Source: Clostridia bacterium
Lineage (GTDB): Bacteria > Bacillota > Clostridia > Christensenellales > Aristaeellaceae
Assembly (NCBI GenBank): GCA_017429695.1
Contig: JAFROK010000041.1
Span: 1 to 64,000, forward strand
Direction: 5' to 3'
Length of the DNA stretch: 64,000 bases
Shown in pieces: positions 1-64,000 of this stretch. The position numbers and the translations under genes are program-made. Numbering within the stretch: the stretch's first letter is position 1; each line of letters opens with the position of its first letter. The notes below the pieces were generated by a model. It had not been told where the DNA came from and searched no databases. It worked only from the letters and a program-made list of their open reading frames with translations.

Positions 1-59
1 CTTTGGAATTACTCCGACTCAGGGGGTACGTCATTAAGGAAGAGTCTGCCTGATCTGAA

Positions 60-1079
60 CTATCCTGCTTGTCCATCCATGCGATGGTCTGTTTGCTTTA
101 CCCTTCTTTCTGGCGGGCCGTTAGTCAACTGTTTCAAACTTATTCCTCCGCCGATTGCAATTAAAAAGAAAACAAACCAGTTTAGAGGAAATGAGAAGTT
201 TTGGCAAAGATATCCAAATACAACTTGAACTACGTAAATTTCCAAAGTGCTATTACTGATAATCTGTATTGGCTTTGGTGCTTTCTTTTTTATCTTCCAT
301 CCGATTAGCAGAGAAGAGAATAAAAAAATTAATACACACACATGAATCAGACATTGGAATTCTATAGCTTTATTGTAAACAGTGATTAACATGTAAATGA
401 TAGCCCATAAAATAGCGGATAAAAGTAGAATACTCCACCCCCCAAATTATTTTGAATACTTTTTTGTCGGTTAATCTGGCTACTATATATTCTTTTTTGA
501 TTCTACAAATTCCACCCATTATCATTATTCCGAAATAGAAATATACCTTGAACCATGAAAGGCCTTCTAATTCAACCACGAAAGTTGTTCTATCGACTAC
601 GTAAAAGTAAAGGAAAAAGTACAGGATTCCCCAAATTGACAAAGCAAATACAGCTTGCTTTATTACTGTGGTTTTATCAGTAGAAGCAAAAACAATGTAA
701 TATATCACGCAATATATTAATAGTGCAGTTATAAACCAGAATCTCTGAGGATAATAGGCGATAATATCAATAAAATCCATCCCAGCAAACTGCTTCCATT
801 CTCCTGATATCGACAGATTGATCAGAACAATTATCAGTGTAACTGGAATGACTCTTGCCAGACGTTTCAGATACCATTTGGCAAAATTGTTTCGTGGATA
901 TGCAAGCAAATATCCGGAAACGATGAAGAATATTGCGTTTCCAAATCCGCCGCCAACAGCAAGCCAAGGATATGGATATATTGATCTGCAATGACTATTT
1001 GTGATAAGAAGACATGCGATTGCTTTTATCCAATATACCCATTCTTCTCGTTTTTTGGCTGAGAGGACTTGTTTGTCAA
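60..1079 (-). pseudogene. Acyltransferase 3 (OafA/NodX-type) pseudogene with two homopolymer frameshifts
   Basis: Three reading frames join into one membrane O-acyltransferase of about 340 residues. The N-terminal piece (about 1079-1056) carries a Lys-Arg-Glu-Glu-Trp lead-in, then the family core GNAIFFIVSGYLL, the middle and a C-terminal membrane segment around STLEIYVVQ. The first frame break falls in a run of six T on the + strand (1051-1056); one more base restores the frame from a TTG start at 1079. The second falls in a run of six C (438-443); one base fewer restores it. An AGGAGGTGA-type ribosome site lies in the end of the upstream GT2 gene, so it was the last translated gene of this locus. 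The extreme C-terminus reads into a short repeat shared with 34.0 kb, so the native tail is probably replaced. The family acylates surface glycans with acetyl or similar groups. Sequencing error or phase variation are alternatives to decay. Confidence 0.8.
82..152. repeat. Short dispersed repeat, copy 1
   Basis: About 70 bases here match 34,013-34,085 in the same orientation with roughly 14 mismatches by hand alignment. On the minus strand both copies read in frame with shared residues SLK, NGP and RRVKQT followed by H, so the protein-level match is kept. Here it forms the C-terminal tail of the broken acyltransferase; at the other copy it belongs to no recognisable gene. It may be a recombination scar or a dispersed element. 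Confidence 0.65.
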
Positions 1080-1085
1080 GATTAT

Positions 1086-2054
1086 TTATTCACCTCCAAC
1101 TCCCATCTCTTTCTCTATGTTTTTTGTGCTTCTAATCACATATTGCGGCGCATTGTTGATAGATATATATATCCGTCCTATATATTCTCCGAGCAATCCA
1201 AGAAAGATCATAATAATCCCACTAATAGTTAAAATAATCGCAATGGTAGAGGCATATCCTGCTGATTGAATCGAATTTGTTAATTTTCGAATTACAATTA
1301 TGATAGCAAACAGAATACCTATCAAAGCTGTAATAATTCCAAGAAAAGAGGCAATGCGTAAAGGTTTGGCTGAAAATGCTGTGAATCCGTTCATCCAAAG
1401 ACCAATCAGTTTTTTCAGATTGTAGCCCGATTGTCCTCCAGCCCTTTCATCTCTCCTTAATTCTACATTGGCCATGTTCTTTGTTACCCGGAGCGCGAGG
1501 CCGTGTACTAATGGATAAGGATTATTGTATCTTATGATTTCATCTACAACAAATCTCTTCATACAATAATAACTGTTTAACTCTATATCCTTTGGCATAT
1601 CAATCAAACTTCTGGACATGGCAAAACTTATTCTGGAACCAATACTGCGTATAATGCCACGTTTGTCTTTTTCGGAATACTTAGCTGACACCAGATCGTA
1701 TCCTTCTTCACATTTTTCAATCAGCTTGAACATCTCTTCTGGAGGATTCTGTCCATCATCATCCAGGCATACAATGATATCACCTGTAACATAGTGAAAA
1801 CCGGCCATAAGCGCCGCATGCTGACCAAAGTTTCTGGACAGATCAATGATTTTAATTTTGTTTTGTGTTTCTGCAAGGGTACGTAAAACTGCGTAGGTTC
1901 CATCTGTAGAACCGTCATTTACACATATGATTTCATAGTCATATCTTCCGTCTTTAAGAACTGTCTCCTCAATTCTGTTTATAACATCTGCTACTGTCTT
2001 TTCAGAATAATAGCAAGGGATTACGAAAGATATTTTTCTTTTTGCTTTACTCAT
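1086..2054 (-). CDS. GT2 glycosyltransferase, DPM1/GtrB-like (polyprenyl-phosphate sugar transferase)
   Basis: About 322 residues. The N-terminal GT-A domain shows ISFVIPCYYSE, the donor-binding VNDGSTDGT, and LDDDGQNPPE as the metal-binding acidic motif. Two membrane segments near residues 230-255 and 268-292 are the typical tail of GtrB/ArnC/DPM1-like enzymes, which move a sugar from a nucleotide donor to undecaprenyl phosphate on the inner membrane face. Such lipid-linked sugars feed periplasmic-side modification of a glycan. The ATG at 2054 is preferred over an upstream GTG; it overlaps the previous gene by 8 bases, implying translational coupling. The flipping partner and the GT-C acceptor enzyme expected with GtrB are not obvious next door, although the multi-pass protein at 7,023-8,273 is a candidate. 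Confidence 0.85.
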   Translation of the reverse strand: MSKAKRKISFVIPCYYSEKTVADVINRIEETVLKDGRYDYEIICVNDGSTDGTYAVLRTLAETQNKIKIIDLSRNFGQHAALMAGFHYVTGDIIVCLDDDGQNPPEEMFKLIEKCEEGYDLVSAKYSEKDKRGIIRSIGSRISFAMSRSLIDMPKDIELNSYYCMKRFVVDEIIRYNNPYPLVHGLALRVTKNMANVELRRDERAGGQSGYNLKKLIGLWMNGFTAFSAKPLRIASFLGIITALIGILFAIIIVIRKLTNSIQSAGYASTIAIILTISGIIMIFLGLLGEYIGRIYISINNAPQYVIRSTKNIEKEMGVGGE

Positions 2055-3660
2055 AGTGTTCAAACCCACTTCGTGTTAAGAATTCTATTTCCATTTTGCT
2101 GTTATTTGTAAGCATGAAGTCACGGAACATATCCTTCGTTTCCTGATTGACTTTTATCCAATCCATCTCTTTGCTAATTGTCGGCAGATTCTTATCTGCA
2201 TAGCTTTCGCTGAATATCGGTAAAAACTCGTCAAATCCTGCCAGTTTTACCTTTTTTATACCTAAGCGATCAAGTAGACGAAGACAATAGATTACGGCAT
2301 TATCAAAGTGTTCCCATCCCGTTTTTATCACACTGTTAAAGTTCACTGCGAGATCTTCTTGGGTGTCTCTTCTGGTTATACAGGAGAGAACAATCTTCTT
2401 TGTTTCTCTGAAAACATCGGGATATGAATTTTGTGCGTATTCATATCGGCCTTCGTTGATAAAAAACAGATAATCAGCCGGATAATCAGCAGATATGGCA
2501 TTTACATGAATTGTTGTTGGTTTGGCTTCCTTGATGTATTTATCTATTTCCGTTTTCTTCTCTGTAACAGATCGACCAGGAGCGATTAACAGGATTTCCT
2601 TCCCTTCCAGATCTTTTCCCAATTCTTCCAATGCCAATGTGTCGTCAATGCTTCGACTTTGATTATCTATATACTTTTGTTCCAGAAGATCATAATCGTA
2701 TTTCCTGCGTTCTTCTTCACTCATCGACTGGATTATGTTCCTCATGTCTTTTGCATTAGTCCGATGATTATTAATCAGATAGGCAATATTGTTTACATGG
2801 CAACAATATACGCCTGCTATAAAATATGGCGTTGAATATCCCCATTTGTAGTTTTCCAGAAATGGTTGCATATAGGTGTCTATTGCATCCATTATGGAAT
2901 CCATATCATAGTTACCCAGCTGATGTCTGTTAAGATAATTGGCAATTAGTTCAGTTGTGGCATTTCCGGCTCCACGTCCCATTCCGCAAAGAGATGCATC
3001 AACAATAGCATTTCTCGTGCTGTTAGTTATAATCCAATCAACAAAAAATATTGAGAGCGCAAAAGAGAGTTGTTGATTGTTATGAGAGTGAAAACCAAGC
3101 TTAATATCTTTTCGAAGATGATTGTCCAGCACTTCTACTATGCGTTTCAGATCTTCATAGTACATGGCACCAAATGTATCAACTATGGATAAAGATTCTA
3201 TTTCTGACTGGTTAACTTCATCGGCCAGATCAATTAGCTCTTCGTTTGAATAAGCTAATGTATTTGCCGCCTGGAGATATGCATGATAACCTTTTTGGGC
3301 TATTTTACGGGCTACTTCTATTCCTTCTTTATGCTTACCATGAGGAAAAACAACCCGGATGGCATCTATGCTAGAATAATCACAATCCGGTAAAGCTGTC
3401 AGATCGTATCTGTCCCAGTCGATCATTACTACAAACTGACAGTTCTTCTTAGGTGCAATAATATACTGCTTCAGATCCTGCGGAACATGATAGAAAGATG
3501 TTCCGATGACATGCTCCTTGTCTTTAAGCCATCCGCATTCAATAATATCAACATTAGCGTCCTGCATCTTTTTGATAATGCCCTTTATTGCTGCAACGCC
3601 AAAGTTGGAATTGACAATATATGCACCATCCCGTAATGTGCAATCCAGCATCTGTATCAT
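2047..3660 (-). CDS. Aldolase (DRE-TIM metallolyase, HOA/HMG-CoA lyase-like) with extra C-terminal domain
   Basis: 537 residues. The first 300 or so form a DRE-TIM barrel like 4-hydroxy-2-oxovalerate aldolase: LDCTLRDGAY at residue 5 gives the catalytic Arg-Asp, GFHSHNN supplies the metal-binding histidines, and MGRGAGNA follows. Family members cleave or form C-C bonds with pyruvate or acyl-CoA enolates. Residues from about 350 on form a second domain with LLIAPGRSV and FFINEGRYEYA, resembling nucleotide or sugar-binding folds I cannot name. Two-domain aldolases of this kind occur in capsule loci but their product is not established to my knowledge. It sits between the ATP-grasp gene (2 bases away) and GT2 (overlapping), so it probably supplies an acid or keto-acid building block. 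Confidence 0.8.
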   Translation of the reverse strand: MIQMLDCTLRDGAYIVNSNFGVAAIKGIIKKMQDANVDIIECGWLKDKEHVIGTSFYHVPQDLKQYIIAPKKNCQFVVMIDWDRYDLTALPDCDYSSIDAIRVVFPHGKHKEGIEVARKIAQKGYHAYLQAANTLAYSNEELIDLADEVNQSEIESLSIVDTFGAMYYEDLKRIVEVLDNHLRKDIKLGFHSHNNQQLSFALSIFFVDWIITNSTRNAIVDASLCGMGRGAGNATTELIANYLNRHQLGNYDMDSIMDAIDTYMQPFLENYKWGYSTPYFIAGVYCCHVNNIAYLINNHRTNAKDMRNIIQSMSEEERRKYDYDLLEQKYIDNQSRSIDDTLALEELGKDLEGKEILLIAPGRSVTEKKTEIDKYIKEAKPTTIHVNAISADYPADYLFFINEGRYEYAQNSYPDVFRETKKIVLSCITRRDTQEDLAVNFNSVIKTGWEHFDNAVIYCLRLLDRLGIKKVKLAGFDEFLPIFSESYADKNLPTISKEMDWIKVNQETKDMFRDFMLTNNSKMEIEFLTRSGFEHYE

Positions 3661-3662
3661 CG

Positions 3663-4844
3663 TTATTCCTCCCTCATATGCACCACAACTCTGTTAAAGA
3701 ATTCTTTTGCGTCATGATTCATCTCTTCATGAGAATCGTATGTGTAAAAGAAAGATGCAATACGCTCGAACATATAATTCTGTATTCTTTCACCACGCTT
3801 TTTCAATTCAACTAATTGATAAATGTGCCGTTGTATATCAGATGGGATTTCATAATCTTCTATAATTCCATTTCCTCTTGCAAATATCCCATGGTGTCCG
3901 CAGTATTTTGCTTCAGGGGCTGCTGATTTCAGATGATCACATGGTAAACCCAATTGAGAAAGAATATACCCCTCATACCATGGGAAGCCACTCGCTTTTT
4001 CATATAGGGTAAAGGACAGATTCCCTGTCAGGCGTCTCATAACTTCCAATATGTATATACCATTACTGTTCCGCATGTACTGAACTGTAAAGACTCCGTC
4101 AGCAAGATGAAGATCATCTACCATATTCTGGATAATCTGACAAATAGGTTTTATGTCTTCTTCATATATGCAAGGATATGTTTCTGTTTGAATCAGATAC
4201 GGATTAATGGATGAAATACAGTTGCAACTGGTAGATGCAATGATTTTTCCGTTTGCAATAAAAGCATCAACTGCATGTTGAGTACCAATGATAAACGGTT
4301 CTACAAGAACATTTTTGGCCCGAGAAGCTGAGAAGGCATATTCAGCAGCAGATATTGCTTCTTGAAAGTTTTCAGCCTTTTGGATTCCTTTCCCACCAGT
4401 AAGGTCATTTGCTTTAATAATGATAGGGTAATCACAATTCCTGGCATATGCCAGCAAGGTTTCTTTCTCTGTAAATGAATGTGAAATGACAGAAGGGATA
4501 TCTTTTGCAGCACAATATGCCTTAAAACGGTCTTTATGATGAAGCAGCAAGACATTCTCAAGAGAATCCCGGCCAATCCAACCCATTTTATCGTTCACAT
4601 AAGCTGTAGTTATCGTTCCAAAGTCATTTGCACAACTAATCACACCATCAATGCTATGACTCATAATCAAACTCAGGATGTTTTCTTTATCTGAATAATC
4701 CATATGAATATATTCATCTGAAAAAGAATGTCCTTCAAGGGTTGGATCATTACCTGTTGATATTGTGTAAAACCCCATCTCCTTGGCTTTTTTGATGACC
4801 GGGGTCTCACAAAAACTACCATTAAGAATTAATACTTTTTTCAT
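3663..4844 (-). CDS. ATP-grasp ligase (carbamoyl-phosphate-synthetase-like fold)
   Basis: About 393 residues. The N-terminal part is a PurK/biotin-carboxylase-like pre-ATP-grasp domain (KKVLILNGSF, then VISCANDFG). The ATP-grasp domain has KDRFK, IIIKANDLTGGKGI as the glycine-rich nucleotide loop, VEPFIIGTQHAVDAF, and ILEVMRRLTGN as the metal-binding Glu/Asn segment. Enzymes of this family activate a carboxylate as acyl phosphate and join it to an amine, thiol or carboxamide. ATG at 4844 is chosen over GTG at 4853. Between an SDR and an aldolase in a polysaccharide locus, the likely role is to amide-link an acid to an amino sugar or amino acid; the substrate cannot be read from sequence. Confidence 0.8.
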   Translation of the reverse strand: MKKVLILNGSFCETPVIKKAKEMGFYTISTGNDPTLEGHSFSDEYIHMDYSDKENILSLIMSHSIDGVISCANDFGTITTAYVNDKMGWIGRDSLENVLLLHHKDRFKAYCAAKDIPSVISHSFTEKETLLAYARNCDYPIIIKANDLTGGKGIQKAENFQEAISAAEYAFSASRAKNVLVEPFIIGTQHAVDAFIANGKIIASTSCNCISSINPYLIQTETYPCIYEEDIKPICQIIQNMVDDLHLADGVFTVQYMRNSNGIYILEVMRRLTGNLSFTLYEKASGFPWYEGYILSQLGLPCDHLKSAAPEAKYCGHHGIFARGNGIIEDYEIPSDIQRHIYQLVELKKRGERIQNYMFERIASFFYTYDSHEEMNHDAKEFFNRVVVHMREE

Positions 4845-4859
4845 ACCAATCACTCTGTA

Positions 4860-5780
4860 TTACTTATTTTCTTTTAAATGCTGTTCCATGTCCCTGATTA
4901 TTTCTTCTATTCCAATTTGGGGCTCAAATCCTGTATCTTGCTTTATCTTGGAAATATCAACTTCATAATAGTATTCATCCATAGGATCATTTTTGCCATT
5001 GAAAATTATTTTTGATTTAGATTTGCAAATTTCTGTTACCGCTTTCGCAAGATCAAAATTTGAGATGCAATTATATGAAGCAAGATTGTAAACCCCATGG
5101 CAATCTGATAATAAAGCGCATTCCAATGCTCTGGCTATGTCTAACACGTGGATATATGTTTGCTTTCTGGTTCCTTTACCATACAATAATATATCTTCAT
5201 TCTTTATTGCACATTTTACGAACGTGGGAAGAATTGTTGATTCATTCATCCCTTCGCCTGTTGGTGAAGTGATTCTGAAAGATGCAGTTCGTATTCCGCG
5301 TTTTCTGTACGCATAATCTGCAAGCAACTCCTCCATGCGTTTGGTTGCATGATATACAGTCGGTGGTTCAACCTTATAATCCTCTGTAATTGGTAGCTTG
5401 TCCGGTTTTCCAATCAGAGGTAGGCTGGATAGTTGCAAAAAAGCAGGAATCTGTTTGATTTCGCACAATTCAAGTAGTCGCTGTGTACCGCCGCAATTAT
5501 CAGTAACCACTGATATGTTGTGAGGTTCTTTTCGCATATCCGCTGCTAAATGTATTATGGCATCTATCTGTTTGATTTCGTTTCCCACTATTCTGAACAC
5601 TTCATCTGTGGCCAAGTCGCAGCTATAGTATTCTGCCACATTGGCTTTGCTTGTTTTTGTTCTGCCTATGCCGATAGTATAGTATCCATGTTCCATCATA
5701 TAGCTGCAGAAATGATGCCCTATGAATCCATTCGAACCGGTAACCAGGATTCTTTTTTTTGATTTTATGGTGTTTTCCAT
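4860..5780 (-). CDS. NAD-dependent epimerase/dehydratase (extended SDR)
   Basis: 306 residues. The Rossmann motif GSNGFIG lies near residue 16, a conserved HLAAD follows, and YHATK gives the catalytic Tyr and Lys near residue 143. Overall it resembles WcaG/GalE-like nucleotide-sugar reductases and epimerases. A good ribosome site is not evident beyond AGGGATAGGCC before the ATG. It is followed after 6 to 15 bases by the ATP-grasp gene and is preceded by a 74-base AT-rich gap after wecE. It could reduce or epimerise the WecE amino sugar or the acid made by the aldolase. The substrate is not assignable. Confidence 0.8.
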   Translation of the reverse strand: MENTIKSKKRILVTGSNGFIGHHFCSYMMEHGYYTIGIGRTKTSKANVAEYYSCDLATDEVFRIVGNEIKQIDAIIHLAADMRKEPHNISVVTDNCGGTQRLLELCEIKQIPAFLQLSSLPLIGKPDKLPITEDYKVEPPTVYHATKRMEELLADYAYRKRGIRTASFRITSPTGEGMNESTILPTFVKCAIKNEDILLYGKGTRKQTYIHVLDIARALECALLSDCHGVYNLASYNCISNFDLAKAVTEICKSKSKIIFNGKNDPMDEYYYEVDISKIKQDTGFEPQIGIEEIIRDMEQHLKENK

Positions 5781-5854
5781 TGGCCTATCCCTAATCCTTT
5801 GCTTATTCTATAACCTATGTTTATAACTATTATATTTTGAAGTGTAGAATTATA

Positions 5855-6982
5855 TCACATGAAAAAATCAATGACCATATCTGATACTTCTGCCACCTGC
5901 TGTTCTGTTATTCCGTAATGCAACGGAAGTCGAAGAAGCCTTTCACTTTCTATTGTTGTATACTGGTCCTCGCCATGAAAGCGCCCAAAGCGTCGTCCAG
6001 CAGGAGCTGAATGGAGAGGAATGTAATGAAATACACTGTCTATTCCTTTTGCTTTCAGATGATTGATCAGACGCTGACGTTCTTCAGCGTCCTTTAGTTT
6101 AATATAATACATATGTGCATTATGAACACATCCTTCAGGAACTGTCGGTGTTTCTATCTTGCCTTCTTCCGACAGAGGTTTTAGTTTCTGATCGTAAATT
6201 TCCCAGGCTCGTAGACGGCTTTGGTTGATTTCGTCCGCTTTTTCCAACTGGGCCCACAGATATGCGGCATTCAGTTCACTGGGAAGGAAACTGTCACCCA
6301 GGTCAACCCAGGTATATTTATCCACCTGTCCGCGGTAAAACTTGGAACGGTTGGTCCCTTTTTCGCGGATGATTTCTGCCCGTTCAATATATTCCTGTCT
6401 GTTGATGAGAATGGCACCGCCTTCGCCCATGGAATAATTTTTCGTCTCATGGAAAGAAAAACATCCGAAATCCCCGATGGTGCCCAGTGCTTTCCCTTTG
6501 TAAGTGCTCATAACGCCTTGCGCCGCGTCTTCTACAACGAGGAGATTGTGCTTCGTTGCGATGTCCATAATTGTCTCCATTTCACAGGCTATGCCGGCAT
6601 AATGGACAACAATAATCGCTTTGGTTTTTTTGGTAATCGCTGCTTCGATCTTTTTTTCGTCGATATTCATAGTGTCCGGACGGATATCGACAAAGACCAA
6701 GGTTGCACCCGCCAGAACAAAGGCGTTCGCTGTGGAGGAAAAGGTATAGCTGGGAAGAATCACCTCGTCGCCCGGTTTGATCTCACAAAGAATCGCCGCC
6801 ATATTCAGGGCTGCTGTTCCGCTTGTAGTCAGCAATATCTTTTTTGCATTGAAGCGGTTCTCAAGCCAGGCATTGCATCGCTTGGTGAACACACCGTCTC
6901 CGCAGATATGCCTGCTTTCGACCGCTTGCTTCATATACTCAAACTCTGTCCCGATAAATGGAGGCACATTGAATCTGATCAT
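5855..6982 (-). CDS. wecE: dTDP-4-amino-4,6-dideoxygalactose transaminase (WecE/RffA-like)
   Basis: 375 residues of a PLP-dependent DegT/DnrJ/EryC1 sugar aminotransferase. It follows the Escherichia coli WecE pattern nearly end to end: the start IRFNVPPFIGTE, CGDGVFTKRC, GDEVILPSYTFSSTANAF, VEDAAQGVMSTYKGKALGTI, and the PLP lysine in SFHETKNY. WecE converts dTDP-4-keto-6-deoxyglucose, the RmlB product, to dTDP-4-amino-4,6-dideoxygalactose using glutamate. Start at 6982 matches the family start; an in-frame ATG at 7003 would add seven residues. With rmlA and rmlB in the same locus, the pathway from glucose-1-phosphate to dTDP-Fuc4N is complete, which makes an amino-sugar acceptor for the acylating enzymes nearby very plausible. 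Confidence 0.9.
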   Translation of the reverse strand: MIRFNVPPFIGTEFEYMKQAVESRHICGDGVFTKRCNAWLENRFNAKKILLTTSGTAALNMAAILCEIKPGDEVILPSYTFSSTANAFVLAGATLVFVDIRPDTMNIDEKKIEAAITKKTKAIIVVHYAGIACEMETIMDIATKHNLLVVEDAAQGVMSTYKGKALGTIGDFGCFSFHETKNYSMGEGGAILINRQEYIERAEIIREKGTNRSKFYRGQVDKYTWVDLGDSFLPSELNAAYLWAQLEKADEINQSRLRAWEIYDQKLKPLSEEGKIETPTVPEGCVHNAHMYYIKLKDAEERQRLINHLKAKGIDSVFHYIPLHSAPAGRRFGRFHGEDQYTTIESERLLRLPLHYGITEQQVAEVSDMVIDFFM

Positions 6983-7022
6983 CGATATCTTACCCGCTTC
7001 CATAGATTTATATTATCTTTTG

Positions 7023-8273
7023 TTAAATATTAAAATCGCCACCAGTTAATGCATATGCGAAATAGACAATCCCGGTAATAAACATGCACACTAACGGAGT
7101 TATAATGAAGGGAAAAACTTTGGGGCTTATATGAGACTTCAGCAAAATCAGCCTTTCTATGCATATATTTGCTAAAGCAAAAGCACAGAACGGTATGCCC
7201 CAGCCAAAATTACCTGCTGCAGCTCTTGGCCCAGTTTCTGTGACAAACCAGAATTCAAGAATAGCAATGATCAGCATTAACCAACCGAAGATAATCCGTT
7301 GATCTATTCTATGATTTATTACACATAAAATTGTTATAATAACAAAAAACAATAATCCCGTCACAAGATATGGCATAACAGTCCCTTCACGCCACATCTT
7401 CTGAATTACACTTGTTGAAAACTCAATTCCATATACTTGCTCTGTATTGTTGATTTTTGCAACGTCTTCCGGAAATAAGATGCTCTTCTGTATAAACAAC
7501 ACAGGCATAGAGCAAAGTACACCGGCGCCAAAATAAACCATTCGGAAAAAGCCTTTGCCTCTTTGCCTGATAAAATCATAGATCAAAAAGATGAGCATTG
7601 CAGGGGCAAATGCGATAAAAAAGTTTGGTTTCGCGGCATTGGTCAGGGTTAAGGATATAAAAAATAATAACCAGTCCTTTATTTTTATTCCTTTTACAAG
7701 ATATTGTGAACGAATTTTGAAAAAAAAGAATAACGTGGCTATTCCGAATAACCTCATTAACTGATATGTCGGGTTATGCCACGGTTGAGTGCATATAGAT
7801 CCCGCCGATCCCGGCCCTGTATAGTTTTGCGCGAGATAAAAATACGGGTATATATTGGGTACGTATATGCCTCCTATGAAAAAAAGAGCGCTTGCTGTCA
7901 GAAATGTTTTTGCCCACCCATATTCTCCAGTTGTCAACTCACTGTCCAAATATGTTTTCAGAATTATTCCGGACAGAAACATGGTTATTAGTACAACTGA
8001 TGCTAAATATGCTGCGCAGCCAATGTTCCCTGCTACTTTGTTTGATAAGTATAAAAAAACATTAGTTATGCTGTAACCTTTACCGTTTTTCGCTGCTGAA
8101 ATATGAGCTGGAAAATCCGAAACACAAAAACCGCGTGCCTGATTAATAAACAGATAAAAAAGCGCAAAAAAAAGAACAATATATATCGAAAGACAAAACA
8201 CCCATTCTGGTTCTTTTTTGATTGCACTTACTTTTGTTCTGCTTTTTAAATCTTTTTTATTCTGCTGTCGCAT
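7023..8273 (-). CDS. Multi-pass membrane protein, possible GT-C glycosyltransferase or polymerase
   Basis: 416 residues with about ten hydrophobic segments. The first is near residues 27-47; an extracytoplasmic loop with SDFPAHISAA follows it. An aspartate and a histidine in the first outer loop are what GT-C lipid-linked sugar transferases and Wzy/GtrII-like proteins show, but no family motif is certain. The 3' end of the upstream membrane-protein gene overlaps it by 17 bases, so the two are translated together. It could be the outer-face partner of the GtrB-like GT2 at 1,086-2,054. Confidence 0.6.
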   Translation of the reverse strand: MRQQNKKDLKSRTKVSAIKKEPEWVFCLSIYIVLFFALFYLFINQARGFCVSDFPAHISAAKNGKGYSITNVFLYLSNKVAGNIGCAAYLASVVLITMFLSGIILKTYLDSELTTGEYGWAKTFLTASALFFIGGIYVPNIYPYFYLAQNYTGPGSAGSICTQPWHNPTYQLMRLFGIATLFFFFKIRSQYLVKGIKIKDWLLFFISLTLTNAAKPNFFIAFAPAMLIFLIYDFIRQRGKGFFRMVYFGAGVLCSMPVLFIQKSILFPEDVAKINNTEQVYGIEFSTSVIQKMWREGTVMPYLVTGLLFFVIITILCVINHRIDQRIIFGWLMLIIAILEFWFVTETGPRAAAGNFGWGIPFCAFALANICIERLILLKSHISPKVFPFIITPLVCMFITGIVYFAYALTGGDFNI

Positions 8274-9075
8274 TTTTTTGTGTCCTTTTTTTTACGTATG
8301 GGCTGCGGTTCTTTCCTTCAATTGCTGTATTTAGAATCAAGCAAAAGATAATAAATGATAAGATATTTAAAATAATGGTGATATTTTGTCTGGTGTGACT
8401 ATCTTTGAAGGGATATATCCGCAGTAAGGAAGCCTCTCCCTGATTGCTGATCGTTTCTGTTTTTCCATTTTCTACTGTCATATCAAAAGCGCTTTCCCAT
8501 ACAGTGAAAAAACTGTCAGGATCTTTTCTCGCCATGATTGTCAGTACCGTATTTGGTGTTGAGGAAGCCAACGTTGTCCAGGATTCTCCTGTAATTCCTT
8601 GTGTATATACCCAATTTACTTCGCTGTTGGATTGTTTCTTGTATTCCTTTTGAAACAAATTAAATATCTCTTTGGATATATATTCCCTGCATAATACAAC
8701 ATTCTGCGATATTCCGTCATTATGATCAGTAATTCTGATTGTTATCTCTCCTTCAGGAAGAATAGCGTCTGCAAATGCTTCAATAGCATCATATAAGAGG
8801 AAACATAAAACAGCTGCCAAAAAGATAATCATCAATTTCTGCGCTATTGTTTTCTTCGCTTTATATCGTTCTCCTGATTCTTCCAAATTTTCTGTATGGA
8901 TCGCAATTTCCGGATCAATCATTTCTTGCTGTACTTTGTTTTTTTCTGTCTGTTCTTCTGTTCTTTCAACTGATAGATTATCTGTCTGAATGGCTTCTTC
9001 TTTTTTCTCAAAATGTTTCTTTTGCAACCTGGGAATTGCTTTTTCTTCTTTCTCTTCGCATCGCCGTTTACTCAT
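8257..9075 (-). CDS. Two-TM membrane protein with an extracytoplasmic domain, function unknown
   Basis: 272 residues. A highly charged Lys/Glu-rich cytoplasmic N-terminus of about 80 residues is followed by a membrane segment (MIIFLAAVLCFLLYDAI), an outer domain of about 130 residues, a second membrane segment and a basic tail. The outer domain resembles the N-terminal outer domain of the acyltransferase at 20,277-22,304 in length, predicted strand pattern and a few aligned residues (a conserved NVVL/EVWI start, then a FxxxWxxxF-type stretch). Overlaps neighbours on both sides (17 and 8 bases). I do not recognise a family. Confidence 0.6.
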   Translation of the reverse strand: MSKRRCEEKEEKAIPRLQKKHFEKKEEAIQTDNLSVERTEEQTEKNKVQQEMIDPEIAIHTENLEESGERYKAKKTIAQKLMIIFLAAVLCFLLYDAIEAFADAILPEGEITIRITDHNDGISQNVVLCREYISKEIFNLFQKEYKKQSNSEVNWVYTQGITGESWTTLASSTPNTVLTIMARKDPDSFFTVWESAFDMTVENGKTETISNQGEASLLRIYPFKDSHTRQNITIILNILSFIIFCLILNTAIEGKNRSPYVKKRTQKNATAE

Positions 9076-9829
9076 ATTCTGACCTCCGGATCTTAGCTTC
9101 TTTGTTTATTATATGGATACATACCAGCTCCGTCGGATTACCAATTCTTGGAATTGGCAGCGAATTGCTCAGGCCTCTGCTGACAATCAGTTTATGCTCG
9201 TAGAATCCACCGGAATAACGAGGCCAGATTCTTCTTTGTCCTGGAACAAGAAGACCATATCCGAATATGGAGATCTGTCCTCCATGGGTGTGCCCAGATA
9301 GGATCAGGTCAATGTCCTGTTTTTGGGTATATAGCCGATAATTTTCCGGATGATGGTCAATCAGGATTTTATATCCATCTAGCTTTGAAAAATCCTGAAG
9401 CCATGCTGTTTCCGTTTCCACTTTCTCTTTTGCGTGGAGCCCGTACTTTTGGTTTCTGAGAACCATGGCAGATGTGAGTCCGCCGACGAAAATGTGAGGG
9501 TGGATCTCGGTCCATGTGTTATCAAGGACTATTGTTCCCAGTGCTTTCATTTTTTGAATGTTTTGATCTGTCAGAACTTCATCGTTGTTTCCGTATGCGA
9601 AGTAAGTCGGAGCAGTTTCTATGCATGTTTTCAGAAGTAATTCGGTCGTGTCGGAGAAGGGTCGGTGCTCGTCGACCAAGTCCCCCGCAATAATGATCGT
9701 ATCTGGTTTACACTCTTTGAGGGCAGTATAAAAAAAGTGCTCCATAGGAAAACCATGTATGTCTGCCAGAAGGCAAATTGTCATTTGAATTTTCTTGTCC
9801 GTCTGGACATGATAGTGTTTGATGATCAT
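9068..9829 (-). CDS. Metallophosphoesterase (YkuE/YaeI-like)
   Basis: 253 residues of a calcineurin-like phosphoesterase with all metal motifs: ADIHG (near residue 22), GDLVD, GNNDE, DHHPE and SGHTHGGQ. Homologues such as B. subtilis YkuE act on membrane-associated or wall substrates or on UDP-sugars lipids, but the specificity here is not set by sequence. No clear signal peptide, so probably cytoplasmic or peripheral. It overlaps the previous glycosyltransferase by 4 bases and the next membrane protein by 8, so it is part of the locus and may hydrolyse a phosphodiester in the polymer or its lipid carrier. Confidence 0.85.
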   Translation of the reverse strand: MIIKHYHVQTDKKIQMTICLLADIHGFPMEHFFYTALKECKPDTIIIAGDLVDEHRPFSDTTELLLKTCIETAPTYFAYGNNDEVLTDQNIQKMKALGTIVLDNTWTEIHPHIFVGGLTSAMVLRNQKYGLHAKEKVETETAWLQDFSKLDGYKILIDHHPENYRLYTQKQDIDLILSGHTHGGQISIFGYGLLVPGQRRIWPRYSGGFYEHKLIVSRGLSNSLPIPRIGNPTELVCIHIINKEAKIRRSEYE

Positions 9830-11049
9830 GCTCCGAGTTCCTTTTTTGCCTTCTCTCCCTGAAGTTTCTCCCCCATTATTCTGGGAATCATTTGGATTGT
9901 TTTGAATCTGTTCTGTTTGATAAACCCACTTCCGCGGAACCAGATATTTGCCAATTTAATGCCGATCAGGGGAAGCCTTCTGAGTTTAATTTTCTGGTTG
10001 CTACCTTTACTCAGGCATTCTTCCTGCGCTTCCAGGAGTTTCTCTGTCACATGATCCAGGCTGAATTGTTGGAGACATATATCCCAAGCCATTTCCCGAT
10101 GTGCTTCCCTGGCAGCATTGTCTTCAATCTCAGTACAGATTGCTTCCATCCACGCTTCCGGTGTATTTTTGCAAAACCGACCGACTGTTTCCCTCTGTGG
10201 AATGGATAAATAGGGAGACACATCCGAGTAGATGCCGGCAATCGCCGAGCTTCCATACTCAATAAACTTATTATAATGTTTACATGCATGAAAGGGGGTA
10301 TCCGGCATTGGTGCAAGACCAATATCCCAGTTCAGCTCATTAAGCTTCTGCCTGTATTTCAGGTAATTGGCTTCATAAGGAATGCACACCGCATCAACTT
10401 CTTTGGCAAATGAAGGAATCGCACCGTAGAATTGTAGACTGATTCTCTCTTTATATTTTGCTTTGACCTGTTTCAATGTTTGAGAAAGCATGGCATCCAG
10501 GTCATTGCTCCGGTCAAGGGAACCGGCAAAGCCGATTTTGATGGTCTCCGCTTCTTGATGTGGGGTATATGTGCCTGGCAGGAAGGCTGCTGACTGAAAC
10601 AGGATTCCCGGTCTTTGTACTGTCGTGTATTTTTGAAGCAGGATCGGAGATGGTGTCAGGATTGCGCCGCTCAGTTCGATGCATGCCCGGATATGCTTTT
10701 TGATGTCTGCCCGTCCGTAATAGTCTGAGCATTTGATCTCCTGTGGGACATTGGGCAGGTCATCGTCTATATAATAGACCGTCCGGTCACCGGCCGCCTT
10801 CATCCGCTCAGCCAGTTTCTGTTCGTACCAGCTGTCAAACCTGCCCAGATAGATGATGTCCGCCCATTCCAGATCACTGTTCCGAAGTTTCATCTCCTGA
10901 ATGCATTTATACTCAATCTTCTTCGCCTTGGCCAAATGATCAAAAAGCAGATGGATGCAGTAGATTGTCGGGATCATTGCCCTGTAAACAAACAAAACAT
11001 GGCTTAGATCTGCCGATAGAGTGTTTTTGTGTTCCAACTGCATAGCCAA
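9826..11049 (-). CDS. GT-B (GT4-like) glycosyltransferase
   Basis: 407 residues. The N-terminal half lacks strong motifs. The C-terminal half has a nucleotide-sugar site: IKIGFAGSLDRSNDL, DIGLAPMPDTPFHACKHYNKFIEYG and GIYSDVSPY, the usual GT4 Glu-rich acceptor/donor segment. It is paralogous to 14,048-15,817, which shares the IGLAP...NKxxEYG...GIYS series. The last 60 residues are basic and amphipathic (LIGIKLANIWF, then many Lys/Arg), suggesting membrane attachment. Overlaps the metallophosphoesterase by 4 bases (ATGA). Confidence 0.8.
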   Translation of the reverse strand: MAMQLEHKNTLSADLSHVLFVYRAMIPTIYCIHLLFDHLAKAKKIEYKCIQEMKLRNSDLEWADIIYLGRFDSWYEQKLAERMKAAGDRTVYYIDDDLPNVPQEIKCSDYYGRADIKKHIRACIELSGAILTPSPILLQKYTTVQRPGILFQSAAFLPGTYTPHQEAETIKIGFAGSLDRSNDLDAMLSQTLKQVKAKYKERISLQFYGAIPSFAKEVDAVCIPYEANYLKYRQKLNELNWDIGLAPMPDTPFHACKHYNKFIEYGSSAIAGIYSDVSPYLSIPQRETVGRFCKNTPEAWMEAICTEIEDNAAREAHREMAWDICLQQFSLDHVTEKLLEAQEECLSKGSNQKIKLRRLPLIGIKLANIWFRGSGFIKQNRFKTIQMIPRIMGEKLQGEKAKKELGA

Positions 11050-11985
11050 TCACCCCAGTATCATCATTCCGGCAAGGCGTGAAAATGAGTGGATTAATTT
11101 CCTGTTTTTCCAATAGAAAGCCGGGCCGCTTCGTTTCTTCACAAATGAGTTCAGAAACAGTTCATCATCTTCAGTCAGTTGATCCCGAAAAGTTTCATGG
11201 AAAACGTTCGCCTGCTTTTTCTTGTTTTGCAATGAAAGCGACACTTCTTTCAGATGCGCTACCTTGTCGGAAAAATAGAAAGCAGAAGAAACATCCTTTG
11301 CCCCGACCGCATTGTTGTTGTGCTGCCTGTATAGTCCCAGGGACTGGTCAATATAAATAATTCGTCCGAATTTTGCAGCAACCAGCGCCAGCCACCAGTC
11401 GTGCATCAGGATATATTTCTGATCAGAACAGCAAAGCGCTTTCTGAACCAGGCTCCGATTGGCCAACATGCTTCCGCCCGTAACGACATTGGATAACAGA
11501 ATGCTTCTCCAGTCAAAATCCAGGAAGTATTGTTTCTGATATCTCATCAATGATGGGGCGATCGTTTCCTTATCCTCGTTGACAGGCATCAGATCACTGA
11601 AAACCAGGAGCGGGAAATCCTTCCCGTGTTCGTCTTCCCCTTTGTACATACGGTCCATCAGGGTTTCGACTTTTTCCGGTGCCCATACGTCATCCTGATC
11701 GGAAAAAAAATAATAATCCGCATCTGTCTGCTTCAGCAACGCCATAAAATGATCCTTGGGGTTACCGAAACGATGCGGTTGGGCGATAAAGCTGATTCTG
11801 TCCGGATGATTCCGGACATATTCTTTCACAATATTCGGCGTATGGTCCGTGGACTCATCGTCAGAAACAATAAGTTGCCAGTCTTGTTCTGTCTGGTTCA
11901 GAATCGAATCCATTTGTTCCCGGATATACTTTTCCCCGTTATATACCGCCATCAGAATCCGGATCGTTCTTTTTTCTTTGATCAT
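11050..11985 (-). CDS. GT2 glycosyltransferase, rhamnosyltransferase-like
   Basis: 311 residues. GT-A motifs are RILMAVYNGEKYIREQMDSI at the N-terminus, VSDDESTD, and YYFFSDQDDVWAPEK as the DXD region, followed by MHDWWLA. This set is typical of O-antigen alpha-rhamnosyltransferases, but the sugar is inferred only. The stop is directly adjacent to the next gene's start (no gap), and a 5-base gap separates it from the upstream GT2. Cytoplasmic, adds a sugar to the lipid-linked repeat. Confidence 0.85.
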   Translation of the reverse strand: MIKEKRTIRILMAVYNGEKYIREQMDSILNQTEQDWQLIVSDDESTDHTPNIVKEYVRNHPDRISFIAQPHRFGNPKDHFMALLKQTDADYYFFSDQDDVWAPEKVETLMDRMYKGEDEHGKDFPLLVFSDLMPVNEDKETIAPSLMRYQKQYFLDFDWRSILLSNVVTGGSMLANRSLVQKALCCSDQKYILMHDWWLALVAAKFGRIIYIDQSLGLYRQHNNNAVGAKDVSSAFYFSDKVAHLKEVSLSLQNKKKQANVFHETFRDQLTEDDELFLNSFVKKRSGPAFYWKNRKLIHSFSRLAGMMILG

Positions 11986-11990
11986 TTTTT

Positions 11991-12845
11991 TCAGCCTGTT
12001 AACCGACCCACACGGCTACCAAGAACTTTGGCTGCACAGTTCCGATAGAAACGTAATAGGTCTGAATACTTTTTTTCCGCAAGCAGGCTTTTCTGTACCT
12101 GCCTGACCAGGTTCATTCCCTCTTTTACTTCGGTCTGCTCTCCAAACCGGCTGCTGTATGTCTTCAGAAACCAGCCGATTTTTTTATTCCTGGAATATTC
12201 CTGACGGAATGTATGATTGTGGGAATGAATGACCCTGGCTTCTGCACAGTAGGCAAGCTCATAGCCGGCATGTAGAAAATCCGCAGCGATTAACATGTCT
12301 TCATTGGTTTTGATCGGGTTTTCAAATCCTCCGACAGCCTGGTAAGCTTCGCGTTTGTATGCTGCGCAGACATCCGAGAGGAGAAAACTCCTGATTCCAA
12401 GCTCCGGAATGTCCTTTGGGGACCATTGCCGGCTCTTTTCTGGATAACGAAATGCCCGGATCTTTTTTTCGTATTCCCACGCATCTGCCCTCGGAATCTG
12501 CCTGGCGGTCACCGCGGCAACCTTCTCCGGTTCCAGCGCCTTCAGTAGCCGTTGCATACATGTGCTGTCCGCCGGCAGTGCGTCCTGCGTCATCATGACG
12601 AAAAGCGGGTTTTCACATGCCTGTATCGCCAGATTCCTGGTTCCGCCATGATCAAACTGATCGCGTCTGATCTGTATCACACGGACATTGGTGTGTTTTT
12701 CCGCTATAGAAACAGTAGAATCCTCCGACTGAGAATCAATAATAATGATCTCAGCCGGAGGATTGGACTGGGTTTGCAGTGCTTTAATCAGAGCAGGTAT
12801 TTCTTTTTCTGCATTCAGCGTCGGAATAATAACCGAATATTTCAT
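11991..12845 (-). CDS. GT2 glycosyltransferase, rhamnosyltransferase (RfbF/WbbL-like)
   Basis: 284 residues. YSVIIPTLNAE, IIDSQSEDST and the hallmark FDHGGTRNLA of rhamnosyltransferase-type GT2 enzymes are all present, then MMTQDALP as the metal motif and FxxPxKTNEDM. The family uses dTDP-L-rhamnose, which fits rmlA/B/C nearby, although no rmlD is present in this window. Starts inside the end of the upstream aminotransferase gene (4-base overlap). Confidence 0.85.
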   Translation of the reverse strand: MKYSVIIPTLNAEKEIPALIKALQTQSNPPAEIIIIDSQSEDSTVSIAEKHTNVRVIQIRRDQFDHGGTRNLAIQACENPLFVMMTQDALPADSTCMQRLLKALEPEKVAAVTARQIPRADAWEYEKKIRAFRYPEKSRQWSPKDIPELGIRSFLLSDVCAAYKREAYQAVGGFENPIKTNEDMLIAADFLHAGYELAYCAEARVIHSHNHTFRQEYSRNKKIGWFLKTYSSRFGEQTEVKEGMNLVRQVQKSLLAEKKYSDLLRFYRNCAAKVLGSRVGRLTG

Positions 12846-13975
12846 TTAACTACTTCATTCACGGTTTTGCATATTGTCACTACGTCTTCTTCTGTTACAC
12901 CCAGGTGCAGGGGGAGCGTCAGGATATGTTCAGAGAGCTCATGCGCCTTCGGCGTCTTGCCCATCTGGTCTTTATACATCCTGTATTCAGCGTTATCCCG
13001 GTAATGAACGCCGCAGTAGATCTCCTGTTCAGCCAATTTGCCCATCACCAGCTCACGGTCCGGAACCGCAATCTCGAAAATATGATAGGAGCATTCATCC
13101 TTATAATTCGCATCGATGATCTTGATCTTCGGATTGTCCTTCAGCAGTTCCTCATATTTCCGGACCAGTTTCCGGCGGTATTCATTGTCCTCATCCAGGT
13201 ATTTCAGCTGAACCAGGCCGATTGCAGCCATGATGGAGTTGCCGTGATTTTTGTAGCCGAGGTAATCCACGTCATACATCCATTTATAGGTGCCGTTGGA
13301 AGAGCTGCGGGCATAAGTATCTTTATTAATTCCCAGCCAGGAAAGCTTCCTGACGATTGCATCATACTGATCATCCGCAAAGCAGATCATGCCGCTGTCA
13401 GCCGTGGGCAGGTTTTTCACAGCCTGGAAGGAATAGACCGTCACATCCACACCGTTCAGTGTTCCGGGGAAGATGCCGTTCATCCGGGTGCCGGACATAT
13501 GAGCGGCGTCCAGGATCAACTTCAGATTGTGCTTTTTGCAAATTGAAATGATCTTCTCCAGCTGGCCGATGCGTCCGCCGTAGCCAACAAACATCACGGC
13601 ACGAGTCTTATCCGTGATCTTCTTTTCTACGTCTTCGGGATCCAGGCAGAGATAGTCATCGACATCCGCGAATATAGCCTTCAGATTGGAGCGAAGAATT
13701 GCGTGGTTCGTGGAAACAAAGGTAATCGGTGTTGAGATAATCTCATCGCCTGGCTGCCATCCGTTCTCACGGCGCAGGATTTCGACTGCCATTTCCAGAC
13801 CTACTGTGTTGGAATTGATGTAATGCGCATTCTTGTGACCGGTATACTTTTTCCATGCCTCTTCAAACTCAACCGTTTTAAATCCGAGTCCGGTCCAGCC
13901 TTTTTCCAGGCATTCACGGATCTCCGCAAGACATTCATCCACATGAAATTTGGGTTTCAGAACTTGAATAGCCAT
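12842..13975 (-). CDS. DegT/DnrJ/EryC1/StrS family sugar aminotransferase
   Basis: 377 residues, a PLP aminotransferase of the sugar family but distinct from WecE. Motifs: GWTGLGFKTVEFEEAW, INSNTVGLEMA, ISTPITFVSTNHA, LILDAAHMSGT, and the PLP lysine in YSFQAVKNLPTADSG. Closest in pattern to enzymes making 3- or 4-amino sugars such as perosamine synthase or FdtB/QdtB-like proteins; the exact substrate is not readable. It follows a clear promoter at 14,007-14,035 and has an AGAAAGGGGAATT ribosome site, so it may begin a sub-operon. Confidence 0.85.
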   Translation of the reverse strand: MAIQVLKPKFHVDECLAEIRECLEKGWTGLGFKTVEFEEAWKKYTGHKNAHYINSNTVGLEMAVEILRRENGWQPGDEIISTPITFVSTNHAILRSNLKAIFADVDDYLCLDPEDVEKKITDKTRAVMFVGYGGRIGQLEKIISICKKHNLKLILDAAHMSGTRMNGIFPGTLNGVDVTVYSFQAVKNLPTADSGMICFADDQYDAIVRKLSWLGINKDTYARSSSNGTYKWMYDVDYLGYKNHGNSIMAAIGLVQLKYLDEDNEYRRKLVRKYEELLKDNPKIKIIDANYKDECSYHIFEIAVPDRELVMGKLAEQEIYCGVHYRDNAEYRMYKDQMGKTPKAHELSEHILTLPLHLGVTEEDVVTICKTVNEVVK

Positions 13976-14006
13976 GATAATAATTCCCCTTTCTCGTATT
14001 AAAGAT

Positions 14007-14035
14007 AGTATATAATAAATCTGATATTATCTCAA
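14007..14035 (-). promoter_or_regulatory. Sigma-A-type promoter inside the polysaccharide locus
   Basis: On the minus strand TTGAGA (14030-14035) and TATACT (14007-14012) are separated by exactly 17 bases, about 30 bases upstream of the aminotransferase start at 13975. It lies in the only sizeable gap (72 bases) of this part of the locus. Confidence 0.6.
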
Positions 14036-14047
14036 TAAAAGATAAAA

Positions 14048-15817
14048 TCAGTATTTCTTCCTTCGATTGATCTTGTAAGATCCAATTGCACATGTGATGG
14101 ACCAACTGATGCGGTCAAATATTTTATGATAGATCCAAACAAAGGGCTTTCCTATTACTTTGCCGATTTTTAGCAACCCTCTTTGCAGACCATGTAGCTT
14201 TGGAAGAAGCTTCTGCCAAACAACAGCAAAGAATCCAGGTTCTTTTTTATTTGGATTCGAATACCTTGAAAGCAGGTCTATCCATTGTACCGCAGGATTG
14301 TCCAGAGAATAAACCCGTTCTTCTGTCTTGTTGATCTGCTTCTGTCCAAATTGAAACAAGTCGCAGAATGACAGGTCATTCCCTGGCATAACAAGGGTCT
14401 GTTTGGTTGTCTCCTCCAGGTTCGTTGATTCCAGACTGTACAGATCTCGAATTGGATAGCAGTTGGGTTCGATGGCCTGAGTATTTGTAAAAATGATCTC
14501 AGGATATTCTTTACATTCATCAAAAGGACACAACGTATCCATTATGATGTTCTTGTATCCATAATTATTTAATGCGGAGATCCATTGCTTTATTTGATTA
14601 TTCTTGCTGGCAAAGCATATGCAGACATCACAATCCCGCAGTTTCCATAGATCTGCCTGCTGAAACGGTGCACCTTTATAATCTATTCCGGTAATTCCCA
14701 TTAGGCTAGATAATTGATTAATCCTGTAGGTTGCTTTAGTGTTGTTCTGATCATACAGAAGCGTGACTTTAACATCTTTATAAAGCCGAAATTCCGGTTT
14801 GTCTTCTCGCCTAATAGTCAGGATTTTTCTCCAGTCCTGAATGGTGTTTTCCATGGAATAATTTTCTTTAATGTCCTGATATGATTCTTCCTTAATCTTT
14901 TTACGCAATGCTTCGTCTTCGATCAACGCTCGGATTGCGTCATGCCAGGCCTCCGATGTGTTTTCCACAAGCAGGCCATTTTTTCCGTTCTGAATACATT
15001 CCCGGTAGATCTCTGTGCTGGAATAAATACCGCAAACGCCCATTGCGCCATATTCACGATATTTATTATTCGTCTTTGAATTGTGGTAGCGGTCATCCAG
15101 AAGCGGTGCCAGACCAATATCAAATCCCATTTTCCAGGAAAACTGAATATACTTTGAATAGTCTGATATGTATTTTAGTTTACGTATATTTTTCAGATGC
15201 TTCATGTACTTTGGTATTGAACCAAAGATGTAGAACTCCGTTTTATCCGGATATTCTTCCAGAATTTTCGCAACAGCAGGCAGACAAAGCTGGGCAAGAG
15301 AGTCTGAGTTCCCCCTGCCGGATGCGTAAACAATCCGAATTTTATCTTGCGGTTGCCTTTTGAGATTCTCAATCAGTTTGAAATCAAAATAACTTTTAAG
15401 CCTGAAAGTATTTTCATTCCATTTGCTTGCGTTTTCTTCCATCGGGTGAGAATAGACACGAACTGCATCCGCATTTCTGATCATTTCCCGGACGGTATAA
15501 AGATGAAGCGGCCATCTGTGATATTTCCCCAATGGGTTCTGAATGCTGAGTTCAAAAAAGTTGTCATCGATATCATATATCAGCTTTTTTTGGTGCTTCT
15601 GAACCAAATCAATTATTTTCAGCAGCTCTACATCTATAGCCCGACACAGAACAACCGTATCCGCCCATATAATGTCACTTTCCTTATAGTTGAAAGCATA
15701 CTTCATCCGGAATTCAACTTCCTGTTCTCGTTGCAGTTCAAGCATTGGTTTGATAATCCCAATAATATTAGATGCAATCAACCGGTTGGCAACAAACAGG
15801 ACGTTTTGTTTATTCAC
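14048..15817 (-). CDS. Large GT-B (GT4-like) glycosyltransferase
   Basis: 589 residues. The first 330 residues form a GT4-like enzyme: IGLAPLLDDRYHNSKTNNKYREYGAMGVCGIYSS is its donor-binding stretch (quoted residues begin near 225; shared with the shorter paralogue at 9,826-11,049), followed by NGLLVENTSEAW. Residues 330-520 look like a second Rossmann-like region without motifs I know. The C-terminus is basic and aromatic (residues about 535-589) and probably associates with the membrane. It lies between the Wzt ATPase gene and the aminotransferase. The extra domain suggests a bifunctional or scaffold role. Confidence 0.75.
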   Translation of the reverse strand: MNKQNVLFVANRLIASNIIGIIKPMLELQREQEVEFRMKYAFNYKESDIIWADTVVLCRAIDVELLKIIDLVQKHQKKLIYDIDDNFFELSIQNPLGKYHRWPLHLYTVREMIRNADAVRVYSHPMEENASKWNENTFRLKSYFDFKLIENLKRQPQDKIRIVYASGRGNSDSLAQLCLPAVAKILEEYPDKTEFYIFGSIPKYMKHLKNIRKLKYISDYSKYIQFSWKMGFDIGLAPLLDDRYHNSKTNNKYREYGAMGVCGIYSSTEIYRECIQNGKNGLLVENTSEAWHDAIRALIEDEALRKKIKEESYQDIKENYSMENTIQDWRKILTIRREDKPEFRLYKDVKVTLLYDQNNTKATYRINQLSSLMGITGIDYKGAPFQQADLWKLRDCDVCICFASKNNQIKQWISALNNYGYKNIIMDTLCPFDECKEYPEIIFTNTQAIEPNCYPIRDLYSLESTNLEETTKQTLVMPGNDLSFCDLFQFGQKQINKTEERVYSLDNPAVQWIDLLSRYSNPNKKEPGFFAVVWQKLLPKLHGLQRGLLKIGKVIGKPFVWIYHKIFDRISWSITCAIGSYKINRRKKY

Positions 15818-15854
15818 AATTCATCAACTCCAGATAATTAATCCTTAAGGCTTG

Positions 15855-16619
15855 TCAGGACTCCAGCTTCCCATTCATTTCACGGTAGAATCTGATAGCT
15901 GATTCTACATCTCCATCGTAAGCAATGCCATGATCTGCGATCACCAAACACCTGTTACACATGCTCTCAATCAATCCGAGACTGTGTGAAACCATGATTA
16001 CTATCTTAGCGGAGTCGATTAAGTCGTTGATTCTTTTTACCGCCCGATCGACAAAATTGATATCTCCACCGGCAAAGATCTCATCAATAATCAGGATCTC
16101 CGGACTGATTTCCGTAGCAACAGTGAAAGCTAGTCTGGCATACATTCCTGTTGAATAGTATTTGATCGGAACATCAATGAAATCCTGTAAACCGGAAAAT
16201 TCCACAATGTTTTTCTCCAGCTTTGCCATTTCGTCTTTTGTGTATCCCAAAACAGCGCCGTTTAGATAGATATTCTCCCGTCCGGTCAGTTCAGGATTGA
16301 AGCCGGCACCCAGTTCGATGAGTGGTACAATTCGTCCCTGACTCTCTATTGTGCCTTTTGTCGGTTCATAGATTCTTGAAATCAGCTTCAGCATGGTGCT
16401 TTTCCCGGCACCGTTGTTCCCGATGATCCCAAGCCTGTCCCCCTGATTGATGCGAACATTCAAGTTTTGCAGCACCCAGAATTCCTTCACGGGTTCAGCA
16501 TGTCTTCTCCGCCTCAGGCTGTTCACAATTGCTTCTTTGACTGTTATGCCCTTATCTGCATATATCCTGAATCGCAGCGATACGTCTTTAAATTCAATAA
16601 ACGCGTTCTCGTTATTCAT
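15855..16619 (-). CDS. wzt: ABC transporter ATP-binding protein, polysaccharide export (Wzt/TagH/RfbE-like)
   Basis: About 254 residues. Walker A GNNGAGKS, Q-loop region LGAGFNPELTGRENI, signature YSTGMYARL, Walker B ILIIDEIF and the H-loop VSHSLG. The insert with ELTGREN and the YSTGM signature are typical of Wzt/TagH. It stops right after the nucleotide-binding domain, so it has no C-terminal carbohydrate-binding domain. ATG at 16619 is preferred because GGGAGG lies 7 bases before it; an upstream ATG at 16634 exists. With Wzm it moves the lipid-linked polymer across the membrane. Confidence 0.9.
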   Translation of the reverse strand: MNNENAFIEFKDVSLRFRIYADKGITVKEAIVNSLRRRRHAEPVKEFWVLQNLNVRINQGDRLGIIGNNGAGKSTMLKLISRIYEPTKGTIESQGRIVPLIELGAGFNPELTGRENIYLNGAVLGYTKDEMAKLEKNIVEFSGLQDFIDVPIKYYSTGMYARLAFTVATEISPEILIIDEIFAGGDINFVDRAVKRINDLIDSAKIVIMVSHSLGLIESMCNRCLVIADHGIAYDGDVESAIRFYREMNGKLES

Positions 16620-16633
16620 TCCAAATCCTCCCA

Positions 16634-17422
16634 TTACAGACGGTACACAAAATCCCGCTCATGCTTGTAGAAAACAGCCAGGCCGATCAAGAATATGCCA
16701 AATGCACATGCAACGGCAATTGCAATATTCAATCCTGACGGAAACACGCCGTAATAAATGGGGGATCGGAACATATCCACGAGATAAAAACCGGGGTTCA
16801 GTTTGAAGAAGATCTGCAGATTTTCCGGAATATTCTCAATCGGATACAGGATTGGCGTAAGATAATACCATGCGTTCATCACAACGTTTGTGATATAGCG
16901 CATATCCCGGAAATACACATTTGCTGCCGATACAAGGAGCGACATACCAAGCGTCCACAGGAAAATCAACAGGAATGCAACCGGTAGGAATACAAGCGCT
17001 ATTGTTAATTTCGCGCCCAGAATAAACATAAAGAAAGACAGTGCAACCATGGAAAAAAGCATATTGATAAACTGGGCACATACTGTGGAAAGCGGGAATA
17101 CGATCTTCGGAAGATAGATTTTTTTTATGAATCCTTCGTTGTTAATAATTGATACTCCGCAAAAATCCACAGTAAGTCCGAAAAAGTTCCATGGCAGCAT
17201 TGCTGCGTACAGGAAAACGACAAAATCCTGCAGTCTGAACCGCATAATCGTTCCGAATACAACAGAGCTAACAATCATTGTTGCCATGGGGTTCAACAAA
17301 GACCAGAAAAAGCCCAGAACGCTCCGTTTGTATTTAATCGTCAATTCCTGATTAATAAAATTGGATAAAACATACCTGCTTTGTTTTATATCCGTAAACA
17401 GTTTTTTCAATATCCTAATCAT
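16634..17422 (-). CDS. wzm: ABC-2 type permease, polysaccharide export (Wzm/TagG-like)
   Basis: 262 residues with six membrane segments. The N-terminal KRSVLGFFWSLLNPM is the family signature before the first helix; VYFRDMRYITNVVMNAWYYLTPI and the end near NPGFYLVDMFRSPI are also typical. It pairs with the ATPase whose coding region follows directly. Together they form an ABC-dependent exporter for a polyprenyl-linked glycan. Confidence 0.9.
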   Translation of the reverse strand: MIRILKKLFTDIKQSRYVLSNFINQELTIKYKRSVLGFFWSLLNPMATMIVSSVVFGTIMRFRLQDFVVFLYAAMLPWNFFGLTVDFCGVSIINNEGFIKKIYLPKIVFPLSTVCAQFINMLFSMVALSFFMFILGAKLTIALVFLPVAFLLIFLWTLGMSLLVSAANVYFRDMRYITNVVMNAWYYLTPILYPIENIPENLQIFFKLNPGFYLVDMFRSPIYYGVFPSGLNIAIAVACAFGIFLIGLAVFYKHERDFVYRL

Positions 17423-17465
17423 ATTGCTTCCTTTTCATCCCAAATCATTAGTTGCAATTGACAGC

Positions 17466-17690
17466 TTACAAAAGCTGAAGAAAATCCCCTATCTTTTCAA
17501 TTTTCACCTCATTGATCTTTTCATCAGGAATGACAACATCAAATGCATCACTCATTTCAGCGATGATTTGCACAATGGATAGTGAATCAAATGTTTCGAT
17601 ATCTTCTCTTTTGCTGTCAAGTGTAAGCTCGTCTTTTTCTACATCCAGGATATCAGCAGCAATCTCCAGCAGTTTTTCTTCGCGATTCAT
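17466..17690 (-). CDS. Acyl carrier protein
   Basis: 74 residues, acidic, four-helix ACP fold. The phosphopantetheine site is Ser36 in FDSLSIVQII. It overlaps the VOC gene by 4 bases (ATGA) and belongs to the four-gene cassette with VOC, FkbH and GNAT. In such a setting it is not a fatty-acid ACP but a dedicated carrier for a small acyl group, most likely glyceryl made by FkbH. Confidence 0.9.
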   Translation of the reverse strand: MNREEKLLEIAADILDVEKDELTLDSKREDIETFDSLSIVQIIAEMSDAFDVVIPDEKINEVKIEKIGDFLQLL

Positions 17691-18082
17691 TTTCTTTCCT
17701 CCAATACTTCAATTAGTCCTATTTTTGTGTGATACATAAAAACAACCTTCCGGTTGTCCAATGCCGGAGCCTTTTCAGGTGGGTCTGTGATTACGAAATG
17801 CTTTGTTTTCAGTCCGTCTATTGCCTTCTCCAGGTCGCGAACTTCATAACATATATGATAAGGACCGATTCCATTCTTCTTCAGCAATCCCGCCACGGTT
17901 GAATCTTCTGATGCAGACTCGATCAGTTCTACTCTTTCGGTTCCATTCAATAAAAAGCAGATATTGATCTTTCTGTATGGATCATAGATTGTTTCCTGTT
18001 CAATATGGTATCCGATACTTTCAAACATGCTGACAGACGGATCCATCTTTTTCACAAGATAACCGACATGGTGTACTTTCAC
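17687..18082 (-). CDS. VOC (glyoxalase/methylmalonyl-CoA epimerase-like) protein
   Basis: 131 residues, one VOC domain. HHVGYLV at residue 4 begins the first beta-alpha-beta-beta-beta unit; VELIE and GPYHICYEV carry a Glu and His of the expected metal site, and GLIEVLEE gives the last Glu. The family covers epimerases, isomerases and dioxygenases. Between ACP and FkbH, with 4-base overlaps on both sides, it probably acts on the ACP-bound acyl group, for instance epimerising its alpha carbon. That is inference. Confidence 0.75.
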   Translation of the reverse strand: MKVHHVGYLVKKMDPSVSMFESIGYHIEQETIYDPYRKINICFLLNGTERVELIESASEDSTVAGLLKKNGIGPYHICYEVRDLEKAIDGLKTKHFVITDPPEKAPALDNRKVVFMYHTKIGLIEVLEERK

Positions 18083-19716
18083 GATCCAATCACTTCCCCG
18101 ACAAAGATTTGGCCCGTTTCCTCTCCGGAAATCAGTTTATTATATTCTTTTTTGCCTTCCAATTCCACAAAATTCGTCTGAATATATCCTGCCTGTTCAT
18201 ATAAAGTTTCCACAGGCATATTCTTTGGCCCTTTACAGTATAATGCGTTTATGGAGGTATATCCTTCCTTGGCCAGCGTTTTTTCTATGTCATTGAGTAT
18301 CCCGTATTCAATATTCCTTCCCATGACGCGACAGCTCATGATGAAGTTTTCTATGACCGGTGCCTGACCGATGTGAACAAACGCTTCCGCACACAGACCA
18401 TGGTTCGCGAATCGGTCCTCCACGTTGTAAAGGAATATTCTCCACTCATCGGAAGAAAGCATCTCCTCAACTTCGTTTTGCGTATATCGGACTACAGTGG
18501 TATTGAATTGGTTGGTTTTCTGTACCAGCTGAACGACCCGTTCCAAATGCTCTGCCGGATTCTGGCGTGTTACTTTAATCTGGAGCCCTTTCAGGAAAGA
18601 GGAGAAATCCGCCGCATGTGTTCTTGCCTCTTCAATTTCATGCATCGCCTGGTACTGTTTTGTTTTCTCCCGGTCTTCCATTGTGATTTCGTTCCGCTGG
18701 AACCAGTTTTCAAGAATTATTCGCCCGAATCTGGGAAGCTCTTCAGGCATCGCCGGGAAATCAGGCACTGTCACATCCGGCAGAAACTCCTTGATTTCCT
18801 GCCGTTCCAAAGGATTATCGTCAATAAAGACAAAAGAATTCAGTCCGACATTCATTTCTTTTGCTAGTTCTTTGATATTGGCTGCTTTGCTTTGCCAGTT
18901 GATCCTGTATGCAGAAATATCCTGTTTATGAATCAGCATGTGCGGATGCTTATCAATAATCTCCCAGGCATCAGCTTCGTTGTTCTTTGATACAATCGTT
19001 AATGCCGCGCCGCAATCTTTCATGTACAGCAGGACAGATTGAAAGTCTTTATATGCCTTGCCGATACGGCTGTCTGCGAGTTTGATTCCCTGCAGTCCTT
19101 CCTCGCCGGCCACCCCGCCCCAAAGGGTATTGTCCAGATCCAGGGCAATGACTTTTTTTATCTTGCCGGCAGATACAGAAGCGATATGGAGGATCTCCTG
19201 ACAAATTCTTTCAATGCCTGCTTTTGAGTAGCGAATACTTCCCAGATTCCATGCCTTATCCGAATAGAATTCGGTTTCTCCCAGATCCGTTACACAACGA
19301 TGCAGTGGAAACACATATCCGTTTTTATGCTGATCAACAAACTGATATAGGTTTTGATTCCATATCAGTGCAGCCCGCCGCGGAATGCTGGTCCCTTTAT
19401 AGTCTCCATCATAGCTGATATAATAATCCGCGTCAGAAATATAATATCGAATGCCTGGTTGCATAGCATTCTCAATATCACTGAAAAAACCTTTAATTCG
19501 CTCTTCGTAATCAGCTTTGTCCTGAATATATTCGCGGATATCCATAAGGATTATGACGATATCTGGATTCCCTGTAACTACGTTTGATACCGGATTAAGC
19601 AAGGCTTCCAATACATTGCCGTACCCGACATTTTCTATGCATGGTACACCCTTGGAAACCTTTCGGATCACAGGGTCACAGTTGGTGTTTGATAATATCG
19701 CAATCATCCCGGTCAC
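18079..19716 (-). CDS. FkbH-like HAD-IIIC phosphatase/glyceryltransferase
   Basis: 545 residues. The HAD core lies near residues 190-340 with ALDLDNTLWGG (nucleophile Asp), TIVSKNN and FIDDNPLERQEI. The C-terminal part (VQLVQKTNQFNTT, then a GNAT-like fold) is standard for FkbH. Known FkbH proteins of polyketide and tetronate pathways take 1,3-bisphosphoglycerate, load the glyceryl group on an ACP and remove the phosphate, giving glyceryl-S-ACP. Here the ACP and a GNAT are in the same overlapping cassette. The N-terminal 180 residues are a further domain common to stand-alone FkbH proteins. Confidence 0.88.
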   Translation of the reverse strand: MTGMIAILSNTNCDPVIRKVSKGVPCIENVGYGNVLEALLNPVSNVVTGNPDIVIILMDIREYIQDKADYEERIKGFFSDIENAMQPGIRYYISDADYYISYDGDYKGTSIPRRAALIWNQNLYQFVDQHKNGYVFPLHRCVTDLGETEFYSDKAWNLGSIRYSKAGIERICQEILHIASVSAGKIKKVIALDLDNTLWGGVAGEEGLQGIKLADSRIGKAYKDFQSVLLYMKDCGAALTIVSKNNEADAWEIIDKHPHMLIHKQDISAYRINWQSKAANIKELAKEMNVGLNSFVFIDDNPLERQEIKEFLPDVTVPDFPAMPEELPRFGRIILENWFQRNEITMEDREKTKQYQAMHEIEEARTHAADFSSFLKGLQIKVTRQNPAEHLERVVQLVQKTNQFNTTVVRYTQNEVEEMLSSDEWRIFLYNVEDRFANHGLCAEAFVHIGQAPVIENFIMSCRVMGRNIEYGILNDIEKTLAKEGYTSINALYCKGPKNMPVETLYEQAGYIQTNFVELEGKKEYNKLISGEETGQIFVGEVIGS

Positions 19717-20249
19717 CCTTTCATTCCAATCAGTTTATGAATGGACTCCTTTTTCTTTGAATACAAGTCCGGAGTAAGCGCGTATTGTGCCGCCGTCCAG
19801 CCATCCATCGGAACTTTTGCAACAAACTCAGCGCCAAATTTTGTCCAGAATCGGATAATGCGATCGTTGCGTTCATCATTGTTCATAATAATGCGTGTAA
19901 ATCCCAACGAAAAAATATGCTCTATCAGCAAAACTGCTGCTTCCACGTTCTCAAAAGCGTTTCCATAAGAGATATATCTTCCGAGTTCACAGGTCTTGCC
20001 AACTACATCATAATAAGAAAGCGTTCCTATCGGTTCATTACTTGTATTCTCAATAATGTAGAAGTAATCTCCTTCTTTTTCCCTTTGCTTTTTAATCCAG
20101 GCGGTTTGTCCTTCAACTGTCCCACCCAATCTGGGAATAAATGCCGTCAACTTCTCATCATTTCGAATGTTGAGTGTAAAAAGTGCATCTTCTGCCTCAA
20201 CAGGACGCAATTGTCCCCTGTTGCCTTTAAGGATCGGTCCTACTGCCAT
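19713..20249 (-). CDS. GNAT family N-acyltransferase (RimL/RimJ-like)
   Basis: 178 residues. LRPVEAEDA starts the GNAT fold, YFYIIENTSNEPIGTLSYY and LGRYIS cover the central strands, and NNDERNDRIIRFWTKFGAE is the C-terminal acceptor/CoA region. AAGGAG lies 7 bases before the ATG. It overlaps fkbH by 4 bases. WecD, which acetylates dTDP-Fuc4N, is also a GNAT. Here the acyl donor may be the neighbouring ACP instead of CoA, transferring glyceryl to the WecE amino sugar. Acetyl-CoA remains possible. Confidence 0.75.
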   Translation of the reverse strand: MAVGPILKGNRGQLRPVEAEDALFTLNIRNDEKLTAFIPRLGGTVEGQTAWIKKQREKEGDYFYIIENTSNEPIGTLSYYDVVGKTCELGRYISYGNAFENVEAAVLLIEHIFSLGFTRIIMNNDERNDRIIRFWTKFGAEFVAKVPMDGWTAAQYALTPDLYSKKKESIHKLIGMKG

Positions 20250-20276
20250 GGTTTTTCTCCTTTTGATGATAATATT

Positions 20277-22304
20277 TTAGTAAATTTTCCAATCTTGAGG
20301 ATTTTTCGATACATCGTTCCTATCATTCTTTTTTTCTATGCCTTTTTGCATAAAGATACTCTGAAAGCACTTGGAGCTAATTGAATGAATTGGTATGGCA
20401 ATCATAGAAGTCACTACAAATTCAACAACTAGTACAACAGGAAAAATAGCTTCTTTACGAAGAGGAGTGAGATTGCTTCCCATCCAATTGCTTATAAAAT
20501 CCCAGCTATATCCTGCAATTAAGACTGAATGTAACAAGAATATTTCCAAAGTGCAACTTGATATTTTCCGGACAATCTTCTTCCATAGTTCAGAAACTTT
20601 TGAAATGTTAATTATCATTATAGAAAAGATTACTGTAATGCAAAACGTTGGAATAATGTAATATGTGTTTTCATAATTTGTATAGGTATTCCAAAAAAAC
20701 TCTTTATTGATTAAATCCGTACTATAAAAATGACAATACACTGTTTCAAGGAAAACCAACACAATTAAAATGGCAACGCCCTTCCTTGGGGATATTTTTA
20801 TTTCATATTCACGCAAGAATGAGCCAACAAAATAATAAGCTATTGGTGCCAAGCAAACCCAATATCTTGTAAATATATTCCCTAAAATTGATTGACCTAT
20901 TGTAAGAAATACTGTACCTAAAATTAACAGCATTTTCTTTTTCATTGTATCTGCCGCAGAATAAATCATATTCAGTGCAGGAATTAATAGATACAATCCA
21001 AAAAACATAGCCATATATCCATTATCATATATTGAGACCGAACGGAGGATTGATGTTATTGAAAGGTCTGCTCCATATTTAATTTTCATCGCAATCTGGC
21101 CCATGAAAAAGACAATAAAATATGTGACCAAATACCTGAACCAATTTCTGAAGTAATCTTTTGAGTACTTTTTTTTACTCATCAAATAGCCAGTAGACAG
21201 TATAAAAATTGGAACACAACTCAGCATAACGACATATATTGCAGTTAATACTACCATATCAAGGTTTTGCGAAGGTCGCTCATAGTATCCAATATAAAAA
21301 TATTCATGTATACCCATTACAAAAAGTGCGCCGAAGCATTTTAAAATGTCTATCCCAACACTTCTTTGCCCGGATTGCTCATTTCTTTTTGTTGTGTGAA
21401 TATTCTTATAAAGTTTACCAGATGAGATTAAACTCAAGAAACAAATATGTAGTATTATAAATATTATTAGATATATGATAAAGCAATAAAGTGCATATGC
21501 TCCATTAGATACATTTAATCCAATAAAACCCAAAATAGAATAGAACAAATCATTAACAAACCTGAATGCTGTGCTGTTGCAAAATTCAAAAGATGGAAGT
21601 GTTTTAGCTAAAGCGATTACTACAGGAAAAAGACAAGAACAGCAGAAGAAAGCGATGATTGCAGCACATATGCTTCGGATCGAAAACAATTTATTTGTTC
21701 TTCTGTTAATTAGGATAATGCTTATAATTCCAACAATAGATATAATCGCAAATGTAATAAGTACTGTAATGATATAATCCTTTGTGTCCGGTTGATTGAC
21801 TAATGGTAGCTTATATGTTTCCCTTTGTTCGGATTCGGAGCTGAACAAATCCAATATATTATCATAGATAACCGTATCACCTTGAAGTTCTTGAATATGG
21901 ACCATTCCGGAAAACCCTTGTTTCCAAAATGTAAAAGAAACTGGCTTATTGGATGCGCATGAAAATTGTAATACACTACCCGCCCCGGCGACATTCACAA
22001 TGACATCATTATTATATCCATAATCAGTTGCTTTTCTAAACTCAAAACCAGTTGATTGAATGGCTTGCTGATAAATATTTGATAATTCTTCTTCTCCATT
22101 AATACTTGCTTTTTCAATCCAAACTTCATGATTCGGTATGGCGTTCGGATTGTTTTCTTCCATTACTTCAAGAGATAATAATAATTGTGATGAAACATTA
22201 CTATCAATAAATTTAGTTGTTCCCAGACTGATAACCAAAGAAACAAAGAGAATAAGCATTATCCAAGCGGGTTTAATTGTTTTTGCTTTGTTTGGATTGT
22301 CCAT
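20277..22304 (-). CDS. Acyltransferase 3 with N-terminal TM-ectodomain-TM extension
   Basis: 675 residues. Residues 10-30 form a membrane anchor, residues about 35-175 an outer domain, then two or three further helices to about residue 300. The acyltransferase 3 core starts near residue 318 (SVGIDILKCFGALFVMGIHEYF, quoted in part as the catalytic His region) and has about ten helices ending with SCTLEIFLLHSV. The N-terminal part is not usual for the family and is similar in layout to the separate membrane protein at 8,257-9,075. Likely O-acylates the polysaccharide. Codon use is as AT-rich as the rest of the locus. Confidence 0.8.
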   Translation of the reverse strand: MDNPNKAKTIKPAWIMLILFVSLVISLGTTKFIDSNVSSQLLLSLEVMEENNPNAIPNHEVWIEKASINGEEELSNIYQQAIQSTGFEFRKATDYGYNNDVIVNVAGAGSVLQFSCASNKPVSFTFWKQGFSGMVHIQELQGDTVIYDNILDLFSSESEQRETYKLPLVNQPDTKDYIITVLITFAIISIVGIISIILINRRTNKLFSIRSICAAIIAFFCCSCLFPVVIALAKTLPSFEFCNSTAFRFVNDLFYSILGFIGLNVSNGAYALYCFIIYLIIFIILHICFLSLISSGKLYKNIHTTKRNEQSGQRSVGIDILKCFGALFVMGIHEYFYIGYYERPSQNLDMVVLTAIYVVMLSCVPIFILSTGYLMSKKKYSKDYFRNWFRYLVTYFIVFFMGQIAMKIKYGADLSITSILRSVSIYDNGYMAMFFGLYLLIPALNMIYSAADTMKKKMLLILGTVFLTIGQSILGNIFTRYWVCLAPIAYYFVGSFLREYEIKISPRKGVAILIVLVFLETVYCHFYSTDLINKEFFWNTYTNYENTYYIIPTFCITVIFSIMIINISKVSELWKKIVRKISSCTLEIFLLHSVLIAGYSWDFISNWMGSNLTPLRKEAIFPVVLVVEFVVTSMIAIPIHSISSKCFQSIFMQKGIEKKNDRNDVSKNPQDWKIY

Positions 22305-22349
22305 GTTGTCAGTTATAGCCTCCCTGGTTGTCTAATGATCCAATGCTTT

Positions 22350-23369
22350 TTATCTGTTCCCATACATTTCCTGATAGTACTTCTGATACTCACCCGAGAT
22401 GATCTCTTCCCACCAGTCCCGGTTCTCCAGGTACCATTTGATTGTCTTCTTGATGCCGTCCGCGAATTTCGTCTCCGGCAGCCAGCCCAGCTCGTTGTGG
22501 ATCTTCGTCGGATCGATGGCGTAGCGCAGGTCATGGCCCTTCCGGTCGGTTACGTAGGTGATCAGATCCTCGCTCTTGCCCAGTTCCTTAATGATCAGCT
22601 TCACGATGTCGATGTTCGCCATCTCATTGTGGCCGCCCACGTTGTAGACTTCCCCGATCCGTCCCTTCCGGACGATCAGGTCGATGGCCTTGCAGTGGTC
22701 CTCCACATACAGCCAGTCCCGGACATTCTTTCCCTCGCCATATACTGGCAGAGGTTTATCGTTCAGACAGTTAGCGATCATCAGCGGGATCAGCTTCTCC
22801 GGGAAGTGATAGGGGCCGTAGTTGTTACTGCAGCGGCTGATTGTTACCGGCAAGCCGTAGGTCCGGTAATAGGCCATCACCAGCAGATCCGCTCCCGCCT
22901 TGCTGGAAGAATACGGGGAAGAGGTATGGATCGGCGTCATCTCGGTGAAGAACAGGTCCGGCCGGTCCAGCGGCAGGTCGCCGTACACTTCGTCCGTGCT
23001 GACCTGATGGTAACGGACGTTTCCGAATTTCCGGGCTGCATCCATCATCGTGGCAGTACCAATGATATTGGTCTGCAGGAAGATGCCAGGATTCTCAATA
23101 CTGCGGTCCACGTGGCGTTCCGCCGCAAAGTTGATGACTGCGTCCGGTTTTTCCTCCTCAAATAGCGCGAAGATTCCATCCCGGTCACAGATGTCCAGCT
23201 TACAGAACCGGAAGTTCGGGTTATCCATAACGGGTTTCAGCGTGGAAAGGTTCCCGGCATAGGTCAGTTTGTCAACACAAACCACCCGATCTTCGGGATG
23301 CTCCTTCAGGTGGTAATGGATAAAGTTGCCTCCAATGAATCCGGCGCCGCCTGTTACGATAATCGTCAT
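22350..23369 (-). CDS. rmlB: dTDP-glucose 4,6-dehydratase (copy 1)
   Basis: 339 residues. TGGAGFIGGNF at residue 6 binds NAD, STDEVYGDLPL holds the catalytic Thr-Asp-Glu and YSSSKAGAD the Tyr-Lys pair. It converts dTDP-glucose to dTDP-4-keto-6-deoxyglucose, the branch point to rhamnose and to WecE-type amino sugars. A second, very similar copy lies on the other strand at 40,489-41,508. GC content and codon use are higher than in the neighbouring acyltransferase. Confidence 0.95.
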   Translation of the reverse strand: MTIIVTGGAGFIGGNFIHYHLKEHPEDRVVCVDKLTYAGNLSTLKPVMDNPNFRFCKLDICDRDGIFALFEEEKPDAVINFAAERHVDRSIENPGIFLQTNIIGTATMMDAARKFGNVRYHQVSTDEVYGDLPLDRPDLFFTEMTPIHTSSPYSSSKAGADLLVMAYYRTYGLPVTISRCSNNYGPYHFPEKLIPLMIANCLNDKPLPVYGEGKNVRDWLYVEDHCKAIDLIVRKGRIGEVYNVGGHNEMANIDIVKLIIKELGKSEDLITYVTDRKGHDLRYAIDPTKIHNELGWLPETKFADGIKKTIKWYLENRDWWEEIISGEYQKYYQEMYGNR

Positions 23370-23416
23370 GTTATTCTTTCCTTTCTTCTTATGTCATCTC
23401 GTCCATTTGGAGAGAC

Positions 23417-23977
23417 TTATTCTTCATAAATGAAATTGCAGTCACTGTCATCCAGCAATGGGGATGTGGTATCTTTGGGGCTGAGCAATTCTTCTTTGAC
23501 TTCACCCCATTCGACACCGATTGTTGGGTCATTAAAACGGATGCCCCTGTCACATTCTTTGCTGTAGAGGTTGTCCACTTTGTAACAGAATTCCACGTTA
23601 TCCGTTAGGGTTTTAAAACCATGGCCAAAGCCGCGGGGAATCATGAGCATTCGTTTATTTTCATCACTTAATTCGACAGCTACCCACTGTTTATAGGTTG
23701 GGCTGCCCTTACGGAGATCAACGGCCACATCCAAGACGGCACCCTTGGTAACGCGGACCAATTTTGCCTGGGCCATAGGATTGTTTTGGAAGTGGATGCC
23801 GCGCAGGATCCCCTTCTGGGAACTGAAGGATTGGTTATCTTGAACAAAGTTATAGTTCAAGCCAAGCTGTTCAAAGTTTCTTGTAGACCAAGTCTCCATA
23901 AAGTATCCACGCTGATCCCCAAAGATCTGCGGTTCAATGATGTAAACGCCTTCCAGTTTGGTTGCAATTTTGTTCAT
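23417..23977 (-). CDS. rmlC: dTDP-4-dehydrorhamnose 3,5-epimerase
   Basis: 186 residues of the RmlC cupin. EPQIFGDQRGYFMETW, FVQDNQSFSSQKGILRGIHFQ (partial) with the catalytic His, VLDVAVDLRKGSPTY and PRGFGHGFKTL are all present. It epimerises the RmlB product on the way to dTDP-L-rhamnose. It lies between rmlB and rmlA, with gaps of 47 and 29 bases. Confidence 0.95.
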   Translation of the reverse strand: MNKIATKLEGVYIIEPQIFGDQRGYFMETWSTRNFEQLGLNYNFVQDNQSFSSQKGILRGIHFQNNPMAQAKLVRVTKGAVLDVAVDLRKGSPTYKQWVAVELSDENKRMLMIPRGFGHGFKTLTDNVEFCYKVDNLYSKECDRGIRFNDPTIGVEWGEVKEELLSPKDTTSPLLDDSDCNFIYEE

Positions 23978-24006
23978 ATGCTAGTTTCTCCTTTATAACT
24001 TTATAA

Positions 24007-24891
24007 TTAGTATTGAATTTTGCCTTCTGCGACAGCCTTGAGATGGGCTCCATAGGGACTCTTTCCATAACGTTCTGCTGATTCGATCAGTTTTTCTTTT
24101 GTGATCCAACCATTCTTGAACGCGATTTCTTCCGGAGCAGAAATCACGATACTCTGCCGCTTTTGGATCATCCGGACGAAATCTGCCGCATCCACCAGAG
24201 AATCCATTGTGCCTGTATCCAGCCAGGCAAATCCGCGGCCCAGCAGCTGGACGTTCAGTTTTTCCTGTTTCAGGTACATATCATTCAGGGTAGTAATCTC
24301 CAGTTCGCCCCGGGCGCTAGGTTTCACCTGATGAGCCTGGGCAGAAACACCTCTGGGATAAAAATATAGACCGGTAATACAGTAATTGCTCTTCGGGTTC
24401 TTTGGCTTTTCTTCCACGGAGAGAACTTTGCCGTTCTCGTCAAATTCAACTATGCCAAAGCGTTCCGGATCGTTCACATAGTATCCAAAGATTGTAGCAT
24501 GGTTTTCTTCCGTATTCTTCGCGGCAGAGCGAAGAATCTTGCCAAATCCGTTTCCATAGAAGATGTTATCTCCGAGCACCATTGCGCAGGAATCATCTCC
24601 GATGAATTCCTCGCCCAGCAGAAACGCCTGCGCCAGACCGTCAGGGGAGGGCTGAACTTTGTATTGCAGATGTAAGCCCAGTGCTTCGCCATCTCCGAGC
24701 AGTGCTTCGAAACGAGGCGTATCAGTAGGCGTGGAGATGATCAGGATATCCCGGATCCCGGCGAGCATGAGCGTACTCAGGGGATAGTAGATCATCGGCT
24801 TATCATAAACGGGGAGAAGTTGCTTGGATGTTACCATGGTCAACGGATAGAGCCGGGTGCCGGCACCACCGGCAAGAACGATTCCTTTCAT
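24007..24891 (-). CDS. rmlA: Glucose-1-phosphate thymidylyltransferase
   Basis: 294 residues. [17 protein letters not shown] is the nucleotide-binding loop, [17 protein letters not shown] the sugar-phosphate contact, VLGDNIFYG the metal site, and [12 protein letters not shown] the C-terminal signature. It makes dTDP-glucose. First gene of the leftward rmlACB group. An inverted repeat at 24,925-24,957 sits just upstream. Confidence 0.95.
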
Positions 24892-24924
24892 GTGAGTTAT
24901 CAGCTCCTTTGCTTATTTCTCTCT

Positions 24925-24957
24925 ATTGATCATTCATATAAACAAGATCTGATCAAT
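24925..24957. promoter_or_regulatory. Perfect 8-bp inverted repeat upstream of rmlA, possible operator
   Basis: ATTGATCA (24925-24932) and TGATCAAT (24950-24957) are perfect inverted copies separated by 17 bases, 34 bases upstream of the rmlA start in a 150-base gap. The region is AT-rich and carries plausible but weak promoter-like hexamers. Binding by a regulator is inferred. Confidence 0.4.
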
Positions 24958-25041
24958 CCAGGACAAAGGATATCTGCAGAATAGGTACATCCCGGGGCGT
25001 TGCTTTTATGCATGTATGTAGTATCTTGTTTGTCCGCTGAC

Positions 25042-25971
25042 CTATGATATTCTTAATCTGCCGGCAACCTTACATAATAAATTGAACAATTTTTTATTCT
25101 TTCTCCATGCCATCAGTGCCACCTTGTGCTTAAGAAGGATTTGTCTGGGGATTCCTATTATCGACTCAACGATCTGTGTTGCCTGTATATACTTTTCTTC
25201 TTTACAAGGTCGTTTATTTATCAGGTATGTTATTGCGGAAGACCACAAAATGGGTCTTTGTTCTTCCAGTGGATATCCAAAAGATATCATGTTTTTATAT
25301 TTCTCAATATTCGATATAAAAAAATCATCCAGGGACGAACTTGTAAGACTGTGCGAAATGCTGTTTTTTCGATAAACATGATAATATAATGGGGTTTTTA
25401 TCATACATATTTTTTTCGCAATATGTATAAGTTTATGGGTTGTTGCAATTTCTTCATATACATGTCCTTCCGGATATCGAATATTATTAAACAGTTCTCT
25501 CTTATACAGTTTATTCCATGCAGCATTGCCTCCGTATTTGATAGCTGTATAGTTACCCACAATACCTTTCGGAATGTTTTTTGCTGCTCTGTTCTTGTTT
25601 CGGATCTTTCCATTCTTTGCACGGAATGCCCTGAATATAACAAGATCAGCATTGTTTTTTATTGCTGTTTCGTATGGTATTCTGCTAAAATCCGGTGCGA
25701 TCCAATCGTCACCGTCTACAAACATGAGATATTCGCCATGAGATTGGTCTATGCCGTAATTACGTGCTGCTGAAAGTCCTCTGTTTTCTGTATGGAGGAT
25801 ATGAAAACGGGAATCGGAACAGTATTGCTCTGCAATCTTGCCGCTGTTGTCTGTTGATCCGTCATCGATCAGTATGAATTCAACGTCTTTCAATGTCTGT
25901 GCAGCAAGACTGTCAAGGCACTTTTTTACATAATTTTCGACGTTGTAAATTGGTACGATAACCGAAACCAT
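25042..25971 (-). CDS. GT2 glycosyltransferase (EpsH/WcaA-like)
   Basis: 309 residues. VSVIVPIYNVENYVKKCLDS, ILIDDGSTDNS, ENRGLSAARNYG and MFVDGDDWIAPDF are the standard GT-A motifs including the metal-binding Asp residues. The C-terminal half after HVYEEIATTHKL is alpha-helical and basic. Second gene after the sugar-phosphate transferase, so it may add the second sugar of the repeat unit. Confidence 0.85.
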   Translation of the reverse strand: MVSVIVPIYNVENYVKKCLDSLAAQTLKDVEFILIDDGSTDNSGKIAEQYCSDSRFHILHTENRGLSAARNYGIDQSHGEYLMFVDGDDWIAPDFSRIPYETAIKNNADLVIFRAFRAKNGKIRNKNRAAKNIPKGIVGNYTAIKYGGNAAWNKLYKRELFNNIRYPEGHVYEEIATTHKLIHIAKKICMIKTPLYYHVYRKNSISHSLTSSSLDDFFISNIEKYKNMISFGYPLEEQRPILWSSAITYLINKRPCKEEKYIQATQIVESIIGIPRQILLKHKVALMAWRKNKKLFNLLCKVAGRLRIS

Positions 25972-26006
25972 ATATTACTTTCTTCTTTCCGACATGGCAA
26001 AAATTC

Positions 26007-27392
26007 TTATTTTTCTTTGTTCGTCATCCCGCCAAAGAATGTTTTGAACAGTATTTGAATGTCCAGTCCCGCACTCCAATGGTCGATATACCAGAGATCC
26101 AGTTCCACTCGTTTTTCAATACTGGTATCTCCCCGGTAACCATTGACCTGGGCCCAGCCGGTCATGCCAGGTTTGACCTGGTGTTTGACCATATAATAGG
26201 GAATTGTTTCTTTAAATTGTTCTACAAAGTGGGGAAGTTCAGGTCTTGGGCCTACCAGGCTCATATCGCTCTTCAGGACATTAATGAGCTGAGGAAGTTC
26301 ATCCAGACTGGTCTTTCTAAGAAAGGCGCCGATTTTTGTCCTTCGCGGATCCTCGTTGGTTGACCATGCGGTCTCTTCTTCGCTGTTCTGACGCATGGAA
26401 CGGAATTTCAGAATCTGGAATTCCGTTTTGTTATAACCCACCCTTGTCTGTTTAAAAAGAATTGGTCCAGGGCTCGAACACTTGACACAGATGGCTATAA
26501 TAACAAGAATAGGGCTGAGGATAATTAGACCCAAGAGGCTTGCAATGAAATCAAAACTGCGTTTCAATATGCCCCACCCAAGGTTTTCCAGCCGGTTCGT
26601 TCGCATATTGATCAGCTTGCTGTGGCCAATGGTTTCGATCGTCGGGTTCGTAGGGATAATGTCGTTATAAAACGGGATTACAGAATATTTTACGCCATTT
26701 TTCTCACAGGCAGGGATAATCGCCCACAATCTGGAATACTCTTCAGGATCCAGTGCAATGACTACTTCATTAACGTCTGCGGAGGACAGTTTGTCATTGA
26801 GTTCCGTAAATGATCCAAGCCAGGCATTCTTGTCCTGAAGCAAATTCTGGTTCCCGATAAATCCAATAATATGGAATCCTAATTCAGGCTCTGCTTCAAT
26901 GTCGGATTTGTACTGTTGGGCCAGTTTTCCGGTTCCAATCACAATGACATGTTTCAGATTATAGCCTTGTCCACGGAATCGCCTGAGCACCAAGCGCATG
27001 AAGGTGTATTTGGCCGTCAGCAGAAAGTTGGTTGTAAGATAGAAAACCAAGATAACGCCACGAGAAAAATCGATCAGGCGAAAGATAAAAAAGAATGTAG
27101 TCGCAACTAATGTAGATATTGTTACGCTCAGAATAATTGTTTTGACCTTCCATGTTAGCCTTCTTGTACGGGTAGTATTGTAAAAGCCGAACATTGAAAG
27201 GATGAAAAAGAGCATCAGAGAATAAGCTACAGCCAGCAGAATTGTTTTAGTGCTGATCGCAGCCATGTTTTCGCTTTGCCCGTCAAAGAAGTCCAGTCTT
27301 AACCAGGATGCCAGCATGTAAGAAAGGATAACCAGGATCATATCCAGAATGATATTCACACGATTCAGGAATGCTTGGTTCTTGCGAATCAT
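26007..27392 (-). CDS. Undecaprenyl-phosphate sugar-1-phosphate transferase (WcaJ/WbaP/CpsE-like)
   Basis: 461 residues. Four to five N-terminal helices, a Rossmann-like region (VIVIGTGKLAQQY), another helix, then the catalytic bacterial sugar transferase domain: KRSFDFIASLLGL, FKQTRVGYNKTEFQILKFRSM, RKTSLDELPQLINVLKSDMSLVGPRPE and PGMTGWAQVNGYRGDT. It starts glycan assembly by moving a sugar phosphate to undecaprenyl phosphate at the membrane. Its ATG overlaps by 4 bases the end of a broken ATPase reading frame, so it may be translated from read-through transcription of the defence region. Confidence 0.92.
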   Translation of the reverse strand: MIRKNQAFLNRVNIILDMILVILSYMLASWLRLDFFDGQSENMAAISTKTILLAVAYSLMLFFILSMFGFYNTTRTRRLTWKVKTIILSVTISTLVATTFFFIFRLIDFSRGVILVFYLTTNFLLTAKYTFMRLVLRRFRGQGYNLKHVIVIGTGKLAQQYKSDIEAEPELGFHIIGFIGNQNLLQDKNAWLGSFTELNDKLSSADVNEVVIALDPEEYSRLWAIIPACEKNGVKYSVIPFYNDIIPTNPTIETIGHSKLINMRTNRLENLGWGILKRSFDFIASLLGLIILSPILVIIAICVKCSSPGPILFKQTRVGYNKTEFQILKFRSMRQNSEEETAWSTNEDPRRTKIGAFLRKTSLDELPQLINVLKSDMSLVGPRPELPHFVEQFKETIPYYMVKHQVKPGMTGWAQVNGYRGDTSIEKRVELDLWYIDHWSAGLDIQILFKTFFGGMTNKEK

Positions 27393-27773
27393 GCCGGTCT
27401 GGTCTCCTTTCCGTTAGCCTCTTTGATTTGTTTACGTATCTCTTCTTCTGATTCTGAGGATTGAATCAACTCATCCATACCTTCCGGATATTCAATAGCG
27501 CCTGAAAGATTATATGTGTCTACAAGTTCATAAGCCGTTCTTGGAGAGACATGAACAAACCTGGCGCCAATCTGTCCGCGCGATCTATTGTTTACAACAG
27601 ATGCTATTTGTCGAGCTCTTTCTTCCCGTACATTATTGTCCGCTTGATAAAGGGTCCTGCCAATACAGTATAGCAGTTTTCCCTGTACCATTCTTCCCTG
27701 CAATTACGGTAATGCCGTCGAGTTTAATTTCAGCATTTTTAATGATTCCAGCATTTTTTACAGATATTCTCAT
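27389..27773 (-). pseudogene. AAA ATPase N-terminal remnant (frameshifted, truncated)
   Basis: From an ATG at 27773 with an AAAGGGAG ribosome site, the frame reads MRISVKNAGIIKN, IKLDGITVIAG and then a Walker A loop GKNGTGKT (near residue 28). Right after the loop the frame is lost; in another frame the protein continues GKLLYCIGRTLYQ and on for about 95 residues to a TGA that overlaps the next gene's ATG. Family members usually read GTGKS, a few residues, then GK before LxxI, so a small deletion between repeated ACAGGGAAA-like bases explains the break. The rest of the expected 400 or more residues, including Walker B, is missing. It is placed 30 bases after the OLD-type gene and was once co-transcribed with it. 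Confidence 0.8.
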
Positions 27774-27802
27774 GGGCTTCTCCCTTTTGCTCAATGGTTT
27801 TT

Positions 27803-29191
27803 TCATGATTCTGCCGTTTTATTTGCTATTAGATAGTTGTTAATTTCGATGATCATCGATTTGATATATTCTTTATATTGATCCTTTATGTCACCATTTT
27901 CATTTGCTATTCCGCTTTTTGCTGGTATATTTCTTCCCCTTTTTTCTCGAATATCTGCTTCCGGAATTGTCACAACATGATAGTCTGGGAATTCACTTTT
28001 GATCTCATCGGCATCTTTCTGTTTGTCTCCATCAAATATTGCCACAATTCTACTATATCCTAAATCTTTGAACAAAGAGATGAAAAATTTCATCTTAGGC
28101 GCACCGCCGACTCCCCATCCAAAGAAGTTCCCTCTAAACTGTAATCCCAACTGGTTTGCAATTTTGTTATAAATGACAACATCTTCTTGTCCTTCGACAA
28201 GAATTAGACTATCGTCAAGGAAAAATACTTCGCTTGCATCGAGACCTAGAACATGTGGGTTGTTAATATCTTCCAGAATTCCTTTTATCCTTTTTTTGCT
28301 TTCAGTTCCCAGACAATAACAGTTCGTATTGCAATTTTCTTTGACTACACGAATCAACTGGGCTCCTGCAGCAATCGCCGACCAACTGATAAAATAGGGT
28401 GAATGGGTACAAATAATGATCTGCAATCTGTCAGTATATTCAAGAAAAAGATCCATAAGTTTCCTTTGCACAGCCGGATGAACTGAAAGCTCAGGTTCGT
28501 CAATAATTATTGTCGTTTTGTTTTCGGCATCAAACAGCGCTGCACAGATCGTAAAGATGCTCCAGATACCATCTCCGACACCTTCACTGCTATGTGTTAT
28601 TCCTTCTTGCGTATATTTAATATAATATTGTCCGTTATCTCTTTGTTCAATCGTCCATTTGAAATCGGTTCCTAATACTCTTTGAATTATAGAGTCAAAT
28701 TGTTCTCTTTTTTCCTCAATTTGATAAATACGTATTTCAAATTGTTCAAGTACGGTATCCCTCTGATTAGGCATGGCTTGTGTATGAGTAATGTAGTAAT
28801 CTTTATTTGCTATTGCTTTCCTAAATTCAAATGAAAAGCCTCTCCGTGATTGGACTACATAATACCGTAAAGCAAAGTTGCTGCTTTTCTTAGTTGAACT
28901 ACCACCTCCTTCAACGGAGTTAATGGAGTATTCCTTATCATTCTCATCTGTTATGCTAAGTTTTACAATTCCGTTTTTCAACAAATTTCGTCTTCCTTCA
29001 GAAAACGAAGGCGCTTTATCTGCATTGAATGCTCTAATAGATTCGACAATTGTTGTCTTGCCAGAATTGTTTGCTCCAGTAATGATATTCAGTCCGCTAC
29101 CTGGACGCTGATCATCTGGCAAGGAGAATTGTATTGTTCTTTCAATGCCAAATCCTCTGAACCCAGATATTGAAATCTTTTTTATCATCAT
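27803..29191 (-). CDS. OLD-family ATPase with TOPRIM nuclease domain
   Basis: 462 residues. Walker A GANNSGKTT (39-47), an ABC-type signature SSEGVGDGIWS (201-211), Walker B IIIDEPELSVHP (228-239) and a CTHSPYF H-loop (261-267). The C-terminal TOPRIM domain shows LILVEGQEDVV (Glu334) and AIFDGDKQKDADE (Asp388, Asp390), the metal-binding set of OLD nucleases. Class 1 OLD and GajA proteins cut DNA and act against phage. No UvrD-like GajB gene is adjacent, so Gabija is not supported. Start ATG 29191 or 29188. The family assignment is firm, the defence role is likely. Confidence 0.85.
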   Translation of the reverse strand: MMIKKISISGFRGFGIERTIQFSLPDDQRPGSGLNIITGANNSGKTTIVESIRAFNADKAPSFSEGRRNLLKNGIVKLSITDENDKEYSINSVEGGGSSTKKSSNFALRYYVVQSRRGFSFEFRKAIANKDYYITHTQAMPNQRDTVLEQFEIRIYQIEEKREQFDSIIQRVLGTDFKWTIEQRDNGQYYIKYTQEGITHSSEGVGDGIWSIFTICAALFDAENKTTIIIDEPELSVHPAVQRKLMDLFLEYTDRLQIIICTHSPYFISWSAIAAGAQLIRVVKENCNTNCYCLGTESKKRIKGILEDINNPHVLGLDASEVFFLDDSLILVEGQEDVVIYNKIANQLGLQFRGNFFGWGVGGAPKMKFFISLFKDLGYSRIVAIFDGDKQKDADEIKSEFPDYHVVTIPEADIREKRGRNIPAKSGIANENGDIKDQYKEYIKSMIIEINNYLIANKTAES

Positions 29192-29268
29192 AATATTTGC
29201 TCAATCACTTCTAGCTATTCGAAGATAATTCACAAATCTGAGGTCTGTTTCCATGAGAATTCATTCCT

Positions 29269-29847
29269 TCATGGGTCAAATTCCTGGATTCCGGTCAGTT
29301 TTGTGATGGCTGGTTTGTTCCAGCGGCTATTGGGCCAGCAAAAATATTTCGTTTTTCTCTTTTTGAAAATCCGCTGGGGCTCTATGGTGTTGTCATAGAT
29401 ATGTACAATATCGCAGACATCTATCAGTTCCGGAATGAGTTTCATTGCCTTTTCAAACCGGCTTCTGATCTTCTCCTCCGGTACGCCATGTCCTCCCTGC
29501 ATCTCCCTGGTTTTAACCCGGGCTATATTGATGTTAACGTCTGCCGTCAGGACATAGAAACATCTGATGAAATAGCCTTCCCGTTTTGCTTTGATCAGTA
29601 AATCCAGATTCCTTCTGGTTGATAAAACCGTTTCAAAAGTAAAGTCGGATTTGTTTCGGATGGCTTCTTCCCGTAATGCTTCCGCCCGCTGGGCTGCTTC
29701 AAGATCCGAGCAATGGTTTGCTCGTTTAATCTCATCTGCATTGATGTATATGCCGACTGTTTTAGCCAGTCTGGTGATCGTCGACTTCCCACTCCCGTTT
29801 GGGCCTGCGAAAACAATGATTTCAGGCAGAAGCTGTTTGTCCGACAT
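29269..29847 (-). CDS. Zeta-toxin-like P-loop kinase
   Basis: About 192 residues from MSDKQLL. Walker A AGPNGSGKST (14-23) is followed by YINADEIKR, then FTFETVLSTRRNLDLL, the usual zeta-toxin arrangement where the Asp and Glu contact the sugar substrate, then RVKTREMQGGHGVPEEKIRSR. Zeta toxins phosphorylate UDP-N-acetylglucosamine and block wall synthesis; related stand-alone proteins may have other roles. The ATG at 29847 overlaps the small upstream gene by 26 bases, which suggests a toxin-antitoxin order with the antitoxin first. An in-frame start at 29901 is possible but lies deep in the partner gene. Confidence 0.8.
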   Translation of the reverse strand: MSDKQLLPEIIVFAGPNGSGKSTITRLAKTVGIYINADEIKRANHCSDLEAAQRAEALREEAIRNKSDFTFETVLSTRRNLDLLIKAKREGYFIRCFYVLTADVNINIARVKTREMQGGHGVPEEKIRSRFEKAMKLIPELIDVCDIVHIYDNTIEPQRIFKKRKTKYFCWPNSRWNKPAITKLTGIQEFDP

Positions 29848-30028
29848 ATTCTTTCCTTCCATCCGGATATTCCAGATAGGCACGCCTGGTTGCTTCGTCA
29901 TAACGCGGCTGCGGAATTCCCTGGATTGTTCTTATCTCTTCGTCAATCCGGATCGCTTCCTTGAATCGGCGAGTAATCTCTTCGTCCGATAGTCCGCACG
30001 TATAGTCAAGCTGGTTTTTTTCCGGCAT
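29822..30028 (-). CDS. Small protein, probable antitoxin partner of zeta-like kinase
   Basis: 68 residues, charged, helical, with ITRRFKEAIRIDEEIR and then RYDEATRRAYLEYPDGRKEYV, a short beta-like end. A GAGGACGACCAAC ribosome site precedes the ATG. It is not similar in any way I can see to the epsilon antitoxin. The position, size and overlap with the kinase gene are the evidence for a paired function. Such small partners are widespread next to zeta-like kinases in Clostridia. Confidence 0.65.
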   Translation of the reverse strand: MPEKNQLDYTCGLSDEEITRRFKEAIRIDEEIRTIQGIPQPRYDEATRRAYLEYPDGRKEYVGQTASA

Positions 30029-30052
30029 GTTGGTCGTCCTCGTTTCCTTAAC

Positions 30053-30248
30053 TTATGAATCTTCCTGGAGAAAATCCGGCAGCCATGGCTCTAATTCCTG
30101 AATAAGTTTATATACTTTCGTGCAGGGATTGCATTTGGAAGGCAGTGTCCTGTCATCGTATTCTCTGTCTATTTTTTCTGCATTCCTGACAGCGTTTTTG
30201 AGACCGCCGTTCTGCTTTTCTTCTTTTATAGAGATCGTGTGAACCCAT
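30053..30248 (-). pseudogene. RloB/AbiLii-type gene reduced to its two ends
   Basis: The ATG at 30248 overlaps the stop region of the RloA-like gene (TGAACATGG), the usual coupling. It reads MGSHDLYKRRKAERRSQKR, a clear RloB N-terminus. The frame then closes. From about 30,190 to the TAA at 30053 a different frame reads NAVRNAEKIDREY, then SKCNPCTKVYKLIQELE, which matches how RloB proteins end. The 150 or so residues between, with the TOPRIM-like core, are gone. So an internal deletion with frameshift removed the second component of an RloAB/AbiL-like pair. Confidence 0.7.
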
Positions 30249-30250
30249 GT

Positions 30251-31462
30251 TCAGGCCTCCGTAAATGAGAAGTCTTTCAGAATAGGTATCGCGCCGTAAA
30301 CGCCACCAAGATAATCTTTCTCAAAGGATCTGTCATTTCGAACTTTGAATTCCGATAGGGAAAACAAGGATGATTCTCCCCGGTCGTTTTTTTCTACAAA
30401 CCAAATCTGATCTCGTCTCATATAGCTCTTATCAAGTAGACAAGTATCATGTGTTGTATAAATCAGTTGTCCGGATTCCGTTCCGTCATAGAATCGGTCA
30501 ATCAGGTATTTCTGCAATAATGGATGCAGTTTCGTGTTGAACTCATCAATAATAATCCCTTTATTGAAGGTTGCTGCCATTTTCATAACAGTATAAAGGG
30601 AAATTGCTTTGATGGTACCAGCAGATTCCAAACTCATATGAAAACGTTGTTTTTCGTTCTTTTCATTAAGATGGAACAGGAAAATCTCATATTTGCGATT
30701 GTTTTGATTCTGAATGACTTCAATGTCTACGATCCCTACATCGATTGCCTTGATAAATGCAAGTAATTGAAGCTTCTCTTCTTCATTGAAAACATATTGG
30801 CAATAACGATCAAGCAATTTTTGTTCCATTGTTTCCGAGGAATCTATTGGTAAAATACCAATCATATTGCTTATTGCAGATTTGAATACCTGGTTTTTCA
30901 GGTTCAGGCTGCTAAAAAAGGATAACGCCAGAACATCTTTGTCAATAGCGTCTTTATATTTCTCACATGCCTGTTTTACGCTGGCTCCCAGATCAATCTG
31001 CTGCTGTTTTCTTTCGAAGATTTTTGTGGTGTATGAATTTTTTGAGCTTCTTTTATATAGCCATTCTTCTTTGATTTCATCCTGGTTATACACAAACCCG
31101 TATTGGTATTCTTTGCCTTCTTCCCTCACAACTGCTTCAAATTCAGTGTCTCCGTTCTTGCTCTTGCTGTTCAGAAAAAACGGAAAATAATTCTCTTCCA
31201 GAACGGATTCTTGTTCATTTTCCTTATTGTTATTTTGAAAAGAATTTTGGATTATATTCCTGAAATTGCTATACGCTCCGACAAAATTGGATTTTCCGCT
31301 GGCATTGGCCCCGTATATGGAAGCAACTTTGATCAGATCGTCTTTATCATCCTGAATGATGAGGTTATAAGGGTGTTCCTTGTATGATTTCACGGCTCGC
31401 ATGTCAAGAATCGCTTCATCTTTGAATGATGAAAAATTTTTGCACCGGAACCATACCAGCAC
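30251..31462 (-). CDS. RloA/AbiLi-type AAA ATPase
   Basis: 403 residues from GTG 31462, chosen because AAGGAGG lies 8 bases before it; an ATG at 31507 has no ribosome site and adds 15 residues. WFRCKNFSSFKDEAIL is the family start, Walker A is IYGANASGKSN (residues 49-59), Walker B GIIIDEFNTKLHP, and the end GGVYGAIPILKDF is typical of the ATPase that pairs with RloB. In lactococcal AbiL the pair causes abortive phage infection. Its partner here is destroyed, so activity is doubtful. First gene of the leftward defence transcript. Confidence 0.85.
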   Translation of the reverse strand: MLVWFRCKNFSSFKDEAILDMRAVKSYKEHPYNLIIQDDKDDLIKVASIYGANASGKSNFVGAYSNFRNIIQNSFQNNNKENEQESVLEENYFPFFLNSKSKNGDTEFEAVVREEGKEYQYGFVYNQDEIKEEWLYKRSSKNSYTTKIFERKQQQIDLGASVKQACEKYKDAIDKDVLALSFFSSLNLKNQVFKSAISNMIGILPIDSSETMEQKLLDRYCQYVFNEEEKLQLLAFIKAIDVGIVDIEVIQNQNNRKYEIFLFHLNEKNEKQRFHMSLESAGTIKAISLYTVMKMAATFNKGIIIDEFNTKLHPLLQKYLIDRFYDGTESGQLIYTTHDTCLLDKSYMRRDQIWFVEKNDRGESSLFSLSEFKVRNDRSFEKDYLGGVYGAIPILKDFSFTEA

Positions 31463-31526
31463 AGCCCGTTCCTCCTTGCCTTTATCTCTATAATATAATC
31501 TCAGCATTTTTATGGCGACAATGTGT

Positions 31527-31554
31527 ATAATACCACGTATTGTTGTAATGTCAA
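31527..31554 (-). promoter_or_regulatory. Promoter for the rloA-like operon
   Basis: On the minus strand TTGACA (31549-31554), a 16-base spacer and TATTAT (31527-31532). Transcription would begin near 31,519 and run leftward, giving a leader of about 57 bases to the GTG start at 31462. Consensus -35, near-consensus -10. Confidence 0.65.
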
Positions 31555-31593
31555 CTCATTTTGTGATATTTTCTCGTTTTTATGTTTTTTGTA

Positions 31594-31622
31594 TTGTTTT
31601 TTCTTGCTGTTTTGTGTATAAT
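31594..31622 (+). promoter_or_regulatory. Promoter for the DUF2188 gene
   Basis: TTGTTT (31594-31599), 17 bases and TATAAT (31617-31622), pointing rightward and divergent from the ATPase promoter. The leader to the ATG at 31777 would be about 148 bases and contains an imperfect inverted repeat. Confidence 0.55.
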
Positions 31623-31776
31623 CTCCAACTGAAAAGGGATAGCGCACTTGCCCTGCGTCTATCCCTACCGGAACACGGTTGTAACCGGTCCTTGATGTGA
31701 AAATCACGTTGTTATACTAGCGAATGAATTATCTTCTGTCAAGGTTCAAAATCAACCAGGAAGGAGATAATGAAGT

Positions 31777-31998
31777 ATGCCGAATCAGCACGTTACGCCT
31801 CATCCGAAAGGCGGATGGCAGGTAAAACGCGAAGGTGCTCGCCGAGCTACTGTAAGGACAAACACCCAGTCTGAGGCAATTGATATCGCCCGTTCGATAT
31901 CAAGGAATCAAAAAGCTGAGCTTTTCGTCCATGGCCGGAACAGTCAGATTCGTGAGCGTGATTCTCATGGACATGATCCTTATCCGCCAAGAGGATAA
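31777..31998 (+). CDS. DUF2188 domain protein
   Basis: 73 residues matching DUF2188: HVTPHPKGGWQVKREGARRA, then TQSEAIDIARSISRNQKAEL, and the ending IRERDSHGHDPYPPRG. A GGAAGGAGAT ribosome site is 9 bases before the ATG. The domain is common in phage-related and accessory regions; no biochemical role is known to me. Followed by a strong hairpin terminator. Confidence 0.9.
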   Translation: MPNQHVTPHPKGGWQVKREGARRATVRTNTQSEAIDIARSISRNQKAELFVHGRNSQIRERDSHGHDPYPPRG

Positions 31999-32009
31999 AG
32001 TTCATTCCG

Positions 32010-32037
32010 TGCTCTGCCATAAGGCAGAGCATTTTTT
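32010..32037 (+). terminator. Intrinsic terminator after DUF2188 gene
   Basis: TGCTCTGCC (32010-32018), ATAA loop, GGCAGAGCA (32023-32031), then six T. Perfect 9-bp stem. The superoxide reductase stop codon on the other strand lies at its edge, so it may partly serve both genes. Confidence 0.85.
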
Positions 32038-32374
32038 ATGCCTTTGCCATCCAAAGGCCATGCAGATTGCAGTATTCATAGGCTGCAATTACCGGTTCGG
32101 TGACGGCGAAGTCGGCCTCGGGAGCTTCGCCTGGCTTCAGGTGATGAACCTGGTAGCCGGTGGCGGTTTCCAGGACAATGAACTGGATGTAGTGGGCTTC
32201 AATCATCGGGTGAGCAACTGAGCCGACTTTGACAGTGACAGTTTCGCCTTTGTGGGATATTTCGGGAACATGCTTTTCATAGGCACCGTCAGTGGTGTTG
32301 GCGGTCAGTTCTTCGCCTACTGTGAGGGTTTTGTCACTAATAACGATCTGGTCATCGATTTTGTAGAATTTCAT
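32036..32374 (-). CDS. Superoxide reductase (desulfoferrodoxin C-terminal/neelaredoxin type)
   Basis: 112 residues, only the iron centre II domain. Ligands are visible: EKHVP (His35), SVAHPM (His55), HYIQF (His61), and CNLHGLW (Cys102, His105), the four-His one-Cys site, with Glu33 and Lys34 of the conserved Glu-Lys-His at the start. It reduces superoxide to peroxide in the cytoplasm of anaerobes. The N-terminal desulforedoxin domain is absent, which is normal for class II enzymes. A GAGGAGGAACCTGA ribosome site sits in the former C-terminal codons of the upstream gene. Confidence 0.92.
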   Translation of the reverse strand: MKFYKIDDQIVISDKTLTVGEELTANTTDGAYEKHVPEISHKGETVTVKVGSVAHPMIEAHYIQFIVLETATGYQVHHLKPGEAPEADFAVTEPVIAAYEYCNLHGLWMAKA

Positions 32375-32451
32375 TCAGGTTCCTCCTCGCTGTTTTGGTC
32401 TGTTTCCGGCTTGTTGTCGGGTGTGTCTTCTTTATCTTCGTCTGTTGCTTC

Positions 32452-33816
32452 TTATTCGTTCTCCGCTTCTTTTTCGTCTTCTGCGTCTTTTTTGTCTTTC
32501 TCTTTTTCTTCTCTTTCTGCTTCTTGTTTGTTTTCCGTTCCTTGCTTTTGCTCAGATTTGGGTCTAAGCCATAGTTCCTGGAGCCGCCAGGCGGTGAATG
32601 TGCAGTCGTAGGCGCTGAGGAGAATGGCCATGTCGCCGTAGGTGGTGCCGGTATTGGCTTTACCTTCAGCGGGTTCCTCCGCCAGGTCCAGGTAGGGGAA
32701 TGTTTCCGCCTCCCAGAAGAATTTCCGGATGGTATTAAGGAGTTCGTTGATCTTGCGCGTCTGGTACAGCGTCAGGTATTTGTCCGGTCTCTTCTTGGCC
32801 TGTTCTTCAATCGTGTACCGGTAACGGTCCAGGAGGTTTTCCATAAACACGATCCGGTCATGGTCGTGCTTGACTTGTCTTTCTTCCTGCTCTTCCAGCT
32901 GTCGCTGAATTTCAGGATCCAGTTCGTCTTCGTTCAGATCGTGGGACATCTGGGGGCTCTCCTCGGTGTCTGTATTCAGGAACGGATGTTTGCTCCGCTC
33001 GATCTGTTGTTTTTGTTCCAGCTGTTTCACCATCTCCGCTAACAACTGTTTGGGAATTTTGATTGGAGCGGTTTTCTTCGGCTTCTTTGTCGCTGCTGTG
33101 CCTGTTGTGGCGTTTGTTGTTTTCTTCTTTGCTTCGGTGTCTGTTGCAGTGCTTTCTGTTTTGTTTGCTCCGGTAGTTGCTGCTCTGTCTGGATTTGTAT
33201 TTTCTGTTGTTGCTGTCTTTTTGGGTCCTGTCTTTGTTGTATCTGCTGTTTTGTTTGGGTTTGTATTTGTCGCCGTGTTTGCTTTTGGGTTGTCTGTTGC
33301 GTTGGTTGTTTGGTTGGTCGTTGTTTTGGCTATTGTTTTGGCTGTTACGTTTGCCTCTGGTTTTTGAGGTTTGGGTTCTGGGGGTTCCGGGCCGTTCTCA
33401 CCTTCCAGTTGGATGGCTTTAACCAGATTACCTTTGGTGTCGAAGTATTCGTGGTAATTTTCGTTGGCCATCATCATTCCGCGGTAGATGCCGCTGATGT
33501 CCACGCCGATCGTTACCCGGCGGTTGCGGGTCTGTTTCTTTTCCTTGTCGTACCAGCGGGCCAGGATCAGTTCGATGTAAGTTGTGCCGTTGGACTGCTT
33601 CCGGGTGATCCGGCCTTCGATATTCGGGATTTTAGCAATGACGTTGTGTCCCTGCCGGAACTCGTTAACTTCCAGCACGTCCGGATCGAAGAAGTCCGGA
33701 TCGACTTGATATTGGTCATGCGGGTCTTTTGGCAACTGGGTGGAGTCGCGCTTGGCGGGGATGGAGTCGTACCAGTTGAATGGCCTGTTTGGATCACGGA
33801 TGATTCGGATGGGCAT
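32452..33816 (-). CDS. Thr/Lys/Asn-rich low-complexity protein, function unknown, probably truncated by a stop
   Basis: 454 residues. Residues 1-135 form a folded domain with GRITRKQSNGTTYIELIL and RNRRVTIGVDISGI; this loosely resembles arm-like N-terminal parts of some transposases. Residues 145-250 are low complexity with repeated Thr, Asn, Lys and Ala. The region 255-430 is helical with an acidic stretch and a compact end (YGDMAILLSAYDCTFTAWRLQELW). The tail is a Lys/Glu run. After its TAA the same frame stays open for 26 acidic codons to a TGA at 32371 that overlaps the next ATG by 4 bases, the layout of an intact operon, so TAA at 32452 looks acquired. I do not recognise the family. Confidence 0.6.
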   Translation of the reverse strand: MPIRIIRDPNRPFNWYDSIPAKRDSTQLPKDPHDQYQVDPDFFDPDVLEVNEFRQGHNVIAKIPNIEGRITRKQSNGTTYIELILARWYDKEKKQTRNRRVTIGVDISGIYRGMMMANENYHEYFDTKGNLVKAIQLEGENGPEPPEPKPQKPEANVTAKTIAKTTTNQTTNATDNPKANTATNTNPNKTADTTKTGPKKTATTENTNPDRAATTGANKTESTATDTEAKKKTTNATTGTAATKKPKKTAPIKIPKQLLAEMVKQLEQKQQIERSKHPFLNTDTEESPQMSHDLNEDELDPEIQRQLEEQEERQVKHDHDRIVFMENLLDRYRYTIEEQAKKRPDKYLTLYQTRKINELLNTIRKFFWEAETFPYLDLAEEPAEGKANTGTTYGDMAILLSAYDCTFTAWRLQELWLRPKSEQKQGTENKQEAEREEKEKDKKDAEDEKEAENE

Positions 33817-34159
33817 CGGTTTCTGTCTCCCGGGGTGGTCGAGTCACAAGTCACACGAGTCACAGAGTTTTTTGGTTTTTGGGGGCGTCGTTATTGGTGT
33901 AATACCAGGAAGAAGGGGAAGCTCGATCAGCGGTCGTTCACCTGTGAGGGGTTCGTAAAACATGGAGAATAGAAGGCCTATTTTCTCGGATACAGCTACC
34001 GTGATCTCCTGTGATGGTTTGTTTGCTTTACCCTTCTTTTCTGTGGGCCATTAATAGAATGTTTCAAGCTTGCTCCTTCGCCTTTATTCTCAAATCTGCC
34101 GGTTGCGCTCATTTCTGGGAGTATTGCTTCAGCAAAGCCTTAATGACATTGTACTTCTT
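33817..34159. other. Gene-free stretch with a repeat copy and direct GTCACA repeats
   Basis: About 340 bases lacking a convincing gene. It holds GAGTCACA-type units at 33,840-33,866 (three close copies), the second copy of the 70-base repeat at 34,013-34,085, and no clear promoter. A minus-strand 39-codon frame from an ATG near 34,120 runs through the repeat but is not supported as a gene. Confidence 0.5.
34013..34085. repeat. Short dispersed repeat, copy 2
   Basis: Same orientation and about 80 percent the same as 82-152 by eye. The minus-strand frame keeps SLKHSINGPQKRRVKQTNHH, close to the other copy, which suggests that it once was, or is copied from, a coding end. Together the copies bracket the AT-rich 34-kb block. 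Confidence 0.65.
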
Positions 34160-35533
34160 CTAACACAACTCCAAAGAAGCCAATAATGCTTCCCCTACAG
34201 TCTGAGATATGGCCGTCTGCGGTACGCACACTGCATAAGTCGTATGAAGGAATACATCCTGGTAATCTATCCCTTTTTGTGTAACCCCATCAATCTGTCT
34301 TCTTGTTTCTCGTTCGTTTGATTCGTGTATTTCGTCCGCAAGATCATATGTATTAATGGTCAAATGATTCTGCAAGAATGTCATACATTGACCAATAAAG
34401 GTTTCATCGTTGGCACTAAACACATCGGAAAGACTATCTTGATCAGTCAACCACAATGAAAATCTGTCCGGCATCTTCATCTTGACCGCCATTAGAAACG
34501 CTATGAAAGCGTAGCTTGCAGAAAGGTCTACATTTCTGTGTGCACTAAATGCTATGTTCCATATTTTATTCGTTCTTTGAACAAGCCAAGGTGACTCCCG
34601 CGGCGTCAAGCTGAATGTCTTACGGATTTCATTGATATAACTGAAAAACTCATCTTTTTTGACTGTTGCCTTTGGATAGGAAAACTGAATCAATTCCCGA
34701 ATATTTGGTACAGACAGGTGCATGAAATGATCAAAGAACTTCAGGAAGTAACCGCCTGCATCCATTCCATGACCATAGTAAGTTTCAACCGTGTGAGCAA
34801 GCTGGCTCATATCTGTGGCGAAGATGAAAACCACATTGGGTATATTGAAATAATGCTTGATGCATTCCAGGGTTTGAATGGCGAACGTCGGTTTGCAGCG
34901 ATCCAACTCATCAATGAAGATGAAGAGTTTGCCACAAGCGCCAGCTAGATCAGATACTGCTTTATGGAAAACTTCCCTCTTTTCCTGATCTGCAAGATAC
35001 GCCTTACCAAGCTCCTCCGGTTCGTTACCTTCAAGAAGATGAAAAGCTGCGTCTGTGGTGGCACCTGCCATTCCACCTACACCTGTTGCAAACATTTCAT
35101 CTCTGGTACCGCGATAGCAAAGATACGATGTTATGATCCCAACGCCCGCAGATACCATTGCTTTCATCTTTTCCTTGAAGCCCTCACCCCAGCCATCTGT
35201 CTCATTGGCCTTCGCAGAAAGGCTTCCACAAATCGCATAAATCAACGGAGTTAATGCGTCAGAGTTGTAATCTTTCTCCCATGCATTGTAATAGACACAT
35301 TCGCTGGAAACATTCTTAAATTCAGAATAAGGACTATCATCTTTCTCCAGTTCATTTATCCACATCTTGAGCAATGTCGTTTTACCCATGCCCCACGGCG
35401 CATCAATGTCGATTACACAGGCTCCGCGCTCTGGTCTATGCATCTCTATCAATTTCATCGCCTTTTGAACGAAATCTATACGATGAAAGACATCATCGGT
35501 TTCAAACAAGGCGTTTTCGTTCACTATGTCCAT
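34160..35533 (-). CDS. KAP family P-loop NTPase
   Basis: 457 residues from ATG 35533 (MDIVNENALF), with AGAGGAAC as ribosome site; an upstream GTG-type start at 35548 is less likely. Walker A IDAPWGMGKTTLL (about residues 43-55), then YYNAWEKDY, an insert with a hydrophobic hairpin (VSAGVGIITSYLC and GVGGMAGATT), and Walker B LFIFIDELDRCKP with FATD sensor. These are the hallmarks of KAP NTPases, with the inserted membrane segments anchoring the domain at the inner face. KAP proteins are frequent in phage-defence islands. It lies 62 bases after dapA on the same strand. Confidence 0.85.
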   Translation of the reverse strand: MDIVNENALFETDDVFHRIDFVQKAMKLIEMHRPERGACVIDIDAPWGMGKTTLLKMWINELEKDDSPYSEFKNVSSECVYYNAWEKDYNSDALTPLIYAICGSLSAKANETDGWGEGFKEKMKAMVSAGVGIITSYLCYRGTRDEMFATGVGGMAGATTDAAFHLLEGNEPEELGKAYLADQEKREVFHKAVSDLAGACGKLFIFIDELDRCKPTFAIQTLECIKHYFNIPNVVFIFATDMSQLAHTVETYYGHGMDAGGYFLKFFDHFMHLSVPNIRELIQFSYPKATVKKDEFFSYINEIRKTFSLTPRESPWLVQRTNKIWNIAFSAHRNVDLSASYAFIAFLMAVKMKMPDRFSLWLTDQDSLSDVFSANDETFIGQCMTFLQNHLTINTYDLADEIHESNERETRRQIDGVTQKGIDYQDVFLHTTYAVCVPQTAISQTVGEALLASLELC

Positions 35534-35546
35534 AGTTCCTCTACCC

Positions 35547-35565
35547 ACTCCCTTAGCAGGGGAGT
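35547..35565 (-). promoter_or_regulatory. Hairpin between dapA and the KAP gene
   Basis: ACTCCC (35547-35552) and GGGAGT (35560-35565) pair with a 7-base loop. No T run follows, so it is not a standard terminator; it lies just before the KAP ribosome site and might affect its translation or mRNA ends. Confidence 0.3.
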
Positions 35566-35594
35566 CCTTTATGCCGCTTGGGTACTTCTCCTTT

Positions 35595-36485
35595 TCAGTT
35601 CACGCAGATCTGAAGCCCCAGGTCCTTCATGGCCTGGAAAAGGCGTGGGCGGTTCCGCTGCTGCATGGGGACCAGGGGAAGACGGAGTTCGTCTTCACAC
35701 ATGTTGAGGGCTGCCATGGCGGCCTTGCAGGGGATCGGGCTGGTTTCACAGAAGAGGGCGTTGATCAGGGGCAGGAGTTTCAGCTGGAGGGCAGATGCTT
35801 CCTTGTTTTTGCCTTCCAGGGCGAGATGGGCCATTTCAGTGGTTTCTTTGGGTAATACATTGGAGACTACGGAAATGACGCCCTTGTAACCGCAGCAGAT
35901 CATGGGGACGGCGATGTCATCGTTGCCGGAGTAGAAGTCAGCGTCTTCTCCTACCAGGCGCATCTTTTCCATGGCCTGGCTCACGTCGCTGCTGGCCTCT
36001 TTGACGCCGATGATGTTCGGGTGTTTGCAGATGTCGGCCAAGGCTTCGGGGCCCATGTTCAGGCCGGTACGGCTGGGAACATTGTAGACGATCACCGGCA
36101 GAGTCGCTGCGTCCGCAATGGCATGGAAGTGGGCGATCAGGCCTTCCTGGCTGGTTTTGTTGTAATAAGGCGTTACCACCAGCTGAGCGTCCGCGCCGAA
36201 TTGCTTGGACATCCGGGCAGCTTCCACCGCTTCCCGGGTGCAGTTGGAGCCGGTGCCGGCAATAACCGGTACCCGGCCATGGGCTACGTCCACTACCCGG
36301 CGGATCACGTTCAGGTGCTCCTCCCAGGTCATGGTAGCCGGCTCACCGGTGGTACCGGCGGCGATCAGCGCGTCTATGCCGGCTGCAATCTGGGATTCCA
36401 CCAGGTTGTCCAGTGCCGGATAGTCAATTTCGCCGTTTTTGAATGGGGTAATCAGGGCTGTACCGCAGCCTTCGAATAATGCCAT
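35595..36485 (-). CDS. dapA: 4-hydroxy-tetrahydrodipicolinate synthase
   Basis: 296 residues. FEGCGTALITPFKNGEID, AGTTGEPATMTWEEH (substrate-binding TTGE), VTPYYNK with the catalytic Tyr, YNVPSRTG, and the Schiff-base lysine in IIGVKEASSD near residue 162. It condenses pyruvate and aspartate semialdehyde in lysine and diaminopimelate synthesis, so it is a housekeeping wall-precursor gene. It lies 14 bases after a 47-residue ORF with which it is probably co-transcribed. No lysine riboswitch was recognised upstream. Confidence 0.95.
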   Translation of the reverse strand: MALFEGCGTALITPFKNGEIDYPALDNLVESQIAAGIDALIAAGTTGEPATMTWEEHLNVIRRVVDVAHGRVPVIAGTGSNCTREAVEAARMSKQFGADAQLVVTPYYNKTSQEGLIAHFHAIADAATLPVIVYNVPSRTGLNMGPEALADICKHPNIIGVKEASSDVSQAMEKMRLVGEDADFYSGNDDIAVPMICCGYKGVISVVSNVLPKETTEMAHLALEGKNKEASALQLKLLPLINALFCETSPIPCKAAMAALNMCEDELRLPLVPMQQRNRPRLFQAMKDLGLQICVN

Positions 36486-36499
36486 ATTCTTTAACCTCT

Positions 36500-36643
36500 T
36501 TATTCTTTTTCTTCTTTTAATTGATTGTCTCTTCTTTTCCCGCAGTTCCTAAGCAGAATTCGTGCTACCACCTGAATTGCTTGTAGTTGCTCATCGTCCA
36601 TATCTTTAAGAAATTCGATGGTTTTTTCCAGTTCAGACATCAT
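36500..36643 (-). CDS. Small acidic-helical protein, 47 residues
   Basis: Begins with two Met codons after GGAGATAG, reads SELEKTIEFLKDMDDEQLQ then a hydrophobic stretch QVVARILLRNC and a charged end. Composition, a ribosome site and the 14-base gap to dapA support a real gene. Short SELEKTIEFLKxM proteins resemble helical regulators or the start of larger helical proteins common near phage-like genes; I cannot name it. Confidence 0.55.
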   Translation of the reverse strand: MMSELEKTIEFLKDMDDEQLQAIQVVARILLRNCGKRRDNQLKEEKE

Positions 36644-36955
36644 CTATCTCCGCTCTTTTTCGCTCTGCGAATTAACTTGTTGCTAAACAATTCTTCTCTC
36701 TTGCTCCTATTGTTGTTCATGATCAAATAAAGGATAAAGCTCCGCCGGGCGACGTTTTTGCGTCGTCTTTTCCGGGGGCTCTGTTCGGCGGTTCTCCGGC
36801 TCCGGCAATCCACCGCGGGCTGGTTGGCGCCTGCCTGGGGTTCCTTTCTTCCTTCTGGGGTTGTCCGGGGTATGTTTGGGAGTGGGTTTATATGGATTGA
36901 CTGGTATATCTAGGGCGTTTTGGGCAGACTTCACCCGCATAGATATACAGATATA

Positions 36956-36984
36956 AGTATAGCCTATAATAGGAAGGAAGTCAA
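36956..36984 (-). promoter_or_regulatory. Promoter directed toward the 47-residue ORF and dapA
   Basis: Minus strand TTGACT (36979-36984), 17-base spacer, TATACT (36956-36961). Gives a leader of about 300 bases before the small ORF. Confidence 0.6.
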
Positions 36985-37041
36985 TCTTTCGGGTTGAGCA
37001 AAGGATGTGCTTCAAGCCTTGATTTTTGGGCATCCTCGGCA

Positions 37042-37070
37042 TTGCCTTTTGGGATATTGCATGGTAGAAT
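37042..37070 (+). promoter_or_regulatory. Promoter for the Wzz-like genes
   Basis: TTGCCT (37042-37047), 17 bases, TAGAAT (37065-37070). Start of transcription near 37,077, about 40 bases before the TTG start codon at 37117. Confidence 0.6.
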
Positions 37071-37116
37071 GAAGTGTTGAAGTTTACCCTTATGGATTAG
37101 ATTGGAGGGAACCCGT

Positions 37117-38763
37117 TTGGATCAGAATGAGCGTCGACCGGAAAATAAGGTGACGATTGACAGGGACGCGCAGATCAACGTGGTAGTGAACCGTTCCGGA
37201 GAGGATGATAATGCCATTGACCTGGGCCGGGTGTTCCATAATATGAAAGTAAAGCGCCGCGTTTTTGCATGGGTACTGGTGTTGTGCCTGGTGCTGGGCA
37301 TCTGCGCGCCGTTGCTGCTTTACCAGTTCAACAAACCTATGCTGACGGTATCATCCGTGGTTACGCTGAAGTATGAAGTGCCCATGGTGGATGTGGATGA
37401 CGATTTGATTCCCTTAGCGGATTATACCGGTTCGGATGAGCCGGTAATTGTCTGGCAACCGGTGGAGGACCTGACAGCACCGGACGGGTCTGAACTGGAC
37501 CTGAACGCAATCGCCTCTTCCTATGTGCTCCAGCAGGCGCTGAACGCGCTGGACCTGTCCCAGTCGATTACGCTGTCCGCCCTCCGTCGTAATATTTCCA
37601 TTGAGAAAGTGCTGTCCGAAAAGAGCCGGCAGGCCCAGGAACTGACCTCCAAGATGGCCGAGGATAAAAGCTCAGAAGCCTATGAGCAGCTGCAGGCCAT
37701 GGAACTGGAATACGACAATCGCTTTGTCGTCCGTCTGTCGAACGGTTTCCGGGATGAGGATTCGAAAGTCAAAGTCGAAATCACCGACGCGGAACTGAAC
37801 GCGCTGCTGGATCGGATCCTGTCTGCATACAACGATTACCTGGTGGAAACCTACGCGAATATGAAGTTGCCAAATAATTTGGTAGCGGAAATCAAAACGG
37901 ACGAGCTGGACCTGCTGGAAAGCCTGGATATCTTCCGGACCGCTTCGGATGAGCTGTACAATTACTGCGATTCCCAGCGGGATTCGGTCAAGGCTTACCG
38001 TTCCTCCCGGGACGGCCGGAACCTGGAAAACTGGATGACCGCTGTCCGGACTAACCGGGAAGTGTCCATTGACAACCTATATTCCTATGTATATACAAAC
38101 TCCATCGTCAAAAACCCCTCGGAAATGCTGACCACTTATGAGAACAGGCAACGGGAGAACGAGCGGAGCAAGCAGGAAGTCAACGACAAAATTGAGGCGG
38201 ACGTCAAAACGAAGACCGAGAATTACAAAAAGCCCACGGTCATCGTATCGATGCAGGAAAGCGGATCTATCAAGAGCACACAAAAAACTCCGGATTCCTT
38301 TAACGAGCTGATCCTGCGTCTGGCGAAGAATTATGGCAAAATTGTGGAACTGGAAATCACGGCAGACGACCTGAGCAGCAAGATCGCCTCCCTGAAAAAG
38401 CTCAGCGGCTCCTCCATTTCCCAGGAGAATGTGGACAAGGCCTCCTCGGAGCTCGAAAACGCCAAAGTTGCTTTCAACAGCCTTTATGACGGAATCCTGG
38501 AACATATGGAAGAAGTCACCGAAAGCGCTTTCTACCGGATTTATGCTTCCCACACCGTGCCCCAGGGCAAGCTGGACAATTACCTGGTTGCCAACCTCAA
38601 GAAGATGCTGATCGGCGCGGCTGTCGGCATTGTGGTCGCCTGCGGGCTGTGGTTCCTGGCCGCTCTGGCGCCGGAATTCCGCAGGAACCGGAAAGACGAT
38701 GAGGATGAAAAGAAGCCGGACAGAAAAGGGATCGCGGACGGAAAGGAGGCGGCTGAAGCATGA
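37117..38763 (+). CDS. Wzz-like polysaccharide chain-length/co-polymerase membrane protein (1)
   Basis: 548 residues from TTG 37117, chosen because GGAGGG lies 7 bases before it. A basic cytoplasmic start (KVKRRVFAW) leads to the first membrane helix (about residues 55-75), a long outer domain of about 410 residues with coiled-coil stretches, and a C-terminal helix (AAVGIVVACGLWFLAAL) followed by a basic tail. Two terminal helices around a helical outer domain are the PCP/Wzz plan. No fused tyrosine kinase. It overlaps the next, similar gene by 4 bases (ATGA). Confidence 0.75.
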   Translation: MDQNERRPENKVTIDRDAQINVVVNRSGEDDNAIDLGRVFHNMKVKRRVFAWVLVLCLVLGICAPLLLYQFNKPMLTVSSVVTLKYEVPMVDVDDDLIPLADYTGSDEPVIVWQPVEDLTAPDGSELDLNAIASSYVLQQALNALDLSQSITLSALRRNISIEKVLSEKSRQAQELTSKMAEDKSSEAYEQLQAMELEYDNRFVVRLSNGFRDEDSKVKVEITDAELNALLDRILSAYNDYLVETYANMKLPNNLVAEIKTDELDLLESLDIFRTASDELYNYCDSQRDSVKAYRSSRDGRNLENWMTAVRTNREVSIDNLYSYVYTNSIVKNPSEMLTTYENRQRENERSKQEVNDKIEADVKTKTENYKKPTVIVSMQESGSIKSTQKTPDSFNELILRLAKNYGKIVELEITADDLSSKIASLKKLSGSSISQENVDKASSELENAKVAFNSLYDGILEHMEEVTESAFYRIYASHTVPQGKLDNYLVANLKKMLIGAAVGIVVACGLWFLAALAPEFRRNRKDDEDEKKPDRKGIADGKEAAEA

Positions 38764-40280
38764 AGAGCATGAGGAAAAAGAGCTGGCTGAAAATCACGCT
38801 GTGCGTGCTGGTCGCCTGTGCCATCGTCGGAACGATTATTTCCGGCATTATGTTCACGTCCAATAAAGGCAAGGCCAGTGCTTCTGCCACGATTGAGTTC
38901 TCCTTTGACGGGGCGGCGGACGGGATCGCCCCCAACGGAAATGCATTCTCCATGGATGCCATCACCTCCGACGAAGTGCTGTCCCAGGCGCTTGCTGATG
39001 CGGGCATGGCGGATAAATATACTGCGGATGCCCTCAAGCCGTACCTGAAGACCACCGGCGTTTATCCGGAAAATATTGTCGAGCAGATGACCAGCTACGA
39101 TTCCCTGCTGGACTTTAACGCCAGCCGGGAAGTCATGGCCAAGGTGTATCATCCGACGCTGTACTCTGTTTCCCTGCAGAACGGCTTTGATGCCGGCATT
39201 TCCCAGGCGGATCTGGAAAAACTGCTTCAGTGTATCCTGGCCGCCTTCCGGAGTGATTTTGAAGTCCGGTATGCTGTCGGCACCCAGCCGGTGGAGCTCC
39301 AGGTCAGCCTGGACCAGTATGACTACCCGCAGCGCCTGACCCTGTTGCGGCAGTCCCTGCAGGAATCTGCGGATTACGCCACAGAGCTGTATGAAAAGCA
39401 TCCCACACTGCGTAAGGGCGGCGTCGGTTTCAACGATATCGCGGTGAAGCTGAATAACCTGATCGATACCGACCTGGCGAAACTGGATGCAAGCGTAACG
39501 ATTAACGCATTGACTCAGGACAAAGGCCGACTGATCAGCCAGTACGAATACAGCATGAAGTCGCTGGAAAATGAGCTGGAGAAGAGAAACCAGCAGTGGG
39601 AATCCATCACCAAACTGATCGAGGAATATAAGCAGGACGAGGAAATGTACCTGTCTACCGCCGACGGTGCTACACAGATCAAGAGCAACACTTCCGAGAC
39701 CTACGAGAAACTGCAGCAGTCCCTCGAGGCGGTCAACGACCGGATGATCACCATTAAGTCCTCCATCCAGCACTATAAGGAACTGCTGCGGGACCTGGGC
39801 GAGGAAACGGACACCACTGAAGAACTCTCCCTGCCCTTTGTCAGCAGCACCACTTCCGCACAGTCCAACAAGGTGGAGATCGGCGGCAACACAGACTCTG
39901 TTGACACTGTCAAAACCCCTGAAACTGACGAGCCCGTCAACAGCGCCGAAACAGTTACTGAAAATGCCGTCGTTTCCCAAGAGGAATATGATAAATACAT
40001 CGCCGATTTGGAAACCGCGATTGATACCCTGCTGGCCCGCCGGGAAGAAATCATGAAGACCTTCTCCGAGCTGATCGCGCTGTACAATGCAGAGCAGATC
40101 AACGACCTCACGGTTGTTGTATCCAAAATCAAGTACGACGTACCGAAGCTCCTCTCCGGCGGATTTGCCAAGCAAACCATCAAAGTCGCCGGCCCCATCT
40201 GCGCCGTCGGCTTCATGGTCTGCCTGGTCCTGCTCATCATCTCCCGCCACAGGGAAGAGAAATTTGCTGATGCCAAGTAA
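38760..40280 (+). CDS. Wzz-like polysaccharide chain-length/co-polymerase membrane protein (2)
   Basis: 506 residues with the same layout as its neighbour: helix at residues 9-30 (WLKITLCVLVACAIVGTIIS), an outer region with coiled coils (LENELEKRNQQWE, LETAIDTLLARREE) and a Thr/Glu-rich linker, then a C-terminal helix (GPICAVGFMVCLVLLIIS). AAGGAGG precedes the ATG in the end of gene 1. The two may form a mixed ring that sets polymer length. A second rmlB follows after 208 bases. Confidence 0.75.
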   Translation: MKSMRKKSWLKITLCVLVACAIVGTIISGIMFTSNKGKASASATIEFSFDGAADGIAPNGNAFSMDAITSDEVLSQALADAGMADKYTADALKPYLKTTGVYPENIVEQMTSYDSLLDFNASREVMAKVYHPTLYSVSLQNGFDAGISQADLEKLLQCILAAFRSDFEVRYAVGTQPVELQVSLDQYDYPQRLTLLRQSLQESADYATELYEKHPTLRKGGVGFNDIAVKLNNLIDTDLAKLDASVTINALTQDKGRLISQYEYSMKSLENELEKRNQQWESITKLIEEYKQDEEMYLSTADGATQIKSNTSETYEKLQQSLEAVNDRMITIKSSIQHYKELLRDLGEETDTTEELSLPFVSSTTSAQSNKVEIGGNTDSVDTVKTPETDEPVNSAETVTENAVVSQEEYDKYIADLETAIDTLLARREEIMKTFSELIALYNAEQINDLTVVVSKIKYDVPKLLSGGFAKQTIKVAGPICAVGFMVCLVLLIISRHREEKFADAK

Positions 40281-40488
40281 GGTATCTGTGAGATCCTTCA
40301 CTTCGTTCAAGATAACTCCCTTGGTGGTTACAGTCAATGGGTTGTCATTCTGAGCGCAGCGGTTATGATCTATCCAAATCTGAGATTTGGGTAACAGATC
40401 ACATACAAAGCTAACAGGTCATAAACATGGAGGTGTAAGAATCTCCTCCGTGAATAAGAAAGGACAAAAATTAAGGAGGTTTTCAGGT
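40281..40488. other. Intergenic region before rmlB copy 2
   Basis: 208 bases. Holds one diverged copy of the dispersed CATTCTGAGCG motif (about 40,340), an inverted pair of short AT-rich words (ATCCAAATC and GATTTGGGT, 40,373-40,391), and a GGAGG ribosome site 9 bases before the rmlB start. Confidence 0.4.
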
Positions 40489-41508
40489 ATGACCATCATC
40501 GTTACCGGCGGTGCCGGATTCATTGGTTCCAACTTTGTGTTCCATATGCTGGGGAAGTATCCGGAGTATCGGATTGTGTGTCTGGATAAGCTGACCTATG
40601 CGGGAAACCTGTCTACGCTGAAGGGCGTGATGGCCAATCCCAACTTCCGGTTTGTGAAGGCGGATATCTGTGACCGGGAAGCGGTGTACAAGCTTTTTGA
40701 AGAAGAGAAGCCGGATATCGTAGTGAACTTTGCTGCTGAGAGCCATGTGGATCGGTCCATTGAGGATCCGGGTGTGTTCCTGCAGACGAACATCATCGGT
40801 ACGGCAACCTTGATGGATGCCTGCCGGAAGTATGGTATTCAGCGGTATCACCAGGTATCCACCGACGAAGTCTACGGCGACCTGCCGCTGGACCGGCCGG
40901 ACCTGCTGTTTACGGAAGAGACGCCCATTCATACGTCTTCTCCCTATTCCTCTTCCAAGGCCGCTGCAGACCTGCTGGTCATGGCTTATCACCGGACCTA
41001 TGGCCTGCCGTGTACCATTTCCCGCTGCTCCAACAACTACGGCCCGTACCATTTCCCGGAAAAACTGATTCCGCTGATGATCGCCAACGCCCTGAACGAT
41101 AAACCCCTGCCGGTATACGGTGAAGGCAAGAATGTCCGGGACTGGCTGTATGTGGAAGACCACTGCAAGGCCATTGACCTGATTATCCATAAAGGCCGTG
41201 TTGGGGAAGTGTATAACATCGGCGGCCATAACGAAATGGCGAATATCGATATCGTCAAACTGATCTGCAAGGAACTGGGCAAGCCGGAAACACTGATCAC
41301 CTACGTTACCGACCGGAAGGGCCACGATATGCGGTACGCCATCGATCCGACCAAGATCCACAATGAACTGGGCTGGCTGCCGGAAACCATGTTTAAAGAT
41401 GGCATCAAAAAGACCATCCAGTGGTACCTGGATAACCGGGAATGGTGGGAAGAAATCATCTCCGGTGAATACCAGAACTACTACGAGAAAATGTACGCTA
41501 ACCGGTAA
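40489..41508 (+). CDS. rmlB: dTDP-glucose 4,6-dehydratase (copy 2)
   Basis: 339 residues, start ATG 40489 after GGAGG. TGGAGFIGSNF, STDEVYGDLPL and YSSSKAAADLLVM are identical or nearly identical to copy 1 at 22,350-23,369, and both proteins are of equal length, so this is a recent duplicate or a transfer. It supplies the same intermediate and may support a second glycan made with the Wzz-like proteins. GC content is higher than in the polysaccharide locus. Confidence 0.95.
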   Translation: MTIIVTGGAGFIGSNFVFHMLGKYPEYRIVCLDKLTYAGNLSTLKGVMANPNFRFVKADICDREAVYKLFEEEKPDIVVNFAAESHVDRSIEDPGVFLQTNIIGTATLMDACRKYGIQRYHQVSTDEVYGDLPLDRPDLLFTEETPIHTSSPYSSSKAAADLLVMAYHRTYGLPCTISRCSNNYGPYHFPEKLIPLMIANALNDKPLPVYGEGKNVRDWLYVEDHCKAIDLIIHKGRVGEVYNIGGHNEMANIDIVKLICKELGKPETLITYVTDRKGHDMRYAIDPTKIHNELGWLPETMFKDGIKKTIQWYLDNREWWEEIISGEYQNYYEKMYANR

Positions 41509-41512
41509 TCAA

Positions 41513-41828
41513 CTGGAACGTGGGGGACGGTTCTCCAGGAACGTGGGGGACGGTTCTCCACGTTCCATTTTTTGGCCCAAGTGGAACGTAGGGGGAACGT
41601 AGGGGACGGTTCCCTACGTTCCACTTTTAGAGTCCGAATGTCCTGCTTTCGGGGTCGGAACGGTGGAGACAGTTCTCCCGTTCCGGCCGAACACGGAACG
41701 GAGAGAAGCCGTCCCCGGCCGTTCCGCAGTCTTGTCGCTGCGTTTTGCGCTGGTTTTGGTGCTGTATTTGGAACGTTGGGGACAGTCCTTTTGGAACGTA
41801 GGGGACGGTTCCCTGCGTTCCACTTTTT
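41513..41828. repeat. REP-type palindrome cluster upstream of the RAYT transposase
   Basis: At least four hairpins share GGAACGT...ACGTTCC arms around a GGGGACGGTT core: 41,513-41,571 (two overlapping units), 41,582-41,628, a diverged GGAACGG/CCGTTCC unit at 41,657-41,684, and 41,770-41,828. Most end in a C-A-C plus T run. Diverged copies or parts lie at 42,684-42,721 and 44,795-44,812. This is the set that RAYT enzymes mobilise. Confidence 0.85.
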
Positions 41829-41878
41829 GCTTTACAGGCGGGGTTTCCGATGGTATATTCTTGATGAGGTGATGGGGT

Positions 41879-42757
41879 ATGCCGAGAACTGCACGGAAGA
41901 TCAGCGAATCGAATATCTATCATGTGATGCTGCGGGGGATCAACCGGCAGGATATCTTTGAGGATGACGGTGACCGGCATTATTTCATGACCACGCTGCG
42001 GGCTTCCAAGGAGGCTTCCGGGTTTAAGCTGTATGGCTTCTGCCTGATGTCCAACCATGTCCATCTGCTGATGGAGCCGGCGGATGAACCGCTGGGGAGA
42101 ATCTTCCGGAGGGTCGGCGCCAAGTATGTGCACTGGTATAACAAGAAATACGATCGGGTGGGCCATCTGTTCCAGGACCGGTTCAAAAGCGAGAATGTGG
42201 TCGGTGACCTGCATTTCATCACGGTACTGAGATATATCCTGCAGAACCCGGTAAAGGCCGGAATGGTCAGCAATCCCGGAAACTACCGCTGGAGCAGTTT
42301 CCCGGCATATATCAAAGGAAACGGAAGCATCACCGACATCGCTTTTGCGGAAAGTTTTTTCGCCGGTCATGATGAGATGGTGGAGTATCTCCTGCAGGGC
42401 AATGACGACACCGCCATGGATGAAGTGGATTACGACCTGCGCCTGCAGAATGAGCGGGCAAAGGATATTCTGGTTCGCGTTACGGGCTGTGAGTCCGTCG
42501 CGGCGTTCCAGGCGCTGGATAAAAAACTGCAGAAGGAATATGCCCGGCAGATGTACCTGCAGAAAGTTTCCACCAACCAGATTTCCCGCCTGACGGGCAT
42601 GCCGAGAACCTCCGTCTTCCGGGCCGTCAAAACCGTTGATTATTCCGTCCAGGGAGCCGCCCCGTCCTCCCCCCTCCTCCGCGAGTGGAACGTAGGGGAC
42701 GGTTCCTTAAGTTCCACTTTTGGGGCAGCAGAAGATGCTGATGACGTTATCTGGTAA
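41879..42757 (+). CDS. REP-associated tyrosine transposase (RAYT, Y1/HUH family)
   Basis: 292 residues. Start region MPRTARKISESNIYHVMLRG, HUH motif NHVHLLME (near residue 60), the catalytic Tyr region VHWYNKKYDRVGHLFQDRFKSE, and RYILQNPVKAGMV. The C-terminal part (LTGMPRTSVFRAV) is a helix-turn-helix-like segment. The last 25 codons (REWNVGDGSL onward) read through a REP palindrome, so the transposase end is made of its own target repeat. Genes of this kind move or process short palindromes instead of whole insertion sequences. Confidence 0.9.
   Translation: MPRTARKISESNIYHVMLRGINRQDIFEDDGDRHYFMTTLRASKEASGFKLYGFCLMSNHVHLLMEPADEPLGRIFRRVGAKYVHWYNKKYDRVGHLFQDRFKSENVVGDLHFITVLRYILQNPVKAGMVSNPGNYRWSSFPAYIKGNGSITDIAFAESFFAGHDEMVEYLLQGNDDTAMDEVDYDLRLQNERAKDILVRVTGCESVAAFQALDKKLQKEYARQMYLQKVSTNQISRLTGMPRTSVFRAVKTVDYSVQGAAPSSPLLREWNVGDGSLSSTFGAAEDADDVIW
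42684..42721. repeat. REP-type palindrome inside the RAYT 3' end
   Basis: GTGGAACGTAGGGGACGGTT, followed by a partial second arm AAGTTCCAC and a T run, the same unit as upstream. It lies within the last codons of the transposase gene. Confidence 0.75.
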
Positions 42758-42845
42758 TTTGCTGATTAGGGTTTCGAAGAAAAGAAAACTGCCACGCTTC
42801 AAATTTGCGTGACAGTACTGAATGATATGACCCAGTGTGTCCGGA

Positions 42846-43142
42846 TTACGCTGCATTATACAGAATCACCGCTTCCTGTCGGATCTTTTGCAGGAAGTCT
42901 TCATTGTTATTGCCAATTGTAATCAGATCAACAGACTTTTTATGGACTTCTTCAAGTTCCAGCCGTAAAGATGCCAGTTGGAAGAGGGTTCGGATCCAGC
43001 CGCCTTCGATCAGCAAATCCACATCGCTGTTTTCATTCGCTTCACCACGCGCATAACTGCCAAAGAGCCAGATCGTTGAAATGCCGTATTTCCTGGCAAC
43101 AGGTTCTATTCGCTGTTTGATCTTTTCGATGGTGTAAATCAT
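42846..43142 (-). CDS. MNT-type nucleotidyltransferase
   Basis: 98 residues. FGSYARGEANENSDVDLLI (residues 27-45) is the MNT nucleotidyltransferase motif with Gly28-Ser29 and Asp40/Asp42. Small MNT proteins pair with HEPN toxins and inactivate them by AMP transfer. No intact HEPN gene is next to it; the upstream small frame overlaps it by 4 bases and looks truncated. It might be an orphan antitoxin or part of the ATPase operon. Confidence 0.8.
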   Translation of the reverse strand: MIYTIEKIKQRIEPVARKYGISTIWLFGSYARGEANENSDVDLLIEGGWIRTLFQLASLRLELEEVHKKSVDLITIGNNNEDFLQKIRQEAVILYNAA

Positions 43143-43342
43143 GCATTAGCCCTTCCAGGTTTTCTTTGTTTATATCGATGTTGCTTTTCTGTTTTTTGTT
43201 GTCTGATTCCATGGTTTTCATATTCCCCTATGGTTATTTTACTGGACTGGACAAAATAATAATCAATGGTGTCCTTGATATACGCATAATCCGTATCTGC
43301 CTGCTTCGTTGTTTCAACACAAAACAGAATCCGTTTATTCAT
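43139..43342 (-). pseudogene. Truncated partner of the AAA ATPase (RloB-like N-terminus)
   Basis: 67 residues. MNKRILFCVETTKQADTDYAYIKD is like the start of the second component that follows AAA_15-type ATPases, which normally continues with a TOPRIM-like core. After about residue 40 the reading turns into a basic low-complexity stretch. A neighbouring frame (from an ATG near 43,218) is open over the same bases, which suggests a deletion with fusion. The ATG overlaps the ATPase stop by 8 bases, the usual coupling. Confidence 0.55.
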
Positions 43343-44660
43343 CTGCGCCTCCTAACACGCCCAGGAAGTCAGAGGCGTCGACGTTAAATGGAGAATCCTC
43401 AATAAAGCCATCCCGGTATGCATGTTCCGGATTCTGATTCCCGTTGCTGGTCCAGGTATGCACGCTGTTGACGTTGGAGATAAAACTGATGGCGCATTTG
43501 CTGTTGCGCAGCACAGCCATCGGGGAAAGGTTATGGGCGGTAAAACACAACTGTCCTTCGCCGTAACGGACAAAGTATTCAATCAGCTTATCCAGGTATA
43601 TATCATTTATGTTGGAATCCAGTTCGTCAATAAAGACAATGTATCCACGGCATGCTGCGTCCAGGATATTGTATAACCTGATCAGCTTTTTGATGCCCCG
43701 ACTTTCATATTCCTCATCCAGCTTATAGCCATCATATACCATGACTAACCGGCAGATCAGAAATTCCCCGTATTCTTTCGTATCAATCTCAATCCCCTGC
43801 AGATCCGTCTTGAAAATGCGGATAAATGAATACAATCTGTTGATGGTTATCTGATAATTGTGGAGCTGTGATTTCGGAATGATAATCTCTTTCCGGTCCT
43901 GCCTTGCTGAAGTTGGCCAGTCATAGATCGTAAAGTCACCTCCCTCATGAAGCGTTGCATTATCATCCCGGCTTTTTATTTTCTGATAAGCATCATTCCT
44001 GTGGTCATCTGCCCCATCCAGTTCCACATGAATCTTGGAAGCAAATACAGCCAGCGTAAACAAATGCTTTTCAGGCAGATGCTCCAGGCTGTATCCTGCC
44101 GCTTCAATATCATTTACAAAGGTGACAAAAGACCGCTGTTCCAGGAGGTTCTGGGTTTTTTCTCTGCAATATTCAAATACATCCCCTTTATTATACCTGA
44201 ACAGGCTTCCGTTCATGCTCTCGAATACAAGTAAGTACGGTGACTGTGAATTGTGCCCGATTTTTCTTTCCAGCATTTCACCGGCCAGATACACCCTGTC
44301 ATCGTTTCTGATTTCAAGATCCATCCGGTAATGGTAAACAAACGGACCCGTACCAAAAAATGCGTAGAACGTCATTTCAATAAAACATTTACGGGTTTTC
44401 TTGTTGATATTTTCCAATAACAACCGTTGATTTACGGAATCATTCAGGTAATTCCTGTCCAGCAATACCCTGGTCATGATCCGGATTGCGGTCATGATGG
44501 CTGTTTTCCCGGATCCGTTTTCCCCGTATATTCCTTTGACCCGGTATTGTTCCGGGTTAAAATCGTATTTGATTGTTTTTTTGTAAAAGGGTATTTCCAC
44601 CGGCTTCTCAATATTCTTGATTCCGGATAAACGAAGATTCAGCAGGAAAAAAGTATTCAT
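43335..44660 (-). CDS. AAA ATPase (AAA_15/RloA-like), second copy of this type
   Basis: 441 residues. Walker A YGENGSGKTAI (residues 45-55), Walker B YIVFIDELDSNIND, H-loop FTAHNLSPM, and the C-terminal GFIEDSPFNVDASDFLGVLGG that marks the group of ATPases followed by a RloB-like protein. Not closely similar to the ATPase at 30,251. Probably an abortive-infection module whose effector gene is truncated. Promoter-like TATAAT words lie in the AT-rich 44,690-44,770 region upstream. Confidence 0.8.
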   Translation of the reverse strand: MNTFFLLNLRLSGIKNIEKPVEIPFYKKTIKYDFNPEQYRVKGIYGENGSGKTAIMTAIRIMTRVLLDRNYLNDSVNQRLLLENINKKTRKCFIEMTFYAFFGTGPFVYHYRMDLEIRNDDRVYLAGEMLERKIGHNSQSPYLLVFESMNGSLFRYNKGDVFEYCREKTQNLLEQRSFVTFVNDIEAAGYSLEHLPEKHLFTLAVFASKIHVELDGADDHRNDAYQKIKSRDDNATLHEGGDFTIYDWPTSARQDRKEIIIPKSQLHNYQITINRLYSFIRIFKTDLQGIEIDTKEYGEFLICRLVMVYDGYKLDEEYESRGIKKLIRLYNILDAACRGYIVFIDELDSNINDIYLDKLIEYFVRYGEGQLCFTAHNLSPMAVLRNSKCAISFISNVNSVHTWTSNGNQNPEHAYRDGFIEDSPFNVDASDFLGVLGGADE

Positions 44661-44837
44661 ATCAGCATCCCTCCACAGACAGTATAACTCATTTTGTTAT
44701 AAAGTAAATACATTTTGTATATTTTTTAACTTTTCTGATGTGCTTTTCTCTATAATTATATTATAAATTGGCTTCAGATCCAGATTTTTCATTGTGGAAC
44801 GTATGGGGGCGAATTATATCACACCAGAACCGCTCCC

Positions 44838-44864
44838 GCAAAAAAAGAGCGGCATTGCTGCCGC
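44838..44864 (-). terminator. Terminator after asnS
   Basis: On the minus strand GCGGCA, a GCAA tetraloop, TGCCGC and a run of seven T (through 44,840-44,846). Lies 20 bases after the asnS stop. Confidence 0.8.
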
Positions 44865-44884
44865 CCTGGTGATGGTTGGGGTTC

Positions 44885-46264
44885 TCAGAAATCGCAGTTC
44901 TGGGGGGTGCGGAAGTAGGGGATCACGTCCCGGATGTTGTCCACGCCGGTGAGGTAGATCAGGAGGCGCTCAAAGCCCATGCCGAAGCCGGAGTGGGTGC
45001 AGCCGCCGAACTTGCGGAGGTTGACGTACCAGTACATTTCTTCCTTGGAGATGTGGAGGTCGTCCATGCGCTTTTCCAGGAGTTCCAGTCTTGTTTCACG
45101 CTGGCTGCCGCCCATCAGCTCACCGGCGCCGGGAACCAGCAGGTCCACCGCGCTGACGGTTTTGCCGTCATCGTTCTGGTACATATAGAATGCTTTGATG
45201 TCCTTCGGCCAGTCGTAGACGAACACCGGGGAGTGGAAATATTCCTCGGTCAGGTATTTTTCATGCTCCTTGGCGGTGTCCTCGCCATACTTCGGCTCGA
45301 ACTTGAATTCGGTGCCGTTCTCCATGGCCTTGCGCAGAATCGTGATGGCCTCGTCATGGGTCACCCGGGCGCAGGTGGAGGTCAGCAGGGTGTTCAGCTT
45401 GTCCAGCAGCCCGCCGCCGGTGAACTGGTCCAGGAACTTCAGCTCGTCCGGGCACTTGTCCAGCACGGTCTTCACGATGGCCTTCAGGAAATCCTCCTCG
45501 ATGTCCATCAACTGGTTCAGGTCGCAGAAGGCAATTTCCGGCTCGATCATCCAGAATTCCGCGGCGTGGGTTTTGGTGTTGCTGTTCTCCGCCCGGAAGG
45601 TGGGCCCGAAGGTGTAGATCTTAGAGAACGCCATGGCGAAGGTTTCACCTTCCAGCTGGCCGGTCACGGCCAGGCTGGTGGGCTTGCCGAAGAAATCCTC
45701 GGCCGGGTTGTTCCGCTTGTCCGGCGGCAGGGTGGTCACGGTGAATGTGTTGCCGGCGCCTTCCGCGTCGTTGCCGGTGATCAATGGGGTATGGACGTAG
45801 AGGTATCCCCGGTCCTGGAAATAGGTGTGGATCGCCATGGCAGCCACGCTGCGGACACGGAACACCGCCTGGAACAGGCGGGTGCGGGGGCGCAGGTAGG
45901 CGATCTCCCGCAGGAATTCTACTGTATGGCGCTTGGGCTGCAGCGGGTAGTCCTCGGGGCAGTCGCCTTCCAGGACGATGCTTTCCGCCTGGATCTCCGG
46001 GGTTTCGGGATCCTTGTAGCTGGGAACGACCTTGCCGGTGACCATCACGGCACTGCCGACACGCAGCGCCTGGATGGTTTCAAAATCGGCGATATTGTTG
46101 TCATACACCACCTGCGGGTTGCGGAAGCAGGTTCCGTCGAAGAAATCGATAAAGCCCATGTTCTTCTGTTTCCGGTGGTTCCGGATCCAGCCGCGCAGGG
46201 TCACAACCTGGCCCTGCAGGGAAGAGAGCTGTTCTTTCAGTTCGCGGGTGGTGATGGTATCCAT
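44885..46264 (-). CDS. asnS: Asparaginyl-tRNA synthetase
   Basis: 459 residues, class II. The OB-fold anticodon domain covers the first 100 (TLRGWIRNHRKQKNMGFI), motif 2 FRAENSNTKTHAAEFWMIEPE, and motif 3 GFGMGFERLLIYLTGV near the C-terminus. The order and the lack of an Asp-specific insert indicate AsnS. AAGGAGG lies 8 bases before the ATG and a promoter at 46,299-46,327. Cytoplasmic, essential. Confidence 0.95.
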   Translation of the reverse strand: MDTITTRELKEQLSSLQGQVVTLRGWIRNHRKQKNMGFIDFFDGTCFRNPQVVYDNNIADFETIQALRVGSAVMVTGKVVPSYKDPETPEIQAESIVLEGDCPEDYPLQPKRHTVEFLREIAYLRPRTRLFQAVFRVRSVAAMAIHTYFQDRGYLYVHTPLITGNDAEGAGNTFTVTTLPPDKRNNPAEDFFGKPTSLAVTGQLEGETFAMAFSKIYTFGPTFRAENSNTKTHAAEFWMIEPEIAFCDLNQLMDIEEDFLKAIVKTVLDKCPDELKFLDQFTGGGLLDKLNTLLTSTCARVTHDEAITILRKAMENGTEFKFEPKYGEDTAKEHEKYLTEEYFHSPVFVYDWPKDIKAFYMYQNDDGKTVSAVDLLVPGAGELMGGSQRETRLELLEKRMDDLHISKEEMYWYVNLRKFGGCTHSGFGMGFERLLIYLTGVDNIRDVIPYFRTPQNCDF

Positions 46265-46298
46265 GGTAGTAGCCTCCTTGGTTCAGCTTATGCCGGAA

Positions 46299-46327
46299 AC
46301 TATACCATAATTAATGAAGAAATACAA
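46299..46327 (-). promoter_or_regulatory. Promoter for asnS
   Basis: Minus strand TTGTAT (46322-46327), 17-base spacer, TATAGT (46299-46304). Confidence 0.55.
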
Positions 46328-46343
46328 CTTCTGCTTTTTCAGC

Positions 46344-46372
46344 TTGCAATCATTGCCCGCTCAGATTATAAT
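46344..46372 (+). promoter_or_regulatory. Promoter for the Phd/PIN toxin-antitoxin pair
   Basis: TTGCAA (46344-46349), 17 bases, TATAAT (46367-46372), back-to-back with the asnS promoter. Confidence 0.65.
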
Positions 46373-46423
46373 AAGGTCAGAAAGAGCTTTGTGGTCATAA
46401 TGGTCATCAAGGAGGTGTACCGC

Positions 46424-46666
46424 ATGCAAGTAAACGTTGTTGAAGCGAAGAGGGATTTCTCCAAACTGATTCGTCTGCTCGAAACAAAAAAGGCAGATTC
46501 CATTATGGTATCCCGGAACGGTAAGCCTGTCATCAAAATGACCTATATCGAAGAAACCCCGGTTTCAAAGCGGATTGGTGTAGCCAGGGGAAAATTTAAA
46601 TCACCAGATGATTTCGACGCCGCCAATGACGAAATTTATGAAATGCTGACAGGAGGATCCCTATGA
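46424..46666 (+). CDS. Phd/YefM-type antitoxin
   Basis: 80 residues from an ATG after GGAGGTGTACCGC. VNVVEAKRDFSKLIRLLE and SIMVSRNGKPVIKM are the Phd/YefM DNA-binding fold; the C-terminal FKSPDDFDAANDEIYEML wraps the toxin. It overlaps the PIN gene by 4 bases and probably represses its own promoter. Confidence 0.92.
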   Translation: MQVNVVEAKRDFSKLIRLLETKKADSIMVSRNGKPVIKMTYIEETPVSKRIGVARGKFKSPDDFDAANDEIYEMLTGGSL

Positions 46667-47067
46667 ATATCCTTCTTGATACGCATATCATAATCTGGGC
46701 CCTCACAGATGACAGGCGCCTGACAAAGAAAGCCCGCGATCTGCTGCTGGATCCGGGCAACAACCTGTACTACAGCTCCGCTTCCGTTTTTGAAGTGGAT
46801 ATGAAAACAAAAAGCAGGAAAAACAACCTCGAATTCACAACGGAAGATTTTGTCGAAATGTGCCATGAGGCCGGTTATATTCCTTCATCGCTCAAAGAGT
46901 CCCATTTGATTGCAGCAAACAAATTGGTCTGGGAAGGCAAAGGAGAAGAACACAAAGAGCCCTTCGACCGTATTCTCCTGGCTCAGGCCATCACTGAAAA
47001 CATGCGATTGATGACCAGCGATGAGAAAATCCCGAATTTCAAACAAAACTGTGTTATCAAAGTCTGA
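46663..47067 (+). CDS. PIN-domain toxin (VapC-like RNase)
   Basis: 134 residues. LLDTHIIIWAL gives Asp6, SASVFEVDMK gives Glu44, EPFDRILLAQA gives Asp102 and MTSDEK gives Asp120, the acidic metal site of PIN nucleases. Toxins of this subgroup, with a Phd-type partner, cut tRNA or rRNA. Complete by length and motifs. Confidence 0.92.
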   Translation: MNILLDTHIIIWALTDDRRLTKKARDLLLDPGNNLYYSSASVFEVDMKTKSRKNNLEFTTEDFVEMCHEAGYIPSSLKESHLIAANKLVWEGKGEEHKEPFDRILLAQAITENMRLMTSDEKIPNFKQNCVIKV

Positions 47068-47157
47068 AAAGTATCGGCAGAACATTCTGCTTTTGCGTTG
47101 AAGGTAAACTTTTGCCGGTTATGCCGGTAAAGATCTGACCATCCGCGACAAATGGGT

Positions 47158-47186
47158 TTGACAAATTGTTAAGTTTCCATTAATAT
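47158..47186 (+). promoter_or_regulatory. Strong promoter for the non-coding RNA upstream of rny
   Basis: TTGACA (47158-47163), 17-base spacer, TAATAT (47181-47186). Predicted start near 47,192-47,194. Confidence 0.75.
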
Positions 47187-47191
47187 ATATG

Positions 47192-47456
47192 CGTTCGGCT
47201 GCGCGTTTTTTCGCGCGCTGTTGTCGATAGAGTGTTCCCAAGTACCTCCGTGGGCTTTCGCCCGCGATCTGTTTTCGGGCGCCCCCCTGGGGCGAACCGC
47301 ATACTGATGCCTTCCGGAAAGCCTGTTTCTGACAGGGTTGCCGGGGTATGCCTGTCCTTGGCGTACCCTTTGCGGAAGCGATGTTACGAAACCGGGACTG
47401 CCTCGGTCGAAGCAGCGTACAGCCGTGCGAAGCGTTTGTTTTCGCGCGGTTTTTTG
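47192..47456 (+). ncRNA. Structured small RNA, possibly 6S-like
   Basis: About 265 bases with no coding capacity, a consensus promoter just upstream and an intrinsic terminator at its end (CCGTGCGAA pairing with TTCGCGCGG at 47,422-47,450, then six T). The ends pair in a long rod: near 47,194-47,202 with 47,421-47,434, and CGCTG...TCGA (47,217-47,227) with TCGA...CAGCG (47,406-47,417). A small GCGCG/CGCGC hairpin is inserted at 47,200-47,216. The middle holds further GC-rich hairpins. The GTGTTCCCAAG near 47,232 and TGCCTCGG near 47,399 recall the central-bubble strands of 6S RNA. 6S is a guess; a leader of rny or another housekeeping RNA is possible. Not an RNase P, SRP or tmRNA by their signature words. 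Confidence 0.55.
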
Positions 47457-47520
47457 TGTGGGTTGATCTGCAGCCGCTGAGAATGGAAATAAGATTTTTT
47501 GCAAGAAAGGGAGGGAGTCA

Positions 47521-49089
47521 ATGGAAATTAACCTGATTGTGGCCATCCTGATTGCCGTGGCAACATGCGCCATCGGCGGGGTGGCCGGTTACATGTATCG
47601 GAAAAACAACACGGAAAAGAAAATCGACCGGACGGAAGAGTATGCCCGCCGCCTGTATGACGACGCCGTACGCAAGGCGGAAGATTATAAGAAAGAAAAA
47701 GTGCTGGAAGCCAAGGAGGAAATCCTGAAGGCCAAGGCGGAAAACGACCGGGAGCGCGCGGAGAACGAAAAGGAAATCCGGGAGCGTCGCAATGAAATCC
47801 AGAAGAACGAACGCCGCCTGATCCAGCGGGAAGAAACCCTGGACAAGAAGGCGGACAACCTGGAAGCCCGTGAGGAAAACCTGAACAAGAAAATGGCGGA
47901 CCTGGCGAAGCAGGAGGAAGAGCTGGACGAACTGAAAGCGAAGCAGATGTCCGAGCTGGAGCGCATCGCCAGCCTGACGAGGGACGAAGCCAAGCAGATC
48001 GTCATCGACAAGGTCCAGAAGGAAGCGTATCACGACGCAGCCGCCACGGTCCGTGATATCGAGACCCAGGCCAAGGAAGACGGCGAAAAGAAAGCACGAA
48101 ACATCATCGCCCTGGCCATCCAGAAATGCGCGGCGGACCACGTGGCCGAAAGCACGGTCAGCGTGATCTCCCTGCCCAACGACGACATGAAGGGCCGCAT
48201 CATCGGCCGCGAGGGCCGGAACATCCGGGCCCTGGAAACCGCCACCGGCGTCGACCTGATTATCGACGACACGCCGGAAGCCGTCATCGTCTCCGCCTTC
48301 GACCCGGTGCGCCGGGAAGTTGCCCGCGTCGCGGTGGAAAAGCTCATCATGGACGGGCGCATCCATCCCGCGCGGATCGAGGAAATGGTCGAAAAAGCCC
48401 GGAAGGAAGTCGACAACCAGATCCGGGAAGCCGGCGAGAACGCCGTCTTCGAAACGAACCAGCACGGCATCCACCACGAGCTCATCAAGCTCCTGGGCCG
48501 CCTGCGGTTCCGCACCAGCTACGGTCAGAACGTGCTGAAGCATTCCATCGAAGTGAGCCACCTGGCGGGCCTGATGGCCGCCGAGCTGGGCGCGGACGTC
48601 CAGCTGGCCAAGCGCGCCGGCCTGCTGCATGACATCGGCAAGGCCGTGGACCACGAGAGCGAAGGCACCCACGTGACCCTGGGCGCCGAGCTGGCGAGAA
48701 AGTATCATGAAAACAACGATGTGGTGCACTGCATCATGGCGCACCACAACGATGTGGAACCCCAGACCGTCGAAGCGGTGCTGGTGCAGGCCGCGGACGC
48801 GATTTCCGCCGCCCGGCCCGGCGCCCGCAGGGAGAGCCTGGAGAACTATATCAAGCGCCTGGAGAAACTGGAGGAAATCGCGAGCTCCTTCAGCGGCGTG
48901 GAAAAATCCTACGCCATCCAGAGCGGCCGCGAAGTCCGTATCATGGTCAAGCCCGAGGACGTCACCGACGACGGCATCAAGGTCATGGCCAAGGAAATCG
49001 CGAAGCGCATCGAGGAGCAGATGGAGTATCCCGGACAGATCCGGGTCAACGTCATCCGCGAAACGCGGAGCACGGAATACGCGAAGTAA
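47521..49089 (+). CDS. rny: Ribonuclease Y
   Basis: 522 residues. An N-terminal membrane helix (residues 4-24), a long charged coiled coil to about residue 205, a KH domain with [12 protein letters not shown], and an HD domain with [12 protein letters not shown] near residue 365. Endoribonuclease anchored at the inner membrane face that starts mRNA decay in Firmicutes. AAGGGAGGG lies 6 bases before the ATG. It may be read from its own promoter or partly through the RNA gene terminator upstream. Much GC-richer than the polysaccharide locus. Confidence 0.97.
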
Positions 49090-50597
49090 GGTTTCGCAAC
49101 AAAAACCAGCCGGCTGGCGGCTGGTTTTTTTGTTGCGATGGCTTCGGGCTTGGGCCTTCCGGCGATCTCCGCCCAGGCTTCCGGATCGCCGGGGGTATTC
49201 AGGCGGCGTTCCGGATGTTTTTCCGAGAAAATGGGATATTTGTCCAAATCGCGGGTCGCGGGAATGACCCGCTTTTTCTGTTCCTTCGGTTGATTGTTTC
49301 CGCTTTCTTTTCCGGGATCGGATGCCTCGGCTGCCGGGGGTTGGTCCTCTTCATCCGGCGCCGTCGGTGTGGTTTCCTCCGCCGGTTCTTTCGGTGTGTC
49401 CGGAATCATCGGTGGCAGGGCTTCCTCCGAAGCCGGTAAAGCCGGATCGGTTTCCTTGGATTCCGTCACCGTTTCGTCCTGCTGCGGCGTTTCCGCGGGC
49501 GTCCCGGGCAGCGTCTGTTCCTCCGCCGGCGGGGTTACCGGAAGCTCCGGTTCAATCTTTGCAGCCGGGGGTTCCGGATCCTCCATTGCCTGCGGCTGCT
49601 CCGCCGGAGGTTGGTTCGGCGCCTCCGGCTGTTGATTTTGTTCCGCCGGCTGTTGGGCCGGTATTTCAGCCTGCTGATTCTGTTCGGCCGGTGGTTGTTT
49701 TGGTGTTTCAGCCTGCTGATTCTGTTCGGCCTGCTGTTGGTTTTGTTTTTCAGCCTGTTGGCTCTGTTCAGCCGGTTGCTGATTCGGAGTTTCGGCCTGC
49801 TGGCTCTGTTCAGTTGGTTGTTGGTTTGCCTTATCCGGCGTCTGGCTCTGTTCGGCTTGTTGTTGTTTTGGTGTTTCCACCTGCTGGTTCTGTTCTGCCG
49901 TTTGCTGGTTTTGGGTTTCTGACTGCTGGCTCTGTTCTGCCGGCGGTTGGTTCGGCGTCTCGGCCTGCTGTTTCTGTTCGGCAGGCTGCTGGTTTGGGGT
50001 TTCCGCCTGCTGGTTCTGTTCGACTGGCTGCTGGTTTGGGTTCTCAGGTACCTGGTTCTGTTCTGCCGGCGATGGATTCGGCTTTTCCGGTTCCTGGTTC
50101 TGTTCTCCTGACGGCGGGTCCTGGTTTTCCGGTTTCTGGTTCTGTTCGTCCGGCTGCTGGTTCTGATTGGCCGGCGGGTTGTTGTTTTCACCGGGCGGCG
50201 GATTGGGATCCGTCTGTCCGCCGGTATCCGGATCGACTGGATCCTGCGGGTCCGTATTGCCTCCGGTCGGGTTATCCGGATTTGTGGTCCCGCCTTCCGG
50301 CGGATCCTGTTGCGGATCCGTAGTCCCGCCGATCGGATTGTCCGGGTCTGTGGTTCCGCCTTCCGGCGGATCCTGCGGATCCGGCTCCGGTTTTTCTTTC
50401 CTTACGCAGTCGAAGACATAGCCGCAGTCCGGGCATTTTTCGGCCCAGACATATACCTCAGTATCCCGGATAATATCCGCTGAGACTTCCTTATCGCAGG
50501 TATCGCACCAGTAATCCTTTGCCTGGGCCGGAAAACACAGGCTGGTCATGAATAATGCGGTTGCTAAAAGAAGGGCCAATCGCCTTTTGTGTTTCAT
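48909..50597 (-). CDS. Secreted zinc-ribbon protein with Pro/Gln 14-residue repeats
   Basis: 562 residues from ATG 50597 (GGAGGAACCATC before it). A signal peptide covers residues 1-26 ([20 protein letters not shown]). A small zinc ribbon follows (CDTCD and CPDCG, residues 30-65). Residues 75-150 are Gly/Pro/Asp-rich with GGTTDPDNP repeats. Then about 14 units of 14 residues of the type [14 protein letters not shown] (nt about 49,600-50,110), a Pro/Glu-rich part and a short folded end ([20 protein letters not shown]). No stop occurs before the rny terminator, so the frame runs 181 bases antisense into rny. The long stalk fits a wall-spanning surface protein. No sortase motif was seen. Confidence 0.7.
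49095..49137. terminator. Long hairpin terminator after rny
   Basis: CGCAAC (49095-49100) pairs with GTTGCG (49132-49137) and ACCAGCC (49105-49111) with GGCTGGT (49119-49125), followed on the + strand by seven T. On the minus strand the same hairpin lies within the reading frame of the Pro/Gln-rich gene. Confidence 0.85.
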
Positions 50598-50641
50598 GAT
50601 GGTTCCTCCGGGAAGGTCGGTATGGTTTTGTTGTTGGAAGT

Positions 50642-50670
50642 ATTTTATCGTCTTTTCCTGTTTTTGGCAA
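50642..50670 (-). promoter_or_regulatory. Promoter for the Pro/Gln-rich protein gene
   Basis: Minus strand TTGCCA (50665-50670), 17-base spacer, TAAAAT (50642-50647), about 40 bases before the ribosome site. Confidence 0.55.
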
Positions 50671-50725
50671 TAGGGGCAAAAGTGCAGGAATGCAGCGGAA
50701 TGCAACGAAATCCCGGGTTGGATCG

Positions 50726-50755
50726 TTGTCATGGGGAAGGGGTTTGTGATATACT
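50726..50755 (+). promoter_or_regulatory. Promoter for the secreted protein operon at 50.8 kb
   Basis: TTGTCA (50726-50731), 18-base spacer, TATACT (50750-50755). A GGGAG ribosome site follows directly. Confidence 0.55.
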
Positions 50756-50776
50756 GCTTAATGGGAGATGATGTGC

Positions 50777-51985
50777 ATGAAGAAGTTCTTTTTCATTTGT
50801 CTGCTGGTCCTGTGCCTGCTGATGACAGGCGTTTTGGCGGCTTTCGCGGAAGATGCTGCTCCGGATGCTGCTTCTGCCGGAACCGGCCTCGCGGTGACGG
50901 CTACCGAGCTGGCTGCCTGGGGGGAAGAAAGCAAGTCCCGGGCCCTGGAAGCGGAGCCCGAAAATGATCCCACGGCCGAGGAAGCCGATATGGAAAGCGG
51001 GATTATGTACCTGTATCCCTTCGCGACGGTGTATGCCGACGGAACGGAAATGAATGCGGATACCCACCTGAATTCCGTGGTGGTTTCCGAGCCGGAGGAG
51101 GCGCCCTTCCGGAGCCTGGCCCTGAGCATGACGCCCGAGGAAGTCATGGCCCTTTTCCCGAACAACAATCCGGAACAGGCCGGCACCCGGAACGGCGCGG
51201 TGCTCTACCTGCAGGAAAATGACGACGGCAGCATCCGCTTCGGCCGGGTATTCCGGGACGGGCAGCGCGTCCAGGCGCTGCAGTATGGCGAACTGACGCC
51301 TGCCGGCGACATGTTCCACCTGGCGTCCCTCACCTGCAATTTCAACGAAGCATTGCTCTCCGGTTTCGCGGTGGGCGGCTTTGATCCGGCCTCCACGGCG
51401 CTCTACACCCGGGAAGACCGGGACGAATTAGCCCTGGAGCTGAACGCCCTGGCCGCCGTAACGGACTACAAAGCCGTCAAAACCAGCCGGAACGGCCTGG
51501 ATCTGACGGCCTTCGGCCCGGAGGACCTGGTTTTTTCCGACCTGGATTTCCTGGCCCTGCAGCCGGAAGACCTGCCGGGCACACCGGAATCCGAAACCTT
51601 GGACAACGAAGACGGCACCTCGCTGATCCGGGTGGACGGGGACGGATATATCGCCGTGTTCATGACCGATGTGGACGGAAAAACTTCCATTGTCTCCCTG
51701 TCCATTGAAAGCGATTCGCTGGAAGGCCCCCGGGGCGTGCGCCTGGGCGATACCTTCCATGAGGATTACCAGCGCTTCCGCTCCGAAGGCCGCGGCACGG
51801 ATGAAAACCTGTTCGAAGTCCTCTACGGCGCGGAGAACGAAGTCCCCCGGGGAACCGCCCAGTTCGGCGGCCTGGACGGCATCACCCTGCGGTATGTGAC
51901 TGCCGTGCCGGACGGCCGGGAAGCCGAACTGCTTTTGCGATATGAAACGAACACCCTGAACGAAATCATTCTGTATATCCGGTAA
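50777..51985 (+). CDS. Secreted protein, function unknown
   Basis: 402 residues from MKKFFFIC. A signal peptide ends near residue 27 (LMTGVLAAFAEDA). The mature part is acidic with three or four repeated alpha/beta stretches, for example LALSMTPEEVMALFPNN, then FGRVFRDGQRVQALQYGE and later RLGDTFHEDYQRFR; the MTPEEVMALFP and GDTFHEDYQRF parts resemble small repeated SmpA/BamE-like or DUF-type folds that start with a helix after a short strand. Name not known. It is the first gene of an operon with the zinc-ribbon/TPR protein (9-base gap) and the acyltransferase. Confidence 0.65.
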   Translation: MKKFFFICLLVLCLLMTGVLAAFAEDAAPDAASAGTGLAVTATELAAWGEESKSRALEAEPENDPTAEEADMESGIMYLYPFATVYADGTEMNADTHLNSVVVSEPEEAPFRSLALSMTPEEVMALFPNNNPEQAGTRNGAVLYLQENDDGSIRFGRVFRDGQRVQALQYGELTPAGDMFHLASLTCNFNEALLSGFAVGGFDPASTALYTREDRDELALELNALAAVTDYKAVKTSRNGLDLTAFGPEDLVFSDLDFLALQPEDLPGTPESETLDNEDGTSLIRVDGDGYIAVFMTDVDGKTSIVSLSIESDSLEGPRGVRLGDTFHEDYQRFRSEGRGTDENLFEVLYGAENEVPRGTAQFGGLDGITLRYVTAVPDGREAELLLRYETNTLNEIILYIR

Positions 51986-51994
51986 GGAGTTTCC

Positions 51995-53983
51995 ATGCTG
52001 ACTGATCTGACCTGCCCGGCGGAGGTCTTCCGGACGATCCTGCCGACGGAAGACATCCCTGCCGTAACCCTGACCCTGTACAACCTGAGCGACCGGGTGA
52101 TTGCCTCCGTCGAAGTGACGGTGCGCATGCTTTCGGCTGCCGGTGCGGAGAAGGAACGGATGACCTTCCGGGGGCGGACGCTGAACGGGCGGCCCCATTC
52201 CACCTTCCCGATGAACGTGCCGATGGCCCCGGCCCCCGGCGTCCGCAAGGCAGACGTGGCCATTGAAAAGGTCTGGTACGCGGACAAGGATACCTGGCAG
52301 CGGCAGGAGGAAAACCTGACCGAATACGAACCCAACGACCTGCCGGCCTCCACGGCGCTGACGCGGCTGAAGTACACCGCCGGGGAAAACGCCGTCGGTT
52401 ATCCCTCCCAGCAGGAGGGGCTGTGGGTCTGCGTCTGCGGCCGGCCGAACCCGGACCTTTTTTCGGTCTGCGCCCGGTGCCGCCGGGAAAAGGCCCTCGT
52501 GTTTACCATGTTCAACCGGGAAGCGGTGGAAAACCAGGTCGCCATGCGGGAAAAGCAGCTGGACCTGAACACGCGCTCCGCAAGGGAGGACACCGCCCGG
52601 CTGCAGCGCATCCGGGAAGAGGAATACAACCAGAACCGGGCCCGCCGGAAGCACCGGGTTTTCCTGGCCTCCTGTTTGTTTGCCTGCCTGCTGCTGACCG
52701 CCCTGCTCCTGGGCGGCGTGGTGCCGACCCTGCGGGTGATCCAGGCGGAGCGGGCCATGCAGCGCAGCGACTACACCAGCGCCCTGAAAACCCTGAACGC
52801 CTACCCGGGCTTCCCCGGCGCCCAGGAAAAAATCAAGGAATGTTTGTGGCAGATTGCCGCGAAGGAAGCTTCTGACAGCCGGGACCCGGAGACAATCGCC
52901 GCGGCGGCGGCGCTGCTGCGGAGCGACAGCCGGCAGGGGTCTTCCGCGGAAGCGGACCGGGCGGAAATCCGCCTGGCGTGGCTTCTGCTGGACGCCGGCG
53001 ACCTGGACGGCGCCCGGGAAGCGATTGCCACGCTGCCGGAGGACAGCGCGGACCGGAAGAGCCTGGAGGCGGAATGCCGCTACCGGGAAGCCTGCAACCT
53101 GCTGGATGAGCGGGCCTATGAGGACGCGCGGAAGATCTTTGTTTCCCTGGGCAGCTATCCCAACGCGGCCACCATGGCCAGCGAATGCGTCTGGCGCGAA
53201 GCCAACGCCGCCATGGAGCAAAAGGACTATGCCGGGGCCATCGAGCTGTACAACCAGATCCTGGGCTATGCGGAAAGCCGGGCCCGGATGCAGGAATGCC
53301 ATTTCCGCATCGCGGAAGGCTATGAACTGGAAGACAATTTTGCCGCCGCGGCGGAAGAATACAAACTGGCGGACACCTGGGACATCGCCCGGCAGAAGCT
53401 CTGGGAAATGATTGACTACCAGGCGGAAGCCGCCATCCGGGAAAGCAACTGGGAAGAAGCGAAACGGCTTTACAACACCGTGCCGGAGTATGAAGGCGCG
53501 CAGCAGGGAAACCTGACCTGCGCCTACATGCTGGGCTTCAAAGCCTTCGCGGCCTCGGACTTCCCGGCAGCCTACGCCTACCTGGCCGAACTCCCAAAAG
53601 GCTGGGAACCGGAGAACGCGGAGCAGGATACGGCGGAAACCATTGCGGACCTCCGGACCCAGGCCGCCTACCACGCCGGCTGCGCCGCCCGGGCCGCGGG
53701 CGATAACGACACGGCGGAAGACTACCTGGCAAAAGCCGGCGACTACCGGGACGCGAAGGAAATCCTGGCCCAAATCGCGGCGGAAAAGGAAGAAGCCGCC
53801 CGGGCGGCCCAGCCCACAGCGACCCCCGAACCCGAAGCAACCCCCGAGCCCTCACCCGAACCGTCGCCTGAACCAACGCCAACGCCAACACCGGCCCCAA
53901 CGCCGGCACCCAGCGCCACTCCCGCGCCGACGGATGAAAATCCCGACGCGTTCCTGGTGAAACCGGAGGACGGCGATGAGTGA
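51995..53983 (+). CDS. Zinc-ribbon, single-TM, TPR-like repeat membrane protein
   Basis: 662 residues. Residues 1-130 form a beta-rich domain. A zinc ribbon follows (WVCVCGRPNPDLFSVCARCR, residues about 146-165), then a basic stretch, one membrane helix (residues about 225-245, LFACLLLTALLLGGVV) and about 350 residues of helical TPR-like units with recurring WxEAxxxMxxxxYxxAxxxY patterns. The end is a Pro/Thr/Glu-rich tail (TPEPEATPEPS). The layout places the zinc ribbon in the cytoplasm and the TPR part outside. AAGGAG lies 5 bases before the ATG. It overlaps the acyltransferase gene by 8 bases. I do not recognise the whole architecture. Confidence 0.65.
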   Translation: MLTDLTCPAEVFRTILPTEDIPAVTLTLYNLSDRVIASVEVTVRMLSAAGAEKERMTFRGRTLNGRPHSTFPMNVPMAPAPGVRKADVAIEKVWYADKDTWQRQEENLTEYEPNDLPASTALTRLKYTAGENAVGYPSQQEGLWVCVCGRPNPDLFSVCARCRREKALVFTMFNREAVENQVAMREKQLDLNTRSAREDTARLQRIREEEYNQNRARRKHRVFLASCLFACLLLTALLLGGVVPTLRVIQAERAMQRSDYTSALKTLNAYPGFPGAQEKIKECLWQIAAKEASDSRDPETIAAAAALLRSDSRQGSSAEADRAEIRLAWLLLDAGDLDGAREAIATLPEDSADRKSLEAECRYREACNLLDERAYEDARKIFVSLGSYPNAATMASECVWREANAAMEQKDYAGAIELYNQILGYAESRARMQECHFRIAEGYELEDNFAAAAEEYKLADTWDIARQKLWEMIDYQAEAAIRESNWEEAKRLYNTVPEYEGAQQGNLTCAYMLGFKAFAASDFPAAYAYLAELPKGWEPENAEQDTAETIADLRTQAAYHAGCAARAAGDNDTAEDYLAKAGDYRDAKEILAQIAAEKEEAARAAQPTATPEPEATPEPSPEPSPEPTPTPTPAPTPAPSATPAPTDENPDAFLVKPEDGDE

Positions 53984-55370
53984 GGAAAGCACCAACCGGG
54001 AAGGTTTTTTCAGCCTGAAAGCCCGAAGGGCCAGGAAAGCTCAGGCTGCCGGAAGATTGCCGGAGCTGGACGGGCTGCGGGTGCTGATGATCGCCATGGT
54101 GGCCTGGTTCCATATCTGGCAGCAGAGCTGGGTGTTCCCGGACCTGTGGCATGAAAGCTGGCTGTTCCCGACCCGGGAGGCACTGAACAATGCCCGGCAA
54201 TGGATTTATTACAGCCTGGGGATTCATCCAGACCTCTACTTCCTGCCCCAGACCGGCTATATCTGGGTGGACGGCACGATCCTGATGAGCGTGTTCCTGC
54301 TCTACCTGCCCTGGGCAAAAGCCAAGCGGCTGAAAACGCCCATGCCCGCCACGGGAGATTTCTATTTCCGCCGGGCCAGGCGGATCCTTCCGGCGTTTTA
54401 CTTCATTATATTATGCCACCTGCTGATCGTCGCCCTGCCCTGGAACCTGTACGGAAGCGACACGCCCTGGCTGGTGAAGGATTTAGCGTCGCACCTGACG
54501 TTCACCTTCACCCGCTGGCAGGACACCTACATTTATACCAACCTGGGCGGCGGCGCCTGGACGGTGGCCATTCTTATGCAGGGCTACCTGCTGTTTCCGC
54601 TGATGGCCCGGGGCGTAAGAAAACACCCGGGTTGGGTGCTGGGCGGGATGCTGCTGGTTTGCTTCGGCTACCGGGCCTTTGTGCTCTGGCAGGCGGCGGA
54701 CCTGAACACCCGCTACGGCATTTATCCGAATTACAGCATGACGGTGAACCAGCTGGTCAACTTCCTGGATGTGTATGTCATCGGGGTACTGGCCGCCACG
54801 GCCTTTGACGCCATCCGGGCTAAACTGGAAGCCCAGCCGGAAAGCAAAAAACACCGCCGCATCCGGGAAAGCGTCATGACGGTGCTGTTTTTCGTATCGG
54901 TCTACCTGCTCTTCCGGCTCCTGCAGATCCAGGGCCGGGCGAACGAAACCCAGCTGCAGGCCTGGCAGATGATGTACCGGCCGCTGTTCGCCCTGTGCTT
55001 CGCCGGGCTGATCCTCACGGCGCCGCTGGCGCTGCTGCCGCTGCGAAAGCTGCTGGGCAACCCGGTCACCAGATTCCTGGCCGGGGTTTCCATGAATTTC
55101 TACCTCATCCATCAGACCGTGGCGGTGCACCTGAAGTCCCGGCTGATGGTGCCCTATACAGAAAGCTTCCTCAGCGATGATTTCCTGGTGGACGGGCTGT
55201 ATCCGAACCAGGTGAACGACGCGGTCTGGCAGGGGCAGTATGTATGGCTGGTCACCGGCGTGTCGCTGGTGATGGCCATTGCGATCACGTACCTGATTGA
55301 AAAACCCGGGGCAAGGCTTTTCGACTGCATACGGAAAAAGCTCGCCGCAAGGCGAGCCGAAAAAGGTTGA
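53976..55370 (+). CDS. Acyltransferase 3 family membrane protein (OafA-like)
   Basis: 464 residues, about ten membrane helices. ELDGLRVLMIAMVAWFHIWQQ is the N-terminal catalytic His region, FYFRRARRILPAFYF the conserved Arg motif, SMNFYLIHQTVAVHL the C-terminal signature. The loop after helix 1 (LWHESWLFPTREA) is longer than usual. It O-acylates a glycan or lipid outside. Translationally coupled to the TPR-like protein, suggesting a joint surface-modification role. Confidence 0.85.
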   Translation: MSEESTNREGFFSLKARRARKAQAAGRLPELDGLRVLMIAMVAWFHIWQQSWVFPDLWHESWLFPTREALNNARQWIYYSLGIHPDLYFLPQTGYIWVDGTILMSVFLLYLPWAKAKRLKTPMPATGDFYFRRARRILPAFYFIILCHLLIVALPWNLYGSDTPWLVKDLASHLTFTFTRWQDTYIYTNLGGGAWTVAILMQGYLLFPLMARGVRKHPGWVLGGMLLVCFGYRAFVLWQAADLNTRYGIYPNYSMTVNQLVNFLDVYVIGVLAATAFDAIRAKLEAQPESKKHRRIRESVMTVLFFVSVYLLFRLLQIQGRANETQLQAWQMMYRPLFALCFAGLILTAPLALLPLRKLLGNPVTRFLAGVSMNFYLIHQTVAVHLKSRLMVPYTESFLSDDFLVDGLYPNQVNDAVWQGQYVWLVTGVSLVMAIAITYLIEKPGARLFDCIRKKLAARRAEKG

Positions 55371-55379
55371 TGGAAACCG

Positions 55380-55440
55380 TGCTGTTACGATGTCATCCTG
55401 AGCGGAACGAAGTGGAGTCGAAGGATCTGTTCTGCCGGAT
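55380..55440. repeat. Single copy of the GTCATCCTGAGCG motif
   Basis: A GTCATCCTGAGCGGAACGAAG version with GTCGAAGGATC, like the repeat at 60,712-60,890 but with an insertion; between two convergent genes, so it may serve as part of a bidirectional transcription end. Confidence 0.5.
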
Positions 55441-55451
55441 GACCCCAGGAT

Positions 55452-56363
55452 TTACTTCTTTTTCTTGTTGCTGACCACGCCGCGGATCGTTGCCGCCGGC
55501 ATGGACGCCTGCTTCATGAAGGCGCTGGGGCTGATGCCCACAATGTGCTTGAACTGCTTGGAGAAGTGGTACGGATCCTGCATGCCGACCTCGGCGCCGG
55601 CCTGGCGCACGGAGTAGTTCTGGTCCCGCAGCAGCTCCTTGGCCCGCTCCATCTTGCAGTGGAGCACATAGGACAGGGGCGGCATACCAACCTCCGCCAC
55701 AAAGCGCTTCCGGAAGGTTTCCATGGGCATGCGGGAGATGGCGGCCATGTCCGCCAGGGAGAAGTTATCCTTATACTGGTTCGACCGGAGGGTATCCACC
55801 ACCTTGGCAATCTCATGGCTCAGCATGGCGTCCATGGCCACGGGCTGGCCCCAGTGGGAGGCGATCATGCCGTACATCAGATGCTGCAGCTGATAGGTGG
55901 CGTCCGCCGTGCCGGTATGCCGGACGATGACCTGCACAATCTGCTCCGCCAGGTAGATCTGGCTGGGCAGGGCCCCCTGCTTGAGGGGCATATGGAGCAG
56001 CGCGCCCATTTTCCGGACCACCATCGGGCTCAGCGGCCCCTCCAGGGCGATCCACAGGCAGCGGATCTGTTCCTCCGCAATAATGGAGCAGGGCTTGTTG
56101 CCCCCGGGAAGGAAGCAGGTGGACCCGGCGGAAAGCGCCAGGTCGTGCTGGTCCCACCGCAGCAGGATGCTGCCTTTTTCCACCACGAGCCAGACCCACT
56201 GGTCATGCGGGTTCAGGGGGTGCGTTCCCTTTTCCAGCGTAAAGGAACCCGCCGCGTGAATCCACGCGCCGCTGGCCAGCGTCAGGCTGCCGGGCTTGTG
56301 GAACCCCTCGACCGCGAGGGGGGCCATATTTTCGGAAATGTGTTCCAGCAGGTATGAATTCAT
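55452..56363 (-). CDS. AraC family transcriptional regulator
   Basis: 303 residues. An N-terminal cupin-like effector domain (residues about 15-130 with HDQWVWLVVEKGSILLRW) and two helix-turn-helix motifs at residues about 195-290: SLADMAAISRMPMETFRKRF and RQAGAEVGMQDPYHFSKQFKHIVGISP. GGAGGTAGCGC precedes the ATG. It is divergent from the GT2 gene at 56,490 and convergent with the acyltransferase. Targets are unknown. Confidence 0.9.
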   Translation of the reverse strand: MNSYLLEHISENMAPLAVEGFHKPGSLTLASGAWIHAAGSFTLEKGTHPLNPHDQWVWLVVEKGSILLRWDQHDLALSAGSTCFLPGGNKPCSIIAEEQIRCLWIALEGPLSPMVVRKMGALLHMPLKQGALPSQIYLAEQIVQVIVRHTGTADATYQLQHLMYGMIASHWGQPVAMDAMLSHEIAKVVDTLRSNQYKDNFSLADMAAISRMPMETFRKRFVAEVGMPPLSYVLHCKMERAKELLRDQNYSVRQAGAEVGMQDPYHFSKQFKHIVGISPSAFMKQASMPAATIRGVVSNKKKK

Positions 56364-56489
56364 GCGCTACCTCCGTCAGAAAGGGTCGAAAATTGACCAG
56401 ATATGACAACTGGCATGAACAGTATACCGCCCGCTCCGGTGTTTGTCAATGCCGGAGGCGTTGAAAATAAAAGAAAGGAGGGACACCCA

Positions 56490-58121
56490 GTGAACGCATC
56501 CGCCAGGATCCGGGAATACATGCAGAACCACGGCGCCCGCTATACCCTGCACCGGCTGAATCAAATTGCCCGCCAGCGGCTGCTGGGCAGCTATGACCGG
56601 CGAAGGGCCCGGGAGCTGACCCCGCCAGAGGAACTCCAGAAACAGTGGGAAAACCAGCCCGCCGGTCCCCGGATTTCAGTGGTTGTCCCGATTTACAATA
56701 CCGATCCCCGGATGCTCCGGGAAATGTTGGACAGCCTGTCCGAACAGACCCTGCAGGATTTTGAGGCCGTCCTGTATGACGGGGGCAGCACCCGCACGGA
56801 AACGAAAGCCATCCTGGATGAACTCAGCGATCCCCGCTTCCGGGTGATCCACGCGGAAGAAAACCGGGGCATCAGCGGCAACACGAACGCGGCGGTGAAG
56901 GAGGCCCGGGGGGACTACATCGCGCTCCTGGACCATGACGACCTGCTCGCCCCCGACGCATTGTGGCGCATGGCGGACTTCCTGTCCCGGGAAGACGCGG
57001 ACATCGTCTATTCGGACGAGGACCGGATCATGGAAAACAGCCGCCACCATATGGACCCGCACTACAAGCCCGACTGGAACCCGGAAACATTGGTTTCCGA
57101 TAATTATATCTGCCACCTGGCGGTGATCCGAAAAACCCTGCTGGAAGAAACCGGCCTCAGGACCGGCTTTGACGGCAGCCAGGATCACGACCTGTTCCTC
57201 CGCCTGGGCGAGAAGACATCCAATATCCGTCACATCCCCCGGGTGCTGTATTCCTGGCGGGAGGTGAAATCCTCCCGGAGCCACCTGGACCTGAAGACCT
57301 GCCTGGAAAGCTCCTGCCGCGCCGCGGAGGAACATGAAGCGACCCTGGGAAGAAAGGTCGACGCCCTGCCGGTGCGCAAAGCGATCCGGCTGTGGTATGA
57401 GGTGGACCCGGAAACCCGGATTGAAGCATTGATCCACGGGGAGAACGTGGAAGCCTGCCGGGCCTGCCTTCAGGAGCTCAACCGGTGCACCTCCTGGCGG
57501 AATTTCTCCACAGCACTGATCGTGACGGACAGTGAAAACCGCTTCTCCGCCCTGAACGAGGCCGCCGCCGGCAGCGAAGCTGACGTCCTGCTCCTGCTGG
57601 AAGCCGGGGTATGGAGGATGAACCGGCATTTTATCCGGGAACTTCTGATGTACGCGCAGATGGACGGCATCGCCGGAGTCACGCCGGTGATTACGGACGA
57701 AACCGGGCGGATCACCCACGGCGGGTTCGCCGTCGGACTGGAAAGCGGCGCCGGATGCATCCATGAAAACCTGCGGGCCTCCGCCGGCGGGCTGTACGAC
57801 ATCATGAACAAGGTGCACAACGTCTCGGCGGTCTCCCCCTGCTGCATGATGGTCCGGAAGGACGCCTGGGCGGACTTCGATCCCGCGTACCGCTCGGGTC
57901 TCGCCGGCGCGGACCTGGGCCTCAGGCAGCTGCGGAACGGCAGAAGGTTCGTCATCACCCCCCACGCCACCGCTATCCGGGAAAAGGATCCGCTGCTGCT
58001 CAGCGGAAACGTAAGGGACGAAAAGGACCTGCGGCTTTTCCGGGAAAAATGGGGAAGCGATATCGAAGATCCCTGCTACAGCCCGAATTTCGGCCGGAAG
58101 AAAGCGGACTACAGGTTCTGA
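56490..58121 (+). CDS. GT2 glycosyltransferase, rhamnan/O-antigen type
   Basis: 543 residues from GTG 56490 (GGAGGGACACCCA before it). The GT-A domain starts near residue 55 with ISVVVPIYNTDPRMLREML, then LYDGGSTRTET, NRGISGNTNAAVKEARG, and LLDHDDLLAPDAL as the metal motif; QDHDLFLRLGE follows. The C-terminal half (residues 270-543) is like the second half of a two-domain GT2 with degenerate motifs. Similar enzymes add rhamnose or other sugars in O-antigens, but no partner genes are next to it. Confidence 0.8.
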   Translation: MNASARIREYMQNHGARYTLHRLNQIARQRLLGSYDRRRARELTPPEELQKQWENQPAGPRISVVVPIYNTDPRMLREMLDSLSEQTLQDFEAVLYDGGSTRTETKAILDELSDPRFRVIHAEENRGISGNTNAAVKEARGDYIALLDHDDLLAPDALWRMADFLSREDADIVYSDEDRIMENSRHHMDPHYKPDWNPETLVSDNYICHLAVIRKTLLEETGLRTGFDGSQDHDLFLRLGEKTSNIRHIPRVLYSWREVKSSRSHLDLKTCLESSCRAAEEHEATLGRKVDALPVRKAIRLWYEVDPETRIEALIHGENVEACRACLQELNRCTSWRNFSTALIVTDSENRFSALNEAAAGSEADVLLLLEAGVWRMNRHFIRELLMYAQMDGIAGVTPVITDETGRITHGGFAVGLESGAGCIHENLRASAGGLYDIMNKVHNVSAVSPCCMMVRKDAWADFDPAYRSGLAGADLGLRQLRNGRRFVITPHATAIREKDPLLLSGNVRDEKDLRLFREKWGSDIEDPCYSPNFGRKKADYRF

Positions 58122-58126
58122 AAGCC

Positions 58127-58155
58127 TTGCAAAACAATACATTCTCTGCTATATT
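58127..58155 (+). promoter_or_regulatory. Promoter for leuS
   Basis: TTGCAA (58127-58132), 17-base spacer, TATATT (58150-58155), 35 bases upstream of the leuS start. Confidence 0.6.
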
Positions 58156-58189
58156 ATCTTTTCAGTACACAATCTCGAGGTGAAGCACC

Positions 58190-60613
58190 ATGGAACGCAA
58201 TTATGACCCGAAAACCATTGAACCGAAATGGCAGCGCTACTGGGAGGAACACAAAACCTTCCATACGGACGTATGGGATTTTTCCAAGCCCAAGTTCTAC
58301 GCGCTGGACATGTTCCCCTATCCCAGCGGCGTCGGCCTGCATGCCGGCCATCCGGAAGGCTATACCGCCACGGATATCGTCAGCCGCATGAAGCGGATGC
58401 AGGGATATAACGTGCTGCACCCGATGGGCTATGACTCCTTCGGCCTGCCGGCGGAGCAGTATGCTGTCACCACCGGCCACCATCCGGAAGGCTTTACTAA
58501 GGAAAACATCGCCACCTTCAGCCGCCAGCTGAAGGAGCTGGGCTTTGACTACGACTGGGACAAGCTGATCGCCACCAGCGATCCGGAGTTCTACCGCTGG
58601 ACCCAGTGGATCTTCAAACAGTTGTACCTGGACGGCTACGCCCAGTATATCGATATGCCTGTGAACTGGTGCGAGGAGCTGGGCACCGTGCTTTCCAACG
58701 ATGAAGTCATCGACGGCAAGAGCGAGCGCGGCGGCTATCCGGTGGTCCGCAAGAACATGAAGCAGTGGGTCATCAACCAGCCCGCCTTTGCCGAAAAACT
58801 GCTGGAGGGCCTGGAGGAGATCGACTGGCCGGAAAGCACCAAGGACATGCAGCGCCACTGGATCGGCAAGAGCGAAGGCGTGGAAGTCAAATTCCAGATC
58901 GTCGGTGGCGGCGAGTTCAGCATCTTCACCACCTGTATCGAAACCATCTACGGCATCACCTTCATGGTGCTGGCGCCGGACGGGCAGCTGGTACAGGACC
59001 TGATGCCCCGGATCCAGAACCAGGACGAAGTGAAGGCCTATATCGAGGAAACCCGGAAAAAGAACGACATGGACCGGACCGAGCTCAACAAGGGCAAGAC
59101 CGGCTGCCGCCTGGAGGGCGTGAAGTGCATCAATCCGGCCAACGGCAAGGAAGCCGAGCTCTTCATCGGCGATTTCGTGCTGGCCAGCTACGGCACCGGC
59201 GCGGTCATGGCCGTTCCGAGCCACGACCAGCGGGACTTTGAATACGCCGTGGCCCACCATATCCCCATGATCCAGGTCATCGACGGCGCGGATGTTTCCG
59301 AACACGCCTTCGAAAAGCAGGACTACCTGGGCAAGGGCTGCAAACTCATCAACAGCGAAGAGTTCACCGGCCTCACCGTGGAGGAAGCCAAGGAAGCGAT
59401 CACCGCGAAGCTGGAAAAGATGGGTGTCGCCAAGCGCACCGTCAACTACCACTTCCGGGAGTGGATCTTCGCCCGCCAGCGCTATTGGGGCGAGCCCGTG
59501 CCCATGGTGCATACCGAAGACGGGAAGATCTATCCGCTGCCGGACGACGAGCTCCCGCTGATCCTGCCGGAGCTGGAGGATTATAAAGGCAAGAATGGCA
59601 AGGCCCCGCTGGAAAACGCCACCGAGTGGAAGCAGTACGACAAAAACGGTGTCAAAGGCACCCGGGAAACCAGCACCATGCCCGGCTCCGCCGGCTCCAG
59701 CTGGTACTATATGCGCTATATCGATCCGCACAACGACAAAACCTTCGCGGATTACGAACTCCTGAAGCACTGGCTGCCGGTGGATCTCTACATCGGCGGG
59801 CCGGAGCACGCCGTGGGCCACCTGATGTACAGCCGGATCTGGAACCGGTTCCTGTATGACAAAGGCCTGAGCCCGGTGAAGGAGCCCTTCAAAAAGCTGG
59901 TGCACCAGGGCATGATCCTGGGTGAAAACGGCATCAAAATGGGCAAGCGCTTCCCGAAGTACGTCGTGAACCCCAGCGATATCGTGAACCAGTACGGCGC
60001 GGACACCCTGCGGCTGTATGAAATGTTCATGGGCCCGCTGGAAGTCTCAAAGCCCTGGAGCCCCCAGGGCGTGGAAGGCGCCCGGAAGTGGCTGAACCGC
60101 GTGTGGACATTCTTTATGAATGAAGAGAACATCACCGCGGAGAATGACGGCACGCTGGACCGGGTCTACCACCAGACCGTCAAGAAAGTCACCTCCGACT
60201 TTGAGAGCCTGGGCTTCAACACGGCCATCAGCCAGATGATGATTTTCGTCAACGCCTGCTACAAAGCCGGCGCCTGCCCGAAGGCCTATGCCGAAGGCTT
60301 TGTGAAAATGCTCAGCTGCATCTGCCCGCACATCGGCGAGGAAATGTGGGCCATCCTGGGCCATGAAGAAAGCATCGCCTATGAACCCTGGCCCACCTAC
60401 AGCGAGGACATGCTGAAGGAAGACACGATCCAGATTCCGGTACAAGTCAACGGCAAGGTCCGGGCCACCGTCGAAATCGGCGTGAACGAAGAACAGGACA
60501 GCGTACTGGAAAAAGCCCACGCCATGAAGAACGTCCAGGTCACCATCGCCGGAAAGACCATCGTCAAGGAAATCTACGTCAAGGGAAGAATTGTGAATAT
60601 CGTTGTGAAATAA
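58190..60613 (+). CDS. leuS: Leucyl-tRNA synthetase with unusual signature motifs
   Basis: 807 residues, class I. The HIGH-like motif is HAGHPEGY (PYPSGVGLHAGH before it). The KMSKS-like loop near residue 580 reads IKMGKRFPKYVVNP instead of the usual KMSKSKGNVVNP type. In the CP1 editing domain the T-rich segment reads FTTCIETIYGITFMV, where most bacterial enzymes have TTRPDTLFG; the later MAVPSHDQRD is close to standard. Length and other motifs (SSWYYMRYIDPHN) fit LeuS. The substitutions suggest a diverged subgroup, not a pseudogene. GAGGTGAAGCACC precedes the ATG. Confidence 0.93.
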   Translation: MERNYDPKTIEPKWQRYWEEHKTFHTDVWDFSKPKFYALDMFPYPSGVGLHAGHPEGYTATDIVSRMKRMQGYNVLHPMGYDSFGLPAEQYAVTTGHHPEGFTKENIATFSRQLKELGFDYDWDKLIATSDPEFYRWTQWIFKQLYLDGYAQYIDMPVNWCEELGTVLSNDEVIDGKSERGGYPVVRKNMKQWVINQPAFAEKLLEGLEEIDWPESTKDMQRHWIGKSEGVEVKFQIVGGGEFSIFTTCIETIYGITFMVLAPDGQLVQDLMPRIQNQDEVKAYIEETRKKNDMDRTELNKGKTGCRLEGVKCINPANGKEAELFIGDFVLASYGTGAVMAVPSHDQRDFEYAVAHHIPMIQVIDGADVSEHAFEKQDYLGKGCKLINSEEFTGLTVEEAKEAITAKLEKMGVAKRTVNYHFREWIFARQRYWGEPVPMVHTEDGKIYPLPDDELPLILPELEDYKGKNGKAPLENATEWKQYDKNGVKGTRETSTMPGSAGSSWYYMRYIDPHNDKTFADYELLKHWLPVDLYIGGPEHAVGHLMYSRIWNRFLYDKGLSPVKEPFKKLVHQGMILGENGIKMGKRFPKYVVNPSDIVNQYGADTLRLYEMFMGPLEVSKPWSPQGVEGARKWLNRVWTFFMNEENITAENDGTLDRVYHQTVKKVTSDFESLGFNTAISQMMIFVNACYKAGACPKAYAEGFVKMLSCICPHIGEEMWAILGHEESIAYEPWPTYSEDMLKEDTIQIPVQVNGKVRATVEIGVNEEQDSVLEKAHAMKNVQVTIAGKTIVKEIYVKGRIVNIVVK

Positions 60614-60635
60614 TCCTGCGAAAGCAAAAAGAACA

Positions 60636-60668
60636 GCGACCGGGCATACGTCATGTCCGGTCGTTTTG
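60636..60668 (+). terminator. Terminator after leuS
   Basis: CGACCGGGCAT (from 60,637) pairs with ATGTCCGGTCG, followed by TTTTGCG. Lies 23 bases after the leuS stop. Confidence 0.75.
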
Positions 60669-60711
60669 CGTTGAATTCCTCCCAGCTGACTCTTCAGGAA
60701 CCGCCTGGTCT

Positions 60712-60891
60712 GTCATCCTGAGCGAAGCGAAGGATCTCATTTGCTCATCGGCCCATCCTGCTAAAATCACGACATTCAGCCGGTATCGTCATCCTGAGCG
60801 AAGCGAAGGATCTCATTTGCTCATCGGCCCATCCTGCTAAAATCGCGACATTCAGCCGGTATCGTCATCCTGAGCGAAGCGAAGGATCTCA
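60712..60891. repeat. 76-bp direct tandem repeat, 2.3 copies
   Basis: Units start at 60,712, 60,788 and 60,864 with GTCATCCTGAGCGAAGCGAAG-type starts (first 20 bases quoted at most), run to an ATTCAGCCGGTATC end and are nearly identical. The third is cut after about 27 bases. The start word also appears alone at 40,340 and 55,388. Gene-free stretch between leuS and the XRE gene. Confidence 0.9.
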
Positions 60892-60921
60892 TTCGTGCAC
60901 TGTCCGATATATCCCGAGCCT

Positions 60922-61746
60922 TCATTTATTCTTTTTCTTCTTTGCCGGATGCCGTTTCCGTTCCACCACAAGCGCACTCCTAACCGCGGTTTTCCCTTCT
61001 TCACTGATCTTCCGGAACATATCCACCATATGGTTTTCCTCCGTGGACAAATCCTCCCGTCCCCGGAGCATATCGCCAAAAATGTCCTCCGGCCGCTTCG
61101 GGGTTTTCCCGGCGTCCGGTTTCCGGAGCGCTTCCTGCACTTCCGCCTGGTACTTTTCATAAACCCTTCCGTATTTTAAAAACAGATACTGAATATAGTC
61201 CTCCGTATCCCGCTGAATGAGCCGCAGCATATACAGCACATCCCGGGAGGGATAGATTTTGACGCCGGTGCTGGATACAAACTGATACAGATGGTCTTTC
61301 ATCTCCGGCACGTTGGGGGACATGGACTGCAGGATCTCATCCACCGAAGAAGCCCGGACCACCGCATCCGCCAGCGCGGGGGTTTCCTTCAGAAACTGCA
61401 CAAAGGAATCCTTCAGACCGGTTTTCTTCCCGACTTTGATGCATGCTTCGTTCAGGCTGTCATGGGTCTCCCGGTCAAACATGGTCCAGCCGTCCAGGTA
61501 ATAATTTTTGGTAAAATATTCCGGCGGTACACATAAAAACGCGCAGAGCGCCGCCATCGTCCGCTCATTTTCCAGCGGGCAGCTGATTCCCCGAACCCAG
61601 CGGGATACCGTTTCCCGTTGCACATGCACCGCGTCCGCGATATGCTGCTGGGTCAGCTTTTTCCCGTCAGGCGTTTTCCGGCTGTTCATGATGGCCCGCA
61701 GTTGCTCGGCAAAAATCATTTTCCTGTTTTCATTTTTATGTGACAT
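60922..61746 (-). CDS. XRE family helix-turn-helix regulator with long C-terminal domain
   Basis: 274 residues. The HTH covers residues 12-60 with KKLTQQHIADAVHVQRETVSR. A helical domain of about 200 residues follows (SVDEILQSMSPNVPEM, then RDVLYMLRLIQRDTEDYIQYL) and a basic tail (KRHPAKKKKNK). GGAGGATGTCACA precedes the ATG. The long C-terminal part may sense a ligand or bind a partner. TGTGACA words around its start suggest self-regulation. Confidence 0.85.
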   Translation of the reverse strand: MSHKNENRKMIFAEQLRAIMNSRKTPDGKKLTQQHIADAVHVQRETVSRWVRGISCPLENERTMAALCAFLCVPPEYFTKNYYLDGWTMFDRETHDSLNEACIKVGKKTGLKDSFVQFLKETPALADAVVRASSVDEILQSMSPNVPEMKDHLYQFVSSTGVKIYPSRDVLYMLRLIQRDTEDYIQYLFLKYGRVYEKYQAEVQEALRKPDAGKTPKRPEDIFGDMLRGREDLSTEENHMVDMFRKISEEGKTAVRSALVVERKRHPAKKKKNK

Positions 61747-61824
61747 TGTGACATCCTCCGGAGATTAACTAAATACGTTGTATTATTTGGATTATTACAA
61801 AATGCGACATGGGATTCTGTCACA
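61739..61824. promoter_or_regulatory. Possible operator sites for the XRE regulator
   Basis: TGTGACA at 61,739-61,745 and again at 61,747-61,753, and the inverted TGTCACA at 61,818-61,824, flank the presumed promoter of the XRE gene. The first two overlap its start codon. Confidence 0.4.
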
Positions 61825-62139
61825 TGTTGATCCGTATATTTCATAACAAATCATACTAAAATCATCCTTATTTGTCAAATGGTCAGATAAGCCGTTTTGG
61901 GGCCCAGTTGGTCGAAAAAAGGCGGCCCTGTTCCCCGATCGGAAGCCTTATCCGGATCCGCCGGGATACGTTTCTTTCCAAAATCAGGACGGGTTTCCCG
62001 GAAGCGCCGATTTTTCATGGTTTTCTGACATTTTGTATTGACAGTGTAACAATTTCGTAATAGAATGACTCTGTACACATATGTACCTATTATATATATA
62101 ACAAACATATGTGATCCGAAATGATGAGGTGAGTCGTTC
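61747..62139. other. Intergenic region between divergent genes
   Basis: About 390 bases. Contains the TGTGACA words of the XRE gene, AT-rich promoter-like DNA to about 61,880, a GC-rich stretch at 61,890-62,010 with no gene, the rightward promoter at 62,038-62,066 and two ACATATGT palindromes. Confidence 0.5.
62038..62112 (+). promoter_or_regulatory. Promoter and paired ACATATGT palindromes before the SH3b protein
   Basis: TTGACA (62038-62043), 17 bases, TAGAAT (62061-62066). Downstream two identical ACATATGT palindromes at 62,077-62,084 and 62,105-62,112, 28 bases apart, lie in the leader and could bind a regulator. Confidence 0.6.
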
Positions 62140-64000
62140 ATGAGACCGTACCGCCGGCTGCTGAGCATCATCCTGGTTCTGGCCATGGTGCTTCCCCTGG
62201 TGTTTTCCGTGTCCGCCCTTGCGGATACCCCGGACCTGGGCAAGACCAATAAGGAGAAGGTCAACGTCCGCGTAGGCGCCAGCAGTGACGCCAAACTGCT
62301 TTTCCAGATTCCGCAGGCCGGCTATGTCGGCAAGATTCTGGATGAAAAAGACGCGGAAGGTATCCACTGGTACCATGTGGAATTCCAGAGTCCCGAGGAA
62401 GGAAACGACCGGTATTATCCCGGATACGTGAACGGCGATTTCTTTGTCCGCCTGACAGAGGAAGAGGCGAAGTACTATAAGCAGGGCCAGTATGTCGCCA
62501 CGCCGACGCCGATTCCCAGCACAGATCCGGATACCGGCGAAACGCCGACCCCGACGCCTGTCCCGACAGATAACAGCGGCAACGTGGACGCGCCGGACGG
62601 CACCGTCGGCGTCGTGACCAACAGCGGCGTGAACCTGCGCAAGGGCCCGTCCACCAGCTTCGGCGTCATCACCCAGCTGAACCGCGGGGACGTGGTCACC
62701 GTGCTGACCATGCCGACCACCATCAGCGACAAAACATTCTATTTCGTCCGCTTCGGCGAAACGGAAGGCTTCATTATGGCCACCTTCCTCCGCCTGCCGA
62801 ACGATCCGAACAACTATACCCCCACGCCCGTGAACACCCCGACGCCCACCCCCACGCCTGCCGGCGTGGTCGGGTATGTGATGACCATCAAGGGCGGCGT
62901 GAACCTGCGCCAGACCCCGGACGGCACCGTGATCACCCAGGTGGGCCGGTATATCACCTTCCCGGTGCTGCTGCAGCCGATCATGAAAAACGGCTATAAA
63001 TGGTACTTTGTCCAGGCCGGGGAAAACAAGGGCTATCTCCGCGGTGACTGCGTCAAGGAAGTCTCCGGCGATCCGACGCCCACCCCCGGGCCCACCGGCA
63101 CGCCGACCCAGGCGCCCGTCACCCCGACGCCCACGCCTGCCGCGGAACCCACCGGATACGTGAAAACCACGGCTGACGGCGTAAACCTGCGCGATAAACC
63201 GGGGAACGGCGATGTAAAGGGCCGGGTCAACAAGGGCACCGTCATGCCGTACTTCGGCGAACCCACCACCATCAAGGGGATCAAGTGGTACAAGGTCTAT
63301 GTCGAACAGTACAAACAGTTTGGATACCTTTATGTGCACGGGAATTTCGTTGTGCCGTGCGATCCGGGCGGAAATACCCCGACGCCGGCGCCCACAGGCA
63401 ACACCCCGACCCCGACGCCCACGGTAACCCCGACCCCCACCGGCGTCACCCCGACGCCGACGCCCACCGCAACACCGACACCGACCCCCACGGCAACCCC
63501 CACGCCCACCGCGACCTCTTCCCCGGAAGAACCCACCGGATATCTGAAGACCACCGCCGGCGGCGTGAACCTGCGGAAATACGCCGGTTATTCGGATGTG
63601 CTCGGCCAGCTGAACCGGGACGTGGTGCTGCCGTACTACGGCGAAGCGGTCACCAAGAATAATGTGGAATGGTACCGGGTCAAACATCCCACATACGGCT
63701 ATGGTTACCTGCACGCCAGCTATGTTGTCAAGTGCAATCCCGACGGCACGCCGATCGTTTCCCCGACGCCCAGTCCCATCAACCCAGACGCGGGCAAGAC
63801 GGAAGCTTCCTATTCCACCCTGCGGCTGGGTTCCACCGGCAACGCCGTGCTGAACCTGACCAAGGAACTGATCAACCAGGGCTTCATGACCGGCACCGCC
63901 ACCAACAAGTATAACAGTACCGTGGAAAAAGCTGTGGAAGCTTTCCAGCGGGCCAAGGGCCTCTCCGTGGACGGTATTGCCGGCTCAGCCACCCAGCATA
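62140..64000 (+). CDS. Secreted protein with five SH3b domains and a peptidoglycan-binding domain (runs off the window)
   Basis: The frame is open from ATG 62140 (GAGGTGAGTCGTTC before it) to the window end, 620 codons without a stop. Signal peptide at residues 1-28 (LLSIILVLAMVLPLVFSVSA). Five bacterial SH3 domains follow, each beginning GVNLR or VNVRV (residues about 40, 157, 256, 344, 474), separated by Pro-Thr linkers with TPTPTPT runs. A PG_binding_1 domain starts near residue 560 (LRLGSTGNAVLNL, then FQRAKGLSVDGIAGSATQ). The catalytic part, if any, such as an amidase, lies beyond the edge. A wall-bound hydrolase or adhesin at the cell surface is likely. Confidence 0.9.
   Translation, partial: MRPYRRLLSIILVLAMVLPLVFSVSALADTPDLGKTNKEKVNVRVGASSDAKLLFQIPQAGYVGKILDEKDAEGIHWYHVEFQSPEEGNDRYYPGYVNGDFFVRLTEEEAKYYKQGQYVATPTPIPSTDPDTGETPTPTPVPTDNSGNVDAPDGTVGVVTNSGVNLRKGPSTSFGVITQLNRGDVVTVLTMPTTISDKTFYFVRFGETEGFIMATFLRLPNDPNNYTPTPVNTPTPTPTPAGVVGYVMTIKGGVNLRQTPDGTVITQVGRYITFPVLLQPIMKNGYKWYFVQAGENKGYLRGDCVKEVSGDPTPTPGPTGTPTQAPVTPTPTPAAEPTGYVKTTADGVNLRDKPGNGDVKGRVNKGTVMPYFGEPTTIKGIKWYKVYVEQYKQFGYLYVHGNFVVPCDPGGNTPTPAPTGNTPTPTPTVTPTPTGVTPTPTPTATPTPTPTATPTPTATSSPEEPTGYLKTTAGGVNLRKYAGYSDVLGQLNRDVVLPYYGEAVTKNNVEWYRVKHPTYGYGYLHASYVVKCNPDGTPIVSPTPSPINPDAGKTEASYSTLRLGSTGNAVLNLTKELINQGFMTGTATNKYNSTVEKAVEAFQRAKGLSVDGIAGSATQH

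What the first reader, a model, noticed from the sequence alone, without database searches (positions are those of the whole stretch)
17466..20249. ACP-VOC-FkbH-GNAT cassette in a polysaccharide locus: probable glyceryl-type acylation from a carrier protein
Four genes overlap one another by 4 bases each, so they are made together. Known FkbH enzymes put a glyceryl group from 1,3-bisphosphoglycerate on an ACP. A VOC protein and a GNAT next to them would allow epimerisation and transfer to a sugar amine. The locus makes a WecE-type amino sugar, a natural acceptor. Acylation from a carrier protein instead of CoA would be an unusual way to decorate a surface glycan. The reaction order is inference.
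Basis: partly seen in the sequence, partly recalled or inferred. Interest (0 to 1): 0.72.

Follow-up and report, generated by a model that had tools for sequence, protein, structure and literature searches.

The report
Glyceryl-adding cassette for a surface glycan
Four tightly packed genes very probably take a three-carbon acid from sugar breakdown, hold it on a small carrier protein, set its handedness and attach it to an amino sugar of the bacterium's surface coat; the parts are known one by one, but the assembly line is unproven and could explain sugars whose makers are still missing.

Summary
On the minus strand GNAT, FkbH, VOC and ACP genes follow in that order with three 4-base overlaps, inside a 25-gene one-way polysaccharide run. 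FkbH, VOC and ACP keep their key residues; the GNAT lacks the usual CoA loop, as does its nearest solved relative.

(1) In three other genomes GNAT and VOC are one fused protein in a DegT-FkbH-ACP-[GNAT-VOC] row. (2) Of 37 fetched FkbH loci, 29 have an ACP and 12 a VOC (3 fused) close by; the 6 with a GNAT of this type all have a sugar aminotransferase, the 14 with an MBOAT none. (3) In a genome without an FkbH match, orthologues of this locus's aminotransferase and GNAT sit beside an ACP with another acyl supply. (4) The VOC groups with FkbH-linked VOCs and a solved 'glyoxalase-I', not with methylmalonyl-CoA epimerases.

Against: none of the 9 loci with a separate VOC has this GNAT. Acyl group, epimerisation, donor and acceptor are unproven. 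A similar gene set is already tabulated for C. acetobutylicum. New variant of a known kind.

The parts
19713..20249 (-). GNAT, proposed acyltransferase to a nucleotide-sugar amine
   Evidence: PF13302 43.3 bits; nearest solved chain FdhC 5kta, 59.1 bits; fused to a VOC in L058, L075, L076; between DegT and ACP in L130
18079..19716 (-). FkbH-type HAD-IIIC protein, proposed loader of a C3 acid onto the ACP
   Evidence: TIGR01686 275.1 bits, cut-off 146.65; D193, D195, S243, K277, D299, D300, C462 invariant in 40 of 40 aligned rows; only copy found in its genome assembly
17687..18082 (-). VOC protein, proposed 2-hydroxyacyl-ACP epimerase
   Evidence: PF13669 57.3 bits; H/E/H/E at the metal-ligand positions (alignment; which positions bind metal is recalled); groups with FkbH-linked VOCs and PDB 2qh0
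17466..17690 (-). acyl carrier protein with DSL phosphopantetheine site
   Evidence: PF00550 34.2 bits; FDSLS read
20277..22304 (-). membrane acyltransferase (Acyl_transf_3), 27 bases before the GNAT; possible second user of the acyl group
   Evidence: PF01757 56.8 bits; gap
12842..13975 (-). DegT-family sugar aminotransferase, likeliest maker of the amine acceptor
   Evidence: PF01041 264.2 bits; 56% identical orthologue directly before GNAT and ACP in L130; 60% orthologue about 3.8 kb after rmlA- and rmlB-like genes in L133
5855..7003 (-). WecE (dTDP-4-amino-4,6-dideoxygalactose transaminase), alternative maker of the acceptor
   Evidence: NF008687 643 bits, cut-off 375; TIGR02379 638.7, cut-off 434.85
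22350..23369 (-). RmlB, dTDP-glucose 4,6-dehydratase, precursor of the amino sugar
   Evidence: TIGR01181 491 bits, cut-off 365.1
24007..24891 (-). RmlA, glucose-1-phosphate thymidylyltransferase
   Evidence: TIGR01207 458.3 bits, cut-off 360.65
16634..17422 (-). ABC-2 type export permease (Wzm-like)
   Evidence: PF01061 50.9 bits
15855..16634 (-). ABC export ATPase (Wzt-like)
   Evidence: PF00005 72.6 bits; best NCBIfam model galactan Wzt/RfbE 200.6, under its cut-off of 400

Best explanation
The four genes are one carrier-protein acylation module for an amino sugar. Inferred steps: FkbH takes the glyceryl group from 1,3-bisphosphoglycerate, removes phosphate and leaves D-glyceryl-S-ACP; the metal-dependent VOC epimerises C2 of the ACP thioester (D to L) through an enediolate; the GNAT moves the acyl group to the amine of a dTDP-amino-6-deoxysugar made by RmlA, RmlB and the DegT enzyme at 13975-12842 (or the WecE at 7003-5855). 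Glycosyltransferases then build the sugar into a glycan exported by the Wzm/Wzt pair. Shown here: the genes, their family membership, conserved residues, and their recurrence as sets with carrier proteins and aminotransferases. Not shown: every reaction.
For: GNAT-VOC fusions in DegT-FkbH-ACP rows in 3 genomes of 2 families (Pfam run on one of the three, L058). Of 37 fetched FkbH loci, same strand: ACP within 1 kb in 29, VOC in 12 (9 separate within 1.5 kb, 3 fused), GNAT within 9 kb in 6, DegT in 11, MBOAT in 14; GNAT with DegT 6 of 6 against 5 of 31. Without an FkbH match, L130 keeps DegT (56%), GNAT (41%) and ACP together, with FabG-, FabH- and AMP-ligase-like genes. Nearest solved GNAT is FdhC, a dTDP-sugar N-acyltransferase (recalled). 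FkbH residues invariant. [quoted passage not shown] In L062 the best-scoring FkbH and its ACP adjoin two genes of the 2-hydroxyglutaryl-CoA dehydratase family and a BadF-type gene, fitting a 2-hydroxyacyl thioester. N-glyceroyl amino sugars exist (passages). No VOC was found in the 19 kb around FkbH in G306, while G403 of the same genus has it fused, as expected of an optional stereochemistry step.
Against: No product structure. None of the 9 loci with a separate VOC has this GNAT; 5 of the 9 have an MBOAT and 3 a DegT, so FkbH-ACP-VOC does not always serve an amine. The nearest solved GNAT, FdhC, lacks the canonical CoA loop too and is recalled to use acyl-CoA, so the loss here does not show ACP use. 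FkbH-linked VOCs are not one clade: L064, L068, L013 and the fusions fall outside the well-supported set. Related genomes were counted separately in the Fisher tests, and the two GNATs of L063 were caught only by the iterated profile, not by direct comparison. L133 has the DegT orthologue with an ATP-grasp gene and no GNAT, ACP or FkbH match in 15 kb. FkbH is patchy: 10 of 150, 15 of 347 and 14 of 398 genomes, own included.
Confidence: 0.58

Rival explanations
1. FkbH and ACP supply an O-acyl group that the membrane acyltransferase (22304-20277) puts on the glycan, while the GNAT is an ordinary acetyl-CoA N-acetyltransferase.
For: The acyltransferase lies 27 bases upstream; 14 of 37 FkbH loci have an MBOAT on the same strand, among them 5 of the 9 with a separate VOC; in L043 the MBOAT follows the VOC directly and in L069 it lies 1.1 kb before FkbH.
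Against: The GNAT is fused to a VOC and packed with FkbH and ACP where no MBOAT was found; GNAT and ACP stay together in L130 without an FkbH match. The window's enzyme is Acyl_transf_3, not MBOAT.
Confidence: 0.17
2. The VOC works as a glyoxalase on the carrier protein: it isomerises a 2-oxoaldehyde hemithioacetal of holo-ACP to a 2-hydroxyacyl-ACP (lactyl or glyceryl), so it supplies acyl groups instead of epimerising them.
For: Nearest solved chains are named lactoylglutathione lyase (2qh0) and glyoxalase-I (3hdp), 119.4 and 118.7 bits; 2qh0 falls in the same supported set as the window VOC (96/90). In the Paludibaculum stretch L117 a VOC overlaps an ACP and no FkbH was found in the 13 kb read.
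Against: FkbH next door would already load the ACP; apart from L117, the VOCs seen beside an ACP came from loci chosen for FkbH, so the test is one-sided. Neighbours of most other VOC matches were not examined.
Confidence: 0.12
3. The glyceryl-ACP is further changed (chain extension, oxidation, dehydration, methylation) before transfer.
For: Related loci carry such genes: FabD-like, FabH, FabG and carboxyltransferase in L111; 2-hydroxyglutaryl-CoA dehydratase-family genes in L062.
Against: No such gene was recognised among the 25 of the run, all scanned with Pfam or NCBIfam; but three of them (9826-11049, 8257-9075, 7023-8273) have no family, and the rest of the genome was not searched for such enzymes.
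Confidence: 0.1

Closest known systems
FkbH/ACP glyceryl-ACP cassettes of polyketide pathways (FK520, tetronates, bafilomycin)
   Same: FkbH-like protein plus stand-alone ACP said to make glyceryl-ACP (passages of PMC7489565 and PMC3679948)
   Different: There the acyl group goes to dehydrogenases, an O-methyltransferase or a FabH-like enzyme; here the neighbours are a VOC, a GNAT and sugar genes
C. acetobutylicum CA_C2186-C2199 surface carbohydrate locus
   Same: Table lists a glyoxylase (C2192), N-acetyltransferase (C2197), ACP (C2198) and N-acetyltransferase + HAD phosphatase (C2199) (PMC4000134 section 10); that C2199 is FkbH-like is my inference
   Different: The glyoxylase gene is separated from the others, and a DUF4910 protein and a sialic-acid-like synthase are present; the section read does not propose glyceryl or epimerisation
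C. jejuni flagellin glycosylation locus
   Same: FkbH-domain gene cj1302 and 'epimerase' cj1301 in the locus (PMC7099621 passage); the strain makes a 2,3-di-O-methylglyceroyl amide on pseudaminic acid (PMC3068675 Discussion)
   Different: Acceptor is a nonulosonic acid and the group is methylated; the gene tied to it there by mutation is cj1295; no sequence of this locus was compared here
F. psychrophilum O-antigen wfpC-wfpG
   Same: ACP-borne acyl group proposed to be moved to an NDP-4-amino sugar (PMC6519341 passages)
   Different: Fatty-acid-like chain building; PglD-type acyltransferase; no FkbH or VOC named in the passages seen
FdhC N-acyltransferase (PDB 5kta)
   Same: Nearest solved GNAT, 59.1 bits
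   Different: Recalled to use 3-hydroxybutyryl-CoA on dTDP-Fuc3N

Membership tests
FkbH (TIGR01686) | score above curated cut-off | tested here: met
   275.1 against 146.65
FkbH (TIGR01686) | HAD motif residues and the conserved SCR cysteine (roles recalled) | tested here: met
   D193, D195, S243, K277, D299, D300, C462 in 40 of 40 rows; the synthase-embedded L072 left out
FkbH (TIGR01686) | transfers glyceryl from 1,3-bisphosphoglycerate to an ACP | not testable with these tools
   needs an assay
Acyl carrier protein | PP-binding domain with serine in a DSL motif | tested here: met
   34.2 bits, cut-off 20.8; FDSLS; two ACPS-family matches over the cut-off in the genome
Methylmalonyl-CoA epimerase (TIGR03081) | score above curated cut-off | tested here: not met
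   62.7 against 114.95; separate from 29 epimerase-like rows
VOC superfamily metal enzyme | H/E/H/E metal-ligand positions (recalled) | tested here: met
   read by eye from the alignment
Clostridial-type glyoxalase I | sequence kinship with PDB 2qh0 and 3hdp | tested here: met
   119.4 and 118.7 bits; same supported set as 2qh0
Clostridial-type glyoxalase I | glutathione hemithioacetal isomerase activity | not testable with these tools
   needs an assay
PseH N-acetyltransferase (TIGR03585) | score above curated cut-off | tested here: not met
   20.9 against 93.1
WecE (TIGR02379), protein 5855-7003 | score above curated cut-off | tested here: met
   638.7 against 434.85
WecE (TIGR02379), protein 12842-13975 | score above curated cut-off | tested here: not met
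   114.1 against 434.85
Glyceryl/methoxymalonyl polyketide cassette | FabH-like, dehydrogenase and O-methyltransferase genes or a polyketide synthase beside FkbH-ACP | tested here: not met
   none recognised among the 25 genes of the run

The most novel reading that the evidence does not exclude
FkbH, ACP, VOC and GNAT are a general, swappable pathway for N-glyceroyl sugars; the VOC is a 2-hydroxyacyl-ACP epimerase that sets D or L, and the solved 'glyoxalase-I' (2qh0/3hdp) is really a member of this glycan pathway. In MBOAT loci the same FkbH-ACP pair would feed a Dlt-like O-glyceryl esterification.
Probability: 0.33. Interest if true: 0.75.

Novelty: new variant of a known kind. Interest (0 to 1): 0.57.

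Why it matters
[quoted passage not shown] forsythia, PMC6120980 passage). If true, this module names four concrete genes to test, shows how glycolysis could feed a surface modification without CoA, and would give a role to a group of VOC proteins that otherwise carry glyoxalase or epimerase labels.

Tried and rejected
Considered and rejected: methylmalonyl-CoA epimerase role for the VOC (fails TIGR03081; separate clade; only match to it in its 88%-complete genome at E 1e-6); polyketide or antibiotic cassette (no such neighbours recognised among 25 scanned genes); chance proximity (judged unlikely from recurrence; no formal chance model was run). Genomes of C. jejuni, C. acetobutylicum, T. forsythia and Pragia were not compared. 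That PDB 2qh0/3hdp comes from C. acetobutylicum and is CA_C2192 is recalled, not checked. The window's organism was not identified.

Full report
Observation. The four ORFs exist as described, on the minus strand, in the order GNAT, FkbH, VOC, ACP. Neighbours overlap by four bases three times, GTGA, GTGA and ATGA; the first overlap depends on a GTG start for FkbH, which also has an ATG at 19707. They lie in a run of 25 same-strand genes from 27392 to 1086 with no gap over 150 bases; its G+C is 0.415 against 0.542 for 30000-64000, which fits a locus that moves between genomes. All 25 were scanned with Pfam or NCBIfam; three (9826-11049, 8257-9075, 7023-8273) have no family.

Parts. ACP: PP-binding domain and a DSL site. 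VOC: Glyoxalase_4 domain, below the methylmalonyl-CoA epimerase cut-off, with H/E/H/E at the metal-ligand positions (the positions are recalled). FkbH: no Pfam match at E 0.001 but well above the NCBIfam FkbH cut-off; D193, D195, S243, K277, D299, D300 and C462 are invariant in 40 of 40 aligned rows, the synthase-embedded L072 left out. It is the only copy found in its genome assembly, which is 88% complete. GNAT: Acetyltransf_3, nearest solved chain FdhC. At the place of the usual CoA loop [QR]xxGx[GA], 7 of the 8 GNATs aligned have no GxG; the eighth (L063_4936) keeps a GTG; three matches of the pattern lie elsewhere. The FdhC fragment lacks it too, so this says little about the donor.

Is it a module? 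FkbH was sought in 150 family, 347 order and 398 phylum genomes (matches in 10, 15 and 14, own genome included). These gave 38 places outside the own genome; 37 were fetched with flanks (the second G607 place was not). On the same strand an ACP lies within 1 kb in 29 of 37, a separate VOC within 1.5 kb in 9, a fused GNAT-VOC in 3 more, a GNAT of this type within 9 kb in 6, a DegT in 11, an MBOAT in 14. Of the 8 without a near ACP, L072 is a synthase with its own PP-binding domains and L074 lies by a peptide/polyketide synthase with an ACP 1.2 kb off; L077 is cut at its downstream end, L078 has an ACP 1.8 kb off, and L049, L059, L060 and L070 showed none. All 6 GNAT loci have a DegT against 5 of the other 31 (Fisher p 0.0002), and none of the 14 MBOAT loci has one (p 0.002); related genomes are counted apart, so the p values are optimistic. 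Against the simple picture, none of the 9 loci with a separate VOC has this GNAT, 5 have an MBOAT and 3 a DegT.

Fusion. L058, L075 and L076 encode DegT-FkbH-ACP and then a 326-residue protein. Pfam, run on the L058 protein only, finds the GNAT domain at 13-142 and the glyoxalase domain at 202-312; the other two align over the same VOC part. L061, from the same genus as L075, has the same row with a GNAT that ends before the VOC part (65% identical over 1-195), and no VOC was found in its 19 kb. In the two families searched, 2 of 20 and 2 of 43 genomes have this protein at E 1e-15, G306 (source of L061) without the VOC part. An optional VOC fits a step that sets stereochemistry.

Reverse tests. 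With the VOC as query, 164 of 398 phylum genomes match at E 1e-6, own included. Apart from the own gene only G610 scores above 57 bits (121.7), directly beside FkbH and ACP; the weaker matches in G792 (48.8) and G517 (41.4) also lie beside FkbH. Neighbours of most other matches were not examined. With the GNAT as query at E 1e-10, 2 other genomes of 398 match: G663, which has FkbH, ACP and WecE (L062), and G740, which has no FkbH match. In G740 (L130) an orthologue of the window's DegT (56% identity), the GNAT (41%) and an ACP stand in a row, followed by FabG-like, Antibiotic_NAT, AMP-ligase, formyltransferase and FabH genes. So aminotransferase, GNAT and ACP stay together while the acyl supply changes; this is the best evidence that the ACP is the donor, and it is one locus. 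A further DegT orthologue (60%, G257) lies about 3.8 kb after rmlA- and rmlB-like genes, next to an ATP-grasp gene, without GNAT or ACP match; it ties the enzyme to dTDP sugars but shows that its product need not be acylated this way.

VOC kinship. In a 45-row tree the window VOC falls in a supported set of 10 (96/90) with 8 FkbH-linked VOCs and PDB 2qh0, named lactoylglutathione lyase (that it is from C. acetobutylicum is recalled). The 29 epimerase-like rows, human enzyme included, form another set (100/98). Three FkbH-linked VOCs (L064, L068, L013) and the fusions fall outside the first. The best plasmid match, from Paludibaculum, overlaps an ACP gene in a locus with exosortase and, on the other strand, DegT genes; no FkbH was found in the 13 kb read.

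Chemistry. [quoted passage not shown] Side evidence for 2-hydroxyacyl-ACP chemistry: the best-scoring FkbH (39%) and its ACP adjoin two genes of the 2-hydroxyglutaryl-CoA dehydratase family and a BadF-type gene (L062), and a same-genus locus adds chain-building genes (L111). N-glyceroyl amino sugars are real: Pragia fontium Qui2NAc4N (table), Qui4N in some polysaccharides and T. forsythia pseudaminic acid (passages), and a methylated form in C. jejuni (Discussion), whose locus holds an FkbH-domain gene (passage). In Maritalea a HAD-IIIC gene and a DUF4910 gene lie with one gene between them, near pseB and an N-acetylneuraminate synthase gene, much as in C. acetobutylicum.

Acceptor. RmlA and RmlB give dTDP-4-keto-6-deoxyglucose (established knowledge). 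Two aminotransferases could use it: the DegT at 13975-12842, tied to the GNAT by L130, and a true WecE at 7003-5855, tied to the GNAT by L062, where a WecE (518.3 bits, cut-off 375) lies 242 bases before it. I favour the first, weakly. RmlC here and two RmlD matches over the cut-off on other contigs suggest rhamnose as well.

Verdict. It is a new variant of carrier-protein glycan acylation. The VOC step and the GNAT-VOC fusion are the points I did not see in print in the ten searches made, none of which asked for VOC and FkbH together.

Noticed in passing
window 2047-7003: A second tailoring group behind WecE: NAD epimerase, ATP-grasp and an HMGL-like aldolase/synthase (537 aa). It may acylate another amino sugar by an ATP-grasp ligase; L062 and L133 carry related ATP-grasp genes.
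   Followed up: partly
L043, L045, L046, L048, L050-L057, L069, L071: FkbH-ACP with an MBOAT within 9 kb on the same strand (in L046 also a DHHW/AlgX-like protein): looks like a Dlt-type O-acylation system in which FkbH replaces the ligase.
   Followed up: partly
L111:4572-12556: Same-genus locus with FabD-like, FabH, two ACPs, FabG-like, FkbH, VOC, carboxyltransferase and DegT genes: perhaps a chain-extending version of the module.
   Followed up: partly
L062:5336-8175: Two genes of the 2-hydroxyglutaryl-CoA dehydratase family and a BadF-type gene directly after FkbH and ACP in a glycan locus.
   Followed up: no
window 27803-35548: Cluster beside the glycan locus: AAA protein with OLD-like TOPRIM, Zeta_toxin-family protein, AAA_21 ATPase, KAP NTPase; perhaps defence genes.
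   Followed up: no
window 7023-11049: Three proteins of the run (416, 272 and 407 aa) have no Pfam match; the first two have no NCBIfam match either.
   Followed up: no
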